Shown: one piece after another, positions 1 to 64,000 of the stretch
Layout: every line of letters starts with the position of its first letter
How positions within the stretch are numbered: position 1 is the stretch's first letter
Assembly: GCF_008728195.1 (NCBI RefSeq)
Contig: NZ_CP031600.1
Coordinates: forward strand, 61,286 to 125,285
Origin: Roseovarius indicus
Lineage (GTDB): Bacteria > Pseudomonadota > Alphaproteobacteria > Rhodobacterales > Rhodobacteraceae
Direction of reading: 5' to 3'
Length of the DNA: 64,000 nt
Position numbers and translations under genes: made by a program
The notes under the pieces: generated by a model
Seen by the model: the letters and a program-made list of their open reading frames with translations, nothing else
The model's database searches: none
What the model was told of the DNA's origin: nothing

Positions 1-645
1 TCGCTTCTGGTATTCCGGTCGGCATCGGATATGCGCACCGTCCAGGAAAACCGTCAACGCAGACGCCTCTTCGGCGGCCGAAGGAATTACAGGCTGAGTC
101 TGCTCGCTGTCGCAGATCTCCCGGGAGACTTTGCCCAGACGATTGCGCACCGATGTATTCACCTGCTTCGCGCAAGGCAGGAAGGTTTCCAGGATTCGTG
201 CCGCTTCCCGGAAGGAATGCCGTGCCCCAAGTTCGGCCTGAAGGCGTTGCAGTTCCGGAGTCGACCGGTCCGGAAAAAAATGAGCGAGTGGCGAAAGCGG
301 TCCGCCCAGGACGTCGTCGGATTTTGTATCGCAGGCGCAGCGACGAATGCGCGGCGCCTTGACCTGGAACCTGCCGAAGAGGGTGTCGAGCACCCGAGGC
401 CGATAATCATGTATGGCTCGGACCTCGTCGCAGTCAGGACATATTCTGCTGGCTTCGGAAACTTCCTCGATCTGGTCGAGCAGGATCGCATTCTGTAATT
501 GCCCCAGGATCGTCTTCGCATCTTCGAGTAACAACCCGAACCCCTCAGGCTGCGTGCGTCGAAACGGGCGGGACAAACGGCCGAGAGGATGCCTCTTTGT
601 GGTTCCGTTCTCAAAGGTCGTCTCGACTATAATCCGCACGTCCAT
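1..645 (-). CDS. ISKra4-family transposase, N-terminal part (runs off the window)
   Basis: The minus-strand reading frame opens at an ATG at 643-645 and is open to the window edge. Its product matches the first 215 residues of the 451-residue transposase at 49398, including the CPDCDEVRAIHDYRPR zinc-binding-like segment. It would catalyse transposition of its own element if the unseen part is intact. Whether the copy is complete cannot be judged here. Confidence 0.8.
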   Translation of the reverse strand, partial: MDVRIIVETTFENGTTKRHPLGRLSRPFRRTQPEGFGLLLEDAKTILGQLQNAILLDQIEEVSEASRICPDCDEVRAIHDYRPRVLDTLFGRFQVKAPRIRRCACDTKSDDVLGGPLSPLAHFFPDRSTPELQRLQAELGARHSFREAARILETFLPCAKQVNTSVRNRLGKVSREICDSEQTQPVIPSAAEEASALTVFLDGAHIRCRPEYQKR

Positions 646-762
646 GGCAGTTCCCCTCTCAATGAACCACCAACATACACAGACACCCCCAGGTTTTGCC
701 CACTCCCGCCGTTGATTTCGTTGGATTTCTCATCTCACAATAAAGGGCTACGCGACACCAAC

Positions 763-960
763 TTTGGGCGGCGATATCGCAATGATCTTCCGATCTCCTC
801 GTCCCGTGCTGAAGGCTGCGTGGACGACATCGGCAACACACGCATGGGAAAACGCCGACGCATGAGATGGTCACCCAAGGGCGCGCATCACGTTGCCATC
901 GTGCGGGCCGCCGTTCTTGATGGGCAATTGACTGGCGCATACCGCAGAGCAGCAGCCTGA
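763..960 (+). pseudogene. ISKra4 transposase C-terminal remnant
   Basis: The frame encodes the last ~65 residues of an ISKra4-type transposase (FGRRYR...SSRAEGCVDD...[15 protein letters not shown]) and has no upstream two thirds. It is similar but not identical to the C-terminus of the intact transposase at 49398-50753, for example GAHHVAIV against GAHRVAVV, so it comes from a different, older insertion. The same remnant lies inverted at 49083-49280. Confidence 0.8.
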
Positions 961-982
961 CCCCCAAGTTTTGCCCACTCCC

Positions 983-1150
983 CTTGTGATCCAGCCTGAA
1001 TTCGGACAGTCGATCGGCACACTTGAATTCAGTCTAAAGCGTCATTGTATCGCCGCAGGCGCCGTGGCCACCCGCCGCGCTTATGGTGATATCGAGACGC
1101 TGCTTAATCCCGGAAATGCGGAGCGAATGGCCGAGCCGCTGGCAGGCTAG
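983..1150 (+). pseudogene. Unrecognised C-terminal gene fragment
   Basis: An open frame of 55 codons starts right at the edge of the IS remnant and ends at a TAG at 1148-1150. It reads as a plausible protein C-terminus (SIGTLEFSLKRHC... and ...LLNPGNAERMAEPLAG), probably cut off by the insertion. I do not recognise the family. A GTG at 986 could serve as a start, but no ribosome binding site is visible because the IS end lies directly upstream. The remaining ~50 bases before nuoN hold nothing I can name. Confidence 0.35.
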
Positions 1151-1199
1151 GATAGCAAGATCACCACTTTGACCGACTGGCACAAAACCGCGCCTTAAG

Positions 1200-2558
1200 T
1201 CACCCGGGAAATACCCCCGCGAACAACCCCATCAGCGCCGTCACCAGCGCGGTCGCACACAGCACGACCAACAGCGGCGCGGCCATTTCCGCCCGGCCCA
1301 CTTCGCCATCGCGCGCCTGATACATGGGCACCACGATGCGCAGATAGACCGCCAGCGCCAGCACACTGTTGAGGATACCGATCACCGCCAGCCACAAATA
1401 GCCCGCCTCGATCGCGGCACCGAACAGCAGAACCTTGCCGACAAAGCCGAAGAGCGGAGGAATGCCGGTGAGCGACAGCAGGAACACGACCATCGCCACG
1501 CCGACCACCGGGCGGGCGCGACCGAAGCCCTTGAAATTGTCCAGATTGCGCCCCGCGATCATGATGACGGCAAAGGCCCCAAGGTTCATCGCCACATAGG
1601 CCGCGCCGAACACGATCACCGAAGGCAGGGCCAACGGGCTGGTGCCAAGCGCCACAATCCCCAGCATGAAATAGCCCGCCTGCGCCACCGAGGAGTAGGC
1701 AAGCAGCCGCACGACATTGCTCTGCACCAGGGCCGCCAGATAGCCGAATGTCATCGTCACCGCCGCGATCAGCGCGACGACGATGGGCCAGCCGGTAGCG
1801 ACAGGCAGATCGCGCAGCACCTGCGCAAAGGCAAAAACCGCCGCCACCTTGGTGATCACCGACAGAAAAGCCGCGACCGATACCGGCGCGCCATCATAGG
1901 CGTCGGGTGCCCAGAACTGGAATGGCACCAGCGCCGCCTTGTAGCCCAACCCGATCATCACCGCGACCAGCCCAGCCAGCGCGATCAGCGGCTTGCTTTG
2001 AAGCGCACCAAGCTCGGAAAAAAGCGTCGATCCGGCACCACCGAACCAGAAGGTCAGCCCGTAGATCATCACCGATCCGGTGACGGCGCCGAACACTAGA
2101 TATTTCATCGCCGCCTCGGTCGCCGCATCGTCGCGCGGCCAGGCCACCATTGCGAATGATCCCAGCCCGGTCAGCACCACGCCAAGGACCAGCAGCATCA
2201 TGTCGCCACCGCCCGCCAGCATCAGCGCCCCCAGGGTCACAAGGCAAAGCAGCGTGTAAATGCTGCCCTCGCGGTCCTGCCCGGCAATCTCGGCCCGTGT
2301 CATCAGCAGCGCTAGCGCGGTGCCCGGCAGCAGGATCAGCTTGGCCCAGCCCGAAAGCAGATCGACGCGGTAGGTGCCGCCAAAGACGCTTGTATCGGCC
2401 TCCAGCAGCGGCCACGTCAGCGCGGTGGACAGGCCCAGCCCGATCAACCCGAATGTCAGTGCCAGACGCGGCGCGCGCAGCATCTCGACCCCCAGCATCA
2501 GCACGACCGTCGAGGCCAGCATCAGTTCGGGAAACAGAAAGGACAGGTCGCGCGCCAT
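1200..2558 (-). CDS. nuoN: Complex I-like membrane subunit N
   Basis: The product is an antiporter-like proton-channel subunit of the complex I membrane arm (452 residues, about 14 predicted membrane segments). It carries the family signature YKAALVPFQFWAPDAYDGAP near residue 230 and the LLAYSSVAQAGY segment that follows a conserved channel helix. The start at 2558 overlaps the nuoM stop by ATGA, which argues for translational coupling; a longer frame upstream lies over nuoM and has no homology. It is the last gene of the nuoA-N-like operon. The normal length and key segments suggest a working subunit. Confidence 0.9.
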   Translation of the reverse strand: MARDLSFLFPELMLASTVVLMLGVEMLRAPRLALTFGLIGLGLSTALTWPLLEADTSVFGGTYRVDLLSGWAKLILLPGTALALLMTRAEIAGQDREGSIYTLLCLVTLGALMLAGGGDMMLLVLGVVLTGLGSFAMVAWPRDDAATEAAMKYLVFGAVTGSVMIYGLTFWFGGAGSTLFSELGALQSKPLIALAGLVAVMIGLGYKAALVPFQFWAPDAYDGAPVSVAAFLSVITKVAAVFAFAQVLRDLPVATGWPIVVALIAAVTMTFGYLAALVQSNVVRLLAYSSVAQAGYFMLGIVALGTSPLALPSVIVFGAAYVAMNLGAFAVIMIAGRNLDNFKGFGRARPVVGVAMVVFLLSLTGIPPLFGFVGKVLLFGAAIEAGYLWLAVIGILNSVLALAVYLRIVVPMYQARDGEVGRAEMAAPLLVVLCATALVTALMGLFAGVFPG

Positions 2559-4018
2559 CAGAATTGCAGCGCCCGCATCGTCGCGTCGATCATGTTCAGC
2601 AACCACGATGGCGCGACCCCGATCACGATGATAAGGATGAGCAGCGGCACGATGGCCAGCATCTCGCCCCGGTCGAGATCGGGCATCGCCGCCCATCTTT
2701 CGTTCAGCTCGCCCAGGAATACCGCCGCGATGGCGCGCAGATACAGCCCCGCCGTCACCACGATGGCGACGATCGCCACTATGGCCCAGGGCTGGGCATT
2801 CAGTGTGGCCAGGAAGATCTGGAATTCGGCCGGGAAATGCGCCAGCCCCGGCAGCCCGAGCGAGGCAAAGGCCGACAGCACGAAGGCCCAGCCCAGCCAT
2901 GGCACCTGCCCCAGCAGCCCGCCGAACGCGGTCATCTCGCGTTCGTGGGCGCGCGACTGCAACATGCCGACGAGAAAGAACAACGCCCCGGTGACGATGC
3001 CGTGGCTGACCATCTGCAAGGTCGCACCATTGAGCGCGACCGCCCGCAGGTCAGGGTCCAGCGTCAGCGCCGCTACCGCGACGCCGATCACCACATAGCC
3101 CATGTGGTTCACCGACGTATAGGCGATCATCTTCTTCAGATCCGACTGCGCCAGCGCCACGAAGGCACCGTAAAGGGCGCTGAACACGCCAAAGGCCAGC
3201 ACCACCTGACCGGCCTGCGCAAAGGCGTCGGGCGTCATCTGTAAGGCGAAACGCACAAGGCCATAGGTGCCGAATTTCAGCATCACGCCGGCCAGGATCA
3301 CACTGCCGACCGTGGGGGCCTGCACGTGGGCCGCCGGCAGCCAAGTATGCACCGGAAAGGACGGAATCTTGACCGCGAAGGTGAACAGCATCGCGATCAG
3401 CGCCAGCATCGCCGCCAGCCCGGTCAGCGGCGGGGTCTCGATCCACAGACGCATGTCGAAACTTCCCGTGGCCAGATACAGCCCGATGATCGCCAGCAAA
3501 AGCGGCAGCGAGCCTAGCAGCGTGTAGATGAAGAACATCAGTCCGGCGCGCTGGCGCTCTTCATAGCCCCAGCCGACGATCATGAAATACATGCCAACCA
3601 GCGACACTTCGAAGAAGACGTAGAACAAGAGCGCGTCCAGCGCCGCGAAGGTGCCGATCGACGCGGTTTCCAGCATCAGCATCAGCGCGACAAAGACCGC
3701 CGGGCGGTCGGTGATCCGCGCCGCATAGACCGCCGACAGGAAAAACAGCAGCGAGGTCAGCAGGATCAGCGGCAGGCTCAGGCCGTCGACGCCAACCCGG
3801 TAGGCGGCACCAATGGCCGGGATCCAGGCGATTTCCTCGACCTGCGCGAAACCGCCCGGCAGCGTGCCCCGTGCCCAGATCGCCAGCGTCACAAGGAAGG
3901 TCAGCCCGGTGATGGCGATGGAAACGCCATGGGCGATGCGCGCCGACTTGTTTGGCAGGGCCATCAGCAGCACGCCACCAAGAAGCGGCAGAAAGACGGA
4001 GATCGAGAGAAGGGGCAT
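2558..4018 (-). CDS. nuoM: Complex I-like membrane subunit M
   Basis: A 486-residue antiporter-like proton-pumping subunit with about 14 membrane helices. The residues known to matter in NuoM are present: Glu in the FFEVSLVGMYF helix, Lys in KIPSFPVHTWLP, Lys in LKFGTYG, and the SDLKKMIAYTSVNHMGY segment. It lies 17 bases after nuoL and overlaps nuoN by four bases. Nothing is truncated. The family also includes Mrp antiporter and formate hydrogenlyase subunits, but the gene order supports a complex I-like assembly. Confidence 0.92.
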   Translation of the reverse strand: MPLLSISVFLPLLGGVLLMALPNKSARIAHGVSIAITGLTFLVTLAIWARGTLPGGFAQVEEIAWIPAIGAAYRVGVDGLSLPLILLTSLLFFLSAVYAARITDRPAVFVALMLMLETASIGTFAALDALLFYVFFEVSLVGMYFMIVGWGYEERQRAGLMFFIYTLLGSLPLLLAIIGLYLATGSFDMRLWIETPPLTGLAAMLALIAMLFTFAVKIPSFPVHTWLPAAHVQAPTVGSVILAGVMLKFGTYGLVRFALQMTPDAFAQAGQVVLAFGVFSALYGAFVALAQSDLKKMIAYTSVNHMGYVVIGVAVAALTLDPDLRAVALNGATLQMVSHGIVTGALFFLVGMLQSRAHEREMTAFGGLLGQVPWLGWAFVLSAFASLGLPGLAHFPAEFQIFLATLNAQPWAIVAIVAIVVTAGLYLRAIAAVFLGELNERWAAMPDLDRGEMLAIVPLLILIIVIGVAPSWLLNMIDATMRALQF

Positions 4019-4035
4019 GGCGGGGTCGTCTTTCT

Positions 4036-5931
4036 TCAGGAGGACATCGGTAAGATCAGCAGCACCGCCGCGATGACGGCAATGCCCATGACGGTCAGGG
4101 CGAGTTCGCGGTGGATCAGCCCGCTTTGCAGCAAGCGCAGGCGGCGGCCGGCGGCGATTGTCCGGGCGACAAGGCCGAAGATCAGCCCGTCGATGCCATG
4201 GGTGTCGGTGTTTTCGGCACCGTCGCCAAGGCGCAGGTTCATCCGGCCCACCTGAAGGGTCGCGGCATAAAGGCGGTTGTCTGAACGCTCGGCACTGGAT
4301 GCGGTGCCAAGGCTCAAGATCCGCACAAGGCCAAGTTGCGCGGCCAGCAGACGCCGTTCGAAACCTTCACAGGCGGCGGCAAAGGCCAGCGCCGGGCGCA
4401 GCACCAGCCCGTCCATACCGCCCGCGACGGCAAAGCCGCGCTGCGCCATCGGCAGAACCGGCCCCATCAGGCGGGTCGGGGCGACGAACCAGCCCAGCAA
4501 CAGACCGCTCAGCGCCGCGACAAGCCCGAGGATCATCGCAGGCCCTTCCGGCGGCAGTTTGGCTTCCAGCAGATGTTCCAGCGGCGTGAAGGCGAACCCA
4601 AGCCCCGCCGCCAGCGCCGTCAGCACCGCCATGCCCGCGCCCATCCAGCCCATCCCCTTGCCCAGAACGGGCTGGGCCTCGCCCTGCCACAGCACCCGCA
4701 GCGCCCGCGCCATATAGGCGCCGGTCAGCACCGTGCCTGCCAGCGCCAGCGGCGCGAGCCATACGACCCCGGGGGCCGCCAGCGCGGCGGCAAGGATCGC
4801 GTCCTTGGAAAAGAAGCCGGCCAGCGGTGGAATACCCGCCAGCGCCACCGCGGCAACGGCGAAGGCGGAAAGGACCAGCGGTCGTGCCCGGCCCGCGCCC
4901 GCGACCGCATCCATGTCGGTGCTGTCGCGATCATGCTGGAACACACCCGCCCCCAGAAAAAGCGTGCTCTTGATCGCCGCGTGGGCGATAAGGTGCAGCA
5001 GCGCCGCCACCGGCACCCCCGCGCCAATGGCCAGCAGCATCAGCCCGTACTGGCTGGAGGTCGAGGCGGCCAGCAGCCGCTTCAGGTCCCGCTCGGCCAG
5101 CGCGATCAGCCCGGTGACGACGGCCGTCACGCCACCCACCAGCCCGACCGCAATCAGCGCGCCTGCGGGCAGCATCGGGGCCACGCGGATCAGCAGGATC
5201 GCCCCCGCCGCCACCAGCGTCGCGGAATGCAGCAAAGCGGAGACCGGCGTCGGGCCGGCCATGGCGCGCTGCAACCAGTCCTGCAACGGCACCTGCGCCG
5301 ACTTGCCCATCGCGCCCACCAGCAACAGCAACCCGGCGACAAGGGCGGGCGTGCCGCTGATCGCCAATGTAGCCGAGATTTCCGAGGTGCCGGCCCAGCC
5401 GATCAGCACGAAAATCCCCAGATAAAGGCCCAGATCGGCGCTGCGGGTATACAGAAACGCCCGTGTCGCGGCACTGGGCACGCCGTCACGCCCATGCCAG
5501 AAGCCGATCAGCAGATAGCTGGAAAAGCCGATCAATTCCCACGCCGCCAGCACGGTGATCCAGTCGCCCGCCAGCACCAGCGCCTGCATCGCCGCGACGA
5601 ACAGCAGCACGATGCCGAAAAAGCGCGGCCTTTCGGGGTCGCTGCGCATGTACCCGACGGCATAGACCAGCACACAGGCCGCCACCGTCGCCACCATAGC
5701 CGAAAACACCGCCGTCAGCGGCACCGCGACCAGCCGCAGGGGCTTCTGCGGCAGGCCCGGCAGGACCAGTTGCACCGCATCGCCCGCGACGGCCCCCGCA
5801 AGGGTGCCCATCGCCGCCAGAAACCCGATGCCGACGCCGACGAGCGCAATCGCTTCGGGTGCGCGCCGCAGCACGAGCTCCGCCAGGCCCGCCAGCAGCG
5901 GCGCAAGGATGATGAGCGCCAGCATCGTCAT
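4036..5931 (-). CDS. nuoL: Complex I-like membrane subunit L
   Basis: A 631-residue antiporter-like subunit, about the usual NuoL length. It has the WELIGFSSYLLIGFWHGR helix with the conserved Glu, the broken-helix Lys in MGKSAQVPLQDWL, the LLHSATLVAAGAILL segment, AERDLKRLLAASTSSQ and the second channel Lys in FFSKDAIL. The C-terminus carries extra hydrophobic segments as expected for the lateral helix of NuoL. The start overlaps the nuoK stop by four bases. A proton- or cation-translocating role is expected from the family. Confidence 0.92.
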   Translation of the reverse strand: MTMLALIILAPLLAGLAELVLRRAPEAIALVGVGIGFLAAMGTLAGAVAGDAVQLVLPGLPQKPLRLVAVPLTAVFSAMVATVAACVLVYAVGYMRSDPERPRFFGIVLLFVAAMQALVLAGDWITVLAAWELIGFSSYLLIGFWHGRDGVPSAATRAFLYTRSADLGLYLGIFVLIGWAGTSEISATLAISGTPALVAGLLLLVGAMGKSAQVPLQDWLQRAMAGPTPVSALLHSATLVAAGAILLIRVAPMLPAGALIAVGLVGGVTAVVTGLIALAERDLKRLLAASTSSQYGLMLLAIGAGVPVAALLHLIAHAAIKSTLFLGAGVFQHDRDSTDMDAVAGAGRARPLVLSAFAVAAVALAGIPPLAGFFSKDAILAAALAAPGVVWLAPLALAGTVLTGAYMARALRVLWQGEAQPVLGKGMGWMGAGMAVLTALAAGLGFAFTPLEHLLEAKLPPEGPAMILGLVAALSGLLLGWFVAPTRLMGPVLPMAQRGFAVAGGMDGLVLRPALAFAAACEGFERRLLAAQLGLVRILSLGTASSAERSDNRLYAATLQVGRMNLRLGDGAENTDTHGIDGLIFGLVARTIAAGRRLRLLQSGLIHRELALTVMGIAVIAAVLLILPMSS

Positions 5932-6239
5932 CCCTTCAACTCCCGCGCTTCTTCCATCTCGACCGATCCGCGCACCCGGAACCGCGCGATGGCGATGGCA
6001 AAGCCGACCGCCATTTCGACCGCCATCACCGCCATCACGATCAGCACGAACATCTGACCGGCCGGTTCATCGGGATGCAAATAGCGCCAGAAGGCCACCA
6101 GATTGACCAGTGCCGCGGCCAAAATCAGTTCGACCCCCATGATGATCATCACCAGATTGGTTTGACTCAGCGCGCCATAAAGTCCGATACCGAACAGCCC
6201 CGCGCCGACGCTGAGGGCGATTATGAGTTCCAGAATCAT
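5928..6239 (-). CDS. nuoK: Complex I-like membrane subunit K
   Basis: A 103-residue protein with three membrane helices, the usual size for NuoK. Both buried glutamates of the proton path are present, in GVELILAA (helix 2) and AVEMAVGFA (helix 3). The C-terminal tail after the third helix is polar. Four-base overlaps with nuoJ upstream and nuoL downstream indicate one polycistronic, translationally coupled unit. Confidence 0.92.
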   Translation of the reverse strand: MILELIIALSVGAGLFGIGLYGALSQTNLVMIIMGVELILAAALVNLVAFWRYLHPDEPAGQMFVLIVMAVMAVEMAVGFAIAIARFRVRGSVEMEEARELKG

Positions 6240-6751
6240 TTGCGCTGCTCCGCGTTGGGGACGATGGCCACCATCGTGGCCGCAACCATGGCGGTCAGAA
6301 TGGTCAGACCCGCCGACTGGAAGATCAACATCGACCGGCCCAGCAATTCGCGCCCCAAATCGGCGGCCTGTTCATGCGCGCCCGGCACGGACAGGGCGAC
6401 CGGACCCCAATCGGGCAGCCATACCAGCAGCAAGGCGGCCAGTAGCCCTATGCCCCCGGCCCAGAGCGACAAGCGTTTCTGGTGGGTCATGTCCATTTTG
6501 CCCATGCCGCCGGGATCCATCATGAACATCACCATGAAGATGGCCATCACGCTCATTTCCGTGGCCATCATCATGATCTGCAACACACCCAGAAACTCGG
6601 CCTGCATGACCAGAAACATCGCACCGATCGCGGTTTGCGAAAACAGCAGCGCCAGCGCCGAACGCACCATCGAATGGGTGCGAAAGACCACGACGCCGAA
6701 CCAAACCGCCGCCGCGCCGAAGAACGCCAGAAAGATCATCTGAACCGTCAT
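6236..6751 (-). CDS. nuoJ: Complex I-like membrane subunit J
   Basis: A 171-residue protein with five membrane segments, matching NuoJ. The segment MMATEMSVMAIFMVMFMMD corresponds to the third helix next to NuoK; it is unusually rich in methionine. The ATG at 6751 overlaps the nuoH stop by ATGA; a longer frame upstream lies over nuoH and was rejected. The Met-rich helix is unusual and may only be drift, but it stands out in a metal island. Confidence 0.88.
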   Translation of the reverse strand: MTVQMIFLAFFGAAAVWFGVVVFRTHSMVRSALALLFSQTAIGAMFLVMQAEFLGVLQIMMMATEMSVMAIFMVMFMMDPGGMGKMDMTHQKRLSLWAGGIGLLAALLLVWLPDWGPVALSVPGAHEQAADLGRELLGRSMLIFQSAGLTILTAMVAATMVAIVPNAEQRK

Positions 6752-7647
6752 ATCGGCACCACCAGCGCGATCACGCCCACGACAAAGATATTGGCCAGCG
6801 CCAGCGAGATCCCCAGCTTCCAACTCAGCGCCAGATAGCGCGCCTCGCGGATGCGCGGCATGTAGCGCCCGATGCTCAGCATGGCCGCAGCCACGGCCAG
6901 GATCTTGATCGCGCTCCAGGCCCAGGCGGGCAGCCACGGGCCCAGCCAGCCGCCCAGATAGAAGGTCACGGTCGCCCCCGCCAGCGCCAGGATAATGACC
7001 ATCCGCGCCAGCCGCAGCACCGCCAGCCGCACGCCGGTATATTCCGCCTCGACCCCGCCGGCCAATTCGCCGGTCGCATCGGGCAGGTCCAGCGGCGGCA
7101 ACCACGCGAGCCCCATCGCCGCCACGACGAACAGGACAAATCCGATGGGCTGGTAAAGCACGTTCCAAAGCTGCGCCTGCGACGTGACAATCTCTACCGT
7201 CGACAGCGATTCCGCGCGCATGGCGACGGCGGTGATCGGCATCACGATCAGCATCGCATAGGCGATGAACTGGCCCAGAAACCGCCAGCCCGCGATCATG
7301 GCGTAGGCCCCGTTCGGCCCCCAACCGGCCATGATCAGCGCCACCAGCACATAGGCCAGAGCAGCGTTCAGAAACAGCGCCCCGGTCGCCAGATCGGTGA
7401 TGATAAGCCCCGGCGCCAGCGGAATCACCGCCACCGCCAACAATCCCGCCACCAAAAGCAGCACCGGCCCAAGCTCAAAGAACAACCGGTCGGATTTGCG
7501 CGCCAGCAGCGATTCCCGGCCCAAGAGCGCCAGTGCGGCCCAGGCCGGACCGGTCAGGCTCATATGGCCGTGCACTGCCCATCGTTCGATGACGGCCAGC
7601 GCGTAGGCCCCCGCGAATAGCGACAAGAGAACGACAAGAATGGTCAT
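6748..7647 (-). CDS. nuoH: Complex I-like membrane subunit H
   Basis: A 299-residue membrane subunit with about eight helices. NuoH joins the quinone pocket to the proton channels. The LPPLDLPDATGEL... EAEYTGVRLA segment matches the conserved DLPEAESEL... EYSG loop, although acidic residues are fewer than in standard NuoH (ATGEL in place of AESEL). The N-terminal ERWAVHGHMSLTGP stands in for the ERR...QxRxGP motif and is divergent. This resembles the HyfC/EchB branch as much as NuoH. The start at 7647 overlaps the preceding fusion gene by ATGA. Confidence 0.85.
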   Translation of the reverse strand: MTILVVLLSLFAGAYALAVIERWAVHGHMSLTGPAWAALALLGRESLLARKSDRLFFELGPVLLLVAGLLAVAVIPLAPGLIITDLATGALFLNAALAYVLVALIMAGWGPNGAYAMIAGWRFLGQFIAYAMLIVMPITAVAMRAESLSTVEIVTSQAQLWNVLYQPIGFVLFVVAAMGLAWLPPLDLPDATGELAGGVEAEYTGVRLAVLRLARMVIILALAGATVTFYLGGWLGPWLPAWAWSAIKILAVAAAMLSIGRYMPRIREARYLALSWKLGISLALANIFVVGVIALVVPI

Positions 7648-9662
7648 CCGCGAATCTCCCACGGCGACAGGTCAAGCGAGACGACAGCGGTCAAGGCATC
7701 GCCCAGTTCCTGCTGCGCCGTCAGCGTTTCGACCAGGGCAAGGTTCACGGTGGAGGGTGTGTCGAGATCAGCCTGGACCACCTTGCCATCCACCAGCCTG
7801 ACGCGCAGCTGCGCCGCTCCGCGCGGTGTTTCGATGCGGGCCGCGCCCTCGCCCGAAACCGTTTTCACATCCCGCACCTGCGGCATTGCAATAATCCCGG
7901 CGGCCGCGATCAGGTCGAGGCTTTGTGCGATCTCGTCACAGCGCAGCCGAAACCGGGCCAGGGCATCGCCGCCTTCCTGTAGTCGCATCTCGAAACCGAG
8001 CGCTGCCAGCGTTGGATCGTCGATGCGGGCATCCGACCCGCCGCCCCGCGCCCGGTCCACCGGGCCGCTCGCCGGGGTGTCCTTGCCGATGGGCGCGATG
8101 CCACCCAGCCGCATCCGCATCAGCGGTGCCGCCTGCACCCGGCGGGTCAGCCGCCGGATCGCCCCGGCCTGCGCGGCGATCCCGTCGGCACCGGCGTCTT
8201 GGACCGCCAGTTGCAACGCCCCGGCCCGCGCGGCGAGCCACAGAAACCCCGACTGCAGGCCGAAATCGGCCAGCCAGTTCAGGTGGCTGGCGATCCGCTC
8301 GCGTTCCACGGCCGCCGCGCGACCACGTTGCGCGTCATCGGCGGGTTCGACACCAGCGGCATCCTCGATCGCTGCGCAGGCCAGCGTGCGATAGGCCACG
8401 GGGCTGAGCGGCATCATCGCGGCCAGACGGTCGACGAAATCGGTCACATTCATCTGCGGCCCATCCATAAGGTTCGTCGCGCCGACAAGGCTCGTGGCGT
8501 CGCTGGCTGCAACGGTATCGCCGTCCAGCGTTAGGGTCAGGCGCAGCCCAGCCGGAAGGCCGGAAAAGAACGGCCCGAACGGTACCTCGATCCAATCCAT
8601 CTGCAACCCGTCGGTGCTGCGCGGCTGGCCCTCCGTCATCTCGACCATCGACATGAAATGCGGCTCGATGCCGTCCATGCCGGCATCGGATTGGTCTCCA
8701 TGTTTGGTGTGACCATTGTGCCCAGCATGTTCCTCCGGTTTGCCATGGCCGCCGTGATCGCCATCACCTTCATGTCCGTGATGATCTTCACCAGATGCAT
8801 TATCGTGCATCTGCGCGGAACGGGCCACGTGATCCCCGTGCATATGCGCACCGTGCGCTTTGGTGCCGTGGCCGTGATCGCCATGTCCATGACCGTGACT
8901 TTCCACTTCATCCGCCTTCACCAAGAACATGCCGCATTTCGGGCACTTGCCCGGTGCGTCGCTCACGACTTCGGGATGCATCGGGCAGGTGTAGGACCCC
9001 GCATCGCCCGCGTCGTCGGCATGACCGGCATGTGCGCCATGCCCGGCCTGCGCATGACCGGCGGGCCTCGCCGTGTCGTCCCGGGGCATATCATGGTCGC
9101 CGTGCCCGACATGGCCGTCATGCCCGCTGCTCGACGCCGTTTCGCGCGGCACCAGCGTCATGCCGCATTTGGGACAGTCTCCGGGGGCGTCGCGGACAAT
9201 CTCGGGATGCATCGGGCAGGTGTATTCCACGCGCACCTCAAGAGCGGAGGCGGTGAATTCCTCGGTGTTCGCGCCAAAAGCGCCCGCCGCGACGACGCGG
9301 CGCAGATCGGCCAGCCCGGAGTGCAGCCCGGCCTGTGTCAGCGGAGCCGACATGTCCGCATCGGGCAACGGGGCGATGTCGCCGGCACCCAGCGCAAGGA
9401 TCGCGCGCGGGCGCGGGATCTGCGCGTAGGCGACGGCAGCGGCATCGCGCAGACCGGGGGGCAAGGGGCCAACGACGATCAACAGGTTCGCATGGCGCGG
9501 GGTACCCACGATCCGCAGGGGCGACCCGGCCAGATCAAGCCCCATCGACCGCGCGACAGACGCGCCGGGCAGCACAAAGGCTGTCAGATCGCGCGCCATG
9601 GCGGTGGAAATCAGCCTTCTCAGTCCTGTCATCGCACCCGCGTGCGCCCCGGCAATGGTCAT
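7644..9662 (-). CDS. NuoB-like / double heavy-metal-binding / NuoD-like fusion protein
   Basis: A 672-residue chimera. Residues ~10-128 resemble NuoB (SPLRIVGTPRHANLLIVVGPL... QIPRPRAILALG) but contain no cysteine, so all four ligands of cluster N2 are missing. Two heavy-metal-binding domains of the YHS-like CPMHP...CPKCGM type follow, with Cys149/163/166 and Cys226/240/243, each followed by a His-rich linker (~27 His in all, to residue ~335). Residues ~355-672 resemble NuoD or hydrogenase-4 large subunit (GPFFSGLPAGLRLTLTLDGD, ERERIASHLNWLADFG), with Phe at the place of the quinone-site GPQHPS His. The start at 9662 overlaps the nuoA stop by four bases. It would join the peripheral stub to the membrane arm. 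Metal binding follows from the family; redox activity as in complex I is unlikely. Confidence 0.85.
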   Translation of the reverse strand: MTIAGAHAGAMTGLRRLISTAMARDLTAFVLPGASVARSMGLDLAGSPLRIVGTPRHANLLIVVGPLPPGLRDAAAVAYAQIPRPRAILALGAGDIAPLPDADMSAPLTQAGLHSGLADLRRVVAAGAFGANTEEFTASALEVRVEYTCPMHPEIVRDAPGDCPKCGMTLVPRETASSSGHDGHVGHGDHDMPRDDTARPAGHAQAGHGAHAGHADDAGDAGSYTCPMHPEVVSDAPGKCPKCGMFLVKADEVESHGHGHGDHGHGTKAHGAHMHGDHVARSAQMHDNASGEDHHGHEGDGDHGGHGKPEEHAGHNGHTKHGDQSDAGMDGIEPHFMSMVEMTEGQPRSTDGLQMDWIEVPFGPFFSGLPAGLRLTLTLDGDTVAASDATSLVGATNLMDGPQMNVTDFVDRLAAMMPLSPVAYRTLACAAIEDAAGVEPADDAQRGRAAAVERERIASHLNWLADFGLQSGFLWLAARAGALQLAVQDAGADGIAAQAGAIRRLTRRVQAAPLMRMRLGGIAPIGKDTPASGPVDRARGGGSDARIDDPTLAALGFEMRLQEGGDALARFRLRCDEIAQSLDLIAAAGIIAMPQVRDVKTVSGEGAARIETPRGAAQLRVRLVDGKVVQADLDTPSTVNLALVETLTAQQELGDALTAVVSLDLSPWEIRG

Positions 9663-10021
9663 TGCCGCCTCAACGCGCCCTGGCTCCAGCCATAGAGCAG
9701 CCCGAGAAACAGGATGGCCAAAAACACCCCCATGTCGAGCAAAGCGATCAGCCCTTCTTCGCGATAGACGACCGCCCACGGATACATGAAGGCCATCTCC
9801 ATATCAAAGGCCAGAAACAGCAGAGCATAACCGGCATAACGCGCATGGTAGCGTACCCAGACCGGATCGCGCGACAGGGTGCCGGCGGTGGCGGGCACGT
9901 CCTTGCCAGGTTCCGAGCGGGCGCGCCCGATGGCACGGGCAAGCCCGAACAGGCTGAGCACGAAACCGAACACACCGACGCTCAGCCCGAAAAGGATCGC
10001 GTATTGGGAAAGCTCGCTCAT
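9659..10021 (-). CDS. nuoA: Complex I-like membrane subunit A
   Basis: A 120-residue protein with three membrane segments. The FDMEMAFMYPWA motif matches the family's FDxExxFLxPWA. The loop that normally contains the YECG cysteine is different here (TLSRDPVWVRYHARY). The ATG at 10021 has an AAAGGAG ribosome binding site nine bases upstream; a TTG three codons earlier is less likely. First gene of the eight-gene operon that runs to 1200. Confidence 0.88.
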   Translation of the reverse strand: MSELSQYAILFGLSVGVFGFVLSLFGLARAIGRARSEPGKDVPATAGTLSRDPVWVRYHARYAGYALLFLAFDMEMAFMYPWAVVYREEGLIALLDMGVFLAILFLGLLYGWSQGALRRQ

Positions 10022-10277
10022 CTGTAGCAACTCCTTTAGGCTGTCGCATCCCGATCAGGTTAAGGGTTTACTCAGCGCGGCACAATCAAGCCAATGCCAG
10101 GGCCCAAGCTGCCGTTATGCACAGACGCTTTGAGCTGCGGATCATTACAGTTCTCCGAAGAATCCGGGCTTGGGACTTCAAGAACACAGGTCACCAATTG
10201 GTTTCTTCCAATTGGGTGGCCGGTGATTTAGCGTTGCATAACTGACGATCCGAACAAACGGGACAGAGGGAAGTCAA
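10022..10277. promoter_or_regulatory. nuo promoter region with paired CCAATTGG palindromes
   Basis: The 256-base divergent interval separates nuoA (minus) from the DUF6629 gene (plus). Two copies of the self-complementary octamer CCAATTGG lie at 10194-10201 and 10208-10215, six bases apart. An outer TCACC...GGTGA pair surrounds them loosely. This could be an operator or a stem-loop. I found neither the TGTNNC-N4-TGTNNC box nor a MerR-type dyad here, so the nuo genes may not belong to the same regulon as the copper genes. Confidence 0.4.
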
Positions 10278-10964
10278 ATGTGCCTGTCCGCGCAAGTCAG
10301 CTTTGCCGCCAGTGTTTTTCTTGTTGGCGGCGGCACGGCCATTTCAATTGTGGCGTGGAGGCGCAACAAACGCTATCTCCCGCTTGCCCTGATGCCGCTT
10401 TTTGCCGGACTGCAGCAGTTTACCGAGGGTTTTGTCTGGGTCGGCATGAACGGAAGCGATCCCCTGACGGTTTTATGGGGGGCAATGGGGTTCATCTTTT
10501 TCACCTGGTTCATGTGGCCGATCTGGGTGCCATTCTCGGTCTACGTGCTGGAACCGGACGACAGCCCCCGCAAGCGGTTGTTTCGCCTCATGGCGTTGAT
10601 CGGACTGGCCTTCGGACTGTTGCTCTACATTCCGCACGGGCTGAACAGCAGCATGGTCGTGGTGGAGATCAACAATCAGTCACTGGCCTATGAAAAATCC
10701 ATGTGGCTGGATTTCATGATGCCGCGCTGGCTGACCAATACGATCTACGTGACCCTTATCACCCTGCCGCCAGCGCTGTCGCATTACAAACACATGCGCC
10801 ATTTCGCCCTGACGCTGGTGGCGGTGATCGTGGTCGATATCGCCTTCCTGCAGTTTGCATACATTTCGTTTTTCTGCCTGCTGGCGGGACTGGCGACACT
10901 ACATCTGGTCTACATTATCCTGACCAATAAATGCGCGCGTGAGTGCCCTGAACTCTTTGCCTGA
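10278..10964 (+). CDS. DUF6629-family membrane protein
   Basis: A 228-residue protein with seven or so membrane segments, beginning MCLSAQVSFAASVFLVGGG, which is the signature opening of DUF6629 proteins. LPLALMPLFAGLQQFTEGFVW is the second conserved block. Function is unknown; it sits in the inner membrane. A GACAGAGGGAAG stretch gives a ribosome binding site. It is divergent from the nuo operon and is followed by an IS256 scrap. Confidence 0.75.
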   Translation: MCLSAQVSFAASVFLVGGGTAISIVAWRRNKRYLPLALMPLFAGLQQFTEGFVWVGMNGSDPLTVLWGAMGFIFFTWFMWPIWVPFSVYVLEPDDSPRKRLFRLMALIGLAFGLLLYIPHGLNSSMVVVEINNQSLAYEKSMWLDFMMPRWLTNTIYVTLITLPPALSHYKHMRHFALTLVAVIVVDIAFLQFAYISFFCLLAGLATLHLVYIILTNKCARECPELFA

Positions 10965-10991
10965 CGCCGCGGTGCCGACAAGCACACCCCT

Positions 10992-11180
10992 GTCCCGTTC
11001 CCGGTATCCAATGCACTGAACCTCGCGCAGCGGTGAGCGCGTGCCCTTCGCGACGCCGGTGCGCAGTTCCACTTCCACCTCCATGATCCGGGCGGCCGCA
11101 TAGGCCAGCATCTCGCGCACCAGATCCCTGTCGGCCTGCTTTTCGGTCAGATCGAAAAGCGCCATTCTCTCGTCGGTCAT
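10992..11180 (-). pseudogene. IS256-family transposase N-terminal fragment
   Basis: About 63 codons of an IS256/Mutator-type transposase start remain (MTDERMALFDLTEKQADRDL... GTRSPLREVQCIGYRERD). Homology stops there and the frame runs into the end of the DUF6629 gene. The catalytic DDE domain is absent, so it is a dead remnant. It marks an old insertion and deletion between the nuo region and the copper genes. Confidence 0.7.
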
Positions 11181-11517
11181 CGTCATCTCCATCTGGTTCA
11201 GGGTTTCGTAACCCAAAAAATTGGACGTTGGGCCAAGTAGAACCCGAACGCATTTTTGTTCGTACCCGACGGCATGGGGTAGTCATCGGTGACTCGCCCC
11301 AAAGCACCATTCTTTGTCTGTGGCCCTAGCTCTTAAGGCTCCTACACGTTCACAAAATTTTGTTTGTTACCGGGGCACGTTAGGCGCACAGGTATCTATC
11401 CTGTTCGACCCAAAGGCGAAAAAGCATCGAGCATTAATTAGGCTGGCTGCTCATCCATTTCCTACACCACAATCGTGCTATCGACCTTCATTCAACAAGC
11501 GTGTCAGATTGCGGTTC
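11181..11517. other. Intergenic stretch without recognised gene
   Basis: No frame here looks coding. It probably includes non-coding end sequence of the IS256 element and the upstream region of the membrane protein at 11518. I see no strong hairpin, operator or RNA gene. Confidence 0.4.
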
Positions 11518-12162
11518 ATGCGGAAACATTTCGCCATCAACATGCCGGCCCTGCGTTTCGCGCGAAATACACTCGTTTTCAGCCTCCTCGGCCTGATCCC
11601 GGTGCTTCTGGCTTACGTGATACTGACCCCCGGCTTCGGCACTCTTCTGCTGGGTGGTGGTCCGCCGCTGAGCAGGTTCTTGCGGCAGGTCGTGACGAAC
11701 GGTCTTCCGGTTGTCTTCTTGCTGAACTACGTGAGTTTCTTTCTCTTTGCGTGGATTGTTGCCACTCCGGATCGCAGCTACAAACTCAGTTTCATCGTTC
11801 TTGCAGACCTGCCCGTGCGTGTGCTCAGTTTTGTAGGGCTGCATGCCTTGATCTATGTCTTGTCAGCTGATTGGTTTGGATCCTTTGGGGGGAGCCGTGC
11901 GTCGGCCCTGCGAGTCGTTGCGCCGACGCTGGTGCGTTCGTTCCTTTTCGAGAACATCTCGGGCGTCTATCTCTACGCCACGCTGGTGAGCGCGCTGCCG
12001 CTCTATGTCACGGCTGTCGAGAATTCGGAGGGGTTGGGCCAGCTTGCCAAGGCATTTCCGGGACGATCTGGGTCCGTATTGTTTGCATTTGTAATATTTG
12101 CTTTTTATGTTATCGCGATGACCGCTTTTGCTGCCTTGCTCGTCTGGTGGGGGAAGGCCTGA
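11518..12162 (+). CDS. Hypothetical integral membrane protein
   Basis: A 214-residue protein with five or six hydrophobic segments (FARNTLVFSLLGLIPVLL, VVFLLNYVSFFLFAWIV, VLSFVGLHALIYVLSA, VLFAFVIFAFYVIAMTAFAA). I do not recognise a family. The frame is open further upstream to 11314, but that part has no protein-like character, so I take the ATG at 11518; the ATG at 11542 is an alternative. GC content and codon use look less island-like than the copper genes. Confidence 0.5.
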   Translation: MRKHFAINMPALRFARNTLVFSLLGLIPVLLAYVILTPGFGTLLLGGGPPLSRFLRQVVTNGLPVVFLLNYVSFFLFAWIVATPDRSYKLSFIVLADLPVRVLSFVGLHALIYVLSADWFGSFGGSRASALRVVAPTLVRSFLFENISGVYLYATLVSALPLYVTAVENSEGLGQLAKAFPGRSGSVLFAFVIFAFYVIAMTAFAALLVWWGKA

Positions 12163-12271
12163 CGAGCGCCAATTTCGGCAAATGCAGCCCTCGGGCCATA
12201 CTTAAAGGGAATTCTCTGAATTTTCGAAATGGTCCATGGAGCCAACCTTTGCGGCGAGTGTAGGAGCATAG

Positions 12272-13240
12272 ATGACGGACGCGAGTTTCAAACGCCAGTT
12301 GCTGGTTTATGCCCAGCTCTTCTTCGGCATGGCGCTGTTCGGCACCGGCACCCCGTCCGCCAAGATCGTGTCAGAAGCCTTCCCCGTCTTCCTCGGGCCC
12401 TTTCTCCGTCTGACAATAGCCGCTCTGGCATTGACGCCCTTCCTCTTCATCTATCGGAAACAACTGCCCCAAATATCCTGGCAGAACTGGATCAAGATCG
12501 TTGTGATCGGCGGCGTGGGCATCGTTGCTTTCACGCTGTTCCTGCTCTACGGCATGCAACGCGTGAACGGTGTGGTCGGTTCGGTCGTGATGAGCCTGAG
12601 TCCGGCGGCGATGGCCACAGCAGCGGTGGTTTTCATGGGTGACAGCCTGGGTTGGCGCAAGCTCTTGGCCATTACGCTGGCCGTCGCCGGTGTGCTCGTG
12701 ATCAACGTGTCGGGCCAGTCGATCCAGGCATCGGGTTGGACCCTGGTCCTGGGTAGCGTTCTGGTCTTCTCCGCAGTGGCCAGCCAGACGCTCTATTCGA
12801 TCCTGGGCAAGCAGATGATCAGGGAATTGAGCCCCGTCGTCGCCTTGCCGCTCATCGTCTGGGTGGCCGTGCTGCTCTTTGCCGGGCCTGGACTCTACCA
12901 GGCCACGAGCTTCGACTTTGCCGAACCTTCGCTGAACGCATGGATCGCGCTGGTCGTCTGGGGCATGGGCCCGCTCGCAATCGGAACGTTGATCTGGTTT
13001 CGCGGGTTGAGCCAGGTGTCTGCAAGCACGGCGTCGGGCTATATGAGTGCGATGCCAGCGTCTGCGCTGGCTCTGTCATACCTCTGGCTTGGGGATAAGT
13101 TTTACCCGATCCACCTGGTCGGCTTTGTGCTTGTTTTCTCAAGCATCGGGCTTGTGACCTGGGCGCACCGCGTCAAGGAAGCAAGCCAGCAAGACAAGCA
13201 GCGCGCATCCGAAAGTCACAACTGCGCCCTGCCGTGTTAA
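12272..13240 (+). CDS. DMT-superfamily (EamA) transporter
   Basis: A 322-residue transporter with ten predicted helices in two EamA repeats, the usual drug/metabolite exporter architecture. The first repeat begins LLVYAQLFFGMALFGTGTPSAKIV; GLSQVSASTASGYMSAMPASALALSYLWLGDKF is the typical second-repeat end. The substrate cannot be told from sequence. The start follows TAGGAGCATAG, a good ribosome binding site. It is one of three EamA transporters in the island (also 19461 and 38390). Confidence 0.8.
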   Translation: MTDASFKRQLLVYAQLFFGMALFGTGTPSAKIVSEAFPVFLGPFLRLTIAALALTPFLFIYRKQLPQISWQNWIKIVVIGGVGIVAFTLFLLYGMQRVNGVVGSVVMSLSPAAMATAAVVFMGDSLGWRKLLAITLAVAGVLVINVSGQSIQASGWTLVLGSVLVFSAVASQTLYSILGKQMIRELSPVVALPLIVWVAVLLFAGPGLYQATSFDFAEPSLNAWIALVVWGMGPLAIGTLIWFRGLSQVSASTASGYMSAMPASALALSYLWLGDKFYPIHLVGFVLVFSSIGLVTWAHRVKEASQQDKQRASESHNCALPC

Positions 13241-13419
13241 ACGCAATGGGCCGTAAGGCCGGATGGTCGTCTTCAGGCAGAACGACACCGGGTACCCCGT
13301 GCAGACCTAGGAGGCCTAGTGGACGAAACTGTCCGGTGGTTGAAAGTGGCCGGTCGGTTCTCAAAGCTAGGGCGATGGCCATGAAGCGATATCATGTTGG
13401 TCTAGCGAACTGAAAATAC

Positions 13420-13445
13420 AAAAAAGGGCGCCATGAGCGCCCTTC
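13420..13445 (-). terminator. Rho-independent terminator of the cupredoxin operon
   Basis: On the minus strand the stem AAGGGCGC / GCGCCCTT with a CATGA-type loop is followed by a run of T (TTTTTTG). It lies about 50 bases after the cupredoxin stop codon. Confidence 0.85.
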
Positions 13446-13493
13446 TCTGAAGACTTTGCTGTCGACTCAATCGCTGTGAGACGAGTCAATGAC

Positions 13494-14027
13494 TTAGTGC
13501 TGCATAAAGCTGATTTCACCGACCATACCGGATTCACGGTGTCCGGGCACGTTGCACGCAAAGCCCAATTCAGTCTTTTCGCCGAAGGTCCAGGTTACTT
13601 TGGCCGTTTGACCTGGCTCCAAAAGAACGCTGTTGGCATCGTCATGCATCATGCCGGCCTGCATCATCTTGTCGTGGTTGATTTTGTCGACCGTCATCAT
13701 GCCGGTGTCCATCATCTTCATCATCTCGTCCAAGTGGCCCTGCCACATTTTTTCCGTGCCGAGATTGAACTCATGCACGAATTCACCGTCGTTGCTGACC
13801 ACGAAAGTGATGGTTTCCCCTTCCATGATCTCAATGTTCGACGGGTCGAACGCCATCTCGGTCATGCTGACTTCGACAACGCGATCCGCCTTTGCCGGGT
13901 CGCCGGGTTGTCCTATCATGGCTGCGTGTCCATCACCGTGACCGTCGTCGTGGCCTGCCCCGGCAAATGCCGCTGATGTTGCTAGAGCAAACACGACGCT
14001 TGTGATCGTTTTGAGATAAGGTTGCAT
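13494..14027 (-). CDS. Periplasmic cupredoxin (CopI-like)
   Basis: A 177-residue exported blue-copper-type protein. A signal peptide ends near AAFAGA, then a His-rich stretch (HDDGHGDGHAA). The cupredoxin fold ends with the type 1 ligand set: His in EFVHEF and the Cys, His and Met of ACNVPGHRESGM. A Met/His-rich insertion (MMKMMDTGMM... MMQAGMMHDD) probably binds extra copper. It is the last gene of the minus-strand cytochrome c operon. Family members confer copper resistance. Confidence 0.85.
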   Translation of the reverse strand: MQPYLKTITSVVFALATSAAFAGAGHDDGHGDGHAAMIGQPGDPAKADRVVEVSMTEMAFDPSNIEIMEGETITFVVSNDGEFVHEFNLGTEKMWQGHLDEMMKMMDTGMMTVDKINHDKMMQAGMMHDDANSVLLEPGQTAKVTWTFGEKTELGFACNVPGHRESGMVGEISFMQH

Positions 14028-14071
14028 TTCAGTTTCCTTGTATTGGTCGAGTATAGAGTTCTGGGTTGAAA

Positions 14072-14419
14072 TCAGACCGCTCGTCGCGGAGGTGGCGGGT
14101 CAAACTCTGGCGTGAAACGGTTCGCCACCAAGGAAAACGTCAGCGGCTTCACGTCAAAGCCACGTCGTGTCCGGGTGATATTTTTCTGTTGGGTGCCAAT
14201 TGCCATTAAAGAACAGGCCATGCCTGGATGACAGTCCTCTGATCGGTCGGTTTCGCCATATTCATGATGCGCCGAGGCGTTGGCTTCTGATGCAATCTGC
14301 ACGTGCTGGAAATCAGTAGTCCCAAGCGACATCTCTGTTCCGCCTGAAAGAACGACCGAGATCGCAAATATGGTGAGGCAAGCGATAAGGATTACGCCCG
14401 AGCGCCGCGTCAAGTTCAT
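14072..14419 (-). CDS. Small exported protein, paralogue of 15261
   Basis: A 115-residue protein with an N-terminal signal anchor (GVILIACLTIFAISVVL), an HHEYGETDRSEDCHPGMACS centre and a Pro-rich end (FTPEFDPPPPRR). The same plan (signal, Cys-Pro-Gly-Met...Cys, Pro-rich tail) is seen in the protein at 15261. No family is recognised. It overlaps the cytochrome c stop by one base, so it is co-translated with it. A periplasmic copper-related role is guessed from context only. Confidence 0.65.
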   Translation of the reverse strand: MNLTRRSGVILIACLTIFAISVVLSGGTEMSLGTTDFQHVQIASEANASAHHEYGETDRSEDCHPGMACSLMAIGTQQKNITRTRRGFDVKPLTFSLVANRFTPEFDPPPPRRAV

Positions 14420-14877
14420 CAGAAAACCCCATTTTCCTTCTGAAGCGCGCGCACATAGGCGGTGATCGCTTTCACGTCGGCGTCTGTCGCGCCGTCCACC
14501 GGCGGCATGTTTCCGAAGCGCCAGTGATGTGATCGGACGCCATTCTTCGCAGCCATCACGAAGGCCATATCCGAGTGATGGTTGGGTTCGTAAATCTTGT
14601 GCACCAGAGGCGGTCCCTTCCCTTCACGACCCGCTGCATTGGCCCCGTGGCAGACTGCGCATTTCGCGTTAAAGGCGCGCTCTCCTATTTGCGCGAGGGA
14701 CGCCAAGTTGTCCGGCAGTTTCACCTCGACGATGGGCGCACCTTCAGCAATACCCGACATGTCGGGCGGCGTCATGGAATGCCCGGTCTGACTTGGTGCA
14801 GGACGCATGACCTGCCATAGAAGCGCACCGCTCCCGACGACCAGAACTCCGGCGATGATCCAACCAAGTTTGCTCAT
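14419..14877 (-). CDS. Membrane-anchored c-type cytochrome
   Basis: A 152-residue monohaem cytochrome c with an uncleaved-looking N-terminal anchor, haem motif CAVCH near residue 74 and a likely axial Met in FGNMPPVDG. It is closely related to the cytochrome at 45367: both share PPLVHKIYEPNHHSDMAF and AKNGVR.HHW. It may deliver or accept electrons for the copper oxidases. It overlaps the genes on either side. Confidence 0.9.
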   Translation of the reverse strand: MSKLGWIIAGVLVVGSGALLWQVMRPAPSQTGHSMTPPDMSGIAEGAPIVEVKLPDNLASLAQIGERAFNAKCAVCHGANAAGREGKGPPLVHKIYEPNHHSDMAFVMAAKNGVRSHHWRFGNMPPVDGATDADVKAITAYVRALQKENGVF

Positions 14878-15098
14878 GTTGCAGCGACCATTTTAAAGGT
14901 GGCGGGAACAACCGAATCGACGACGCTCCGTAGCTCATAATATTTGAACGAAGAGCTTTCGCGATGGAATTGGATTGGCTGTTCAAGTTTCTCGAGCCAT
15001 GGCTCCTGCGAAACGGGGCAGTGAACGTCGTTATCCTTGAGCCTTGTTTTTGAAAGGAACCGGGACCGTTCAGGCAAACCCTTTGGTAAATGTCGCAT
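14874..15098 (-). CDS. Possible small leader protein of the cytochrome c operon
   Basis: A 74-residue frame with GAGG six bases before its ATG. It overlaps the cytochrome c start by ATGA. Its start lies 93 bases from a TGTNNC-N4-TGTNNC box and 40 bases from a MerR-type dyad, the same promoter plan as the gene at 44779. The product is polar with no signal peptide or known domain. It may be real or only a transcribed leader; the evidence is positional. Confidence 0.4.
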   Translation of the reverse strand: MRHLPKGLPERSRFLSKTRLKDNDVHCPVSQEPWLEKLEQPIQFHRESSSFKYYELRSVVDSVVPATFKMVAAT

Positions 15099-15138
15099 AT
15101 CCAGCCTCAGACTAACCCATCATTTGTCGGAGGGGGCT

Positions 15139-15207
15139 ATGTTCCAGCGCTGGAAGGTCAAGAAAAACCAACGTCTTAGAGGCCAAATTATTGTAACGAA
15201 ATGTATC
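15139..15207 (-). promoter_or_regulatory. Composite promoter: response-regulator box plus MerR-type dyad
   Basis: Read on the minus strand: GATACATTTCGTTACA (15192-15207), 30 bases, then TTGACCTTCC with a dyad to GGAAC (15139-15158). The 30-base interval is identical in length to that at 44666-44733. The -10 region is weak. It would drive the minus-strand cytochrome c, small protein and cupredoxin genes. Confidence 0.6.
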
Positions 15208-15260
15208 CTTGATCTTTGTTGGCAATCGCGCTTTTTTAACCACGAAAGGGTTCGGGACGT

Positions 15261-15596
15261 ATGCGTTTTTTCAGATTTACACGAATGGCTCATATTCTGT
15301 CGCTCATCGTCTTGATGGTAGCGGCCATGCCGTTTGTCGGACCTGAAACTGGCTCGCCGCAAGAAGATTGGAGCCACGTTGCAGCGGTGGACGTTCGTGA
15401 TTGTGGCGCACATCTTGTGGCGGAGGATACTATCCCCGGTTGCCCTGGTATGATGGTGCATTGCGTCACTTTTTCTAACGTCGATCATGCACTAACCGAA
15501 CCGAAGCTCCTTGTCGCGCACGTTTATCATGGGTCTCGCGCGGTCGACGCAGAAAGCTTGAAGCCGGAAGCTTCTTCGCCCCCTCCGCGAGTCTGA
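15261..15596 (+). CDS. Small exported protein before copA
   Basis: A 111-residue protein with a signal segment (MAHILSLIVLMVAAMPFVG), cysteines in VRDCGAHLV and IPGCPGMMVHC, and a Pro-rich end (SSPPPRV). It resembles the protein at 14072 in plan. No family name is known to me. It lies 200 bases upstream of the CopA-type oxidase and reads in the same direction, so it may be the first gene of that operon. Confidence 0.6.
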   Translation: MRFFRFTRMAHILSLIVLMVAAMPFVGPETGSPQEDWSHVAAVDVRDCGAHLVAEDTIPGCPGMMVHCVTFSNVDHALTEPKLLVAHVYHGSRAVDAESLKPEASSPPPRV

Positions 15597-15800
15597 ACGC
15601 GCTTCGATTCTCATCCCTGCATCTTACGGCTGAGGTTTCCGGTCTCGTCCAAATAAGAAACGGCGTGGACGTGTGACGGGCTCCCCTGTTGGGGTGGTCC
15701 TGAAACACCTCAGGTACTCTCGGGATCACTCCTCAGAAACTACTCGAGGTCTGCCTTGATCGGGCGAACCTTCGACTCAATCATCACAAAGGAGAAGAGT
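15597..15800. other. Interval upstream of copA
   Basis: Apart from a GC-rich stem CCCC-TGTT-GGGG near 15685, which could weaken read-through or mark a leader, I see no operator. An AAAGGAGAAGAG ribosome binding site precedes the copA ATG. Confidence 0.4.
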
Positions 15801-17600
15801 ATGCGACTCTTCAAAGCAAAACAGTGTGCGCTTTCCGATATAGCGCTCAGTTCGTCGGAACATCTGGCAAAAGGTCTGTCCCGGCGTCAGTTCGGTTTGA
15901 CCGCGGCTGCCGCGCTTGCCATGCCGACGGCGCTGCGCGCGCACGAAGCACCCAAGATTACATCGAAGGGGACCTATGATATCACTGTCGACCGGGTTCG
16001 GATCGATACTGGGAACTTTCGGAAAATGGGCGTCGGTTACAACAAGAGCCAGATTCCAACGATCCTGCGGTTCAAGGAAGGCGAGGAAGTCACCATAAAC
16101 GTGACCAACAACCTCCGCGAGAGCACCTCAATTCATTGGCATGGGCTGATCCTGCCCTTCCAGCAGGACGGCGTCCCCGGTATCAGCTTCAACGGTATCG
16201 CTCCGGGTGAAACCTTCACCTACCGGTTCCCGATCCAGCAGGCCGGCACGTACTGGTTCCACAGCCACTCGGGCTTTCAGGAGCCCGATGGCGCTTACGG
16301 TGCCATCGTGATCGAGCCACGCGACGGTGAACGGATCCGAGCGGATCGCGATTATGTTGTTCAATTGGCCGACAAGCACCCGCATCCGGGCAGCCGGATC
16401 ATGCGGAATCTCAAGATGATGCCGGACTACTACAACCGCTCACAACGCACCTTGCAGACCCTGATTGAGGACTCGCGTCAGGACAGTCTGAAAGCCGCGC
16501 TCAAGGATCGTGGGATGTGGGGGCGGATGCGGATGATGCCAACGGACATTGAGGATGTGCAGGGATTTACCGCTCTGATCAATGGGCGCAGCACATCGCA
16601 GAACTGGACAGGGCTGTTCCGGCCCGGTGAGAAGATCCGCCTGCGAATTGTCAATTCCTCGGCCATGACCTATTTTGACATGCGTATCCCGGGCTTGAAG
16701 ATGACCGTGGTCCAGGCTGACGGCAACGACGTCAAGCCGGTCACGGTGGATGAACTGCGTGTTGCCGTGGCGGAGACTTTTGACGTCATCGTCCAGCCGC
16801 GGGAAAACAAGGTTTATAGTATCATTGCCGAGTCCATGGGTCGCACCGCTCTCGTCCGCGGGACGCTGTCACCCAGAGAGGGCTATGCCGGGGCCGTGCC
16901 ACCACTCCGGCCCAAGCCTTTGCTCACCATGGCCGACATGAGCGGGATGATGGGGGGTATGGATATGGGTGACCACGTCATGCAGAACGTCGGCGGCATG
17001 CAGAACATGACCGGCATGGATCATTCCAAAATGCAAGGCATGGATCACTCGAACATGGGTGCTGCCAGTGCACCGGCACCGCAGGTGATGGACCATTCCG
17101 GCATGGCGATGTCAGGCGAAGGTGATCCATTCTATGCGCCCGGCAGCGGGCTTACACCCAAAGCCTATAATGGCGGAAAGTTCTTGTCCTACACGGATTT
17201 GCGCGCAGCACGACCGCTCTATCGGAACCGCGCCCCGTCGCGCACCATCGAATTGCGTCTGACGGGTAACATGGAGCGCTACATCTGGTCGATCAACGAT
17301 GTGAAATTCGACGATGCCGATCCAATCGTACTGAATTATGGCGAGCGCGTGCGTATCCGATTCATCAACGAGACAATGATGGCGCATCCGATGCACCTGC
17401 ATGGGATGTGGTCTATCGTCGATACCGGTCAGGGAGCGCGCAATCCCATCAAGCATACGGTAAGCGTCCAGCCGGGCACAACGACCGACATGGAAGTTGA
17501 GGTTGATGCCCCCGGGCAATGGGCCTTCCACTGCCACCTCTCCTACCACGCCGACGGCGGTATGTTCCGCAAGGTTGTGGTTAAGGGGCGCCCAGCCTGA
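15801..17600 (+). CDS. copA: CopA-type multicopper oxidase (PcoA family)
   Basis: A 599-residue periplasmic oxidase of the copper resistance type. A twin-arginine signal (SRRQFGLTAAAALA) exports it folded. The copper-binding motifs are in order: HWHGLI, YWFHSHSGFQ, HPMHLHGMW and HCHLSYHADGGM. Before the last domain lies a Met/His-rich region (GMMGGMDMGDHVM..., MDHSKMQGMDHSNMG) typical of CopA. The ATG at 15801 follows AAAGGAGAAGAG; an ATG fifteen codons earlier is less likely. copB follows after 22 bases. It oxidises Cu(I) in the periplasm. Confidence 0.93.
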   Translation: MRLFKAKQCALSDIALSSSEHLAKGLSRRQFGLTAAAALAMPTALRAHEAPKITSKGTYDITVDRVRIDTGNFRKMGVGYNKSQIPTILRFKEGEEVTINVTNNLRESTSIHWHGLILPFQQDGVPGISFNGIAPGETFTYRFPIQQAGTYWFHSHSGFQEPDGAYGAIVIEPRDGERIRADRDYVVQLADKHPHPGSRIMRNLKMMPDYYNRSQRTLQTLIEDSRQDSLKAALKDRGMWGRMRMMPTDIEDVQGFTALINGRSTSQNWTGLFRPGEKIRLRIVNSSAMTYFDMRIPGLKMTVVQADGNDVKPVTVDELRVAVAETFDVIVQPRENKVYSIIAESMGRTALVRGTLSPREGYAGAVPPLRPKPLLTMADMSGMMGGMDMGDHVMQNVGGMQNMTGMDHSKMQGMDHSNMGAASAPAPQVMDHSGMAMSGEGDPFYAPGSGLTPKAYNGGKFLSYTDLRAARPLYRNRAPSRTIELRLTGNMERYIWSINDVKFDDADPIVLNYGERVRIRFINETMMAHPMHLHGMWSIVDTGQGARNPIKHTVSVQPGTTTDMEVEVDAPGQWAFHCHLSYHADGGMFRKVVVKGRPA

Positions 17601-17622
17601 GCCAGTCAATATAAGGAAAAGC

Positions 17623-18327
17623 ATGATGAAACGTTTCAAACTGGCCGGACTAGCCGGCCTCCTTCTACCCTTGGCTCAGGTTGCGCAGGCCGAGCCGCTG
17701 ATCTGGGGTTTTCAAGCGGAGCAGTTCGAATATCGCGCGATGGATGGCGAGGATGCCTTCGTCTGGGATTTTGATGCCCTTGCGGGGTCGGATGAGCTGA
17801 AATTCGTCTGGCGAAGCGAGGCGGAACTCGGTCTGACATCGGATGATTTTGAGAAGCTGGAAAATCAGCTGCGTCTGCAGTTCCCGATCTCGACGTTCTT
17901 CGACGCCGTGGTAGGGGCCTATGCGGACACGCCTGATGGCGCTCCCGACCGCTACGCAGGCGTAGTCGGCGTCAAAGGCCTCGCACCGCAGTGGTTCGAG
18001 ATCGATGCCGATCTCTTTGTCTCTGAACATCCCTTCTTCCGGTTCGAGGCAGAATATGAGGCGCTTCTGACCAATCGGCTGATCCTCACGCCGAGTATCG
18101 AAATCGATCTGCCTCTCAAGGATGATCTGGCGCGTGAACGGGGCGCGGGCGGTGCGGTTGTCGAGCTCGGGGCACGGCTCAGCTACGACGTTATCGACCG
18201 CGCGTTCTCTCCCTATATCGGCGTCAACTATGAAGCCTCGTTTGGCGATACCAAGGATATTCTCCGCGCCAATGGTGACGATACGGATGCATTCTCGATC
18301 GTGATCGGTACGCGTCTGATGTTCTGA
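17623..18327 (+). CDS. copB: Outer-membrane copper resistance protein CopB
   Basis: A 234-residue protein with a cleavable signal peptide (LAGLAGLLLPLAQVAQA) and a beta-barrel pattern of alternating residues to the C-terminal GTRLMF, whose terminal Phe is typical of outer-membrane barrels. WGFQAEQFEYR and DLFVSEHPFFRFEAEYEALLTNRLIL are CopB/PcoB blocks. The usual N-terminal Met-rich region is lacking, so this is a short CopB. The start follows AAGGAAAAGC. It is paired with copA. Confidence 0.88.
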   Translation: MMKRFKLAGLAGLLLPLAQVAQAEPLIWGFQAEQFEYRAMDGEDAFVWDFDALAGSDELKFVWRSEAELGLTSDDFEKLENQLRLQFPISTFFDAVVGAYADTPDGAPDRYAGVVGVKGLAPQWFEIDADLFVSEHPFFRFEAEYEALLTNRLILTPSIEIDLPLKDDLARERGAGGAVVELGARLSYDVIDRAFSPYIGVNYEASFGDTKDILRANGDDTDAFSIVIGTRLMF

Positions 18328-18331
18328 AAAT

Positions 18332-18362
18332 AGGTCGTCCCGGCGGCAAGTCGGGGCGACCT
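18332..18362 (+). terminator. Hairpin after copB
   Basis: AGGTCGTCCCG and CGGGGCGACCT form an 11-base stem (one G-T pair) with a nine-base loop, four bases after the copB stop. The T-run is weak (TGCTGCTTTC), so this may be a modest terminator or an mRNA stabiliser. Confidence 0.6.
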
Positions 18363-18424
18363 GCTGCTTTCATGAACGACCAGAGGGTGCGCTAAAGATT
18401 AAGAACCAAACTGAAAAGGAGACC

Positions 18425-19354
18425 ATGATGGGCGGTAAGGGACACGCAGGTCACATGCCACAGAGCGGACGAGGCATGGCAATTTCAGCTTGGCTAACGG
18501 GTGTCTATTTCATCATTGAGATGACAATCGGTCTCTGGACCGGCTCCATTGCTGTGATTTCGGATGCGTTCCACACCTTCTCCGCCGTGGGCGGCGTCCT
18601 CGTGGCAATTATTGCGGCACGACTCGCCCGCCGTCCGGCGGATGAGGACCGCAGTTTTGGCTGGTATCGCGCGGAGATCATCGGCGCGCTGGTCAATGGC
18701 GGGTTCCTGCTTGCCATGGCAATCGTGGTGATCGTGATGGCGGCAATGCGCCTAGGATCTCCTATAGATCTGCCGACCGGCCCAATGCTGTGGGCAGCGG
18801 CTGGCGGCCTTGCGACCGAAATCATCTCGCTCGGGCTGATCTGGAAGCAAAGTCAGAGCGACCTGAACGTCAAGGGCGCGCTCTGGCACATTATTCAGAC
18901 TTTCGTCGGGAGTCTGTTGATCATCATCACTGCGCTGGTCATAAAATTCACGGGTTTTCTGCTCATTGATCCAATCCTCGGCATGGCTTTCGGCTTCGTA
19001 CTGGTTTGGGCAAGCTGGGGGATACTGCGTGATTCCATGCACCTGCTTATGGAAGGCACCCCAAATGATGTAAGTCTGCGCGACGTCAAGCAGAACCTGG
19101 AGACCGTCGATGGCGTGGCTGATGCACATCACGTCCATGCCTGGGCGCTGACCAGCGGCAAATATGTCTTTTCAGCCCACCTGCGTATTCGCGACGGCGG
19201 CCATCCGCAGGAGATACTGAAGGCAGCTCATCAAATGTTGCGGGAGCGCTTTGGCTTCTTTTTCGTCACCTTGCAGGTCGAAGACCGTTGCATTGATGAA
19301 AGCGATGCAGAAGCCATCGACATAACTGCGGGCGAGAACCACAATCAGGCCTGA
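18425..19354 (+). CDS. CDF (ZitB/CzcD-like) transporter with altered metal site
   Basis: A 309-residue cation diffusion facilitator with six membrane helices and a cytoplasmic C-terminal domain (VDGVADAHHVHAWALTSGKYVFSAHLRI). In most Zn/Co members helices 2 and 5 each carry HxxxD. Here helix 2 reads SDAFHTFSA and helix 5 reads WHIIQT, so both aspartates are replaced (Ala and Thr). SFGWYRAEIIGALVNG is normal. Transport of a different metal, or loss of transport, is possible. The N-terminus is His/Met-rich (GKGHAGHMPQ). It follows copB after a hairpin. Confidence 0.8.
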   Translation: MMGGKGHAGHMPQSGRGMAISAWLTGVYFIIEMTIGLWTGSIAVISDAFHTFSAVGGVLVAIIAARLARRPADEDRSFGWYRAEIIGALVNGGFLLAMAIVVIVMAAMRLGSPIDLPTGPMLWAAAGGLATEIISLGLIWKQSQSDLNVKGALWHIIQTFVGSLLIIITALVIKFTGFLLIDPILGMAFGFVLVWASWGILRDSMHLLMEGTPNDVSLRDVKQNLETVDGVADAHHVHAWALTSGKYVFSAHLRIRDGGHPQEILKAAHQMLRERFGFFFVTLQVEDRCIDESDAEAIDITAGENHNQA

Positions 19355-19460
19355 CCGCACCCGATGCGCATCTATGACTGCCGGGGTGCGAGACCCTTGG
19401 ATTAATTGGGCCGCTTTGCGCGTCGCCTAGCCACGCTTTTAGCCAGATCGGAAACCGGAT

Positions 19461-20378
19461 ATGAAAACTATATTGCTTCTTCTTCTGATCACCTTGTCCG
19501 AGGCGACGATCGGTGTCTTCGTCAAGCTGACCGACGGCAGAATCCCGATTCAGACGTTGAATTTCTACGCGATCCTGACAGCCGCCGCCTTCCTGATACT
19601 CGCGCTGCCAGTCGCCACAGGCCGACCGATCCGCCTACCCTGGGGGAATTTGAAGGACACCATTGTTATCGGTGTTCTTATCGCGACGCAGATCAGTGTC
19701 TTCAACTACGCCATGACGCTGGTACCGATTGCCAATGCCGTCATTTTCTGGAGTGTGGCGCCCTTCTTTACCTTTATTTTCTCGGCAATCTTCCTCGGTG
19801 AGAAGGCAGGATTGGGCCATGTTCTCGTCTTCGGTATCGCCATCGTCGGCATCGTGCTCGCCAAGCCCCTCTCAGGTGGATACATGTTCGGCAATCTCGT
19901 CGCGCTGACCGACGGCGCGATCTATGCGGCGATGATTACCTACATGCGATATGAGGGCAAGTCAGAGACGGGCAACGATATCGCTTGGTCGATGCTGACG
20001 GCAGCGGTCGTCCTGTCGCCGGCGCTGTTGATTTATGGTACAGGTGAAGTGCTGGGTACGTCGGAAAACGAGAAGCTGGGCATCATCGTACCAGCTGGTG
20101 TCTGGGCGCTAGCGCTTGGGTTGGTATCGACGGGATTTGCCTATTTCGGCATCTCCATCGTCCTCAAGACTCTCAACGCGAACGTCTATTCCCTCGTCGA
20201 TATTATCGTCTCGCCGGTCGTCGCGAGTACTCTGGGATTTTTGGTCTTTGCCGAGGTCCCGGCCAAGGGGATGATCTATGGCGGCGGGCTGTTGCTGTTG
20301 GCCGGGTTTCTGCTGACATGGATGATGACTCGTGAGCGACCCGACATCGCGGCGCATCCCTGTCAGTGTTTAGGTTGA
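19461..20378 (+). CDS. DMT-superfamily (EamA) transporter
   Basis: A 305-residue transporter with ten predicted helices and two EamA repeats. LTLVPIANAVIFWSVAPFFTFIFSAIFLGEKAG is the typical first-repeat end and LKTLNANVYSLVDIIVSPVVASTLGFLVFAE the second. The substrate is unknown. It reads in the same direction as the CDF gene, 106 bases downstream. Confidence 0.8.
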   Translation: MKTILLLLLITLSEATIGVFVKLTDGRIPIQTLNFYAILTAAAFLILALPVATGRPIRLPWGNLKDTIVIGVLIATQISVFNYAMTLVPIANAVIFWSVAPFFTFIFSAIFLGEKAGLGHVLVFGIAIVGIVLAKPLSGGYMFGNLVALTDGAIYAAMITYMRYEGKSETGNDIAWSMLTAAVVLSPALLIYGTGEVLGTSENEKLGIIVPAGVWALALGLVSTGFAYFGISIVLKTLNANVYSLVDIIVSPVVASTLGFLVFAEVPAKGMIYGGGLLLLAGFLLTWMMTRERPDIAAHPCQCLG

Positions 20379-20503
20379 CCTGCGGTGCGGAGCTTCAAGG
20401 CGAAAAAGGACGCCGCGGCGCGCGCCAGACTTCCAATGTATATGTGGAGAGTCTTCTCGGAAGACTTCACACTTACAAGCAGGAAATTGCCGGCAGGTGT
20501 CTC

Positions 20504-20519
20504 GATACAAAACGTTACA
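20504..20519 (+). promoter_or_regulatory. Response-regulator box upstream of the EF-hand gene
   Basis: GATACA-AAAC-GTTACA in the sense of the downstream gene, ending 81 bases before its ATG. It is one of nine copies of this motif in the island. Confidence 0.6.
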
Positions 20520-20600
20520 ACAAAGTCTCTCGCGAATAGATGAAGGGACAGTTGTAAACCCCTACATCGGCGATGTGATTCAGAAACAAAGGAGATCACC

Positions 20601-21191
20601 ATGCTACGACATTCATTTCTTGCCCTGTCAGTGGTTGCTGCAGCCGCGGTCGGTGGGGCAGCTTATGCTCAGAACGACCATGGCCATGGTTCAAAATCAA
20701 AACCCGCCGGTGATAGCATGATGATGCAGGGCGGCGGTTCCGGGATGATGGGTGATATGTCCGGCATGATGAAGAAGATGCACCGGATGCACGGCGGGAT
20801 GATGGACGGAAGCGGCCGCGGCATGATGGGCCACGACATGATGCGGATGCTGGATGCTGATGACGATGGCAATGTCACGCCCCAGGAGATGCGCGAGCAG
20901 ATGCAGGCCAAGCTGACCGAGTATGACAGCGACGGCGACGGCAACCTCTCGATCGCCGAGTTCGAGGCGCTTCACAGCGCCATGATCCGCGAGAAGATGG
21001 TCGACCGCTTCCAGCATCTCGACGCGGATGGCGATGGCGCCATCACCAGCGAGGAAATAGCGGCGCCGGCCAAGAAGATGGAGCGCATGCAGAAGATGCG
21101 CTCGGGCATGAGCCAGATGCAGAGCCAGCAAGGCAGCGGCCAGGGCATGGGCTCCGGTATGAACAACACTGGCGACAGCGACAGCAATTGA
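20601..21191 (+). CDS. Exported Met-rich EF-hand protein
   Basis: A 196-residue periplasmic protein with a signal peptide cut near AAYAQ. A His/Met-rich segment (SMMMQGGGSGMMGDMSGMMKK and more, residues ~35-85) follows, then three EF-hand loops: DADDDGNVTPQE, DSDGDGNLSIAE and DADGDGAITSEE. The tail is rich in Met, Gln and Gly. The loops suggest calcium binding and the Met-rich part copper binding. The start follows AAAGGAG. It is probably the first gene of a unit that includes 21253 and 21366. Confidence 0.85.
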   Translation: MLRHSFLALSVVAAAAVGGAAYAQNDHGHGSKSKPAGDSMMMQGGGSGMMGDMSGMMKKMHRMHGGMMDGSGRGMMGHDMMRMLDADDDGNVTPQEMREQMQAKLTEYDSDGDGNLSIAEFEALHSAMIREKMVDRFQHLDADGDGAITSEEIAAPAKKMERMQKMRSGMSQMQSQQGSGQGMGSGMNNTGDSDSN

Positions 21192-21198
21192 GCTTGGA

Positions 21199-21222
21199 GG
21201 CGCCGGCCTTCAAGCCGGCGCC
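21199..21222 (+). terminator. GC-rich stem-loop after the EF-hand gene
   Basis: GGCGCCGGC-CTTCAA-GCCGGCGCC is a perfect nine-base stem with a six-base loop. No T-run follows, and the next small gene starts 30 bases on, so it may act as an attenuator or mRNA stabiliser rather than a full terminator. Confidence 0.55.
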
Positions 21223-21252
21223 GTCTCCGCGCTGATGCAACAGGAGATAACA

Positions 21253-21348
21253 ATGATGGGTTTCGGAATGGGCGGCCTCTGGATGCTGCTCGTTATTGTG
21301 CTGGCGGTGCTGGGAGTACTGGCGTTGGTCAAGTACCTTTCCAAATGA
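21253..21348 (+). CDS. 31-residue single-helix membrane protein
   Basis: A very short gene: MMGFGMGGLWMLLVIVLAVLG (the first part) continues into LALVKYLSK. One membrane helix is preceded by a Gly/Met-rich stretch and ends in positive charge, so the N-terminus probably faces the periplasm. A CAGGAGATAAC ribosome binding site lies at the right distance. Short proteins of this make-up accompany copper and SHOCT genes in many bacteria. The next frame's first possible start lies across its stop codon. Confidence 0.6.
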   Translation: MMGFGMGGLWMLLVIVLAVLGVLALVKYLSK

Positions 21349-21365
21349 CCCGAAGGGAAATCGAC

Positions 21366-21752
21366 ATGAGCTATACCTATGACCGCGTCTTGGAGGATGT
21401 CGGCATCGATGACGCCGAGTTGCGGGTTCGCGATGCATTGGCCGAGCATGGCTTCGGCATTCTGACCGAAATCGACGTGAAGGCGACGATGAAGAAGAAG
21501 ATCGACGCCGACATCGAACCCTATCGCATTCTGGGGGCATGCAATCCGCAGATGGCCCATAAGGCGATCGGGATCGAACCACGGGTGGGCGCGATGCTGC
21601 CCTGCAATGTCATCCTGCGCGAAGTGGACAACGGCACCGAGGTCAGCGCGATCGATCCGGTGGCCTCAATGCAGGCGATTGACAACGATCAGCTGCACAA
21701 GGTCGCTATCGATGTGCGTGAGATGATGCGTGAGGCCGTCGACGCGGCGTGA
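21366..21752 (+). CDS. DUF302-domain protein
   Basis: A 128-residue cytoplasmic protein matching DUF302: ALAEHGFGILTEIDVKATM, YRILGACNPQMAHKAI and a VGAMLPCNVILRE end block. The family is common beside metal-resistance and sulfur-oxidation genes, but its biochemical role is unknown. An ATG at 21345 is possible, but the one at 21366 fits the family start MSYTYDRV. Confidence 0.88.
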   Translation: MSYTYDRVLEDVGIDDAELRVRDALAEHGFGILTEIDVKATMKKKIDADIEPYRILGACNPQMAHKAIGIEPRVGAMLPCNVILREVDNGTEVSAIDPVASMQAIDNDQLHKVAIDVREMMREAVDAA

Positions 21753-21842
21753 AGTGGCGATTTCACGATTACGGCTTGAGATTCCATCAACTGGAAGGCC
21801 TAGGGTTGTAGCGACTCGAACGCAACCCCGGCAAATACGAGG

Positions 21843-22283
21843 ATGCATTGCCCAATGTCGAACGATGGAAGCCAGGTCAGCCGGATCACCACAGGCCCAC
21901 TGGGCCCGAGCGCCATCGGTGCGGGGCTGTTCCTAGCCTTGGCGTCCGTTCACCTTTGGGTGCCTGAACAGGTCTCGGTGGCTATCGCCGCCCTGACCTT
22001 GGCCCTGATCGGGGGCGCCTATATCGGTTTCGGCGCCTCCGCCCTTTCAGCCGGGATGTTCTGTATGGAACTCGGGGTCGCGGCCTTCTACGCGCTCGTG
22101 GCGCTTGCCGGTCTGCTCTGGACGCCGCTTGCGCTGCCGCTGGGGCTGGCGGCGCATGCGGCCTGGGACCTGCTGCACCATAATGGCGCCTTCGGTGCGC
22201 CGGTGCCGAAATGGTACATTCCCTTCTGCGTGGTCTTCGATCTGCTGGCCGCCGGTTTTCTCCTCATCCTTTATCTACCGTGA
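21843..22283 (+). CDS. Small integral membrane protein (DUF6010-like)
   Basis: A 146-residue protein with five membrane helices. The motif GLAAHAAWDLLHHNGAF and the following KWYIPFCVVFDLLAAGFL resemble DUF6010 proteins. The function is unknown. ATGs at 21843 and 21855 are both possible starts; GAGG lies upstream. A GTG-started TVP38 gene follows after ten bases. Confidence 0.6.
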   Translation: MHCPMSNDGSQVSRITTGPLGPSAIGAGLFLALASVHLWVPEQVSVAIAALTLALIGGAYIGFGASALSAGMFCMELGVAAFYALVALAGLLWTPLALPLGLAAHAAWDLLHHNGAFGAPVPKWYIPFCVVFDLLAAGFLLILYLP

Positions 22284-22293
22284 GGGCGGTTAG

Positions 22294-22977
22294 GTGGCAC
22301 AGGGCATCACGGTTGGAACAGGCGCAAAAATCGTTCTCGCGGTCGCGCTCGTGGCCGCTGCGGCGGCGCTGTTCCTTGGGCCCTTGTCGGGCTTCGTGGA
22401 AGACCTCAGCGGCGAGCGGATATCGGCCTGGGTGAGCGCCGCCGGCGCATGGGGGCCGATCGTCATCATTGCCCTCATGACGATCGCCATCGTCGCCACG
22501 CCGATCCCAAGCGCACCTATCGCCTTGGCGGCAGGTGCCGCATACGGACATACGATCGGCACCATTTACATCGTCATCGGCGCCGAACTCGGCGCCCTGG
22601 CGGCCTTCGCACTGGCACGGTTCCTGGGGCGCGATGTGCTGACCAGATGGTTGGGCGAGACGGTGGACAAGGGCTGGCTCGGATCGCAGAACGTGCTGAC
22701 CCTGACCGTGTTCGCCAGCCGGCTGATGCCGTTTATCTCGTTCGACATCGTCAGCTACGCTGCCGGTCTCAGCTGCCTGCATTTCTGGCGTTTCGCTGTG
22801 GCGACGCTTGCCGGCATCATCCCCGCCAGTTTCGTTCTCGCGCATTTCGGTAACGAGGCGGTGAGCGGCGAGCCCGGGCGAGCCGCCTGGGCCGCTGTCG
22901 GGCTGGGGGCACTTACGCTGACCCCCCTTATCGTCGTGGCGATCCGCGAGCAGCGCGGAAGGAAGGCACGCTCATGA
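22294..22977 (+). CDS. TVP38/TMEM64-family membrane protein
   Basis: A 227-residue protein of the TVP38/DedA (VTT domain) family: PIPSAPIALAAGAAYGHTIGT, a GAELGALAAFALARFLGRD helix and ASRLMPFISFDIVSYAAGLS. Members are thought to act in lipid scrambling or small-molecule transport. The start is a GTG at 22294. Its stop overlaps the next gene by four bases. Confidence 0.85.
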   Translation: MAQGITVGTGAKIVLAVALVAAAAALFLGPLSGFVEDLSGERISAWVSAAGAWGPIVIIALMTIAIVATPIPSAPIALAAGAAYGHTIGTIYIVIGAELGALAAFALARFLGRDVLTRWLGETVDKGWLGSQNVLTLTVFASRLMPFISFDIVSYAAGLSCLHFWRFAVATLAGIIPASFVLAHFGNEAVSGEPGRAAWAAVGLGALTLTPLIVVAIREQRGRKARS

Positions 22978-23774
22978 CCGCGACCCCCAGGCCCGACGCG
23001 CGCCCGTCCCCGGGCTGGAGAGCCGTTCGCGCGCTGATCCGGCGCGGGCTGTTGCGGACTTGCCGCCGGCAACTGGGCAATCGGGCATTGCACCTTGCAG
23101 ATGGCGAAGAGGTGCGCTGGCTGCCTGAAGACATCGAGCGTTTTCTCGTCACGCTCGATCATGCAGCGGAAGAGATGCGGGAGATTGCCGGATTGCAGGG
23201 TTTGCCCGATGCCGGCAGTCGGCTGATGGTGGAGCTTGCCATCTACACCGTCGCGGCCGACGCGGCGCTGCGGCACCACGGAGTCGAGACGGGGTGCGCG
23301 CATGCGGTCGTCGCCGATGTCGGATGGGACCTCTACCGCCGGATGCTGCGCCTGTCGTCGCTGCCGGCGCGGTTCATCAGCCGCGATCCGGGACGCAGGC
23401 TGCGCTGGACGATCCGGGCGCTGCTGGTGTTTCCCTTCCGTCCAGTGGGCGCCCCCGGCTATGCCGCGCGCGTCTTTCGCGATGGTGATGACCTGAAAAC
23501 GCATTTCACACATTGCCCGCCGCAAACATTCGCTCGGACGGCGGCGGCGCGTCACGCGGACCCCGAACTGCTCGAGGCCTTCCGGCAGAGTTGGTGCCTT
23601 TATGACTGGCCCGGTGCCGATCTGATCGCCGGCGATGGCAAGCGGGGACATTACCGCAGACCGCATACGCTCTCGGCCGGCGATCCGGTATGCGACATGT
23701 GTTGGAAGGCCCAGTCCGGTGAACCGACGCTCTCGGCCGGGAAGGCACGCGCATCCAGAAAGGGAAATGTCTAG
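22974..23774 (+). CDS. ATC-hydrolase-like protein
   Basis: A 266-residue protein whose second half resembles L-2-amino-thiazoline-4-carboxylic acid hydrolases: AVVADVGWDLYRRM, HCPPQTFARTAAARHADPELLEAF and the C-terminal GDPVCDMCW motif with its conserved Cys. Homologues are often placed in radical SAM or metal contexts and few have proven activity. It overlaps the TVP38 gene and runs directly into the permease gene. Confidence 0.6.
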   Translation: MTATPRPDARPSPGWRAVRALIRRGLLRTCRRQLGNRALHLADGEEVRWLPEDIERFLVTLDHAAEEMREIAGLQGLPDAGSRLMVELAIYTVAADAALRHHGVETGCAHAVVADVGWDLYRRMLRLSSLPARFISRDPGRRLRWTIRALLVFPFRPVGAPGYAARVFRDGDDLKTHFTHCPPQTFARTAAARHADPELLEAFRQSWCLYDWPGADLIAGDGKRGHYRRPHTLSAGDPVCDMCWKAQSGEPTLSAGKARASRKGNV

Positions 23775-25097
23775 ATGAAATCTGAATACAAGGCGAACAG
23801 CATCACGCTGGCTGGCGCTATCGCGATGGGCACGGGCGTGATGATTGGGGCTGGCATCTTCGCGCTGACCGGCCAGATCGCTCAGCTTGCTGGGCCACTT
23901 TTCCCACTCTCGTTCATCGCTGGCGCGATCGTTACCGCGTTCAGCGCTTATACCTATGTCAAGATGTCGAATGCCTATCCTTCGGTTGGGGGCATCGCGA
24001 TGATCCTGCAAAAGGCATATGGCCCGACGACCATTGCCGCAGGCGCTGCGTTGCTCATGGCGCTGTCGATGGTCATCAATGAAAGCCTCGTTGCGCGGAC
24101 CTTCGCCACATACCTTTTGGAGGGATTAGGCGTCGAGCAGACCAAATGGTTGGTTCCTACCCTTGGTGTGGGCCTGATTGTGTTTGCCTATCTCATCAAC
24201 GCTGCCGGCAACCGATCGGTGGGGTTGTTCTCGATCGTCATGGCTATCCTGAAGGTTGGAGGCATTGCGCTTTTCGGGGCAGCGGGGCTCTGGGCAGGCG
24301 GTATCTCGTTCGAGGCGGCGACGGACGGGCAATCGGCCCAAATAACCGGCTTTGTGGCCTCCGTTGCGCTCTCGATCCTAGCCTTCAAGGGCTTCACGAC
24401 CATCACCAATAGCGGTGCCGAAGTGACCAACCCGAACCGCAATGTCGGCCGGGCCATCGTTGCATCCATCGGCATCTGCGTTATCGTTTATCTTCTGGTC
24501 GCCTTCGCCGTCGGCTCCAGCCTTAGCCTTGAAGAGATCATCGCCGCAAAAGACTATGCCCTTGCTGAGGCCGCAGGGCCAACCTTGGGCCGAACGGGGT
24601 TTTACTTGACCGTTCTTCTCGCCATCGTCGCGACGTCCTCAGGACTAATCGCAAGCATTTTTGCGGTCTCCCGAATGCTTGCCATGCTGACCGACATGAA
24701 ACTGATCCCCCACAGCCACTTTGGTATGCCGGGTGCGATCCGAGACCATACTTTGGTCTACACCGTGGTAATCGCCAGTTTCCTAGCGGTATTCTTCGAC
24801 CTCAGCCGGATCGCCTCACTTGGTGCGTTCTTCTATCTGGTGATGGACATCGTCATCCATTGGGGCGTGTTCCGGCACCTGCGACAGGAAATCGGCGCCG
24901 TGGGGGCCGTTCTGCTTAGCGCGATCGCGCTCGACATCGTCGTGCTGGCGGCGTTCACCGCGCTGAAGTGGAAGAGTGATCCATTGATCGTGCTGGTCTC
25001 CATCGGGATGATGGTCGCTGTCTTTGCCTTCGTGGGGCTGTTTTTGCGCCATCGTCCACCACAAGAGGCTCAATCCGAATCTCACTCGCAAATGTAG
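23775..25097 (+). CDS. APC-superfamily amino acid permease
   Basis: A 440-residue transporter with about 12 helices. [23 protein letters not shown] is the APC helix 1 signature, and [29 protein letters not shown] contains the helix 6 to loop region. The substrate is not evident. It starts within one base of the preceding stop and precedes lgt by 11 bases, so the three are probably one operon. Confidence 0.85.
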
Positions 25098-25108
25098 GAC
25101 AACAGACG

Positions 25109-26032
25109 ATGCTGACCGCCGTCCTTCCGTTTCCCGACATCGGCCACGAAGTCTTTTCGGTCGATTTTTGGGGTTTTCACCTCGCGCTGCGCTGGTACGC
25201 GCTCGCTTACATCGTTGGCATCGTAATAGGTTGGCGAATTTGCGTTCGGACCGTCAGGCGTCCTGCGCTCTGGTTGGATGCTGGGCCACCTATGAAGCCC
25301 GCGCAACTGGACGATCTGCTCACGTGGATCATCCTCGGTGTCATCTTGGGCGGACGCCTTGGCTACGTTCTGTTCTATCAGCCGCAATACTACTTGCAAA
25401 ACCCCCTGGAGATCCTGATGGTCTGGCAAGGCGGCATGTCCTTCCATGGTGGGTTTCTCGGGGTGACGGTCGCCGGGCTTGTCTTCTGTATCCGCCAGCG
25501 CGCGTCGTTTCTTGGGACTGCGGACCTTTTGGCTCTGGCCGCGCCACCGGGGTTGTTGCTCGGACGTCTCGCCAATTTCACCAATAACGAGCTTTGGGGC
25601 CGGCCGACTGACGTTCCCTGGGCGGTGATCTTCCCGGGAGAGGCCGCGCAAGCCTGCCCAGGCGTAGTGGGGCTATGTGCGCGGCACCCTTCGCAGCTCT
25701 ACGAAGCGTTGCTCGAAGGAGTGGTGCTGGGCATCCTGCTGCTGGTTCTGGCATGGCGAAAGGGTTGGCTGAAAAGGCCTGGTGCCCTGACAGGGGTGTT
25801 CCTTGCGGGCTATGGCATGTCGCGGGCCTTCGTCGAGTTCTTCAGGCAGCCGGATATGCAATTCGTGAGTGAGGATAACCCAATCGGACACGCCCTGCAT
25901 TTCGGAACCTGGGGACTAACGATGGGGCAGGCGTTGTCTCTGCCAATGATCTTTGCCGGACTGGCATTGATCTGGTGGGCTTTTCGCATGCAAAAGCGAG
26001 ATCCCGACCAAAAGACAACCGAGACAGTGTAA
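25109..26032 (+). CDS. lgt: Prolipoprotein diacylglyceryl transferase
   Basis: A 307-residue inner-membrane enzyme that moves diacylglycerol from phosphatidylglycerol to the lipobox Cys of prolipoproteins. The Lgt signature around [22 protein letters not shown] is present, with [15 protein letters not shown] at the start, [13 protein letters not shown] in the middle and [12 protein letters not shown]. Length and motifs look complete. A chromosomal copy is expected in any proteobacterium, so this is an extra accessory copy. Confidence 0.92.
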
Positions 26033-26076
26033 GTTTCGATCCGCTCGAACGTATGTAATGAAACGCTGCGCGCCAT

Positions 26077-26637
26077 TTATCCCAAAACGAGAATCAAGTC
26101 ATCCGACAGTGAAAGTTCCGGAATATGAAGGTTCTCTGGTGCGGGTCCCTTTCTGATGCGTCCGGCGGTGTCATAATGTGAACCGTGGCAAGGGCAGAAC
26201 CAACCTCCAAAATCGCCGGAGCCGTTTCCAAGCGGAACGCATCCCAGATGGGTGCAAACGCCAATCATGACCAAATACTCTTCGCGGCCAGGAACTGCCC
26301 GGTGCTCATCGGTCGCCGCCACGTCCCCGTCGAAGTTGGGATTTCTTGCGATCGCATCCGGTAGGTCGGCGACATTTTCGGAACGCGCCGCAGCAATTTC
26401 CTCTTCGGTTCGATAGCGGATGAACACCGGTTTTCCCCGCCACTTGACAGTGAGCTGTGTGCCAGGTGTCAGCTCGGAAATATCCACGCGGATATTGAGC
26501 AAAGCCCTGACATCAGCAGCAGGGTTCATCTGGTTAACCAGCGGCCAGATCGCCGCGCCCGTGACTACGGCCCCTGCTCCGGCAGTTGCAAAATATAGGA
26601 AATCGCGTCGCTCTGTATGGTCAATAGACTTTGTCAT
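26077..26637 (-). CDS. petA: Rieske iron-sulfur protein (bc1 complex type)
   Basis: A 186-residue protein with an N-terminal Tat-like/anchor segment ([22 protein letters not shown]) and the Rieske cluster boxes [10 protein letters not shown] and [13 protein letters not shown] (two Cys, two His). Length is typical for PetA. No petB or petC is nearby, so it would have to serve the host bc1 complex or act with the island's cytochromes. A response-regulator box ends 45 bases upstream. Confidence 0.9.
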
Positions 26638-26682
26638 GACTTTTTTTAGGGGACTTCAGCAGTGGAAGCTCAAGCAGATCTT

Positions 26683-26698
26683 TGTAACAGACTGTATC
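26683..26698 (-). promoter_or_regulatory. Response-regulator box upstream of petA
   Basis: In the sense of petA the site reads GATACA-GTCT-GTTACA. A TTGAGC / CCTAAA pair with a 17-base spacer lies between it and the start codon. Confidence 0.6.
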
Positions 26699-26762
26699 GC
26701 TACCGGCCGGAACGGTATTGCGGGGGTTTTCGTGGCAAGGTAACGCATCGTGATTGACAAGC

Positions 26763-26984
26763 TCAGATATCGCGACTGGTTGTCTCGGCATTTTCTTCGG
26801 CGTCCAAACCGGCAAGATCCCAGACATCTACGCGACTGCCTTCGACGACGACATTGATGTAAGCGGGGTCTAGCCTGGCCATCGCGCTTGCGTGGCTTGC
26901 CACCATTGGCGCGGTGGCCTCCTCCAAGGTCGTCTCGGAAGTCGCGGTAATAACATTTGTCGTCAAGACATCTTGCGCCTGCAT
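26763..26984 (-). pseudogene. CBS-BON protein with internal deletion
   Basis: A 73-residue frame. Residues 1-40 match the start of a CBS domain (MQAQDVLTTNVITATSETTLEEA) and residues ~45-73 match a BON-like end (INVVVEGSRVDVWDLAGL). The second CBS half and most of the rest are missing, so it looks like a collapsed remnant of a larger stress-type protein. A short functional peptide cannot be excluded. Confidence 0.5.
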
Positions 26985-27046
26985 TGCTTTCTCCCTTTTC
27001 ACATTCGGCGTGAGAGATGGCCTTTGAGGTTTGATGTAAACGTATT

Positions 27047-27550
27047 TCAATCGTGAGGCACTCCCAGCATTTCGGCGTCCGCATGGTCCATCAGCAACTG
27101 TATGAGTTCGGGTATATCCGCTGCAGAGAGCTTGGTCTGCTCTTCGGGGTCGTGGACAAACGCAATAATATCGGCCAATTCCTGACCTGATAGATTGATC
27201 ACATCGCCCAGTTCATAGCGCTGCATCATCACCATGCTTTCAGCGCCGCGCCACATGCGCGCGGCAAAGTCGAAGGGGTTCATAGGCTGGTCCATGAATC
27301 TGGCGTCCAGCGGCGGTGCATTTTTGCCCCCAACACCGTTCACCGAGTGGCAAACAACACATGCTTTCGAAACGAATAAAAGGCGGCCGTTGGTAGGATC
27401 CATAGGGGGAAAGATCAGTCCGGAGGCCATTTTCGTGTCTGGCATTATAGCTGTATGAGACGTGGCCTTGGCCCGCGTATGCGCGGAAGCGATTGCAATG
27501 GCAATTGCGACTGCGCCGAACGCCCCAATACGAAACCGATGTACCTTCAC
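27047..27550 (-). CDS. c-type cytochrome
   Basis: A 167-residue exported monohaem cytochrome c: signal peptide (AIAIAIASAHTRAKA), haem motif CVVCH in SKACVVCHSVNGVGG, and several candidate axial Met residues (MWRGAESMVMMQRYELGD). It overlaps arcC by four bases, so it is translated with the arginine deiminase genes, an unusual partner for them. Confidence 0.88.
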   Translation of the reverse strand: MKVHRFRIGAFGAVAIAIAIASAHTRAKATSHTAIMPDTKMASGLIFPPMDPTNGRLLFVSKACVVCHSVNGVGGKNAPPLDARFMDQPMNPFDFAARMWRGAESMVMMQRYELGDVINLSGQELADIIAFVHDPEEQTKLSAADIPELIQLLMDHADAEMLGVPHD

Positions 27551-28464
27551 CTGTTTCTACCACCGACCCTACTCGAAACTTGTGTTCCTGCGGCCCCCTC
27601 TATGATCTGTGCCGCGTCCTTTAATCTTCCGATACCTGCTAATCCACCGGAAGCAGCAAATGTTGCAGCCGCCGCTAGTTTTGGGGCCATTGACCCTGCG
27701 GGTGCATCGAATTGCAGGGCGTCCTGCGGCCGTAGCCACTTTACCTTCGTGGCTATGTCCGTTCCAAAATCCCTGTAGACGGCATCGACATCTGTCAGCA
27801 GTAGAAAGACGTCTGCCCCCAGCGACTTGGCGAGCACAGCGCTTGACGCGTCCTTATCGACGACCGCCTCGATCCCGGTCAGACTACCATCATCCTGCCG
27901 GATCACCGGAATCCCGCCGCCGCCGGTGCAGATAACCACCACTTCCGCATCGAGCAGCAACCGGATGACGCCGGTATCGGGAATTTCTTGCGGAGCGGGC
28001 GAGGCGACGACGCGTCGCCACTTAGCGCCGTCTTGCGACATCGTCCATCCATTTGCATCGGCAATGGTCTGTGCCTGCTGGCGATCATAAACCGGCCCCA
28101 CGAACTTTGTCGGTTCGCCGAACGCCGGATCGTTGCGGTCTACCACGACCTGGGTCAGCAATGTGGCGACCGGTCGGTCGTGGTCCAGGACATTCTCAAG
28201 CTCCTGTTCGATCATGTAGCCGATCATTCCGGCTGTCTCCGCACCCAGAACATCCAGCGGATAACCATCGTCAGTAGGGTTTTGAAGCGCTAGCAGCCCG
28301 ACTTGTGGACCATTGCCGTGTGTGATGACCAATTGGTGCCCCGCGTGCAGTATGTCGGCGAGGGCCCGCGCCGCGACCTGCGCGTTGTCTCGCTGGTTAC
28401 TTGCGGTCATGGGCTGTCCGCGTTTCAGAAGGGCATTACCCCCGAGGGCTGCGACGACCAGCAT
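27547..28464 (-). CDS. arcC: Carbamate kinase
   Basis: A 305-residue enzyme that makes ATP from carbamoyl phosphate and ADP, the last step of the arginine deiminase pathway. Typical motifs: AALGGNALLKRG, ITHGNGPQVGLL, VVVICTGGGGIPV, VDKDASSAVLA and GSMAPKLAAA. It starts four bases after the arcB stop. Confidence 0.93.
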   Translation of the reverse strand: MLVVAALGGNALLKRGQPMTASNQRDNAQVAARALADILHAGHQLVITHGNGPQVGLLALQNPTDDGYPLDVLGAETAGMIGYMIEQELENVLDHDRPVATLLTQVVVDRNDPAFGEPTKFVGPVYDRQQAQTIADANGWTMSQDGAKWRRVVASPAPQEIPDTGVIRLLLDAEVVVICTGGGGIPVIRQDDGSLTGIEAVVDKDASSAVLAKSLGADVFLLLTDVDAVYRDFGTDIATKVKWLRPQDALQFDAPAGSMAPKLAAAATFAASGGLAGIGRLKDAAQIIEGAAGTQVSSRVGGRNR

Positions 28465-28467
28465 GGC

Positions 28468-29469
28468 TCAGTTCCCCAATGTGGCGACGAGGACGGCCTT
28501 GATGGTGTGCAATCGGTTTTCCGCCTGATCGAAAACAATGGAGGCCGGACCTTCAAACACCTCCTCCGTCACTTCCATCGCCGTAATGTCGAAATGCCTG
28601 GCAATCTCGGCGCCGACCTCGGTCTCGTCACTGTGGAACGCCGGCAGGCAATGCATGAATTTGGTGTGCGGATTGCCGGTTTGCGCCATTACCTGCTTTG
28701 TCACCTGGTAAGGTTTGAGCAGTTCTATCCGCTCAGCCCATTTTTCTTTTGGCTCGCCCATCGAGACCCAAACATCAGTGTAAATGAAGTCGACACCCTG
28801 CGTTGCGTCGTCTACCGCGTCGGTCAGCATCAGCCGAGCACCGGTTTGATCAGCAATTTCTGAGGCTTCGCCGCGAATTTCTTCCGTTGGCCAGAGGTTT
28901 TCCGGGGCACACAAACGCACGTCCATGCCCATCTTGGCCCCACCGATCAGCAGGCTGTCACCCATGTTGTTCCCAGCGTCGCCCAGAAAGGCAAAGGCGA
29001 TTTGCTTGAGCGGCTTGTCCGAGTGCTCCTGCATGGTCAGGAAATCCGCGAGGATCTGGGTCGGGTGAAACTCGTCCGTCAGGCCGTTGTAGACCGGCAC
29101 GCCCGCATATTGCGCAAGCGTCTCGACAATGGGCTGTCCGAAACCACGATATTCGATTGCGTCATAGACCCGCCCCAGGACGCGGGCGGTATCCTTGACG
29201 GTCTCTTTCTTGCCCAGATGCGATCCCGACGGCCCGAGATAGGTGACATGCGCGCCCTGATCGTGGGCCGCCACTTCGAAGCCCACGCGCGTGCGGGTGC
29301 TGTCCTTCTCGAAGATCAGCGCGATTTCCTTGCCGGTCAGGCGCGGCACCTCGTAGCCGCTGTACTTGGCGGCCTTAAGATCGGCCGAGAGTTTCAGTAG
29401 AAAGGCGATCTCCTCCGAGCTGAAATCGCGCAGCGTCAGGAAATGGCGGTTTCTCAGATTGTAGGACAT
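28468..29469 (-). CDS. arcB: Ornithine carbamoyltransferase (catabolic)
   Basis: A 333-residue enzyme that splits citrulline with phosphate to ornithine and carbamoyl phosphate. The carbamoyl-phosphate site [11 protein letters not shown], the YRGFGQ segment, and the HCLPAFH motif are intact. The start at 29469 follows GGAAAGGAAATCCC; a longer frame lies over arcA. The arc gene order supports a catabolic role. Confidence 0.93.
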
Positions 29470-29483
29470 GGGATTTCCTTTCC

Positions 29484-30713
29484 TCAGAGGGGGTCCCGGA
29501 TGGTGGGGCAGCTCATGCAGTGGCTGCCGCCACGCCCCCGGCCGAGCTCGGCCCCGGGAATGGCCAGCACTTCGATGCCGGCCTTCTCGAGCGCAGCATT
29601 GGTGTCGTCGTTGCGGTCGTAGCCGATCACAACGCCCGGCGAGAGCGCCAGCACGTTGTTGCCGTCGTTCCACTGCTCGCGCGACTGCTCGGCTGCGTCC
29701 GCGCCGCCCGTGGGGACCAGGCGGAGTTCCTTGAAACCCAGAACCTCGGCCGTGATCTCGAACAGGTGCCGGGCATCCCGCCGGATATCGAGCGGCGCCT
29801 TTCCTTCGCCGGGGCGCAGGTCATAGCAGGTGATCGCGTCGGCCACTTCCTTGAACGTGGTCACGACATCCCCCCCGCAATGGGTAAAAACGGTATCCAG
29901 ATGCATCGCCGCGCGCGACCGCGGCATCTGACAGGCGATGACGCGCTGCACGTCGCCGCTGGCGAATAATGCCTCGGCAAGCTGTCCGACAGCCTGGGGC
30001 GTCGAGCGTTCGCCCATACCGACCATGACCACGCCGTGCCCGATTGGCATGATGTCCCCGCCCTCTAGCGTGGCCGCACCGAAATCCCGCGTCGGATCGC
30101 CGAACCAGACCCGCGCCTTGCCCGCAAAGGTCGGATGAAACCGGTAGACTGCCGCCATTAGTAGCGTCTCGGGTCGGCGCGCCGCGAAATGCATCGGGTT
30201 TAGCGACACACCACCATAGACCCAGGCGGAATTGTCGCGAGTGAAAATGAAATTCGGCAGTGGCGGGAGCACAAAACCGTGCTGTCCTAGATAGCTACCG
30301 AACATGCCTGAAGGGGTGAAGGGCAGATCATCTACCGTGAACCCGCCAACGAGGTAGCGAGCAAGATCTTCTCCGGGCAATTCTTCCATCCAGGCGCGCA
30401 AATCGTCGCGCATACCTACGCCAACATCGTTACGGGTGATGCGATGGTCCAGAACCCAAGCACGCGCGTCTGCAATATCCAGCGTTTCGGCGAGCAGGTT
30501 CATCGCGTCTAAGACTTCGACCCCCCCCTCGCGCATGATCGCCGAGAAGACATCGTGATCGCGGATCGCCTGCTTGACCCAGAAGACATCGTCGAACAGC
30601 AGTTCCTCGCGATTGTCCGGGGTCAGGCGCCGATGGGCGAGGCCGGGTGGCGAGACGATAACCTGCCGCAGCTTGCCGGTTTCGGAATGAACGCCAAGAG
30701 CATGATCGATCAT
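29484..30713 (-). CDS. arcA: Arginine deiminase
   Basis: A 409-residue enzyme that converts arginine to citrulline and ammonia. Motifs include [19 protein letters not shown] at the start, [28 protein letters not shown], and the catalytic Cys in [11 protein letters not shown] near the end. The ATG at 30713 follows GAAGGAGACC. It lies 17 bases after the arcD-like gene. Confidence 0.95.
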
Positions 30714-30730
30714 GGAAGGTCTCCTTCGAT

Positions 30731-32179
30731 CTAGAGGGTCGCGGCAACGCTGAGCGCGGCCATGATGAAAATCGCGAGGATCAGCAGGAGCGGCCAAACA
30801 AAAACCACCCAGCGGTCGAAGGACACGCGGCCGATCGCCAGACCGCCAATTACGACCGCCGAGGTCGGCGTGATAAGATTCACGAGGCCGCTCGCCGATT
30901 GATAGGCTGTCACCACAAGATCACGGCTGACACTGGCAAAATCCCCCAAAGGGGCCAGGATCGGCATCGACAGGACCGCGAGCCCCGAAGACGACGGCAC
31001 CAGAAAGCTCATCCCGATCTCGATCCAGAGCATCAGATTGATGAAGGCAATCTCGGATAGGCCACCCAACGTGTCTGCGGCGCTGTTGAGGATAGTGTCG
31101 GCGATTAAGCCCTGTTCCATGATCACTACGATTCCGCGTGCCAAGCCGATCACCAGCGCCACGCCAAGCAGGTCTTTCGCCCCGTCGACAAAAGCAGAGG
31201 TCAGTTTCTTCTCCCCCATCCGCGCGACCAGGCCTACGACGATGGCCATGCCGAAGAAGAGCGCCCCCATCCGTGCCATCCACCAACCCTGGCTCGACAC
31301 GCCCCAGATCATCACCGCGAAGGTGGCGAAGAAAAGGACCAGCACCAGCTTCTGAGTTCCTGTCAGCTTCGGTTCGGTGAATTCAGCATCGTCAGCGCCC
31401 AGAAATATCCGACGATGTGCATCGTGCTGCTTGGCGACCACCGAGCGGGACGGATCGGCCTTCACCTTTGAGGCGTAGCGCATCACGTAGGCGATGCATG
31501 TCAGAAGCCCGCCGATCAGGATGACCAGCCGCAACGCCATGCCCTGGGTAAAGGGTATCCCCGCCGCGTTAGATGCGATTACGGTTGCAAACGGGTTGAT
31601 CGTGGAGCCGAGGGTGCCGATGCCCGCCCCGATCAGGATGATCGCGACGCCGGTAACGGCGTCAAATCCCGCGGCTATGACTACCGGGATCAGCAGCGCA
31701 TAAAAAGCCAGTGTTTCCTCGGCCATACCATAGGTCGTGCCGCCCAAGGCGAACAGTGACATCAGGATCGGGATCATCCAGATCTCGCGCCCCTTCATGC
31801 GCCCCATGGCTGTTTGGATACCAGTATCGATGGCTTTGGTGGCGTTCACCACACCCAGAAACCCGCCGAGCAGGAGCACAAACAACGCAACGTCGATCGC
31901 ATTGGCCGCATAGCTGTCCGGATCGTAGAACCCGGCGACGGGCGCAAGCATCACATCGACGAAACCCTGCGGATTGGGCTCGACCGTCTGATAGGTGCCC
32001 GGCACCGCGATCTCGCGTCCGACCTCTTCGTTCATCGCGCGATCATATTGCCCCGCAGGAATGATCCATGTGAGCGTCGCGACAATGACGATCAGACCGA
32101 ACAGGATTGTGTAAGCCGTCGGAAACCATGACGCCATACCATCAGTGTGTGCTTCCCTATCGGTTGGATTGTCGGACAT
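30731..32179 (-). CDS. YfcC-family (ArcD-like) basic amino acid carrier
   Basis: A 482-residue membrane carrier with 12 or so helices ([55 protein letters not shown]). YfcC proteins often replace ArcD in arginine deiminase operons, so arginine/ornithine exchange is the likely job. It starts just 18 bases after the ICMT-like gene, so the arc genes look joined to the metal operon above. Confidence 0.85.
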
Positions 32180-32197
32180 GGGTTCACTCCCGTTTTG

Positions 32198-32848
32198 TCA
32201 TTGAGTTGCGTCATGTGTCTGCGTGAGATTTGGCAAGAAGGCGGGAACACGCGCGGCATAGGCGTCGAACCTGGCCCCAAACGAGGCCCGGGTTTCCCGC
32301 TCCTCTGCGCGAGCAAGCCGCACGTACATCCAGATCAACACCGGATACATTGCCAGTGTCAGCAATGTCGGCCACTGGACCAGAAAGCCGGTCAAAACGA
32401 GGATGAAGCCCACGTATTGCGGATGTCGGACTCGCGAATAGGGACCACTGGTAGCCAGCGTACCGTTCCGTTGGGCTTGGTAGAGCACTCGCCAGGCAGC
32501 CGAGATCATCCAGAATCCAAGCCCGATCAGAACGAAGCTCAGGATGTGGAAAGGGCCAAAATGCGGGTTGGTCTGCCAGCCGAAGAGCATTTCCGGAAGG
32601 TGGCCGGCATCGTGCGAAAACCAGTCAATGCCCGGATATGAGGTCTGCAACCAACCGGACAGCAGGTAAATCGTGAGAGGAAAGCCATACATTTCAGTAA
32701 ACAGCGCAACGAGAAACGCGCTGAAAGCTCCAAAGCTGCGCCAGTCGCGCGCCGTTTGCGGCTTGAAGAAGCTGAATGCAAACATGATGAAAATGGCCGC
32801 ATTCAGCAGGGCAAATATCCACAGCCCATATCCTGGATCATGCATCAT
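32198..32848 (-). CDS. ICMT/PEMT-like membrane methyltransferase
   Basis: A 216-residue protein with five or six helices. The C-terminal block NGTLATSGPYSRVRHPQYVG and RAEERETRASFGARFDAY is the SAM-binding signature of the isoprenylcysteine carboxyl methyltransferase family. Bacterial members of this kind are frequent next to P1B ATPases and DUF2933; their substrate is unknown. Overlaps DUF2933 by four bases. Confidence 0.8.
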   Translation of the reverse strand: MMHDPGYGLWIFALLNAAIFIMFAFSFFKPQTARDWRSFGAFSAFLVALFTEMYGFPLTIYLLSGWLQTSYPGIDWFSHDAGHLPEMLFGWQTNPHFGPFHILSFVLIGLGFWMISAAWRVLYQAQRNGTLATSGPYSRVRHPQYVGFILVLTGFLVQWPTLLTLAMYPVLIWMYVRLARAEERETRASFGARFDAYAARVPAFLPNLTQTHDATQ

Positions 32849-33078
32849 GACTTGTCACCTCCGCCATGACCCCCGTGCCCGCCATGCATGAAGAGATGCA
32901 TTACGACGCATCCAAGAAGAAGCAGCGCGAGAAACCCATTGCCGCCGAAAATATGGACACGATGTTCGAATGCGAGGAGGAACGCTCCAATCCCCAGAGC
33001 AATCAGAAGAAAGACGCCTGTGCGAGATTTCCAAAAGCCCTTTTCCTGATTGTCGTGGTTATGATTATGCTCAGTCAT
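32845..33078 (-). CDS. DUF2933 membrane protein
   Basis: A 77-residue protein with a His-rich N-terminus (EHNHNHDNQEK), two helices and a C-terminal His/Gly tail (HLFMHGGHGGHGGG). This is the DUF2933 plan, and the family occurs with copper-exporting ATPases. Both His clusters could bind metal. It sits 51 bases downstream of the ATPase. Confidence 0.85.
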   Translation of the reverse strand: MTEHNHNHDNQEKGFWKSRTGVFLLIALGIGAFLLAFEHRVHIFGGNGFLALLLLGCVVMHLFMHGGHGGHGGGDKS

Positions 33079-33129
33079 TTACTTTGATCCTGTTGCTGTC
33101 GAAGGGAGAAATTGTCTGCCGTCATTGGC

Positions 33130-35532
33130 TCAGAACTTCAGTCGTCTCAGCCTCAAGGAGTTCAGCACAACCGACAGCGATGACGCACTCATCGCGAAAG
33201 CGGCGAAGATGGGGCCGATCAGGATGCCGAAGAATGGATAGAGTACGCCCGCGGCGATCGGCACGCCCGAGGCGTTGTAGATAAGCGCGAAGAACAGGTT
33301 CTGGCGGATGTTGCGCATCGTGGCGTGGCTCAGTTTTCGGGCTCGCACGATGCCGTCGAGATTGCCCTTGACCAATGTGAACCCCGCGCTTTCGATGGCC
33401 ACATCCGCTCCCGTGCCCATCGCGATTCCAACATCTGCCTGGGCAAGTGCGGGGGCGTCATTGACCCCATCGCCGGCCATGGCGACCTTTCGGCTCTGTT
33501 TTTGCAGCTCGCGGATAATACGCGCTTTGTCCTCGGGCAGTACATCAGCGCGAATCTCATCAATGCCGAGGCGGCTAGCGACGGCCTGCGCGGTGCGCTC
33601 GTTGTCGCCGGTCGCCATGATGATCCGAAATCCTTGTTCATGTAGCGCCTTGAGGGCCGCGGGAGTAGTTTCCTTGACCGGGTCAGCGACGCTGACCAAT
33701 CCGGCAATCGTGCCATCCAGTACGATGAACATTACGGTCTCGCCTTCGTCGCGCCGCGCGTTGGCGGTGTCGACCAGCGCGCCGCTATCCAGTCCCATGT
33801 CGTGGATCAGTGCTGCATTGCCAAGCGCAACCGACTTGCCGTCGACGCGGCCTTTGACGCCCTTGCCGGTCACCGCTTCGAAGTCCTCGGCCTTGGTGAA
33901 ATCGACACCGCGCTCCTCTGCCCCGCGCACGATGGCCTCGGCCAACGGGTGTTCTGAGCCGCGCTCCAGCGATGCGGCCAAGCGCAAGACTTCGGCCTCG
34001 TCATGTCCTTCCTCGGGCAGCACCGCGACCAGTTTGGGCTTCCCTTCGGTCAGCGTACCAGTCTTGTCCACTATCAGAGTGTCGATCTTTTCAAACCGCT
34101 CCAGCGCTTCGGCGTTCTTGATCAGCACGCCCATCTGCGCACCCGTGCCCGTGGCGGTCATGATCGACATTGGCGTGGCAAGACCAAGCGCACAGGGACA
34201 GGCGATGATCAGCACAGCCACAGCCGAGACGAGGCCATAGGCCATTGCGGGATCAGGCCCCCAGATCGACCAGACGATGAAAGACACGATTGCGACGGCG
34301 ATGACCGCTGGCACGAACATCCCCGCGACCTGATCGGCGTATTTCTGGATCGGCGCACGGCTGCGCTGTGCGTTGGCAACCATCTGCACGATCTGGGAAA
34401 GCATTGTATCCGCCCCGATGCGCGTGGCCTCGATGACCAGGCTGCCGGTGCCGTTGATCGTGGCCCCGGTAACGGGTTCGCCCGCGACCTTCTCGACGGG
34501 GACGGGTTCTCCGGAAATCATCGACTCGTCCACCGAGGAGCGGCCTTCGACCACCACACCATCGACCGGAACCTTGTCGCCCGGGCGCACGCGAATGTGA
34601 TCGCCCAGCTGCACCTGGTCCAACTCGATTTCCTCTTCGGTGCCGTCGGGGCGGATCACCAGCGCCGTCTTGGCGGCCATGTCCAGCAAGGCCCGGATCG
34701 CCTTGCCGGTGCCTTCGCGGGCGCGCAGTTCCATCACCTGGCCCAGCAGAACCAGCGTTACGATCACCGCGGCGGCCTCGAAATAGACGCCGACGTTTCC
34801 GTTCTCGTCGCGGAACCCGGCCGGGAAAATCTGCGGCGCGATGACCGCGATGATACTGAAGATATACGCCGCACCTACACCCATCGAAATCAGGCTGAAC
34901 ATGTTGAGGTTCATCGTCCGGAACGACTGATAGCCGCGCACAAAGAATGGCCAACCCGACCAAAGGATCACGGGAGTTGCAAGCGCGAGCTCAAACCATA
35001 GTGAGGTGCGTTTGCCCAGCAGTTCCATGAAATATGTGAAACCCACGAAAGGACCCATCGCTAAAACGAGAACGGGGATCGTCAGCACGGCACCAGCCCA
35101 GAATCGACGGGTAAAGTCGACCAGTTCGGGATTCGGGCCATCATCCTCAAGGCTGACTGTTTCAGGCTCCAACCCCATGCCGCAGATCGGGCAGGATCCG
35201 GGGCCAGGATGGCGTACCTGCGCATGCATTGGGCACGTATAGACAGTGCCGTTGAAACCCTCCGGCACGGTGTCATAGTCGCCGTTCTTCACCCCGACAG
35301 TTGCGGCGCCATGCGCATGGGCGTGCCCAGAATGATCATGATGCCCTTGCTGCCCAACGTCACCTTCGGGCACTAGGAACATGCCGCATTTGGGACATTT
35401 CCCTTCCTCGGCGCTACGCACTTCGGGGTGCATCGAGCAGGTATAGACCGTGCCGGTATAGCCGTCTGGTACCATGTCATAGCTCTCGTCACCCTCTCTT
35501 TGCCTGCCGCCCCGGCCTTTCGTCACGTTCAT
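33130..35532 (-). CDS. Copper-type P1B ATPase with two heavy-metal-binding domains
   Basis: An 800-residue metal-exporting ATPase. In place of HMA domains the N-terminus has two YHS-like domains: Cys32/46/49 (TCSMHP...CPKCGM) and Cys100/114/117 (TCPMHA...CPICGM), with a His-rich linker between. Then come the actuator TGE-type loop ([11 protein letters not shown]), the [10 protein letters not shown] metal helix, the phosphorylation site [11 protein letters not shown] and [14 protein letters not shown]. The same binding-domain type occurs in the nuo fusion at 7644. The ATG at 35532 is preceded by a GGAAAGGACGCAGG stretch; an upstream start at 35616 is less likely. Heads the ATPase-DUF2933-ICMT-arc unit. 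Confidence 0.92.
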
Positions 35533-35649
35533 CCTGCGTCCTTTCCTGTTCGCGATTGGCTCGTCACTATTGGATCGATGTAACCGACGCCCCCAACGCG
35601 CAGGGACGATGACCACAAGGTGGCTTCTGGGGGCAATCTTGTAGGGTTG

Positions 35650-35919
35650 TCATGCCTTCGCCTTGCGCGAAAAGAAGTTGAACGCCGGTACGAAAATCAC
35701 GGCAATGTACCAGCCATAGGCGAAGCTCTCGACCAGCCCCAGAAAGACGCTTGGCCAGCTGATCCAAGTCACGCCGGGCAGAAGTGGCAGCCAGGCCTGA
35801 TACATGGTGGCGGCCGGGAATATCAGGCCGAAGATAACGCACAGCACGAAGCTGATCGCCAGCAGAGTCCCAAGGGCCATTCCTAAGGGATAGATACGAA
35901 CCGATTTGAAATCTGACAT
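35650..35919 (-). CDS. DUF5676 membrane protein
   Basis: An 89-residue protein with two helices: MALGTLLAISFVLCVIFGLIFPA and ESFAYGWYIAVIFVPAFNFF. It matches DUF5676, a small family seen beside copper ATPases. AAGGAGAAATC precedes the ATG at 35919. Its own response-regulator box lies 82 bases upstream. The function is unknown. Confidence 0.8.
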   Translation of the reverse strand: MSDFKSVRIYPLGMALGTLLAISFVLCVIFGLIFPAATMYQAWLPLLPGVTWISWPSVFLGLVESFAYGWYIAVIFVPAFNFFSRKAKA

Positions 35920-36001
35920 GATTTCTCCTTCCAAACCTTTCAAAGCTGCCTCGTTGAGGCGATGACTGCACCCACAGCCGAAGGGCTGTCACGAAGATTC
36001 C

Positions 36002-36017
36002 TGTATCGTTTTGTCAC
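36002..36017 (-). promoter_or_regulatory. Response-regulator box upstream of DUF5676
   Basis: In the sense of the DUF5676 gene the site reads GTGACA-AAAC-GATACA. A further half-site (TGTCAC at 35987-35992) and a small hairpin (ACAGCC-CTTC-GGCTGT) lie between it and the gene. Confidence 0.55.
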
Positions 36018-36240
36018 AATGTGCGCCCAAAAATGGCGTCCGATGTGTGATCTCGTTCGAGGGCAACCGGGATGGCTATCTCGCGATTTCGCCATGAGTA
36101 GGACGAATGGACGAAAAGCAGGGCACAGGAACCCGCAAAAACGCTAATTATGATCATGGCTATGAAACCTTTCTCTTGACGTATGTTGAACAGCTACTGA
36201 TCTGTCCTTCTCGCTACGCGAGGCCGTGTCGCAACTGATC

Positions 36241-36399
36241 TCAATTTTTGCTGCAGCAGCATTTCCCCAAGGGTGCAACAGACGATCTGGCCTTGGGTCG
36301 GACTTCGGTAGCTGTGTTGACGGAACTGCCGCCACAGCACCCACCGGACTTTGCGGTTTGGGTTTGAGATTCATCGTTTTGGATGGATTTCTGAGCCAT
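36241..36399 (-). CDS. 52-residue Cys-rich small protein
   Basis: This short frame starts MAQKSIQNDESQTQTAKSGG and carries two cysteine clusters: CCGGSS at residues 21-26 and GKCCCSKN at the end. GGAGACCAAG lies upstream as ribosome binding site. There is no signal peptide, so a cytoplasmic metal-binding or metallothionein-like role is possible. Small CCGG proteins are known in Rhodobacteraceae but have no assigned function. Confidence 0.65.
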   Translation of the reverse strand: MAQKSIQNDESQTQTAKSGGCCGGSSVNTATEVRPKARSSVAPLGKCCCSKN

Positions 36400-36850
36400 C
36401 TTGGTCTCCTTCAATCATGGTTTCATATTGGAGACGCCCACTACGACATTCCATTACAGGAAAATCGGTGAATTCCGCGACCCATCCGCCAGGTCACGCC
36501 GCTCCGATCATCAGCAACAAATCGGACTCGAGGCTATAGGGCGTAACGCCGAGATTTCGCGGTACGGGACCTTTTCCAATTCAACCCGACTGATCGCACT
36601 GCTATCAGTGGCACGCGCAAAACCACTCGCCGAACTCTCCAACGCTAGGGCCATCCTGACCCACCGGCAGACCCCCCAAATAGGTGGTGCACGCTCGAAC
36701 CACGATTAACCCTTCACCGCCCTCCAGAGCCGATCTGTTCTGATTAATCGCTGTCAACTCCTAGTCGACGGTGGGGGTTTCCTTTACGTCGTCAATCGGG
36801 TCAACGAGCTGATCCAGAACTGTCGCTCGCGCCTCAGCGATCATCGCAGG
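36400..36850. other. Intergenic stretch with no supported gene
   Basis: Several short frames occur but none looks like protein. Near 36760-36850 the minus strand reads like a broken C-terminus (IAEARATVLDQLVDPIDDVKE), probably a fragment of a lost gene joined to the petA remnant next door. No operator or hairpin stood out. Confidence 0.4.
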
Positions 36851-37063
36851 CTAACGCCGCCATATAAAGACAGGATCTCCCGCCCAGTTAAACGCGCTCC
36901 CGGGTCCTATAGTAGCGTCCGTTAAATCGACGACACTGGTTGATTGGCTGATGATATCGGCCGAAGGGTTCATGTATTTGATCAGCGCCCAGGCAGCAGG
37001 ACCCATTGCGACTACTCCCGCAACTGCAGTGGCGTAGTTGAGAAAGTCTTGCCAACGGTTACG
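36851..37063 (-). pseudogene. Truncated second Rieske (petA) gene
   Basis: The 70-codon frame matches the N-terminal part of PetA (RNRWQDFLNYATAVAGVVAM... LIKYMNPSAD... AGDPVFIW) and lines up with the intact gene at 26077 ([16 protein letters not shown]... [10 protein letters not shown]... RGKPVFI). It has no start codon in frame and stops before the cluster-binding domain. It is diverged from the intact copy, so it is an independent acquisition or an old duplicate. Confidence 0.7.
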
Positions 37064-37072
37064 TATGAGACA

Positions 37073-37549
37073 TCAATTGTCTCTTTTTAAACCGGAGACC
37101 GTACTCCCCGACGCTTTATGTTGGTCGATTTCAAGACTGCCGTTAGCCGCAGTGCTGTTCTTTTGGTTTTTGCTGCTATCAGACTGCTCGTTCCGTAGCT
37201 TTGAATTGCTGGGCTCATTTGAAACAAAAGGACACGGTCTGTCGGCATCCAGCAGTAGAACTACGAGTTCGGTTGCCATATCGCGACGTAGTCCGGCAAG
37301 GAGGTAGGCGCAGTCCTTGGGTCCGAGGCCCAGAATTCTGGCCGCTTCAACCAGACTCTGGCCGTCACCTTCGATCCGTCGAAAGAGTTCTTGGGAAATC
37401 GGCGCATCGGCATGGTGCGAATGCGATGCGCATGCGCAGCCCATCCGGTGAACGAGACTAAACAACTCCGTTGAGGAGGCGAGGCGCCTATGGATTGCCG
37501 GATCCGATGTATTGTCCTCTCCGCTGATCATTTTGGTGTCTCCCGCCAT
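37073..37549 (-). CDS. Hypothetical Cys/His-containing protein beside the sigma factor
   Basis: A 158-residue soluble protein, no known family. A MGCACASHSHH cluster near residue 36 could bind metal. A central segment (EAARILGLGPKDCAYLLAGLRRDMATELVVLLLDA) looks helix-turn-helix-like. The polar C-terminus is low in complexity. It lies 78 bases downstream of the ECF sigma gene in the same direction and may be its partner or regulator; that is inference. Confidence 0.5.
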   Translation of the reverse strand: MAGDTKMISGEDNTSDPAIHRRLASSTELFSLVHRMGCACASHSHHADAPISQELFRRIEGDGQSLVEAARILGLGPKDCAYLLAGLRRDMATELVVLLLDADRPCPFVSNEPSNSKLRNEQSDSSKNQKNSTAANGSLEIDQHKASGSTVSGLKRDN

Positions 37550-37627
37550 GATGCCCGGATATGGGCTTTCACGGAAGTCGACGCTTCCTAGCAGAAACCA
37601 TTACAAGCTTGGCCTATTCACCCAGCA

Positions 37628-38260
37628 TTAGTTGGATGCGTCCTTGGGAGCACAGTGGGTCTGATCCTCGGGGTTTTCGCAGCCGATTGGAGGGCAGTAG
37701 CAGTCATCCCAACCTGTCTTGCAACACTTGCCACAATGACCCGTCAGCGCATCGCGCAAGGCCGCGCGGGCACGATGCAGACGCACGCCAAGAGCGTTGC
37801 GGGTCAGGCCCATGTCGACGGCGACCGCGGCACGATCCTCCTCCCCGAAGTCGATCCGACGAATCAATTCGGCATCTGCATCCCGCAGCGCCGGGATCAG
37901 ACCATCCACGCAACGGCAAAATTGCGCCATCTGTGCGGGGGCATCATCAGCCAGTGCCTCGGGTTCACAGCCATACGCTTCGGTCAGGCGCCCGCGGCGA
38001 GCCACCTTACGGAAATGATCGTTCATCGTCGATCGCAAGATGGCGTAGAGCCAGGAATCCATTCGCTCCACATCTCGTAGCTGGTTTTTGCGCGTCAGCA
38101 CCCGAACGCAGAATTCCTGCAAAACATCGTCCGCATCCGCCTTGTTGCCCAAGCGGCGCACCAGAAATCCCATAAAGGCTTGCCGACCCTCTGAAAGCGC
38201 GATCTCGGCGGGGTCGCGGTCTTGGGCGGGTTCCCGTGTTTCTTTGTCTGGCTCCGTCAT
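37628..38260 (-). CDS. ECF sigma factor with Cys-rich C-terminal tail
   Basis: A 210-residue sigma-70-family regulator. Region 2 is LGNKADADDVLQEFCVRVL... MDSWLYAILRSTMNDHFRK; region 4 is LRDADAELIRRIDFGEEDRAAVAVDMGLTRNALGVRLHRARAALR. A 36-residue tail with seven cysteines follows (HCGKCC, CYC, GC, HC). In the copper-sensing CorE class a C-terminal Cys-rich domain controls the sigma factor directly; this tail is short but similar in idea. No anti-sigma gene of a known type is next to it. Confidence 0.85.
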   Translation of the reverse strand: MTEPDKETREPAQDRDPAEIALSEGRQAFMGFLVRRLGNKADADDVLQEFCVRVLTRKNQLRDVERMDSWLYAILRSTMNDHFRKVARRGRLTEAYGCEPEALADDAPAQMAQFCRCVDGLIPALRDADAELIRRIDFGEEDRAAVAVDMGLTRNALGVRLHRARAALRDALTGHCGKCCKTGWDDCYCPPIGCENPEDQTHCAPKDASN

Positions 38261-38389
38261 ATCTCATCCCTCCATTTCATTGAGATGCGAGCACATTGCA
38301 TTAAGATCGAAATAACGCGGCGCCCAAATTCGTTCATCGAAGGTGACGGATGAACGACCGGTTCTCGTTTGCTTCGGAAGATTGCGTCT

Positions 38390-39280
38390 TCAAACCTCAT
38401 TGAGTGTCCGTTCCTTTCGGCGGTGCACCATCGCTATTCCTAAAAGTATCATAACGATGCCTACAATTTGTAAGACAGAGAGCCTCTCTCCATAGACAAC
38501 GATACCCAAGGTCAGTCCGAAAACCGGAATAAGAAAACTGAAGGCATTGGCCCGGTTCAATGGAACTGTTTCAAGCGCTGAGAACCACAGCCAATAGACA
38601 AGTGCCGATCCTGCCATGGCCAGGACGAGAAGCGACGCGATGAATGCGGGCGCCCATTTAATTGTAGTTGGCTCCTCCATGGACATAGCCGCAATGACGA
38701 GTGGTACGCTGCCTAACAGCATCTGCACTCCCATTGCCGAAAGGCTGTCCACCTTTCCTGCAATGGATTTTATCAGGACGTTGCTAAGCGTAACGCCAGC
38801 GGCTGCAAGAATGATGTACAAAACGCCAATGGCATAACTCTCGTTCCCGTCTGTCAGAAAATCCGGCAGGGCAATTAGCACAATCCCCGCAAATCCAGCA
38901 AACAAACCTGCGCTACCAATTAAGGACAGCTTTTCCCCAAGCCAGAACGCCGCGAGGACAGCTGCCAGAAGAGGTTGCGTATTCGCTATTACCGTCGCAA
39001 GGCCCGGTGAAACAAACTCTGCCGCGTGAAACATCCCGAGAAAGCCAAGACTCGTCGCACCGAAGCCAACTCCCGCTAGCGTCAACCAAACCCGGTGCCC
39101 TCGCGGAAACGGTCGCCCTAAGATCAGCGCCAAAACTGTAAGCACGCCGCCTGCGAGGAGCGCCCTCATGGCGGCAAAAGTTAGATGGGGCGAGTATTTG
39201 AGCCCGGCCACGATGACCGGGAAGCACAAGGCCCAGAGCACCATCGCAAGGACAATCTTCAGGGCCGCTACTGGTGTCAT
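38390..39280 (-). CDS. DMT-superfamily (EamA) transporter
   Basis: A 296-residue exporter with ten helices: MVLWALCFPVIVAGLKYSP (helix 1), LGFLGMFHAAEFVSPGLATVIANTQPLLAA and LETVPLNRANAFSFLIPVFGL. The ATG at 39280 follows AAAGGACTACCT. A response-regulator box in the correct orientation ends 79 bases upstream, which places it in the copper regulon. Confidence 0.82.
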   Translation of the reverse strand: MTPVAALKIVLAMVLWALCFPVIVAGLKYSPHLTFAAMRALLAGGVLTVLALILGRPFPRGHRVWLTLAGVGFGATSLGFLGMFHAAEFVSPGLATVIANTQPLLAAVLAAFWLGEKLSLIGSAGLFAGFAGIVLIALPDFLTDGNESYAIGVLYIILAAAGVTLSNVLIKSIAGKVDSLSAMGVQMLLGSVPLVIAAMSMEEPTTIKWAPAFIASLLVLAMAGSALVYWLWFSALETVPLNRANAFSFLIPVFGLTLGIVVYGERLSVLQIVGIVMILLGIAMVHRRKERTLNEV

Positions 39281-39359
39281 AGGTAGTCCTTTCATCGAAC
39301 CGGCTCACGTTCATCCTGTCTAGGATCTACAGGATCAAGCGTCAGATACCGAGGGAATC

Positions 39360-39404
39360 TGTCACCAAATGTAACCAGGTCGGCTTCTGCGACAGACCGT
39401 TACA
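39360..39404. promoter_or_regulatory. Divergent pair of response-regulator boxes
   Basis: TGTCAC-CAAA-TGTAAC at 39360-39375 serves the minus-strand transporter; GCGACA-GACC-GTTACA at 39389-39404 serves the plus-strand EF-hand gene. The two boxes start 29 bases apart, exactly as at 41856-41900. Confidence 0.65.
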
Positions 39405-39482
39405 CGACAGCGCCGGGAGCCTGTTGCGCGACACGTCGCATTTGCCATGTTGGTCGGGCAACAAGCCAAAAGGAGGCACTCT

Positions 39483-39761
39483 ATGAAACGCAACACCACG
39501 CTCATTCTCGCAACCGCATTTGCCACGGCTCTCGGCGGCGCAGCGCTCGCGGACATGGGATATGTAACCGGGCACCATGATCTGCCCGACCGCGATAACA
39601 ACATCCACATGAACGATACGATGCGCGGCCATTTCGATCACGCCGATCAAAACAAGGACGGCAAGGTCACGCGCGCGGAGGTGGAGGCCCATATGGAGGC
39701 TGCATCAGAGTTCAAGAGCATGTTCGAAGAGCGCTTTGACAATCCGCAGCGAGGCCAATGA
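39483..39761 (+). CDS. Small exported EF-hand protein
   Basis: A 92-residue periplasmic protein: signal peptide (TLILATAFATALGGAALA), a GYVTGHHDLPDRDNNIHM stretch and one EF-hand loop (DQNKDGKVTRAE). AAAAGGAGGCACTCT precedes the ATG. It is a paralogue of the protein at 41512, which shares the layout GYGSGHHELPERGENTHSGD. Calcium or copper binding is likely but unproven. Confidence 0.8.
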   Translation: MKRNTTLILATAFATALGGAALADMGYVTGHHDLPDRDNNIHMNDTMRGHFDHADQNKDGKVTRAEVEAHMEAASEFKSMFEERFDNPQRGQ

Positions 39762-39999
39762 GGCTATCCAACGGGCGCACTGGCTGACAAAGGAAAGTCA
39801 AATTCTCTGCAGCTCGAACACGACTGTGGCGCTCAAAATGCGCCGCAGTCAGCTTAAGTTTCGTAACGGCTATGGCCTTCCTTTCATCCGTGCTTCGCCT
39901 CGCGATAGAGAACGCACAGTCGACGCAGTTCATCCATTTCGGTTTCGGATAGCGTCGGAAATCAACACGGAAACCTATGCGCAAACAAGGAGCGACCCT

Positions 40000-41013
40000 A
40001 TGAGAAATCCGTTACTGGCAATCGGTGCAGTAGTAATCACTAGCAGCGCTGCAATAGCCGATGTGTACATTCCGGAAGGAGAACTCGGAACAGTACTTCA
40101 TCTGAACGAAGTCTTTGAGGTTGTTGGCCGCATCGAGGGTCTCGACAACGTTCACGGACTGGCAGGCGCAACAAACCGCGGCATCCTGGTTGCCGGTAGT
40201 CTTACGGAAACCGAAGTCGGCATGGTGCCCAAGCCTTCCGAGGTTTCCGAGGAGGATCACGCAGCCCACCACGGAGGCGGAGAAGATGCCGGCCCGGCCG
40301 CTTCGAGTCTGGTCACCTTGGTCGACGCCGACAGTCATGAAATCCTGCGTCGAATCGAAGTGCCCGGTATCGTTCACCATGTCGGAATTTCCTCGGATGA
40401 ACGCTTCGCCGCCGTGACTCATCCCGGTCTTGATGCTGTTTCGCTGATCGACCTGGAAAGCGGTGAGGTGACAGCGACCGTCACCACGGGCCCGATCCCG
40501 GAATATGCAATCGCCGACCCGAAGACTGGCAATTTCTTCGTTTCCAATGCCGGTAACAACACAATCAGCGAACTCGATCCAGAAGACGGGATTGTAAAGC
40601 GAAACTTCAAACTGCAAGGTCCACCCAAGCACATGCTGCTTGATGCCGAGGCCCGCCAACTGATCGTCAGCGAGTCCGACACAGGGAAGGTTTCCATCGT
40701 CGACGCCGACAGTGGTGAAACCCTTAGTTCGTTCGAAATTAGCGGCGAGCTGCATGGCGTCTCAGCCGACAAAGACGCAATCTGGTCGAGCGCACGCGAA
40801 CGCGACCGCGTGGTACGCATTGATCGTGCCACAGGTGAACGCCTGGAAGTCAACGTCGGCCCCGAACCCTACCATATGGCGCGCGTGGACGACGCGCTTC
40901 TGGTGAGCAGCGCAGCCAAAAACGAGCTATGGGTTCTGGACCCGGAAACGCTTGATCTTATTAAGACTCTCGAGACCGACAGCACGGGGCATCAGTTTGC
41001 CCGAATGCCATAG
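40000..41013 (+). CDS. Exported YVTN-type beta-propeller protein
   Basis: A 337-residue periplasmic protein with a signal peptide (LLAIGAVVITSSAAIA) and repeated propeller blades (SLIDLESGEVTATVTTGPIPEYAIADPKT, SIVDADSGETLSSFEI). A His/Asp-rich loop (EEDHAAHHGGGED, residues ~80-92) interrupts the first blades. Beta-propellers with such loops include the zinc chaperone AztD; a metal-chaperone role is plausible here but not proven. The ATG at 40000 follows AAGGAGCGACCC; the longer frame has no protein character. Confidence 0.75.
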   Translation: MRNPLLAIGAVVITSSAAIADVYIPEGELGTVLHLNEVFEVVGRIEGLDNVHGLAGATNRGILVAGSLTETEVGMVPKPSEVSEEDHAAHHGGGEDAGPAASSLVTLVDADSHEILRRIEVPGIVHHVGISSDERFAAVTHPGLDAVSLIDLESGEVTATVTTGPIPEYAIADPKTGNFFVSNAGNNTISELDPEDGIVKRNFKLQGPPKHMLLDAEARQLIVSESDTGKVSIVDADSGETLSSFEISGELHGVSADKDAIWSSARERDRVVRIDRATGERLEVNVGPEPYHMARVDDALLVSSAAKNELWVLDPETLDLIKTLETDSTGHQFARMP

Positions 41014-41511
41014 GCCGAACGATTGAAGCTATGGCGGGCCCTAAGGTGCCCGCCTCTTCGCAAGCCAATGGGCCAAACAGGTTGGCCGGTGAACTACGAG
41101 GATTGACCTCCGGCCTCGATCCGGAACATGCGGTAAGTTTCGGACCGATTGGCTTTCGGCACATCCGTTTCACACTGGCAACGTGAATGACCACTACCCT
41201 GCCCACTTCTCAGCATCCAACAACGGGGTCGTCAACTGTTCTCGGGGCAGAAAGGAGCGTGGCGCCATGCGAAAGGTCATCCGAGCTCAGAGAGAACACT
41301 CCACTTTTACCACGGTCGTTTTTGCCAAAGAAACCTCATGCCATGATTGCAGAGTTCGCCTCTGCCTGGTCGAGAATAAAGTGACTGCGACACTGTGGAG
41401 CGTCACGCTCTTAGGGGTTGCTTTCCGCACCGGCCAACTTGTCAGTGGCCAGCGGTTTCAAACAAACCCATGTCCACCTTGCAGCCTTGACTTCAGGAGA
41501 TTTTTCGGCGG
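41014..41511. other. Intergenic stretch, no gene supported
   Basis: Frames up to 132 codons exist on the plus strand, but they lack domains, signal sequences and a convincing ribosome binding site. Nothing else was recognised. Confidence 0.4.
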
Positions 41512-41787
41512 TCAGAAGCCTGGATTGGCAAATTCTCCAAGCAGTGCATTTCGCTTGAACCATTTGTCACGGCCGTCGTGAGCTTCGACCTCCGCGCGCG
41601 ATGCCATCCCATCTTGGTTTCGGTCAATGTGACGGAAGTGCCCCTTCATTGTATCTCCAGAATGCGTGTTTTCACCGCGCTCGGGCAGTTCGTGATGCCC
41701 GCTGCCATAGCCGTTGTCTGCCAAGACGGCACCGCCCGCACCCACCGCGGCGGCTGTGAGAAGAATCAACATGAGATTATGTTTCAT
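41512..41787 (-). CDS. Small exported EF-hand protein (paralogue of 39483)
   Basis: A 91-residue protein with a signal peptide (LMLILLTAAAVGAGGAVLA), GSGHHELPERGENTHSGD and one EF-hand-like loop (DRNQDGMASRAE) in which the residue after Gly is Met. AAAGGAGCGAACC precedes the ATG at 41787. The gene is divergent from the two-component system and shares its operator pair. Confidence 0.75.
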   Translation of the reverse strand: MKHNLMLILLTAAAVGAGGAVLADNGYGSGHHELPERGENTHSGDTMKGHFRHIDRNQDGMASRAEVEAHDGRDKWFKRNALLGEFANPGF

Positions 41788-41855
41788 TGGTTCGCTCCTT
41801 TTGTTTGAAGATGTTTCACGATAAATTGGTGACGGGGAGCTATCGATAGTGGATA

Positions 41856-41900
41856 TGTATTGATCTGTCGCAAAGCCTGACTGTGTTACGTTTCGTGACA
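41856..41900. promoter_or_regulatory. Divergent pair of response-regulator boxes
   Basis: TGTATT-GATC-TGTCGC at 41856-41871 serves the minus-strand EF-hand gene; GTTACG-TTTC-GTGACA at 41885-41900 serves the response regulator itself (autoregulation). The box starts are 29 bases apart, the same as at 39360-39404. Confidence 0.6.
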
Positions 41901-41942
41901 AATTTTCTCGGCAATCACCCTTCGATCGCTTAGATAGAAGTC

Positions 41943-42665
41943 ATGACGAACCCGCCCCACATACTGCTGGTCGATGATAGCGCCGAAATTCGCAAAGCTG
42001 TCGCACGATATCTGGAAAAGAACGACATGCGCGTGACGAGTGCGGTCGATGCGGTCCAGATGGACGACCTGCTCAAGGTTGGCGGCTATGACCTCATCGT
42101 GCTGGACGTAATGATGCCCGGCGAAAACGGGATATCGGTCTGTCGCCGCTTGTCCGCCAAGGGGGTGGCCCCAATCGTGATGTTGACAGCGCTTGGAGAG
42201 GAAATGGACCGTATCATCGGCCTAGAGGTCGGTGCGGATGACTATTTGCCCAAACCCTTCAATCCGCGCGAGTTGCTTGCGCGGATAAGGGCAATTCTGC
42301 GTCGGGCGCAGAAACCGGAAGCGCTGGCGGGAAGTCTTACAGGCAGCCGTGTACGGTTCGCAGATTGGACGCTCGAAACCGACACACGCCGTCTTGGCGC
42401 GGAAGACGGCCGAGAGGATGTGCTGACAACATCAGAGTTCAAATTGCTGACAATCCTGCTGGAACGCCCGCGCATCGTGATGAGCCGCGAGCAGCTTTTT
42501 GACCTGACGGTTGGGCGAACACCGGCCGCTTTCGACCGGACTATCGACAACCAGATCAGCCGCCTCAGGCGGAAGATCGAGCACAACCCGGGACGCCCAA
42601 AAATCATCACAACGGTTCGAAACGGAGGTTATTGCCTGGCAACGGACGTCGAGGTCGAACGGTGA
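41943..42665 (+). CDS. OmpR-family response regulator
   Basis: A 240-residue regulator: receiver domain with acidic pocket DDS, phosphoacceptor Asp in DLIVLDVMMPGENG, conserved Thr in MLTALG and Lys in YLPKPF; then an OmpR/PhoB winged helix (TTSEFKLLTILLERP... RTIDNQISRLRRKIE). It is translationally coupled to the histidine kinase. OmpR-type proteins bind direct hexamer repeats about 10 bases apart, as in the TGTNNC-N4-TGTNNC boxes found across the island. A CopR/CusR-type role in copper response is inferred from neighbours. Confidence 0.92.
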   Translation: MTNPPHILLVDDSAEIRKAVARYLEKNDMRVTSAVDAVQMDDLLKVGGYDLIVLDVMMPGENGISVCRRLSAKGVAPIVMLTALGEEMDRIIGLEVGADDYLPKPFNPRELLARIRAILRRAQKPEALAGSLTGSRVRFADWTLETDTRRLGAEDGREDVLTTSEFKLLTILLERPRIVMSREQLFDLTVGRTPAAFDRTIDNQISRLRRKIEHNPGRPKIITTVRNGGYCLATDVEVER

Positions 42666-44074
42666 CCCGCAAGCCTCTGGATAGCTTGCGCGTTCAACTT
42701 CTGCTGCTCATTATTGGGAGCCTCGTAGTGGCTCAATCCATTAGCCTCTGGTTGTTCGTGGACGAACGCAGTCTCGCCGTCCGCGCTGCGATCGGGGCAG
42801 AGGCGGCCGGGCGCGCTGCGAATGTGGCCATGCTACTAGAACAGGCCCCAAAGGAGTTGCGAGCCTCCATTCTTCGCGCCGCAGATTCGCCGCTGGCACG
42901 GTTTCGGACCGACCCGCAGGCGGCTGTGGATCATCTTGATCACCGCGCGGGAGGAGCTGTCGAAGCGCGCGTCAGGTCATTTTTCGGCGCTGAAGACAGT
43001 CGCGAAATCCGAGTAGAATTGCATGAGGTTGAGCGCGAATTCCCGCCAATGAGGTCAGTGCCGCCGGAGATGGCCGCAGAGCACAAGCAGATGATGCATG
43101 ACAAGATCTCGGGGCTTGAATTGACACTGTCTATCGCGCTTGAAGATGGCACATGGCTGAATGTCGATACGCGCTTTCAGCGACCGCCGCTACAGTGGCC
43201 AATCTTTTCTGCGGTGAGCTTTGGTTTCACGGCGGCGTTCCTGATTGGTGTTGCTTTTTGGTACTTGCTTGCTCGCCTGACCTGGCCGTTAAGGCGCTTG
43301 GCGCAAGCCGCAGACAGGCTTGGCAGGGGAGAGGAAAACAAGCCACTCCCAGTCGCGGGACCAAGCGAAGTCAGAGAACTGACGGATACCTTCAATCACA
43401 TGCAGGAGAGACTGGTGCGCACGGTCGCTGACAAGACGCGTATAATGGCCGCTCTGGGTCACGATTTGCGTTCGCCACTGACCGCTTTGCGGGTTCACGC
43501 AGAGATGGTGGATGAGGAAGAGACGCGTGACGCCTTGGTGAAATCCATCGAGGAAATGCAGGATATGGTCGAGCGCACACTGGCTTTTGCTCGAGGCATG
43601 GCAATAAGTGAAGCTCCTGAAACAATAGAATTGGGGGAATTTCTCACTGAGCTGAAGTGTGACATGCTCAACGCATTCCGACTCGAAACGGACACACCGC
43701 TTCAGGTGAGGCTTCGGCCTCAATCCATGCGCCGAGCTTTGCGGAACGTCATAGAAAATGCAGTACGTTACGGCGACGATGTCGAGGTCACGTATAGCCG
43801 CGAGTATGACAGGGCATCGATCTGGGTTCGTGATCATGGTCCCGGCATCCCGGAGACGCAGCTAGAAGAGGTTTTTGAACCATTTTTTCGGGTCGAGACG
43901 TCACGCTCACGCGAGACGGGTGGCACCGGTCTCGGCCTGTCAATCGCACGCACCATCATGCGCTCGCATGGCGGCGATGTAACTTTGCAGAACCACCCGG
44001 ACGGCGGGCTTCTTGCGCGACTCGATTTGCCGTTTTCACAAAGTTCCAACCAGCAAGAAAGGACAATATCATGA
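42662..44074 (+). CDS. Sensor histidine kinase
   Basis: A 470-residue membrane kinase. Two helices (LLLLIIGSLVVAQSISLWLF and ISAV/FTAAFLIGVAFWYLLA near 180) enclose a ~140-residue periplasmic sensor domain. HAMP follows, then the phosphoacceptor box LGHDLRSPLTALRVH, N box RNVIENAVRYGDDV and G boxes DHGPGIP and GGTGLGLS. The start is a GTG at 42662 inside the regulator's stop (GTGA). The signal is probably a periplasmic metal; this follows from context only. Confidence 0.9.
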   Translation: MTRKPLDSLRVQLLLLIIGSLVVAQSISLWLFVDERSLAVRAAIGAEAAGRAANVAMLLEQAPKELRASILRAADSPLARFRTDPQAAVDHLDHRAGGAVEARVRSFFGAEDSREIRVELHEVEREFPPMRSVPPEMAAEHKQMMHDKISGLELTLSIALEDGTWLNVDTRFQRPPLQWPIFSAVSFGFTAAFLIGVAFWYLLARLTWPLRRLAQAADRLGRGEENKPLPVAGPSEVRELTDTFNHMQERLVRTVADKTRIMAALGHDLRSPLTALRVHAEMVDEEETRDALVKSIEEMQDMVERTLAFARGMAISEAPETIELGEFLTELKCDMLNAFRLETDTPLQVRLRPQSMRRALRNVIENAVRYGDDVEVTYSREYDRASIWVRDHGPGIPETQLEEVFEPFFRVETSRSRETGGTGLGLSIARTIMRSHGGDVTLQNHPDGGLLARLDLPFSQSSNQQERTIS

Positions 44075-44391
44075 ATGCCTATATGACGGTCAAATCCACC
44101 GTGATCGCTCTGTTTGCGGGCACAGTGTCGGCCCTCGCGGATCCAGGCGGCATTGCTGATGACACCTTTGGACACATGATGTGGGGAGATGGTCATGGTT
44201 GGTGGGGAGGTTTCGGCATGATCCTTTTCTGGGGGTTGATTATCGCGGTTGCCGTATTCTTCTTCCGTATGCTCACCAGCAACCGTTTGGGCGAAACCCG
44301 CGATGCGATGGAGATCCTCAAGGAACGCTATGCACGCGGTGAGATCGACGAAGATGAGTTTCGGCGCCGCAAGCAAGAACTCCAAGGCTAA
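44071..44391 (+). CDS. SHOCT-domain membrane protein
   Basis: A 106-residue protein with a signal-like N-terminus, a His/Trp/Gly/Met stretch (GHMMWGDGHGWWGGFGMI), one membrane helix and a C-terminal SHOCT motif (AMEILKERYARGEIDEDEFRRRKQEL). Its ATG overlaps the kinase stop by four bases, so it is co-translated and may be a third component of the signalling unit. SHOCT proteins with this Met/His/Trp stretch are common near copper genes. Confidence 0.82.
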   Translation: MNAYMTVKSTVIALFAGTVSALADPGGIADDTFGHMMWGDGHGWWGGFGMILFWGLIIAVAVFFFRMLTSNRLGETRDAMEILKERYARGEIDEDEFRRRKQELQG

Positions 44392-44665
44392 GCCATCATG
44401 CCCTTTCCCGCTTCGCCGAAATGACCTCCCAGACATCATGCCAAAGGCGCGAGTATGAACGTGTTGTTCGAGAAGCCAACAGATACGCGACCTGCCACAG
44501 CATAAAACAAAACCGGCGCAAGTGTGACCGCACAGCAGACTCATATCCCAAAGTTCATCATGTTACTTGAATTGGAAAGCTCTACTCGTGATTTGGTCAT
44601 TTTCATAATGTCGAGGCCCCGTAATTCGAAACCCTGCTAAAGGCTTATCCTGCAGGGAGGTGAGC
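44392..44665. other. Intergenic stretch, nothing recognised
   Basis: No coding frame with protein character and no strong hairpin was seen between the SHOCT gene and the composite promoter at 44666. Confidence 0.4.
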
Positions 44666-44742
44666 GATACAAACCGTTACGTATTTCACGGAGTTTTCAT
44701 CCCGACCATTCTTGACCTTCCAGTGCGGGAAGGCGGTTCAAG
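44666..44742 (+). promoter_or_regulatory. Composite promoter: response-regulator box plus MerR-type dyad
   Basis: GATACA-AACC-GTTACG (44666-44681), 30 bases, then TTGACCTTCC (44712-44721) whose CCTTCC pairs with GGAAGG at 44728-44733, and a TTCAAG -10 after a 19-base spacer. Long spacers with a central dyad are the hallmark of MerR-family promoters. It drives the operon that starts at 44779. Confidence 0.7.
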
Positions 44743-44778
44743 AGTCCCATTCAAGGATCGAATGCGCGGAGACGGACG

Positions 44779-45354
44779 ATGGAAGACAAGACCCCCAGGG
44801 CAATAAGACGCCGAGGCTTTCTATTCTTTTCGGTTGGAGGGCTCGTTGCTCTTGCGGCACCATCGGTGTTGCGTGCCCAAGAGTCGGACTCGGTTCGCCG
44901 GAATATTTCGTCATTCCGGTTGCATCGCTGGCAGGATCACTTTGACGCGCTCGGCAAAGGAATTCTGCTTTCCGATACCAACACCAGAGTTCTTCAGCAC
45001 TGGACCGCGGATGGGGAGATGCGCATCTACCCCACATCGGTTCCTAAGAGCGACGAACTCACGCGGCGTGGCTATAGCGAGATCGTCTACAAGGATGAAG
45101 CTCCCGACTGGGTTCCCACCCCATCAATGCGCGAACGCGATCCGTCCCTACCAGACTATGTCGCCCCCGGCCCCAAAAACCCGCTTGGCGTCCGTGCCAT
45201 GCACTTGACTTGGCAATATTACCGGATTCACGGAACCGGCGACACCCGCAAGATCGGCCGTAGATCTTCCAGCGGATGCATCGGTCTTTACAATGAACAT
45301 ATCATCGAAGTGTTCGACAGGACTCCAATCGGCACCCAAGTCAAACTTATCTGA
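44779..45354 (+). CDS. L,D-transpeptidase (YkuD family)
   Basis: A 191-residue exported protein with a Tat-like or Sec signal (RRRGFLFFSVGGLVALAAPSVLRA). The YkuD catalytic block is HGTGDTRKIGRRSSSGCIGL with its Cys and His. It crosslinks peptidoglycan or anchors proteins to it. It is the first gene of an operon with cytochrome c and multicopper oxidase. Copper is known to inhibit E. coli L,D-transpeptidases, so an extra copy under copper control may compensate; that link is inference. Confidence 0.88.
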   Translation: MEDKTPRAIRRRGFLFFSVGGLVALAAPSVLRAQESDSVRRNISSFRLHRWQDHFDALGKGILLSDTNTRVLQHWTADGEMRIYPTSVPKSDELTRRGYSEIVYKDEAPDWVPTPSMRERDPSLPDYVAPGPKNPLGVRAMHLTWQYYRIHGTGDTRKIGRRSSSGCIGLYNEHIIEVFDRTPIGTQVKLI

Positions 45355-45366
45355 AGTAAGGATCAA

Positions 45367-45825
45367 ATGAACAAAACAGTGCTGGCCATTCTGGCCTTCG
45401 TCGTGTTGGGCGGCGCAGTCGTCTACTGGAACATCGCGCAGCAACCCCAGCAGGGGATGGGCCATTCGATGTTACCGCCCGACACCAGTGATCTGGACTC
45501 GGGCGCGCCTATCGTCGAAATTTCGCTGCCGGCGGAGCTTTCGGACCAGGCGCAGATGGGCAAGCGGGCCTACGAGGCGAAATGTGCGGAATGTCACGGC
45601 AAGAACGCCGCAGGCCAGAACGGGGTCGCACCACCACTCGTGCACAAGATCTACGAACCGAACCACCATTCCGACATGGCGTTCGTGATGGCCGCGAAAA
45701 ACGGTGTGCGCGCGCATCATTGGAATTTCGGAAACATGCCGCCGGTCGAAGGTTTGACCGATGGCGACGTCAAGTTGATCGCACGCTATGTACGTGAATT
45801 GCAGAGGGAGAACGGGATCAACTGA
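45367..45825 (+). CDS. Membrane-anchored c-type cytochrome (paralogue of 14419)
   Basis: A 152-residue protein with an N-terminal anchor (VLAILAFVVLGGAVVYW) and one haem motif, CAECH. The axial Met is probably in FGNMPPVEG. It shares long blocks with the cytochrome at 14419. It lies 12 bases after the L,D-transpeptidase and 108 bases before the multicopper oxidase, for which it may be an electron partner. Confidence 0.9.
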   Translation: MNKTVLAILAFVVLGGAVVYWNIAQQPQQGMGHSMLPPDTSDLDSGAPIVEISLPAELSDQAQMGKRAYEAKCAECHGKNAAGQNGVAPPLVHKIYEPNHHSDMAFVMAAKNGVRAHHWNFGNMPPVEGLTDGDVKLIARYVRELQRENGIN

Positions 45826-45933
45826 GCCTTGGGCAGGTTCCGGGTGCCCACTCTCACTATCCGGCCTGATCTTCCGATTTTCAGATCTGATTGCCGGCGC
45901 CATAATTGCCGCGATTGAAACACAGGATTCTCC

Positions 45934-47325
45934 ATGCCGACGCGACGCGATTTTCTCATGCAGGGGGCGGCTATCACCGCGGCGCTTGCCCTTCCAAAGC
46001 GGCTTTATGCCGCAACGTCAGAGTTCCAATCCCTGGACGCCCGCACGGCCAGCGTTCAATTGGCGCCGGAAGGCTATCCCAAGACCGAAATCTGGGGCTA
46101 TGGCGGCGCGATGCCCGGCCCTCAATTGCGTCTTCAGCAGGGTGCGCGGCTGCAACGCCGCTTCATGAACGAACTGCCCCAGGCAAGTACGGTGCACTGG
46201 CACGGGGTTCGCATAGACAATGCGATGGATGGTGTTGCGGGGCTGACCCAGCCCGCGGTCGAGCCGGGGCAAAGCTTCGACTATGATTTTACCGTGCCGG
46301 ATGCCGGAACTTACTGGTATCACGCGCATAACCGCTCGACCGAACAGGTGGCGCGCGGGCTCTATGGCGCGTTGATCGTCGAGGAATCCGAGCCGCCTGA
46401 CCTGGATCGGGAAGAGGTGCTGATCCTCGATGACTGGCTGCTTGACCCTGAAACGGCGCAGATCGACCCGGACTTTACCTCGCGCCATGATCGCAGCCAT
46501 GCCGGGCGGCGCGGCAATTTCATCGCCACCAACGGCCGACATGCCCTTTCTTTGGATGTGCGACAACACGAACGTCTGCGCCTGCGCCTCGTCAACGCGG
46601 CCAACGCCAGGATTTTCGTGCTGTCGCTTCAGGGTATGGAAGGCTGGACGGTTGCGCTGGATGGCATGCCGTTACCCCGGCCCGAGCCGCTGGCCGAGGC
46701 GCTGATCCTCGGCCCCGGCCAGCGGGCCGATGTGATCGTCGACGTGACCGCCGCACCAGAGGAAACCGCCCATCTCGTTCGCGTCGAGGATCAGGAGGCG
46801 GCATCGCAGGTGGCTTTCCCCGTGACTGGAAAGGCCTCGGCCACGCGCCGGGATGCACCGGACGCGCTGCCGCCCAATCCGGGGATGGAGGTGATCGGCC
46901 TCGATGACGCCAGGACCGTGCGGCTCGACATGCAGGGCGGCGCAATGGGCACGCTCGACAGCGCGATTCTGAATGGCGAGAAGAAAAGCTTTCGCGAGTT
47001 GGTGGACGCCAACCAGTTCTGGTCGTTCAATGGAGCGATCGGCATGACCGATGCCCCGCTCGTTGATGTCGCGAAGGGGGAAACGGTCAAGCTGCAAATC
47101 GACAACGACACCGTCTTTCCCCACGCGATGCACCTGCACGGGCTGCATTTCCGCGAGATCGGCGAGGATGGCGGGCTCGGTCCCTTGCGCGACACGATCC
47201 TGATGTTCGGCGGCCAGACCCGCACGATCGGTTTCGTGGCCGACAATCCCGGCGACTGGCTGTTTCACTGCCACATGCTCAGCCACGCGGCCTCGGGCAT
47301 GATGACCTGGATGAAGGTGACATGA
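45934..47325 (+). CDS. Multicopper oxidase (CueO-like)
   Basis: A 463-residue periplasmic oxidase with a Tat signal (TRRDFLMQGAAITAALALP). Copper motifs: TVHWHGVRIDNAMDG, GTYWYHAHNRSTEQ, HAMHLHGLHF and FHCHMLSHAASGMMTW, with the Cys and the Met axial ligand of the type 1 site. It lacks the Met-rich insert of the CopA protein at 15801, so it is a different branch. It overlaps the next cytochrome gene by four bases. Confidence 0.92.
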   Translation: MPTRRDFLMQGAAITAALALPKRLYAATSEFQSLDARTASVQLAPEGYPKTEIWGYGGAMPGPQLRLQQGARLQRRFMNELPQASTVHWHGVRIDNAMDGVAGLTQPAVEPGQSFDYDFTVPDAGTYWYHAHNRSTEQVARGLYGALIVEESEPPDLDREEVLILDDWLLDPETAQIDPDFTSRHDRSHAGRRGNFIATNGRHALSLDVRQHERLRLRLVNAANARIFVLSLQGMEGWTVALDGMPLPRPEPLAEALILGPGQRADVIVDVTAAPEETAHLVRVEDQEAASQVAFPVTGKASATRRDAPDALPPNPGMEVIGLDDARTVRLDMQGGAMGTLDSAILNGEKKSFRELVDANQFWSFNGAIGMTDAPLVDVAKGETVKLQIDNDTVFPHAMHLHGLHFREIGEDGGLGPLRDTILMFGGQTRTIGFVADNPGDWLFHCHMLSHAASGMMTWMKVT

Positions 47326-47810
47326 TGCTACGCTGGCTGATCCTCTTTCTGCTCATGGCCGGCGCGGCTGGCGTCGGCGCCTGGATGCTGGCGGGAGGGA
47401 CATCCGGCACATCCGCTACGCCGGAACCGCCGCAGTCTATCGATCTCGCCGAGGGCGAAGAACTCTATCAGGAGTATTGTGCCTCTTGCCACGGGTCCGT
47501 TCTCGAGGGACAGGCCGGATGGCGCTCGGCCGGAGAGGATGGCATCCTGCCCGCACCCCCGCATGACGAAACCGGTCACACCTGGCATCATCCTGATAGT
47601 GTTCTGTTCGACTATACCAAGCTTGGCGGAAAGAAGACCCTCGCGAAGCAAGGCGTTGATTTCCAAAGCGGCATGCCCGGTTTCGGTGACGAGCTGACCG
47701 ATGCGCAGATATGGAACATCCTCGCCTTCATCAAATCCACATGGCCCGACCGTCAGCGAGAGGTCCAGGCCGCCCGCAGCGAGGCAGAACAGCAGAAACG
47801 AGGAGACTGA
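47322..47810 (+). CDS. c-type cytochrome
   Basis: A 162-residue exported or anchored cytochrome c with haem motif CASCH in YCASCHGSVLEGQ and Met residues in FQSGMPGFGDELT as axial candidates. Its start overlaps the multicopper oxidase stop (ATGATG), so the two are co-translated and probably interact. Confidence 0.88.
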   Translation: MMLRWLILFLLMAGAAGVGAWMLAGGTSGTSATPEPPQSIDLAEGEELYQEYCASCHGSVLEGQAGWRSAGEDGILPAPPHDETGHTWHHPDSVLFDYTKLGGKKTLAKQGVDFQSGMPGFGDELTDAQIWNILAFIKSTWPDRQREVQAARSEAEQQKRGD

Positions 47811-47812
47811 AA

Positions 47813-48538
47813 ATGAAATCGCTTCGATTGGCAATGCTCGCCCTGAGTATCCTGTTGCCGTTTTCCGCATTTGCACAGGCCCTGAGCGAGGAACGCGTCA
47901 AGGAACTGGCCCTAGAAGCGATTCTGGAAAACCCCCAGATCATAATGGAAGCGGTGCAGCTTCTCGAACAGCAGGAAGCGACCGCACAGGCAGAGGCCAC
48001 GGCGGACGTGCTCAAGGAACAACGGCAGCTCTTGGAACAGGACCTGAACGCGCCGGTGCTGGGCAATCCTGACGGGGACGTCACTGTTGTGGAATTTTTC
48101 GACTACAACTGTCCCTATTGCCGCAGGGCCATGTCGGAGGTTGAAGGTTTGATCGAAGCGGACCGGAATGTGCGGCTCGTCTTTCGCGAATGGCCGATAC
48201 TCGGTGACGGGTCCGTCTTTGCCGCGAAGGCAGCCCTGGCGGCACGCAATCAGGACAAGTATGAAGAATTCCACTGGGCGCTTATGGGCATGGAGGAACG
48301 TGCGCAAGAGGCGTCTGTCCTGCGGATCGCCGAAGAAATCGGCCTCGACGCGGACCAGCTGCGTTCGGACATGGAGGCGCCGGAGGTCCAGAGGCACATC
48401 GACGAATCGATGCGGCTGGCGCAGGCATTGGGCTTCAACGGCACACCGTCGTTCGTGATCGGAGACCACCTGCTTCCCGGTTTGGTCGAACAAGACCAAC
48501 TGGAAGCCTTGGTTGATGAGGCCCGCGAAGGGGAATGA
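47813..48538 (+). CDS. DsbA-family thiol oxidoreductase
   Basis: A 241-residue periplasmic protein: signal peptide (LALSILLPFSAFAQA), a long N-terminal helical extension rich in Glu/Gln, then a thioredoxin-fold domain with active site NCPYCRRAMSE and the cis-Pro loop NGTPSFVIGD. It resembles DsbA/ScsC-type proteins, which protect periplasmic thiols against copper. The start at 47813 follows the cytochrome stop directly. Confidence 0.88.
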   Translation: MKSLRLAMLALSILLPFSAFAQALSEERVKELALEAILENPQIIMEAVQLLEQQEATAQAEATADVLKEQRQLLEQDLNAPVLGNPDGDVTVVEFFDYNCPYCRRAMSEVEGLIEADRNVRLVFREWPILGDGSVFAAKAALAARNQDKYEEFHWALMGMEERAQEASVLRIAEEIGLDADQLRSDMEAPEVQRHIDESMRLAQALGFNGTPSFVIGDHLLPGLVEQDQLEALVDEAREGE

Positions 48539-48561
48539 AACTAATGCGATGATAGAGAACC

Positions 48562-48583
48562 GGCGCCGGAATTTTCCGGCGCC
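48562..48583. terminator. Stem-loop between convergent dsbA-like and copZ genes
   Basis: GGCGCCGG-AATTTT-CCGGCGCC is a perfect eight-base stem. It lies just after the dsbA-like stop and just after the copZ stop on the other strand, so it may end transcription from both sides, though a T-run is lacking. Confidence 0.65.
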
Positions 48584-48591
48584 AGTGGGCT

Positions 48592-48798
48592 TCAGGTCGT
48601 CGAGGCAGCCGTAACACAGTAACCGGCATTTCGGATGGCCTCCGTCAGGGCGTGCTCGTTCAGCACGCTATCAACCTCGACTTGCCGCGTACCCGTATCG
48701 CAGGTCACGGACGCTGTTGGGTCTATCGCCTTGATCGCCTTTTCGATCGTTGCGGTGCAATGGCCGCAACTCATATCCGGAACCTTGAAGCTGCGCAT
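48592..48798 (-). CDS. copZ: Copper chaperone (HMA domain)
   Basis: A 68-residue single HMA-domain protein with metal site MSCGHCTATIEKAI and the expected beta-alpha-beta length. CopZ carries Cu(I) to the exporting ATPase and to regulators. A MerR-type dyad lies upstream, back to back with that of the truncated ATPase gene. Confidence 0.9.
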   Translation of the reverse strand: MRSFKVPDMSCGHCTATIEKAIKAIDPTASVTCDTGTRQVEVDSVLNEHALTEAIRNAGYCVTAASTT

Positions 48799-48830
48799 AT
48801 CTGTTTCCTCCAGTTCTCGGCATTAGATGC

Positions 48831-48854
48831 GTGCTTCCCGCATGGGAAGGTCAA
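48831..48854 (-). promoter_or_regulatory. MerR/CueR-type promoter of copZ
   Basis: On the minus strand: TTGACC -35, dyad CTTCCC-ATGC-GGGAAG within a 19-base spacer, and CATCTA as -10. The layout matches CueR-type promoters. Confidence 0.7.
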
Positions 48855-48878
48855 GGGCGAAAAAATGTCCCGACATTA

Positions 48879-48909
48879 TTGACCTTCCAGCGGGGGGAAC
48901 CATTAGATA
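48879..48909 (+). promoter_or_regulatory. MerR/CueR-type promoter of the truncated copper ATPase
   Basis: TTGACC -35 (48879-48884), dyad CCTTCC...GGAACC inside a 19-base spacer, and TAGATA -10 (48904-48909). It stands back to back with the copZ promoter. Confidence 0.75.
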
Positions 48910-48935
48910 TCTTCTAGGAGATGAAGGAGACGTTC

Positions 48936-49060
48936 ATGCCGGGCTCAAGAGAGTTGCGTTTTTCTGTTCAGAACATGTCTTGCGCGTCCTGCGTCGGCCG
49001 GGTCGAGCGTGCGCTTTTAGCATTGCCCGGTGTCGCGTTGCCCTTTAATCTGAGACGCGA
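48936..49060 (+). pseudogene. Copper P-type ATPase, N-terminal fragment
   Basis: The frame starts at an ATG with AAGGAG nine bases upstream and encodes the first ~41 residues of a CopA-type exporter: [20 protein letters not shown] is an HMA domain with the CASC metal site. It ends at the terminal repeat of the IS remnant at 49061. The remaining ~700 residues are not in the window, so the gene is dead unless the rest lies outside. Confidence 0.85.
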
Positions 49061-49335
49061 GGGAGTGGGCAAAACTTGGGGGTCAGGCTGCTGCTCTGCG
49101 GTATGCGCCAGTCAATTGCCCATCAAGAACGGCGGCCCGCACGATGGCAACGTGATGCGCGCCCTTGGGTGACCATCTCATGCGTCGGCGTTTTCCCATG
49201 CGTGTGTTGCCGATGTCGTCCACGCAGCCTTCAGCACGGGACGAGGAGATCGGAAGATCATTGCGATATCGCCGCCCAAAGTTGGTGTCGCGTAGCCCTT
49301 TATTGTGAGATGAGAAATCCAACGAAATCAACGGC
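49061..49335. mobile_element. ISKra4-family remnant
   Basis: The outer end is a terminal repeat (GGGAGTGGGCAAAACTTGGG...) like that of the intact element beside it, with one base changed. It holds a minus-strand transposase C-terminus at 49083-49280. The inner part (49281-49335) is not recognised, but 15 bases at 49286-49300 match 50778-50792 in inverted orientation. Confidence 0.75.
49083..49280 (-). pseudogene. ISKra4 transposase C-terminal remnant
   Basis: Inverted duplicate of the remnant at 763-960, apparently identical in sequence. Only ~65 C-terminal codons survive. Confidence 0.8.
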
Positions 49336-50775
49336 GGGAGTGGGCAAAACCTGGGGGTGTCTGTGTATGTTGGTGGTTCATTGAGAGGGGAACTGCCATG
49401 GACGTGCGGATTATAGTCGAGACGACCTTTGAGAACGGAACCACAAAGAGGCATCCTCTCGGCCGTTTGTCCCGCCCGTTTCGACGCACGCAGCCTGAGG
49501 GGTTCGGGTTGTTACTCGAAGATGCGAAGACGATCCTGGGGCAATTACAGAATGCGATCCTGCTCGACCAGATCGAGGAAGTTTCCGAAGCCAGCAGAAT
49601 ATGTCCTGACTGCGACGAGGTCCGAGCCATACATGATTATCGGCCTCGGGTGCTCGACACCCTCTTCGGCAGGTTCCAGGTCAAGGCGCCGCGCATTCGT
49701 CGCTGCGCCTGCGATACAAAATCCGACGACGTCCTGGGCGGACCGCTTTCGCCACTCGCTCATTTTTTTCCGGACCGGTCGACTCCGGAACTGCAACGCC
49801 TTCAGGCCGAACTTGGGGCACGGCATTCCTTCCGGGAAGCGGCACGAATCCTGGAAACCTTCCTGCCTTGCGCGAAGCAGGTGAATACATCGGTGCGCAA
49901 TCGTCTGGGCAAAGTCTCCCGGGAGATCTGCGACAGCGAGCAGACTCAGCCTGTAATTCCTTCGGCCGCCGAAGAGGCGTCTGCGTTGACGGTTTTCCTG
50001 GACGGTGCGCATATCCGATGCCGACCGGAATACCAGAAGCGACACCTCGATGTTGTGGTTGGCAAGATCGAAAGCCACGACAAGTGCCGCCGCTTCGGCC
50101 TTGTTCAGCAGGCAGTCCTGTCACCTGCCAGCCAGCTTCGCCAGGACTTGAGGGCTCTCGGTTGGGATCACAAACAAACCGTCACGGTGATTTCGGACGG
50201 GGAACCCGCCCTGCCGAACCTCGTGCGCGTCGCCGTCGGTGGAAAGGTTCGCCACATTCTCGACTGGTGGCATATCTCGATGCGCATTCAGCACGTTGAG
50301 AACGCCGTAAAGGGCCTGCTGCAGAGCAGGGGCTTCTCCGGCATTCCAGTGCTGTTCAAACGTCCCGCCGAAACGCTGCGATGGTACCTTTGGCATGGAA
50401 AAGTTCTAACGGCCACGACCAGTCTCCAATGGTTGATGGTCGATTGCACGCGGCTGGCTACAGATGACCGCGTGGCGACTGATGCGGCCCGGCGAGTGCA
50501 AGCCCGGTGCCGCGATCTGTACTCATACCTTGCAAACAACATGGACAGCCTGACCGACTATGGTCGGCGGTACCGCGCGGGTCTTCCGATTTCTTCGTCC
50601 CGGGCAGAGGGCTGCGTGGACGACATCGGGAACACCCGCATGGGCAAGCGCCGCCGCATGAGATGGTCGCCCAAGGGAGCCCACCGCGTGGCCGTTGTCC
50701 GCGCCGCGGTTCTCGACGGTCGGCTAACCGGCGCGTACCAAAGAGCCGCGTGACCCCCAGGTTTTGCCCACTCCC
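49336..50775 (+). mobile_element. Intact ISKra4-family insertion sequence
   Basis: The 1440-bp element is bounded by inverted repeats GGGAGTGGGCAAAACCTGGG(GGT) at 49336-49358 and its complement at 50753-50775. It carries one complete transposase gene. I see no clear target duplication: the left flank is the older IS remnant and the right flank a merR-type gene fragment, so the junctions probably arose by deletion. Confidence 0.85.
49398..50753 (+). CDS. ISKra4-family transposase
   Basis: A 451-residue transposase. An N-terminal zinc-binding-like region (ICPDCDEVRAIHDYRPR... RRCACDT) is followed by a DDE domain: LTVFLDGAHIR (first Asp), VTVISDGEPALPN (second Asp) and SSRAEGCVDDIGNTRMGKRR with the Glu. 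GAGAGGGGAACTGCC lies before the ATG. It appears complete, so this IS may still be active. Confidence 0.9.
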   Translation: MDVRIIVETTFENGTTKRHPLGRLSRPFRRTQPEGFGLLLEDAKTILGQLQNAILLDQIEEVSEASRICPDCDEVRAIHDYRPRVLDTLFGRFQVKAPRIRRCACDTKSDDVLGGPLSPLAHFFPDRSTPELQRLQAELGARHSFREAARILETFLPCAKQVNTSVRNRLGKVSREICDSEQTQPVIPSAAEEASALTVFLDGAHIRCRPEYQKRHLDVVVGKIESHDKCRRFGLVQQAVLSPASQLRQDLRALGWDHKQTVTVISDGEPALPNLVRVAVGGKVRHILDWWHISMRIQHVENAVKGLLQSRGFSGIPVLFKRPAETLRWYLWHGKVLTATTSLQWLMVDCTRLATDDRVATDAARRVQARCRDLYSYLANNMDSLTDYGRRYRAGLPISSSRAEGCVDDIGNTRMGKRRRMRWSPKGAHRVAVVRAAVLDGRLTGAYQRAA

Positions 50776-51021
50776 TTAAGGGCTACGCGACAGCTGGGGT
50801 TCACGCTCGACGAAATCCGCGATCTGCTCGCATTGGTCGATGGCGGGGCGCAAACCTGCGGCGAAGTGCAAATTCTTGCAAATAGGCATCTTACCTCGGA
50901 TCGCACCAAGATCGCCGATCTCAAGCGCATCGAACACGTCCTGTCTTCCACCGTGGCGCAGTGTAGCGAAAACGATGTCCCTGAATGCCCTGTGATCGAC
51001 GCGCTGACGGAGGTGACCTGA
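50776..51021 (+). pseudogene. MerR-family regulator, 5'-truncated
   Basis: The frame encodes the last ~80 residues of a MerR-type regulator (QLGFTLDEIRDLLALVDGG... ILANRHLTSDRTKIADLKRIEHVL... CSENDVPECPVIDAL), with cysteines placed like those of metal-sensing members. The DNA-binding N-terminus is missing, cut by the IS right end at 50775. The intact gene was probably the CueR-type regulator of the back-to-back copZ/copA promoters. Confidence 0.8.
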
Positions 51022-51090
51022 AGGGCCATAGTTGAGGACGCCCACGCATGTCAGCCAAGCGGACAATCGTGCCAGCGCCGTTTTTTGCGA

Positions 51091-52083
51091 TCATTCGTTC
51101 CCTGCGGAGTCCTGCGTGATCGCCGCATGTTCGGGGACCAGATAGCGCGGCACGATCCACACATAGGCGGCCATGCCGAAGAGCTCGACGAGCGACTGGA
51201 AGACGATGACCAGAGCCGCCACGTTCCACTCCGGTCCGAGCGCCAACACCAGCGGAAGTACGACGAAGGAGTTGCGGGTTCCGAGCGAGAAGATGACCGT
51301 TCGTCGCCCGCTAGTGGGCAATCCGGCCGCCCGCCCGGTCGCCGCACCGAGAAATGCTGCGGCGACGAGGTAGGCGACGTAGACGCGCGCCACCTGCGCC
51401 AGAACCGGCAGCGCATCCCGTACCGCGTCGACTTGCGAGGCCGCGATCAGGAACACCACGACAGCCAGAAGCGGAACCGGCAGCCAGGCGAGGCGATTCA
51501 CTATCGCGGCCCGTTCCGGGCGCGCCTCTGCCCAACGCTCCAGCAGGAAAGCCGCTGTGAGCGGCAGCAGGATAAGCGCCGCAAAGACGGCGGCAATGCG
51601 GTCGGCGGCTAGAAGCTCAAGGAATGCGTCGCCGAGAAAGAGCCATAGGAAGAGCGGCAGACAGGCGAACTGAACCGCGAGGAGGATCGGTGTCGCGGTC
51701 GCGGCACGCACCGCATCGCCGCGACCGAGATGGGCGAATGTGATGAACCAGTCGGTGCAGGGCACCAGCAGCACGACAAGCACCCCGAGCCGAAGCGCAG
51801 GATCGTCAGGCAGGAACGCGATCAGCCCCCAGACCAGCAGCGGCACCAGAACGAAGTTGCCGATCAGCATCGCGCCGATGAAACGCCGGTCGCGCGCAGC
51901 CCGCGGCAGATGCGCTAGCGGCATCTGAGCGAAGGTGGTGAAAAGCATAAATCCCAGCACCGGCCACAGCAGCGCTTCGAACACCCCCGAGATGCCGGGT
52001 GCGAGCGCTCCCAAGACCAGACCGGAGAGGATGGCAGCGAGATAGATCCAGGTTTGATGGCGTTCGAGATTTTGCAGCTTCAT
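51091..52083 (-). CDS. Acr3-like arsenite transporter
   Basis: A 330-residue carrier with ten helices of the bile acid:sodium symporter / arsenical resistance group: FEALLWPVLGFMLFTTFAQMPL, LLVPCTDWFITFAHLGRGD with the conserved Cys, and GTRNSFVVLPLVLALG. Members export As(III). No other ars gene is next to it; the regulator may be lost. Its ATG at 52083 directly follows a threefold repeat that contains the ribosome binding site. Confidence 0.8.
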   Translation of the reverse strand: MKLQNLERHQTWIYLAAILSGLVLGALAPGISGVFEALLWPVLGFMLFTTFAQMPLAHLPRAARDRRFIGAMLIGNFVLVPLLVWGLIAFLPDDPALRLGVLVVLLVPCTDWFITFAHLGRGDAVRAATATPILLAVQFACLPLFLWLFLGDAFLELLAADRIAAVFAALILLPLTAAFLLERWAEARPERAAIVNRLAWLPVPLLAVVVFLIAASQVDAVRDALPVLAQVARVYVAYLVAAAFLGAATGRAAGLPTSGRRTVIFSLGTRNSFVVLPLVLALGPEWNVAALVIVFQSLVELFGMAAYVWIVPRYLVPEHAAITQDSAGNE

Positions 52084-52084
52084 G

Positions 52085-52150
52085 TCCTGCCCCTGCTCTG
52101 TCCGACTCCTGCCCCTGCTCTGTCCGACTCCTGCCCCTGCTCTGTCCGAC
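52085..52150. repeat. Three perfect tandem copies of a 22-bp unit at the acr3 start
   Basis: Units at 52085-52106, 52107-52128 and 52129-52150 are identical. On the minus strand each ends in GGGGCAGGA, a possible ribosome binding site, and the unit nearest the gene places it just before the ATG. Copy number could change by slippage. Confidence 0.85.
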
Positions 52151-52425
52151 GGCGATTTTCAAGAAGACATCACTAGACAGGCAGTTACGACAACGGCTCG
52201 TTCGTCGCTTGGAGCGTTGTATGGTCTGTCCGGTTTATACCCGCAGACCAGTCACGACCCAGTCGACAATACTTTTATGGTAGTTGGGGACGCGGCGATA
52301 GCCAAATTGTCTCAGCCGATCAGTCGAACTCACTAACCTCCAGCATCTGGAAAACGGTGCTCTTCACCGTTTCAGCCGCGCTGCGGATAGACGCAACATG
52401 GGCGCCGCACAGATCGCTTCGACGA
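52151..52425. other. Intergenic stretch, nothing firm
   Basis: No gene supported. A poor match to the response-regulator box (TAGACA-GGCA-GTTACG at 52174-52189) was seen but points away from acr3. Confidence 0.35.
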
Positions 52426-53424
52426 TCAGTTTGTGGCGCGCCACATTCGAAACCGTCCTTGCCCTGTTAGCTCGCGGACCAGATCCCGCTCCTCCATCCA
52501 GGCGAGGTTGCGCTGGACAGCGGCGCGGCTGGCTCCGGTCAGGGCCTCGGCCATGGGGGCAGAGACCAGGGGCCATTCGGTCAGCACGGCGCGCAAGGCG
52601 CGCGGGGTCTTACCCGAGAGCGGGGTCATCTCGGCTTCCGCCCGCGCTGACCATGTCTCGATATCGTCGAGGTGCCGCATCGCGGTCAGGCAGGCCGTTT
52701 CCATTTTCTCGAGCCAGCGCGCCAAACGTTCAGCCGGGGGGCCGCCGGCGCGCAGCGCCCCCGCCCCACCCATGGCCAGGGGTGCGAATATCGTCCCCTC
52801 GCCCTTATGCGCGGCAATGCGCGACGCCGTGACCGCCGCTTCCATTCCGTCGCTCTGCTGTCCGAGGCCCGCGAGGCTCCAGAGGTAAAAACCGAAACAC
52901 GCGCGGGTGATCGGGTGAAGATCGGAGGCTTGCGCCATCAGGTCCAGCCAACCGGTCGCGCGATCCGTGAAAGGCTCGGCATCGTCGCTCAGGTTTTCTG
53001 GGTCACGGCGGTCGAGGAAGGCGAACAGGTCGGCCTCCGGTCCCGGCCCGCCAATCAGTCGGCGCACTGCCCAACTGATACGGGCGAGCGCCGCGGTGTC
53101 GTCCTGCACGCCGGGCAGGCGCATGGAGATCCAGAGTGCCAGCCGGTCCGGGCCAATCCGGTCGCCCATAAACCAGCTGAGGTCTGCCGCCTCGATCAAC
53201 GCAAGCCTGTGCCGCCAGCCTTCCGGGCCACGCCTCAGTCGGTCGTCTAGCGCCCCGATCCGGCCGGCGACACGGGCAAGGCGGGCAGCATGGCCTGCCT
53301 CGGCGTGTCGCCAATCGTTGAGAACAGCGGTCTCACACACTTCGGCCCGTGGTCCGGGCGGCAGATAATCCGGCTCCTCTTCCATCGGACCGGGCAGGAA
53401 CCACTGTCGCATTTTCTTCACCAT
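52426..53424 (-). CDS. RHE_PE00001/DUF1612-like HTH protein
   Basis: A 332-residue soluble protein. The C-terminal part carries a helix-turn-helix (ALTGASRAAVQRNLAWMEERDLVRELTG) and ends FRMWRATN. The upstream part (FYLWSLAGLGQQSDGMEAAVTASR, GEGTIFAPLAMGG) resembles proteins annotated DUF1612 / RHE_PE00001 in rhizobial and roseobacter plasmids. Its last residues resemble the end of the DUF1403 protein at 57772 (VRELTGRDTFRLYGV). Role unknown; it is divergent from tniA. Confidence 0.6.
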   Translation of the reverse strand: MVKKMRQWFLPGPMEEEPDYLPPGPRAEVCETAVLNDWRHAEAGHAARLARVAGRIGALDDRLRRGPEGWRHRLALIEAADLSWFMGDRIGPDRLALWISMRLPGVQDDTAALARISWAVRRLIGGPGPEADLFAFLDRRDPENLSDDAEPFTDRATGWLDLMAQASDLHPITRACFGFYLWSLAGLGQQSDGMEAAVTASRIAAHKGEGTIFAPLAMGGAGALRAGGPPAERLARWLEKMETACLTAMRHLDDIETWSARAEAEMTPLSGKTPRALRAVLTEWPLVSAPMAEALTGASRAAVQRNLAWMEERDLVRELTGQGRFRMWRATN

Positions 53425-53480
53425 TTCAGCACATGATTATTACGTGATTTCTGGATGATACGGGGTAAGCACACATCATT

Positions 53481-53501
53481 TTTCAGCTTAAGGCTTCAAT
53501 T
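53481..53501 (+). repeat. 21-bp direct repeat, left copy
   Basis: TTTCAGCTTA-AG-GCTTCAATT. The right copy at 59979-59999 differs at two positions and has the same orientation. The pair encloses tniABQ, scpB, DUF1403 and the tyrosine integrase. Confidence 0.6.
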
Positions 53502-53572
53502 TTGGCTACGTATTTCAGCAAGTGGCCGCCCTGTTGGCGCATGACCCAGCCGGTCTCGGAAGTTTCATATCG

Positions 53573-55207
53573 ATGACGTCCGGCGAAGCGCATGCCTCGG
53601 ATGAAGCGTGGGCCAAGGCGACGCGTACCGCGCGCGAGTTGGACCGGATTCTTGACGGAGCGGCGCCGGTGCGTGAGGCCGTGATGCGCGCGGCATCCGA
53701 GCTGCGGCTCTCGACACGCCAAGTCTACAACTATCTGGCGCGGTATCGGGAAGAGCGCAGGGTATCGTCCCTTCTGCCGCGAAGGAGTGGAACAAGACAA
53801 CCAAGGATCAACCCCGCAGTCGAGAACATCATCGCGGTGACCCTGCGGGAGATGTGGTTGCGCCCGGAGCAGCCGGACCTTACACCGATCGTTGAAGAGA
53901 TCCGCACCCGCTGCGCAGAGGAAGGGCACACTCCACCCGCCTATGTCACTGTCGCCCGGCGGATCCCCATTCTGTTCGCCCCGGAAGAAATTGCCCGCCG
54001 CCGCCTGTCGGATGGTAAACACCTGCACCGGCTGAAGCCGCGACCGGGCTACATCCGGGCTAACCACGCGCTCGACGTTGTCCAGATCGATCACACGCCG
54101 GCAGACATCCAATTTGTTGAGGTGATTGATGACCACGGTGTCTTCGTTGGTCGTCCCTATCTGACCATCGCTGCAGATGTGGCCACGAGCGCGATCATCG
54201 GCTTCTGCCTGACCCTCGAGCGGCCGTCACGACTGTCTGTCGCGCTTTGTCTGGCGCACGCGATGTGCTGCAAGATTGACTGGCTGGCAGAACGCGGTAT
54301 CGATCATGCCTGGCCGATGCACGGTCGCCCGAAGCAAATCGTCGTCGATTCCGCCAAGGAGTTCCAGAGCAGCACCTTCAGCAGAGGATGCGCGGACTAT
54401 GGCATCGCCATACGCATGCGGAACAAGGGCACCGTGCATCGGGGCGGAGTCGTGGAACGCCTGCTTGGGAAAGTGAACACCGCGCTACGCGCCTTGCCCG
54501 GCAAGACGGGGCGTTCCATCGCGGATCGGGGCGACTATGCCTCGGAAGCGCGGGCACGGCTCAGCTTCGCGGATCTTGAACGCTGCATCGCGCTCGCGAT
54601 CATCGACCACAACCTGAGCCAGAATGCGCGCAGGCTGACCGTTCCGGCGAAAGAGTGGGAAGATCGGTTCCAGCCGAAGGACCGGCCTATCGATGCGCCT
54701 GTCGATGTGCTGCTGAATTTCCTGCCACGCAAGACGCGGAAAATTTCACCTCAGGGCATCAGTCTCTTCGCCATCGACTATTTCGAGCCCTGGCTTGGCC
54801 CGCTGGTTGCGCGTCGTGACCGGCTGGAGCCGCTCGATCTGTGCTATGATCCTCGCGACATCAGCCATGTCTACGTCAAGGATCCGGATACGCAGGCCTG
54901 GCGGCCGGTCAGGCGACGGGACGGACTGGCCGAGCCGATCACGCTTTGGCAGCACCAGGCGGATCGACAGCAGCGGCGTGAAATCCAGCGGCGCCCTGTG
55001 CAGGAGGCATCAGCCATCCGACGCGAAATCGCAGCCACTGCTGCCGCCGCCAAAACCCCCAAAAGCCGGTTGAAGGAGATGACCCGCGCCCGGCATGCCA
55101 CCGAGGCAAAGAAGCCTTATGCCGACTTCGCCGCGCCTTCCGTCCCGACCCAAGAAAAGCTCGATCCGGATCGCCCTCGGCGGGTCTTCCCTGTCGAGGA
55201 TTGGTAG
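53573..55207 (+). CDS. tniA: TniA-type DDE transposase
   Basis: A 544-residue transposase of the Tn5053/Tn402 and Mu/Tn7 TnsB group. An N-terminal helix-turn-helix (LRLSTRQVYNYLARYREE) is followed by the integrase core: VVQIDHTPADIQ (Asp), QIVVDSAKEF (Asp) and HRGGVVERLLGKVNTAL (Glu), then a Mu-type C-terminal domain. The start may be 53522 or 53573. tniB follows one base after the stop. Confidence 0.9.
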   Translation: MTSGEAHASDEAWAKATRTARELDRILDGAAPVREAVMRAASELRLSTRQVYNYLARYREERRVSSLLPRRSGTRQPRINPAVENIIAVTLREMWLRPEQPDLTPIVEEIRTRCAEEGHTPPAYVTVARRIPILFAPEEIARRRLSDGKHLHRLKPRPGYIRANHALDVVQIDHTPADIQFVEVIDDHGVFVGRPYLTIAADVATSAIIGFCLTLERPSRLSVALCLAHAMCCKIDWLAERGIDHAWPMHGRPKQIVVDSAKEFQSSTFSRGCADYGIAIRMRNKGTVHRGGVVERLLGKVNTALRALPGKTGRSIADRGDYASEARARLSFADLERCIALAIIDHNLSQNARRLTVPAKEWEDRFQPKDRPIDAPVDVLLNFLPRKTRKISPQGISLFAIDYFEPWLGPLVARRDRLEPLDLCYDPRDISHVYVKDPDTQAWRPVRRRDGLAEPITLWQHQADRQQRREIQRRPVQEASAIRREIAATAAAAKTPKSRLKEMTRARHATEAKKPYADFAAPSVPTQEKLDPDRPRRVFPVEDW

Positions 55208-55208
55208 G

Positions 55209-56090
55209 GTGCCGGATCACCTCATGCCCGCCATAATCCCGCTCTTGCAGGCCGATGACGCAGTGCGGATCGCCCATGTTCGCGCGCCGCGCTGGATCAG
55301 CCATCCGGCCGCCGGCGCGGCGCATGACGCGATGCGACTGCTGCTCGAGCGACCGCCATCGCTGCGCCCACGCGGTTTGCTGCTTGCCGGTCCCTACCAC
55401 AACGGCAAGACCATGATCGCCGAACGCTTCGCCATCGAACATCTGCGTACCGCCGACCAGCAAAAGGTGTGGGTGATCCAGACCCGGGAAGGTGCAGGCC
55501 TGTCGCATTTCTATGCCAGCATCCTGTCCGGATTGCGCGCGCCACAAGCCGCGGGCTGGCGCAGCCTGTCCCGCGCCGGCGATCAGGTCGATCATCTTCT
55601 GGAGCGCCTGAAGCCGCGCCTTTTGATCTTCGACGAGTTCCACAGCGCATTGCGCGGGCGGCGCCAGGATGTGAAGGCCATCTTCTCGTTCTTGCGGCGG
55701 ATCGCACGGGTGCATGACATCTCACCAGTCCTTGTCGGCGAAATCGCGATCTACGATGCGGTGCATGACACCGACGAAATGGGCTCACGTTTCGATACGA
55801 TCCCCATTCCACGATGGCCGTATGACGAGGAATTCGCGACGCTTCTCGACAGCCTGGAAGCCAGTCTGCCGCTCGCCGACACCTCCGATCTGTCGCGCGA
55901 ACCCTTGGCGAAGATCATCCATGATCTGTCAGAGGGGCTGATCGGCGAGGTTGTCGAGATCGTCACCCGTGCCGCAGTGGCGGCAATCTCGCGCGGTGAG
56001 GGCCGGATCACGGGCGCAACCCTGTGGGACCTCGGCTATGTGCCTCTCTCGAGGCGCCGTAATTCCGCTTTGCGTCACGATATGACATGA
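55209..56090 (+). CDS. tniB: TniB AAA ATPase
   Basis: A 293-residue target-selection ATPase: Walker A LLAGPYHNGKTMIAE, Walker B LLIFDEFHSAL and sensor-like VLVGEIAIYDAVHD. It starts at a GTG directly after the tniA stop, or at the ATG at 55224. Its end overlaps tniQ by ATGA. TniB regulates TniA activity and target choice. Confidence 0.88.
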   Translation: MPDHLMPAIIPLLQADDAVRIAHVRAPRWISHPAAGAAHDAMRLLLERPPSLRPRGLLLAGPYHNGKTMIAERFAIEHLRTADQQKVWVIQTREGAGLSHFYASILSGLRAPQAAGWRSLSRAGDQVDHLLERLKPRLLIFDEFHSALRGRRQDVKAIFSFLRRIARVHDISPVLVGEIAIYDAVHDTDEMGSRFDTIPIPRWPYDEEFATLLDSLEASLPLADTSDLSREPLAKIIHDLSEGLIGEVVEIVTRAAVAAISRGEGRITGATLWDLGYVPLSRRRNSALRHDMT

Positions 56091-57097
56091 GGTTTGGGCC
56101 GACCGAGATATCCGTCACATCTGCAGAGCGGTATGAAAGTGTGGCGGGAAGCCGTTGGCCAGTGAGCATTATGCCCGCACCAGGTGAACTTCTGTCGAGT
56201 TGGCTGCACCGCCTCGCCTACGCGAACGGCATACCTCCGCACTATTTTGGCACGCTTCTCGGAGCGCCGGGTGAGAACTGGTCGGCGCGGCTTGATCGGG
56301 CGTTGCCCGATCGCATCCTGCAGTTTCTGCGAGAGCATACCGGCATACCCGTGGAAGACATCGCGGCTCTGACCATTGCCCCTGACCCTTTGGCTGTGCT
56401 GCGTTTGCCCCTGCGGGCATCGCCTCAGCAGAGTTGCGCACCCAGGAGGCAGGTTACCTGGCTGCAGTTCTGTCCCGCTTGTCTGACGGAAGACGAAACG
56501 CCCTATTTTCGCCGAGACTGGCGCCTCGCGACACGCGTTTCTTGCTTTCGCCACGGCTGCCGACTTCGGGACAGGTGCCCATCCTGCGGACAAGGATTGG
56601 CTCCGTTCAGCCAGAAGCGTCTTGTGCCGCATCAGATCTGCGCCTGGTGCGGCGCGGCCCTCTGCAAACGCATCCGTCCTGCCACCAATGGGGTTCGGCG
56701 TCTTGAGCGTCTGATCGACGATCTGCTTCGTCTGCAGGCATCAGGGCATCGAATGGCAGAGGGGCGATCACTCCCGGACCTTCTTGGATCAGCCTGCTTT
56801 CAATTTAGTCGACGGCCAATGTCCATCGCGCGCCTCTCTCATCGGGATCGCTATCAGCTGTTTCAGAAATTGGCGGAAGGGCGGTCGACGCCGTTCGAAA
56901 AGAGAAGAAGTTCCGCGATTATCTATTGGAAACGCGTCGTTCAGGCTGCGCCAGCTTGGAGCGGACTGGTCACATCTTTCAGCGATGCCGTCCTGCCTCG
57001 GCCCAAAGCTGGGCCTTGCTCTACCACCGCTGGCCCGCATTTGGCGGATCTCGTTCAGGCGGCCGCGCGGCTCGATCAGCAGCGGCAAGCGCTGTAA
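56087..57097 (+). CDS. tniQ: TniQ family protein
   Basis: A 336-residue protein with the TniQ start (MPAPGELLSSWLHRLAYANGI) and zinc-finger pairs FCPACLTED, CFRHGCRLRDRCPSCG and CAWCGAALC. TniQ is the fourth subunit type of Tn5053- and Tn7-like transposition. It shares an ATGA overlap with tniB. Confidence 0.88.
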   Translation: MRFGPTEISVTSAERYESVAGSRWPVSIMPAPGELLSSWLHRLAYANGIPPHYFGTLLGAPGENWSARLDRALPDRILQFLREHTGIPVEDIAALTIAPDPLAVLRLPLRASPQQSCAPRRQVTWLQFCPACLTEDETPYFRRDWRLATRVSCFRHGCRLRDRCPSCGQGLAPFSQKRLVPHQICAWCGAALCKRIRPATNGVRRLERLIDDLLRLQASGHRMAEGRSLPDLLGSACFQFSRRPMSIARLSHRDRYQLFQKLAEGRSTPFEKRRSSAIIYWKRVVQAAPAWSGLVTSFSDAVLPRPKAGPCSTTAGPHLADLVQAAARLDQQRQAL

Positions 57098-57113
57098 AAA
57101 TTCCCGGTGAGTT

Positions 57114-57769
57114 TCAGGCGCGCGCGGCCAGCCCGGCATCATTCAGCTGTTCAGCATCTGGCAGGTCGCGCAAGCTCTCCAGCCCGAAAGCTGCGAGGAA
57201 CGCGTCTGTGGTCACGAAGGTATAGGGGGCACCACGACGCGGCGCGCGCGGCCCAGTTCCAATCAGACCCTGCGCATGCAGCCTTCCGATCAGGTCCCGG
57301 CTGATCTCTTTGCCAAAGATGTCTTTGAGCCCATCGCGGGTGATCGGCTGGTGGTAGGCGATGGCCGCCAAAATCGCGACGTCGAACTCGTTCAGGTCCA
57401 GCAACTGGTCTCCGACATCCGCTGCGGCGCGGATCGCAGGCGCGTAAACAGGCCGCGTCCGGAACATCCACCCCCTGCGACCATGGCAATCTCGAACGCC
57501 CGCCCTTCCAGATCAGCGGCAAGGTCTTCCAACAGCAGATCAACCGAAGTCCCCTGCCCCACTATGCGCGCCAGATCCTCGCGCGGTACAGGCGAGGCAG
57601 AGGCAAACAGCACCGCCTCGATCCGGCGCATCCATTCCCGCCAGCGCAACTCCGGTGGCAGGTCGAGCAACTCGCGATCAAGCTCAGCTTCTGGTCGATC
57701 CTTCGACTTCCTTTCCGGTCGCATGTCCGAACCGCGAAACCGGTTCCCACTTTCGCTGTCCATGCTCAT
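57114..57769 (-). pseudogene. scpB: ScpB-like gene with -1 frameshift in a G run
   Basis: The first part (LRWREWMRRIEAVLFASASPV... EDLAADLEGRAFEIAMVAGG) and the second (WMFRTRPVYAPAIRAA... LNEFDVAILAAIAYHQPITRDGL... APYTFVTTDAFLAAFGL) together make a normal ScpB-type winged-helix protein of the SMC kleisin complex. They lie in different frames. The break is at a run of five G (minus strand) at 57471-57475; six would restore AGGWMFR. It may be mutation, sequencing error or programmed shift. The DUF1403 gene ends two bases upstream. Confidence 0.75.
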
Positions 57770-57771
57770 GG

Positions 57772-58656
57772 CTACACCCCGTAGAGCCGGAATGTGTCGC
57801 GCCCGGTTAGCTCACGGACCGCGCCGAGATCGACAAGCCGGTCACAGAGCCGCCGCGCCGCGCGGTCCGGCAAAGGCAGGGCACTGGGCGCCACGGCGTC
57901 CTGCGTCAGGAATATTTTCACCGCCGCCCCTGCCCCCTTGGCCCGAAGCTTTGGTGCAACTCCTTTCAAAAGCGAAGCCCGACGCGCGAGATCGACAGCC
58001 AGACGCGCGGCCTCGACCGCGGATGCGGTCACTGCGCGATGACAGGCTAGGCGCAAATCGTCACCCCGCTTGCGCAGGTCTGTGCGTTTCAAACCCGCGG
58101 CCAGCAGCGGCACGACATGATCCCAACCAAGCGCCTGGGCGAGGGCGGCGTCCGCGAGGATCAACGCCGGGACTTCGGCACGGGGTGCCTCCGTCAGGAC
58201 AGCATCCAGCGCCATCGCGGCACGGGTCACCGGCGCTCCCTTCCCCGTATCGAGCCATGTAGCAATCTGGCCCAACTCCAAGATCGGCAAGGCTCGGCCC
58301 AGAGCCTTGATCGACACCGGCCGCTCCACCGCGCGACGCCAGGCAAGGTAAGTTTCCCCCGCGGGACCAGGTAGATCGCCAGGGCGCAGAAGATGAATCG
58401 CGTCGCGCAGCTCTGGGGCTCTTTCCGGACGACCAGAAAACCCGGCACATGCCTCGGCCGCTCGCAGCGCCAGCCGATCCCGCAACAAGGCTTTGGGGAC
58501 CTCTTCGCGTCCCAACACAAGATGCAGGTGGTTCAGCGCCGCGCCTGATAAAAACGCCACATCTTCAAAGGCTTCAGGACGTGCCGAGGTGACCCATGCG
58601 GGCATCCGGGGTAGAGTGTCTGTGTCGATGGAGTGTTCCGGTCGGGCAAATGTCAT
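57772..58656 (-). CDS. DUF1403 family protein
   Basis: A 294-residue soluble protein matching DUF1403 (PRMPAWVTSARPEAFEDVAFLSGAALNHLH... LRAAEACAGFSGRPERAPELRDA). The family lives on alphaproteobacterial plasmids, typically next to ScpB-like and recombinase genes as here. No biochemical function is known. It ends two bases before scpB, so they are one unit. Confidence 0.8.
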   Translation of the reverse strand: MTFARPEHSIDTDTLPRMPAWVTSARPEAFEDVAFLSGAALNHLHLVLGREEVPKALLRDRLALRAAEACAGFSGRPERAPELRDAIHLLRPGDLPGPAGETYLAWRRAVERPVSIKALGRALPILELGQIATWLDTGKGAPVTRAAMALDAVLTEAPRAEVPALILADAALAQALGWDHVVPLLAAGLKRTDLRKRGDDLRLACHRAVTASAVEAARLAVDLARRASLLKGVAPKLRAKGAGAAVKIFLTQDAVAPSALPLPDRAARRLCDRLVDLGAVRELTGRDTFRLYGV

Positions 58657-58770
58657 GACTGAAGCCTAAACCATCGCGGCGCTTTGCTCCAGAAAATAGC
58701 ACAGAAAACGCCTCGCTCTATCTTTTGCCATGATGTCCGATAATCTTGCATTATCGGGCGTAAAAATGAT

Positions 58771-59922
58771 ATGCTCGAAAACATGAGCAGTCCTACGAAT
58801 AACAGCACCAAAATCGAGGATTCCGACGCGTCTGGCGCAGAGATTTCGAGCTCAGCGTCCTATGACTCGTTGAACGGTGACGAACACGACAAGAGAACCT
58901 CTCGGGACCGAGCCTCAATCGCCCTGCCCGCCAATGTGGCCGGCTCCGGCGCACTCGACCGGCTGATCGATACCGCCCGTGGCTACGCCGAGGCCTCGAC
59001 AGCCGGGAACACGAACAAGGCCTATGCGGCCGACTGGAAACACTTCAGCCGCTGGTGCCGGTTGAAAGGCACGGAACCTCTGCCCCCCGCGCCCGAGATG
59101 ATTGGACTTTATGTGGCTGATCTGGCTGCACCAACCGGGAAGGCCCCTACCCTTTCGGTCTCCACGATCGAGCGCCGTCTCTCGGGGCTTGCCTGGAACT
59201 ACAGACAGCGCGGGTTCACTCTTGATCGCAAGGACCGGCATATCGCCACCGTTCTGGCCGGGATCAAACGCAAGCATGCGCGCCCGCCGGTCCAGAAGGA
59301 AGCGATCCTGCCTGAGGACATCCAGGCCATGGTGGCCACCCTTTCCTACGATCTCCGCGGGCTCCGAGACCGGGCGATCTTGCTTTTGGGCTATGCAGGT
59401 GGCCTGCGCCGGTCGGAGGTGGTCTGCCTCGATGTGCATAAGGACGATACACCGGACTCCGGCGGCTGGGTCGAAGTCTTCGACGGCGGCGCCCTGCTCA
59501 CCCTCAATGCCAAGACCGGATGGCGCGAGGTTGAGGTCGGGCGTGGCTCAAGCGGCCAGACCTGTCCCGTCCACGCGCTTGAGCAATGGCTACACTTTGC
59601 GAAGATCGACTTTGGGCCGGTCTTCGTGCGCACCTCGCGGGACGGCAAGCGTGCCCTCGAGTCCCGCCTTTCCGACAAGCACATAGCGCGACTGATCAAG
59701 GCAACCGTTATGAAGAGTGGCATCAGATCCGATTTGCCGGAAGCCAAACGGTTGGCAATGTTCTCGGGGCATTCCTTGCGTGCCGGGCTCGCCTCGTCGG
59801 CAGAGGTTGATGAGCGCTATGTTCAAAAGCAACTCGGACATGCGTCGGCCGAGATGACCCGGCGCTATCAGCGCAGGCGCGACAGGTTCCGGGTGAACCT
59901 GACCAAAGCCGCAGGGCTGTGA
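58771..59922 (+). CDS. Tyrosine-type site-specific recombinase
   Basis: A 383-residue integrase. N-terminal SAM-like domain (STAGNTNKAYAADWKHFSRWC), then the catalytic domain with Arg in GGLRRSEVV, the HSLRAG box and the Tyr in MTRRYQRRRDRF. It could resolve dimers or excise the segment between the 21-bp direct repeats, one of which lies 56 bases downstream of its stop. Confidence 0.88.
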   Translation: MLENMSSPTNNSTKIEDSDASGAEISSSASYDSLNGDEHDKRTSRDRASIALPANVAGSGALDRLIDTARGYAEASTAGNTNKAYAADWKHFSRWCRLKGTEPLPPAPEMIGLYVADLAAPTGKAPTLSVSTIERRLSGLAWNYRQRGFTLDRKDRHIATVLAGIKRKHARPPVQKEAILPEDIQAMVATLSYDLRGLRDRAILLLGYAGGLRRSEVVCLDVHKDDTPDSGGWVEVFDGGALLTLNAKTGWREVEVGRGSSGQTCPVHALEQWLHFAKIDFGPVFVRTSRDGKRALESRLSDKHIARLIKATVMKSGIRSDLPEAKRLAMFSGHSLRAGLASSAEVDERYVQKQLGHASAEMTRRYQRRRDRFRVNLTKAAGL

Positions 59923-59978
59923 AGCTCAGGATTCTTGACCCATTGGTGAAGCGCTAAGGTGAAATTCCAGCGCTTCAG

Positions 59979-59999
59979 TTTCAGCTTACTGCTTCAATT
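59979..59999 (+). repeat. 21-bp direct repeat, right copy
   Basis: TTTCAGCTTA-CT-GCTTCAATT, 19 of 21 positions equal to the copy at 53481-53501. It lies just after the tyrosine recombinase gene, the usual place for an attachment site. Confidence 0.6.
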
Positions 60000-60116
60000 G
60001 AAATCGGGAACTAAACGCGACAACCACAGATCGTCTTCCGAAACATCTTCATCCCCATCGGTAGTTATGAGGCGATCGTCGTAATCGTTATTAAAAATGG
60101 GTGCTTGTGGCTTCAT
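59994..60116 (-). CDS. Possible 40-residue acidic protein
   Basis: The frame begins MKPQAPIFNNDYDDRLITTD and ends SRLVPDFN; it is strongly acidic (DGDEDVSEDDLW). No clear ribosome binding site is visible, but its ATG lies against a 26-bp palindrome that could be its operator. It could be a small regulatory protein or chance. Confidence 0.3.
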   Translation of the reverse strand: MKPQAPIFNNDYDDRLITTDGDEDVSEDDLWLSRLVPDFN

Positions 60117-60117
60117 G

Positions 60118-60143
60118 TGTGCAAAATACTAGTATTATGCACA
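60118..60143. promoter_or_regulatory. 26-bp near-perfect palindrome
   Basis: TGTGCA-A-AATACTAGTATT-A-TGCACA: all but one pair of positions is self-complementary. No T-run follows, and the centre is AT-rich, so it looks like a dimeric protein's binding site rather than a terminator. It lies between the small acidic frame and the serine recombinase. Confidence 0.6.
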
Positions 60144-60343
60144 TTACCCAAGCAATTTTTTGGCCTTCGCCCATGCTCTCTATGTAGTACGCGCGCGCGG
60201 CTGTCGGCGGTACCTCTCAGATTGCACTCAGCGTAAGAAAACCAAGGGGATTGTGCACCAGAACGACGAGAGAGCACTTGCTTGCGTTCGTTTACAAATG
60301 GTCGTTTAGTAGCGGTATCCTAAACTGCAAACGGCCCGTTTTT

Positions 60344-61252
60344 ATGCCCCTCATAGGCTATGCCCGCGTCTCCACAGACGATCAGACCCCCCTGCCCCAG
60401 TCTGAGGCCCTGCAAACCGCGGGATGCGTCGAAATCTTCGAGGAACACGCCTCGGGCGGCGACCGCGCGCGGCCGGTGCTGGCGCGCGTGCTGGAGCGCA
60501 TCGGCAAGGGCGATACGCTGGTGGTCGTGCGCATCGACCGCCTTGCACGGTCTTTGTCGCACCTTCTCGAGGTGATCGAGCAGTTGGAGGCCAAGGGTGC
60601 GTTCTTTCGCTCGATCCAGGACCCGATCGACACTGCATCGCCGCAAGGTAAGTTCACGCTGCAGGTTCTGGGGGCCGCGGCCGAGTCCGAGCGCGCCCTG
60701 ATCCGCGAGCGCACCAAGGCCGGGCTTGCGAGCGCGCGTACAAAGGGCCGCGTGGGCGGCAACCCCGGACTGCGGGCCAAAGACCCTGTTGCTCTTCGCA
60801 AAGTTCGACTGGCGCGACAGGATGGCTACATGGAGCGCCTGAACGAAACGGCACAAGACTGGGTGCCCCATGTGCGCCGTCTGCGCCCCGACTTGGCTTG
60901 GGAAGACGTGGTGCGCATCATCAACGGCCCCTTGCCCGAGGCGCGTCGCTGGACCCAAAGCCGCCTGCTACGCGCTGTGAAGGCCTATGTCCGCGACGGC
61001 TTCCTGCCTACCGAGGTGCTGACCCGCGCCGGGCGCCGCGAAACCGACGACCGCCTGCCCGCCATTGTTGCTGGCATCAAGGGCGCAGATCCCGACATCA
61101 CGCTTCAGGCAATTTGTGATCGGCTGCAGGCGATGCGCGAACGCACGCCGCGCGGGCGGACAAGCTGGCAGCCTTCGTCGGTGAAGATGCTGCTGGAGCG
61201 GGCGGAACGACTTGGCCTCATGCCGTACGAATCGAGCCAAGATCAGGTGTAG
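60344..61252 (+). CDS. Serine recombinase (resolvase/invertase family)
   Basis: A 302-residue recombinase. The catalytic domain starts MPLIGYARVSTDDQTPLPQS with the active Ser, followed by VVVRIDRLARSLSHL and the long helix with ESERALIRERTKAGLASARTKGR. The C-terminal part is longer than a classic resolvase and carries extra HTH-like segments. The start at 60344 fits the family; the frame runs further upstream without homology. It may be the resolvase (TniR role) of the tni element. Confidence 0.85.
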   Translation: MPLIGYARVSTDDQTPLPQSEALQTAGCVEIFEEHASGGDRARPVLARVLERIGKGDTLVVVRIDRLARSLSHLLEVIEQLEAKGAFFRSIQDPIDTASPQGKFTLQVLGAAAESERALIRERTKAGLASARTKGRVGGNPGLRAKDPVALRKVRLARQDGYMERLNETAQDWVPHVRRLRPDLAWEDVVRIINGPLPEARRWTQSRLLRAVKAYVRDGFLPTEVLTRAGRRETDDRLPAIVAGIKGADPDITLQAICDRLQAMRERTPRGRTSWQPSSVKMLLERAERLGLMPYESSQDQV

Positions 61253-61594
61253 CTTCTGACCCGAATCCAAAAAATTTCACCGGGAGAAAACTCCGCAGGA
61301 GGCAGAAAGTGCCATTAGTTGCTTGGGGTTAGCTGCTATTGTGCCAACTCAACAGAGTAGCGGCTCGATTCGGTTAGATCTACATTTAATATATCTATAT
61401 CAATGACTTGCTGAGTTTTTTTACGCGGCAACACCTATAGGTGCTGTGGGTAACTTTTGCACTACATCTAGATTCTTCTTGCCGGACTCGCTGGATCGTG
61501 GCATTTCCATTCTGACGGCAAATTGCGTCAGACACGTTGTGCGTCGTCAAAATGATCAAGAGCCTTAACAGGGGCCAAGAGCGGGCGGCAGGAT
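61253..61594. promoter_or_regulatory. repA upstream region with CACCTATAGGTG palindrome
   Basis: A perfect 12-bp palindrome, CACCTATAGGTG, lies at 61432-61443 and extends imperfectly by CA/TG on both sides. repABC plasmids carry palindromic partition sites near repA or repC, and RepA/RepB also repress this promoter. I saw only one copy, so parS or operator is a suggestion. No gene was found here. Confidence 0.35.
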
Positions 61595-62794
61595 ATGGAT
61601 GATCGAAACGTTGGATATGCGCAAGGCATAGGCTCTTCTGACATCGGCACGTTTGCCGACAATCTGGCCGAGTCATTGGATCGGCAGATGAAGATCGCCT
61701 TCGAACCCGAAGAGCGTAAAGCCTTGCGGCGTTTCAGCTCGACCGAAGTTGCCGGTCTCCTGCGCGTAAGCACGTCTAACCTGCGCAACCGGCACAAGGA
61801 CGGTAGCTTCCCGGAAGTGCATACTGATAACCGCGGGCACCGATTCTACACAGCCCAAGAAGTGGACGAATTGCGTAACATCTTGGAGCGCACAGGAAAG
61901 AACGCCGAATCGTATCGGCCAGGTCGACGCGTTGGCGACCGACTTCAGGTGCTATCGGTCGTCAATTTCAAAGGTGGTTCGTCGAAAACAACAGCGACTA
62001 TACATCTTGCACAGCGTTATGCTTTGCGCGGCTACCGTGTTTTGGTCCTGGATCTCGATCCGCAAGCAAGTTTGACCACATTTTTCGGCTTTCGGCCTGA
62101 GCTCGAGTTCGCCGAGGGCGGAACAATCTATGATGCTCTGAGATATGAGGATCAGGTTCCGCTCTCTGACGTGATCCAAAAGACCTACTTTCACAAACTC
62201 GACATGGTTCCGGCGGGCTTGATGCTCTCGGAGTACGAAACCGAGACAGCAAACGCGCTCGCCCGTCGGATGCAGCCCATTTTTGCGGAGCGGCTCGCCT
62301 TAACGCTTGAGGAGGTAGAGGCAGATTACGACATCGTATTGATCGACTGCCCTCCTCAACTCGGCTTTCTGACTCTCACGGCATTGGCGGCCTCTACGGG
62401 GCTCCTGGTAACCGTCGTGCCAGGCATGCTCGACATCGCTTCCATGAGCCAATTCCTGAAACTTGCGTCAGAAACGGTAAAGGCCGTGGAAGAAGCGATT
62501 GGACGGCGTGTGACATGGGATTTCGTCAAATTCCTGATCACAAGGTATGAGCCGTCAGACGGGCCACAGACCCAAATGGCTGGCTACCTGAGATCAATTC
62601 TCGCCGGCCAGGTCATGACTGAACCCATGCTGAAGTCTACCGCAATCTCTGACGCCGGAATGACCCAGCAAACCGTCTACGAAGTTGATCCCGGCCAGTT
62701 CATCAGGAAAACGATTGATCGTGCTCTGACCAGCGTGAACGGCGTTGCCGATGAACTGGAGCAGACGATCCAAATGGCATGGGGGCGTCGCTGA
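61595..62794 (+). CDS. repA: Plasmid partition ATPase RepA (ParA family)
   Basis: A 399-residue ParA-type ATPase of repABC replicons. The N-terminus has an HTH that recognises DNA (FSSTEVAGLLRVSTSNLRNRH). The deviant Walker A box is VNFKGGSSKTT, followed by LVLDLDPQASLT and IVLIDCPPQLGFLT. It partitions the plasmid with RepB and represses the rep operon. repB overlaps its stop by one base. Confidence 0.92.
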   Translation: MDDRNVGYAQGIGSSDIGTFADNLAESLDRQMKIAFEPEERKALRRFSSTEVAGLLRVSTSNLRNRHKDGSFPEVHTDNRGHRFYTAQEVDELRNILERTGKNAESYRPGRRVGDRLQVLSVVNFKGGSSKTTATIHLAQRYALRGYRVLVLDLDPQASLTTFFGFRPELEFAEGGTIYDALRYEDQVPLSDVIQKTYFHKLDMVPAGLMLSEYETETANALARRMQPIFAERLALTLEEVEADYDIVLIDCPPQLGFLTLTALAASTGLLVTVVPGMLDIASMSQFLKLASETVKAVEEAIGRRVTWDFVKFLITRYEPSDGPQTQMAGYLRSILAGQVMTEPMLKSTAISDAGMTQQTVYEVDPGQFIRKTIDRALTSVNGVADELEQTIQMAWGRR

Positions 62795-63762
62795 TGGCCA
62801 GAAACATTTTCAACCAACCTCCGAAAGACGAAAAAGAGAGCGCGGCTCCCTCCCCTACCCTGCAAAAGGCTGCAAAGCTGCCCGGCTCTGTTGGCGGATT
62901 GCGGGACTCCTTGCGCGAAATCACGGCCAATTCGATCCGGGACATCGAACCCGATCAGATTGACATGGATGGCCTTCGCGATCGGTTGGTGCTGGAAGAT
63001 ACGAGTATCGACGAGCTTGCCGATAGCATTCGCAAGCATGGCCAACAAGTGCCGATCATGGTCCGCCCATCGGGCCAACCCGACAGATACCGCATCATCT
63101 ACGGTCGCCGTAGACTGGCGGCGATCCGCAAGATCGGAGGAACGGTCAAGGCAATCGTTCGCACATTGGACGACGACGCCTCGCTTATCGCACAGGGTCA
63201 AGAGAACAACCTTCGACTTGATCCGTCTTTCATAGAAAAATCTTTGTTTATCAAAGAGATGCAGGAAATTGGATATAAACCCGGCGTCATTCAGGATGCT
63301 TTGGGATTAACCCGGCAAGGCGTGTCCAACCACCGGGTCGTTATCGATCAACTGCCTGATGGGCTTGTTCAGCTTATCGGGCCGGCACATGGCATCGGAA
63401 GACGGCAGTGGGGTGATTTAGTGGCCCTATCGGAAAAGGTAGACTTGGTGAATTCGGCCAAAGAGGTGATCGCCGCCCTGCCCGACGACACTCCAAGCCC
63501 CGAGAGATTTCAGGCGGTCTATTCTGCTTGCTCGCACAAGGCTCGTGCAGACAAGAAACCGACCAGTCGCGGCGTGACGTCCCTCGTCAAGAATGAGAGC
63601 GGCGACACTGTCGGAACGCTGACAGTCGATCAGAAAGCGGTCGCCATCAAGATCGCCAAAAAGGACAACCCGGAATTCGGCCAGTGGCTCGAGGAGCGTG
63701 CGGAAGCTACGCTTTTGCAACTCTTCGATGAGTGGCGGAATGAGAGCGGCTCTGGGTCCTAA
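62794..63762 (+). CDS. repB: Plasmid partition protein RepB (ParB family)
   Basis: A 322-residue ParB-type DNA-binding protein. The ParB N-terminal box is DTSIDELADSIRKHGQQVPIMVRP... YRIIYGRRRLAAIRK and ENNLRLDPSFIEKSLFI; an HTH (VIQDALGLTRQGVSNHRVVI) follows. The start MARNIFN at 62794 is the family start and overlaps the repA stop (TGATG); an ATG at 62779 is possible. It binds the plasmid centromere. Confidence 0.92.
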   Translation: MARNIFNQPPKDEKESAAPSPTLQKAAKLPGSVGGLRDSLREITANSIRDIEPDQIDMDGLRDRLVLEDTSIDELADSIRKHGQQVPIMVRPSGQPDRYRIIYGRRRLAAIRKIGGTVKAIVRTLDDDASLIAQGQENNLRLDPSFIEKSLFIKEMQEIGYKPGVIQDALGLTRQGVSNHRVVIDQLPDGLVQLIGPAHGIGRRQWGDLVALSEKVDLVNSAKEVIAALPDDTPSPERFQAVYSACSHKARADKKPTSRGVTSLVKNESGDTVGTLTVDQKAVAIKIAKKDNPEFGQWLEERAEATLLQLFDEWRNESGSGS

Positions 63763-64000
63763 CCCAGGCCACATAGAGGAACCCGAGCAAAGGAGAAAAG
63801 CGAAGACCAGAAAGAAAAGAGCCCCCCAAAGTTTCCCCTGGAGAGCCCTCATCATTCGATTTGCACTCATGATGTAGCAACCTCCAGCAAACCGGTCAAG
63901 AGTCACCGATTCGGTGAACCAATTTTTATTGCCTTTTCCCAGATAAAATCTTGGGAGGAGACAGGGAAGCTGTGGGCCGAACGGTCATCGTGAACAAACC
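63763..64000. other. Start of the repB-repC interval
   Basis: In repABC replicons a small antisense RNA that limits RepC lies here, and repC follows. The window ends before any repC start codon. An imperfect stem (CCCAGAT...ATCTTGGG) at 63938-63955 could be part of that RNA, but I cannot define it. Confidence 0.4.

What the first reader, a model, noticed from the sequence alone, without database searches (positions are those of the whole stretch)
7644..9662. NuoB-like / double heavy-metal-binding domain / NuoD-like fusion inside a complex I-like operon
The sequence shows one frame in which a NuoB-like region, two CPMHP...CPKCGM metal-binding domains with His-rich linkers (~27 His), and a NuoD-like region are joined. 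In known complex I, NuoB and NuoD form the quinone site and carry cluster N2; metal-binding domains of this type belong to P1B ATPases such as the one at 33130 in this same island. I infer a metal-sensing or metal-driven version of the proton-pumping module. I know of no described system with this plan.
Basis: partly seen in the sequence, partly recalled or inferred. Interest (0 to 1): 0.92.

Follow-up and report, generated by a model that had tools for sequence, protein, structure and literature searches.

The report
Metal-binding complex I without redox centres
A bacterium carries, probably on a plasmid, a conserved, stripped-down relative of respiratory complex I in which the electron-handling parts are lost, copper-type metal-binding domains sit in their place and the membrane channel is rich in methionine, so it may use the proton gradient to move or respond to copper rather than to respire.

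Summary
One 672-codon frame (7644-9662, minus strand) joins a NuoB-fold domain, two HMBD metal domains with His-rich linkers, and a NuoD-fold domain. It is no frame error: 70 of 80 genome loci show B and D in one frame; nine of the other ten are cut by contig ends. It belongs to an operon nuoA-[B-HMBD-D]-H-J-K-L-M-N, complete in 59 of 80 loci from Alpha-, Beta-, Gammaproteobacteria and Rubrobacter.

Proton-handling residues of L, M, N, K, A are kept.

New here: the NuoJ gate helix is near-invariant across phyla (QIMMM[AG][TS]EM..MA..MVM.MMDPGG), its constant Tyr replaced by Met. NuoJ and NuoK have twice the Met of canonical complex I; H, L, M, N have less. Copper-type markers lie near 34 of 54 longer loci (12 by a P1B-ATPase only) and 0 of 20 canonical nuo loci; the control is partly circular.

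Best reading: a redox-dead, proton-coupled soft-metal (probably Cu+) transporter derived from complex I. Metal, transport and direction are inferred. Nine literature searches found no description.

The parts
9659..10030 (-). nuoA-like (123 aa in this frame; likely start Met4); keeps Asp76/Glu78, gains Met77/79/82
   Evidence: PF00507 E=2e-23; residues
7644..9662 (-). B-HMBD-D fusion, 672 aa
9249..9662 (-). NuoB-fold domain, residues 1-138, no Cys (no N2 ligands)
9147..9224 (-). HMBD copy 1 (CPMHP...CPKCGM, residues 147-172)
   Evidence: PF19335; motif positions
8997..9134 (-). His-rich linker 1 (residues 177-222)
   Evidence: pLDDT below 50 for residues 178-220
8916..8993 (-). HMBD copy 2 (residues 224-249)
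   Evidence: PF19335
8658..8915 (-). His-rich linker 2 (residues 250-335)
   Evidence: pLDDT below 50 for residues 253-344
7644..8657 (-). NuoD-fold domain (residues 336-672) beginning with invariant FMSM; quinone-site His/Tyr/Asp replaced
   Evidence: PF00346
6748..7662 (-). nuoH-like; 22 of 31 canonical constant charges lost, unaligned or kept in under 90% of rows; Met137/141/148 gained
   Evidence: PF00146 E=1e-50
6236..6751 (-). nuoJ-like, Met-rich
   Evidence: PF00499 E=9e-20
6488..6574 (-). Met-rich NuoJ segment (residues 60-88): MMMATEMSVMAIFMVMFMMDPGGMGKMDM
5928..6239 (-). nuoK-like; keeps Glu37/Glu75, gains Met31/69/72/76
   Evidence: PF00420 E=2e-20
4036..5931 (-). nuoL-like; keeps Glu132, Lys210, Lys376
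   Evidence: PF00361/PF00662
2558..4018 (-). nuoM-like; keeps Glu137, Lys217, Lys248, Glu398
   Evidence: PF00361; TIGR01972 above cut-off
1200..2558 (-). nuoN-like; keeps Lys207, Lys237, Lys375
   Evidence: PF00361

Best explanation
It is a redox-dead member of the complex I lineage that couples proton movement through NuoL/M/N to movement of a soft metal ion, most likely Cu+. Proposed working: (1) HMBDs and His-rich tails on the cytoplasmic B-D arm collect cytoplasmic Cu+ (inferred from the family and from NuoB/NuoD lying on the cytoplasmic side in complex I). (2) The former quinone cavity, now without N2 and without quinone ligands, hands the ion to the former E-channel (inferred). (3) The E-channel subunits NuoJ, NuoK, NuoA and NuoH have gained Met next to kept Glu/Asp, giving thioether sites typical of Cu(I)/Ag(I) conduits (the Met are shown; that they line the channel and bind metal is inferred). 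(4) Metal binding replaces quinone reduction as the event that moves the NuoJ gate, and protons running inward through the three antiporter-like subunits power export of Cu+ against its steep gradient (inferred). Shown: architecture, loss of N2 and quinone ligands, retention of proton residues, near-invariant Met-rich NuoJ helix, co-occurrence of that helix with the HMBD fusion in the genomes sampled, and frequent copper-type neighbours.
For: Fusion and 8-gene operon conserved over two phyla. N2 Cys and quinone ligands are lost and no redox subunit is in the operon. Proton residues kept at 97-100%. Met content on aligned columns against 20 canonical genomes: NuoJ 11.1 vs 5.2%, NuoK 9.4 vs 4.3%, NuoA 4.6 vs 3.7%, but H 3.5 vs 4.6, L 2.8 vs 4.9, M 3.9 vs 6.2, N 3.5 vs 6.2, so a general Met bias is excluded. 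The NuoJ helix is near-identical from Rubrobacter to Rhodobacterales, and its Tyr that is constant in canonical NuoJ is Met in all 78 rows. Exact motif QIMMMATEM: 13 of 394 family genomes, all among the 15 fusion carriers, none among 379 non-carriers; 3 of 398 phylum genomes, all among the 5 carriers. Copper-type markers in 34 of 54 loci of 17 kb or more (22 by multicopper oxidase, CopB, cupredoxin or CusA; 12 by a P1B-ATPase only) vs 0 of 20 canonical nuo loci. Matches to the multicopper-oxidase model at E<=1e-3 in 15 of 15 carrier genomes vs 28 of 45 non-carriers, Fisher p=0.006. TM3 of NuoJ is the gate of the E-channel in complex I (passages of PMC10212512 and PMC13324432).
Against: No experiment. 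Copper identity is indirect: 20 of 54 longer loci have no marker within reach, 12 have only a P1B-ATPase, which need not be a copper pump; the marker HMMs were built from these neighbours and the control loci are mostly filled by the long nuo operon. Genome-wide, CopB is not significantly enriched in carriers (2 of 15 vs 2 of 45, p=0.26), and multicopper oxidases above the TIGR01480 cut-off are likewise in 2 of 15 vs 2 of 45; only the lax E<=1e-3 count differs. Immediate neighbours are mixed: P-type ATPases, the commonest class, are 4 of 94 scanned. No Cu-regulator operator was found upstream. The Met of NuoJ TM3 are not confined to one helix face (p=0.70 for all nine; p=0.053 for a sub-range chosen after looking). 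Transport versus sensing, direction and stoichiometry cannot be read from sequence. The Met p-values ignore shared ancestry. Confidence was lowered from 0.47 to 0.45 when the P1B-only and above-cut-off counts were added.
Confidence: 0.45

Rival explanations
1. Metal-gated proton valve or pump regulator: metal binding to the HMBDs opens or closes proton flow through L/M/N, but no metal crosses the membrane. It would lower or adjust the proton-motive force or local pH under metal stress.
For: HMBD number varies from 1 to 11 while the rest is conserved, as expected of a sensor or sponge; the proton residues are intact.
Against: Does not by itself explain the near-invariant Met-rich TM3 of NuoJ and the Met gains next to the channel carboxylates of NuoK and NuoA.
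Confidence: 0.23
2. Metal-redox pump: oxidation of Cu+ to Cu2+ at the B-HMBD-D arm or at the Met sites releases energy that drives outward proton pumping, with an unknown electron acceptor.
For: Copper oxidases, a cupredoxin and a c-type cytochrome gene (14419-14877, best NCBIfam match below cut-off) lie nearby in the window and in some other loci (cytochrome c in 4 of 89, cupredoxin in 7 of 89).
Against: No conserved electron carrier is part of the operon; the oxidases are expected on the other side of the membrane (recalled); N2 and quinone ligands are gone.
Confidence: 0.12
3. Same coupled transporter, but for another metal (Ag+, Zn2+, Hg2+) or a Cu+ importer rather than exporter.
For: HMBDs occur in several metal systems (recalled); a CDF transporter gene is also in the window; 12 of 54 loci show only a P1B-ATPase of unproved metal.
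Against: Met-rich membrane sites favour Cu+/Ag+ (recalled chemistry); 22 of 54 loci carry multicopper oxidase, CopB, cupredoxin or CusA; no mercury or arsenic family is among the 25 commonest of 87 families found in 94 neighbour genes.
Confidence: 0.13
4. It borrows NuoC, E, F, G and I from the chromosomal complex I and forms a hybrid NADH dehydrogenase.
For: A canonical nuo region lies on another contig of the same genome.
Against: N2 ligands and quinone residues are lost, so electrons would have no acceptor; B and D are fused through long linkers; identity to that contig's subunits is only 23-41%.
Confidence: 0.03
5. Decayed complex I, without function.
For: Some copies are broken: Xanthobacter remnant; L022, L064, L071 lack genes away from contig ends; frames are interrupted in L027, L025 and L008.
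Against: Strong conservation of the whole operon and of proton residues over two phyla.
Confidence: 0.02

Closest known systems
Respiratory complex I (NDH-1), NuoA, B, D, H, J, K, L, M, N
   Same: Fold of B and D parts, all seven membrane subunits, the proton-handling Lys/Glu/Asp.
   Different: No NuoC, E, F, G, I in the operon; no N2 Cys set; no quinone His/Tyr/Asp; constant NuoJ TM3 Tyr replaced by Met; HMBD inserted.
Membrane-bound hydrogenase / energy-converting hydrogenase group (P. furiosus MbhL/MbhJ, 6cfw; E. coli HycE)
   Same: Best sequence profile match of the whole alignment is MbhL (E=5.7e-21, to the D part); MbhJ matches the B part; PFGPxxPGL is shared with MbhL.
   Different: D part has only two Cys (429, 575), not the paired CxxC [NiFe] ligands (ligand rule recalled); the membrane arm here is NuoA-N type with three antiporter-like subunits.
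Mrp cation/proton antiporters
   Same: Non-redox use of the same antiporter-like subunits (recalled; PMC7419157 seen as search listing and abstract start only).
   Different: Mrp lacks NuoB/NuoD-type peripheral subunits and metal domains (recalled); here NuoA, H, J, K are the complex I forms.
Copper P1B-ATPases and CusB with HMBD (PF19335), e.g. the ATPase at 33130 in this window
   Same: Same HMBD family (PDB chain 8ovl_A, named copper-translocating P-type ATPase, E=2e-9).
   Different: Energy source would be the proton gradient rather than ATP; no P-type ATPase domain was found in the fusion.

Membership tests
Respiratory complex I (NDH-1) | Cys of NuoB that hold cluster N2 | tested here: not met
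   Of the 5 Cys columns of the genome's own NuoB, four have no Cys in 73 B parts and one has Cys in 26 of 73; no row has more than one; window B part has none
Respiratory complex I (NDH-1) | NuoD quinone-site residues (HPxxHG His, Tyr of the DY pair, loop Asp; identity of these residues recalled) | tested here: not met
   The two His align with Phe and Pro, the Tyr with Pro, the loop Asp with Gln (residue 140 of the D part)
Respiratory complex I (NDH-1) | NuoC, E, F, G, I with the complex | tested here: not met
   Not in the operon in the window nor annotated within 12 kb in L006, L007, L008, L010. No genome-wide search for these five was made; they appear, by eye on ORF starts, only in the separate nuo region
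Respiratory complex I (NDH-1) | Membrane arm A, H, J, K, L, M, N | tested here: met
Respiratory complex I (NDH-1) | Conserved proton residues of L, M, N, K, A | tested here: met
Respiratory complex I (NDH-1) | Constant Tyr of NuoJ TM3 (taken to be the pi-bulge Tyr) | tested here: not met
   Met in all 78 rows
Energy-converting [NiFe] hydrogenase | Two CxxC pairs in the large subunit (recalled) | tested here: not met
   Only Cys429 and Cys575 in the D part
HMBD (PF19335) proteins | Pfam score above the curated cut-off | tested here: met
   104.8 bits vs 23.6
HMBD (PF19335) proteins | Actual metal binding | not testable with these tools
   Needs protein
Proton-coupled Cu+ exporters | Cu+ transport coupled to protons | not testable with these tools
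   Needs vesicle assay

The most novel reading that the evidence does not exclude
Evolution turned complex I into a non-redox, proton-driven copper(I) pump: N2 and the quinone site were deleted, copper-collecting domains were spliced between NuoB and NuoD, and the E-channel that normally carries the quinone signal to the proton subunits was re-lined with methionines to pass or sense Cu+. It spreads on plasmids and by horizontal transfer as a self-contained 8-gene cassette, and offers a complex I in which coupling of the E-channel to NuoL/M/N can be studied without any redox chemistry.
Probability: 0.42. Interest if true: 0.95.

Novelty: new variant of a known kind. Interest (0 to 1): 0.85.

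Why it matters
[quoted passage not shown] Here is a natural complex I relative that keeps the proton residues but has lost N2 and the quinone ligands and has a changed gate. If a metal ion is its driver or cargo, it separates the coupling device from the redox reaction, which would make that question directly testable. It would also add a new energy source (the proton gradient through a complex I-type arm) to the known ways in which bacteria expel copper, and give a function to hundreds of proteins (787 matched the D-part profile; not each was checked) now called 'heavy metal-binding domain-containing protein', 'Ni,Fe-hydrogenase III large subunit' or 'NADH-quinone oxidoreductase subunit'.

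Tried and rejected
Frame error or assembly artefact: rejected; B and D hits in one frame in 70 of 80 loci (in one of these, L027, the frame breaks later, inside D). A few database entries of 334-344 aa with only PF00346 looked like HMBD-less relatives. One, P0132, has the strain name and contig length of L021, where the open frame holds B, two HMBDs and D; another, P0186 (369 aa), begins with letters like those right after a CPKCG motif. The others were not traced, so a separate HMBD-less form is not excluded. One metagenome protein (P0216, 561 aa) has B, a His-rich linker and D but no HMBD motif.

L043 and L076 looked HMBD-less by a strict regex; reading them shows one HMBD each. The 82 ORFs count the window twice (as L001 and WIN), hence 80 of 81 distinct; four loci that its filter missed (L027, L048, L050, L073) show 1-5 HMBDs. 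L029, the one without a motif, is cut at a contig start.

Helical-face test of NuoJ Met: not significant as a whole. Scan for CueR- and CopR-like boxes: 1 and 2 of 76 upstream regions. CopB enrichment genome-wide: not significant. PADLOC: no match. The neighbour Pfam scan covered 94 of 142 genes picked, all from loci up to L052. Script: it counts an acid aligned to a gap as 'kept' (one case in H, two in J, two in L, one each in M and N), so I give H as 9 kept of 31. Literature: nine searches answered; nothing describing this system among the listings; the library lacks most subscription papers. HMBD in PMC9433437 turned out to mean the HMA-type domain. PMC8879329 (passages) does not mention metals. 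L042 in the NuoM tree is a locus cut before nuoM, so its row is no true NuoM and was ignored. Rows dropped before counts: loci L001-L005, L009, L011 in neighbourhood counts; L001, L011, L084 in residue counts. In the first Met control L, M, N had too few canonical rows; it was redone with 20 genomes.
Full report

THE OPERON. On the same strand lie nuoA (10030-9659), the fusion, nuoH, J, K, L, M, N (to 1200), most overlapping by a few bases. NuoC, E, F, G and I are not among them. The genome has a separate nuo region on contig C1, whose A, B, D, H, J, K, L, M, N are 23-41% identical to these and which by eye also holds C, E, F, G and I. The window lies on contig C3; ParA/ParB-like genes at 61595-63762 suggest a plasmid (read by eye).

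DISTRIBUTION. A scan of one genome per species gave 115 relatives, of which 80 loci were kept: Rhodobacterales, Hyphomicrobiales, Caulobacterales, Halomonas, Marinobacter, Alcanivorax, Neopusillimonas and Rubrobacter (Actinomycetota). 59 of 80 have all parts A, B, D, H, J, K, L, M, N; the rest are cut by contig ends except L022, L064 and L071, which look rearranged or decayed. Plasmid records with it include Sulfitobacter, Paracoccus, Nitratireductor and Rubrobacter. It is in 5 of 398 Pseudomonadota genomes and 15 of 394 genomes of the host's family, the host counted in both. In a NuoM tree the HMBD-type forms one clade against canonical NuoM (98/98), apart from the mis-assigned L042 row, and identical NuoM proteins occur in Mesorhizobium, Aliihoeflea and Brevundimonas, which indicates recent horizontal transfer.

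WHAT IS LOST. Of the five Cys columns of the genome's own NuoB, four have no Cys in any of 73 B parts, and the fifth has Cys in 26; no B part has more than one. In the D part the quinone motif GPQHPAAHG reads GPFFPGLPxG, so its two His become Phe and Pro; the Tyr of the DY pair aligns with Pro and the loop Asp with Gln. Of 31 charges constant in NuoH of 20 canonical genomes, 22 are lost, unaligned or kept in under 90% of rows (with the correction given under Tried and rejected).

WHAT IS KEPT. L Glu132, Lys210, Lys376; M Glu137, Lys217, Lys248, Glu398; N Lys207, Lys237, Lys375; K Glu37, Glu75; A Asp76, Glu78, at 97-100%. By established knowledge of complex I these are the proton-handling residues (recalled).

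WHAT IS GAINED. HMBDs number 1 to 11; 80 of 81 distinct fusion ORFs have at least one. NuoJ TM3, which in complex I is the pi-bulge gate of the E-channel (PMC10212512 and PMC13324432, passages seen), reads EFLGVLQIMMM[AG][TS]EM[SA][IV]MA[IF]FMVM[FY]MMDPGG in the variants printed, from Rubrobacter to Rhodobacterales; the Tyr constant in canonical NuoJ, taken to be the pi-bulge Tyr, is Met62. On aligned columns NuoJ has 11.1% Met against 5.2% in 20 canonical genomes of the family and NuoK 9.4 against 4.3%, NuoA 4.6 against 3.7%, while H, L, M and N have less Met than canonical, so a general Met bias is excluded. The motif QIMMMATEM occurs in 13 of 394 genomes, all fusion carriers; G333, one of two carriers missed, has QIMMMASEM; the other, G648, was not read. 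These facts together point to Cu(I)/Ag(I) chemistry in or at the former E-channel. Against a simple stripe: the nine Met of TM3 are not clustered on one helix face (p=0.70).

CONTEXT. The window holds a CopA-type multicopper oxidase (TIGR01480 above cut-off), a CopI-like cupredoxin (below cut-off), a CopB and a Cu-type P1B-ATPase with HMBDs. Of 54 loci of at least 17 kb (47 genome loci, the rest plasmid records, the window and further stretches), 34 have at least one marker: 22 a multicopper oxidase, CopB, cupredoxin or CusA, and 12 only a P1B-ATPase; 0 of 20 canonical nuo loci do. The marker models were built from these neighbours. In Rubrobacter tropicus a P1B-ATPase, a metal-sensitive regulator and a copper-binding protein directly precede nuoA. 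Against this, CopB is not significantly commoner in carriers genome-wide (2 of 15 vs 2 of 45), nor are multicopper oxidases above the model's cut-off (2 of 15 vs 2 of 45); only the lax count differs (15 of 15 vs 28 of 45, p=0.006); and 20 of 54 loci have no marker.

READING. A complex I relative with no known electron path, an intact set of proton residues, metal-collecting domains in the arm and a Met-rich gate is best read as a proton-coupled soft-metal machine. Export of Cu+ fits the cytoplasmic side of the HMBDs and the resistance islands, and three antiporter-like subunits would multiply the driving force, but direction and transport itself are inference. A metal-gated proton valve is the main rival. 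Membership: it is homologous to complex I but fails its redox-defining features, so it should not be filed as an NADH dehydrogenase, as present annotation of its subunits does.

Noticed in passing
window 27547-32179 (minus): Arginine deiminase set, read by eye: carbamate kinase, ornithine carbamoyltransferase, arginine deiminase and a YfcC-type transporter next to the Cu P1B-ATPase; argF, arginine deiminase, YfcC and a P-type ATPase are grouped alike in Sulfitobacter dubius (L008).
   Followed up: no
window 10278-10964 (+): DUF6629-type membrane protein divergent from nuoA; its BLAST cluster occurs in 12 of 85 loci, so it may belong to the island.
   Followed up: partly
window 23775-25097 (+): Amino-acid permease that by eye resembles a permease cluster found near the operon in 17 of 85 loci, mostly gammaproteobacterial.
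   Followed up: no
L008 10995-13437; L064 9055-11008: B part and HMBD-D part lie in separate frames; either a natural split or a frameshift.
   Followed up: partly
L009 (Xanthobacter autotrophicus Py2 pXAUT01): Only nuoA and a 110-aa B-like remnant are left, near a gene annotated as bilirubin oxidase: a decayed copy.
   Followed up: no
L084 956-5780: A second L/M/N set (30-36% identical) lies upstream of an HMBD-type operon in a Halomonas MAG.
   Followed up: no
G000:C4:39322-39810 (L094): A further gene of the NuoB/hydrogenase small-subunit family PF01058 elsewhere in the genome.
   Followed up: no
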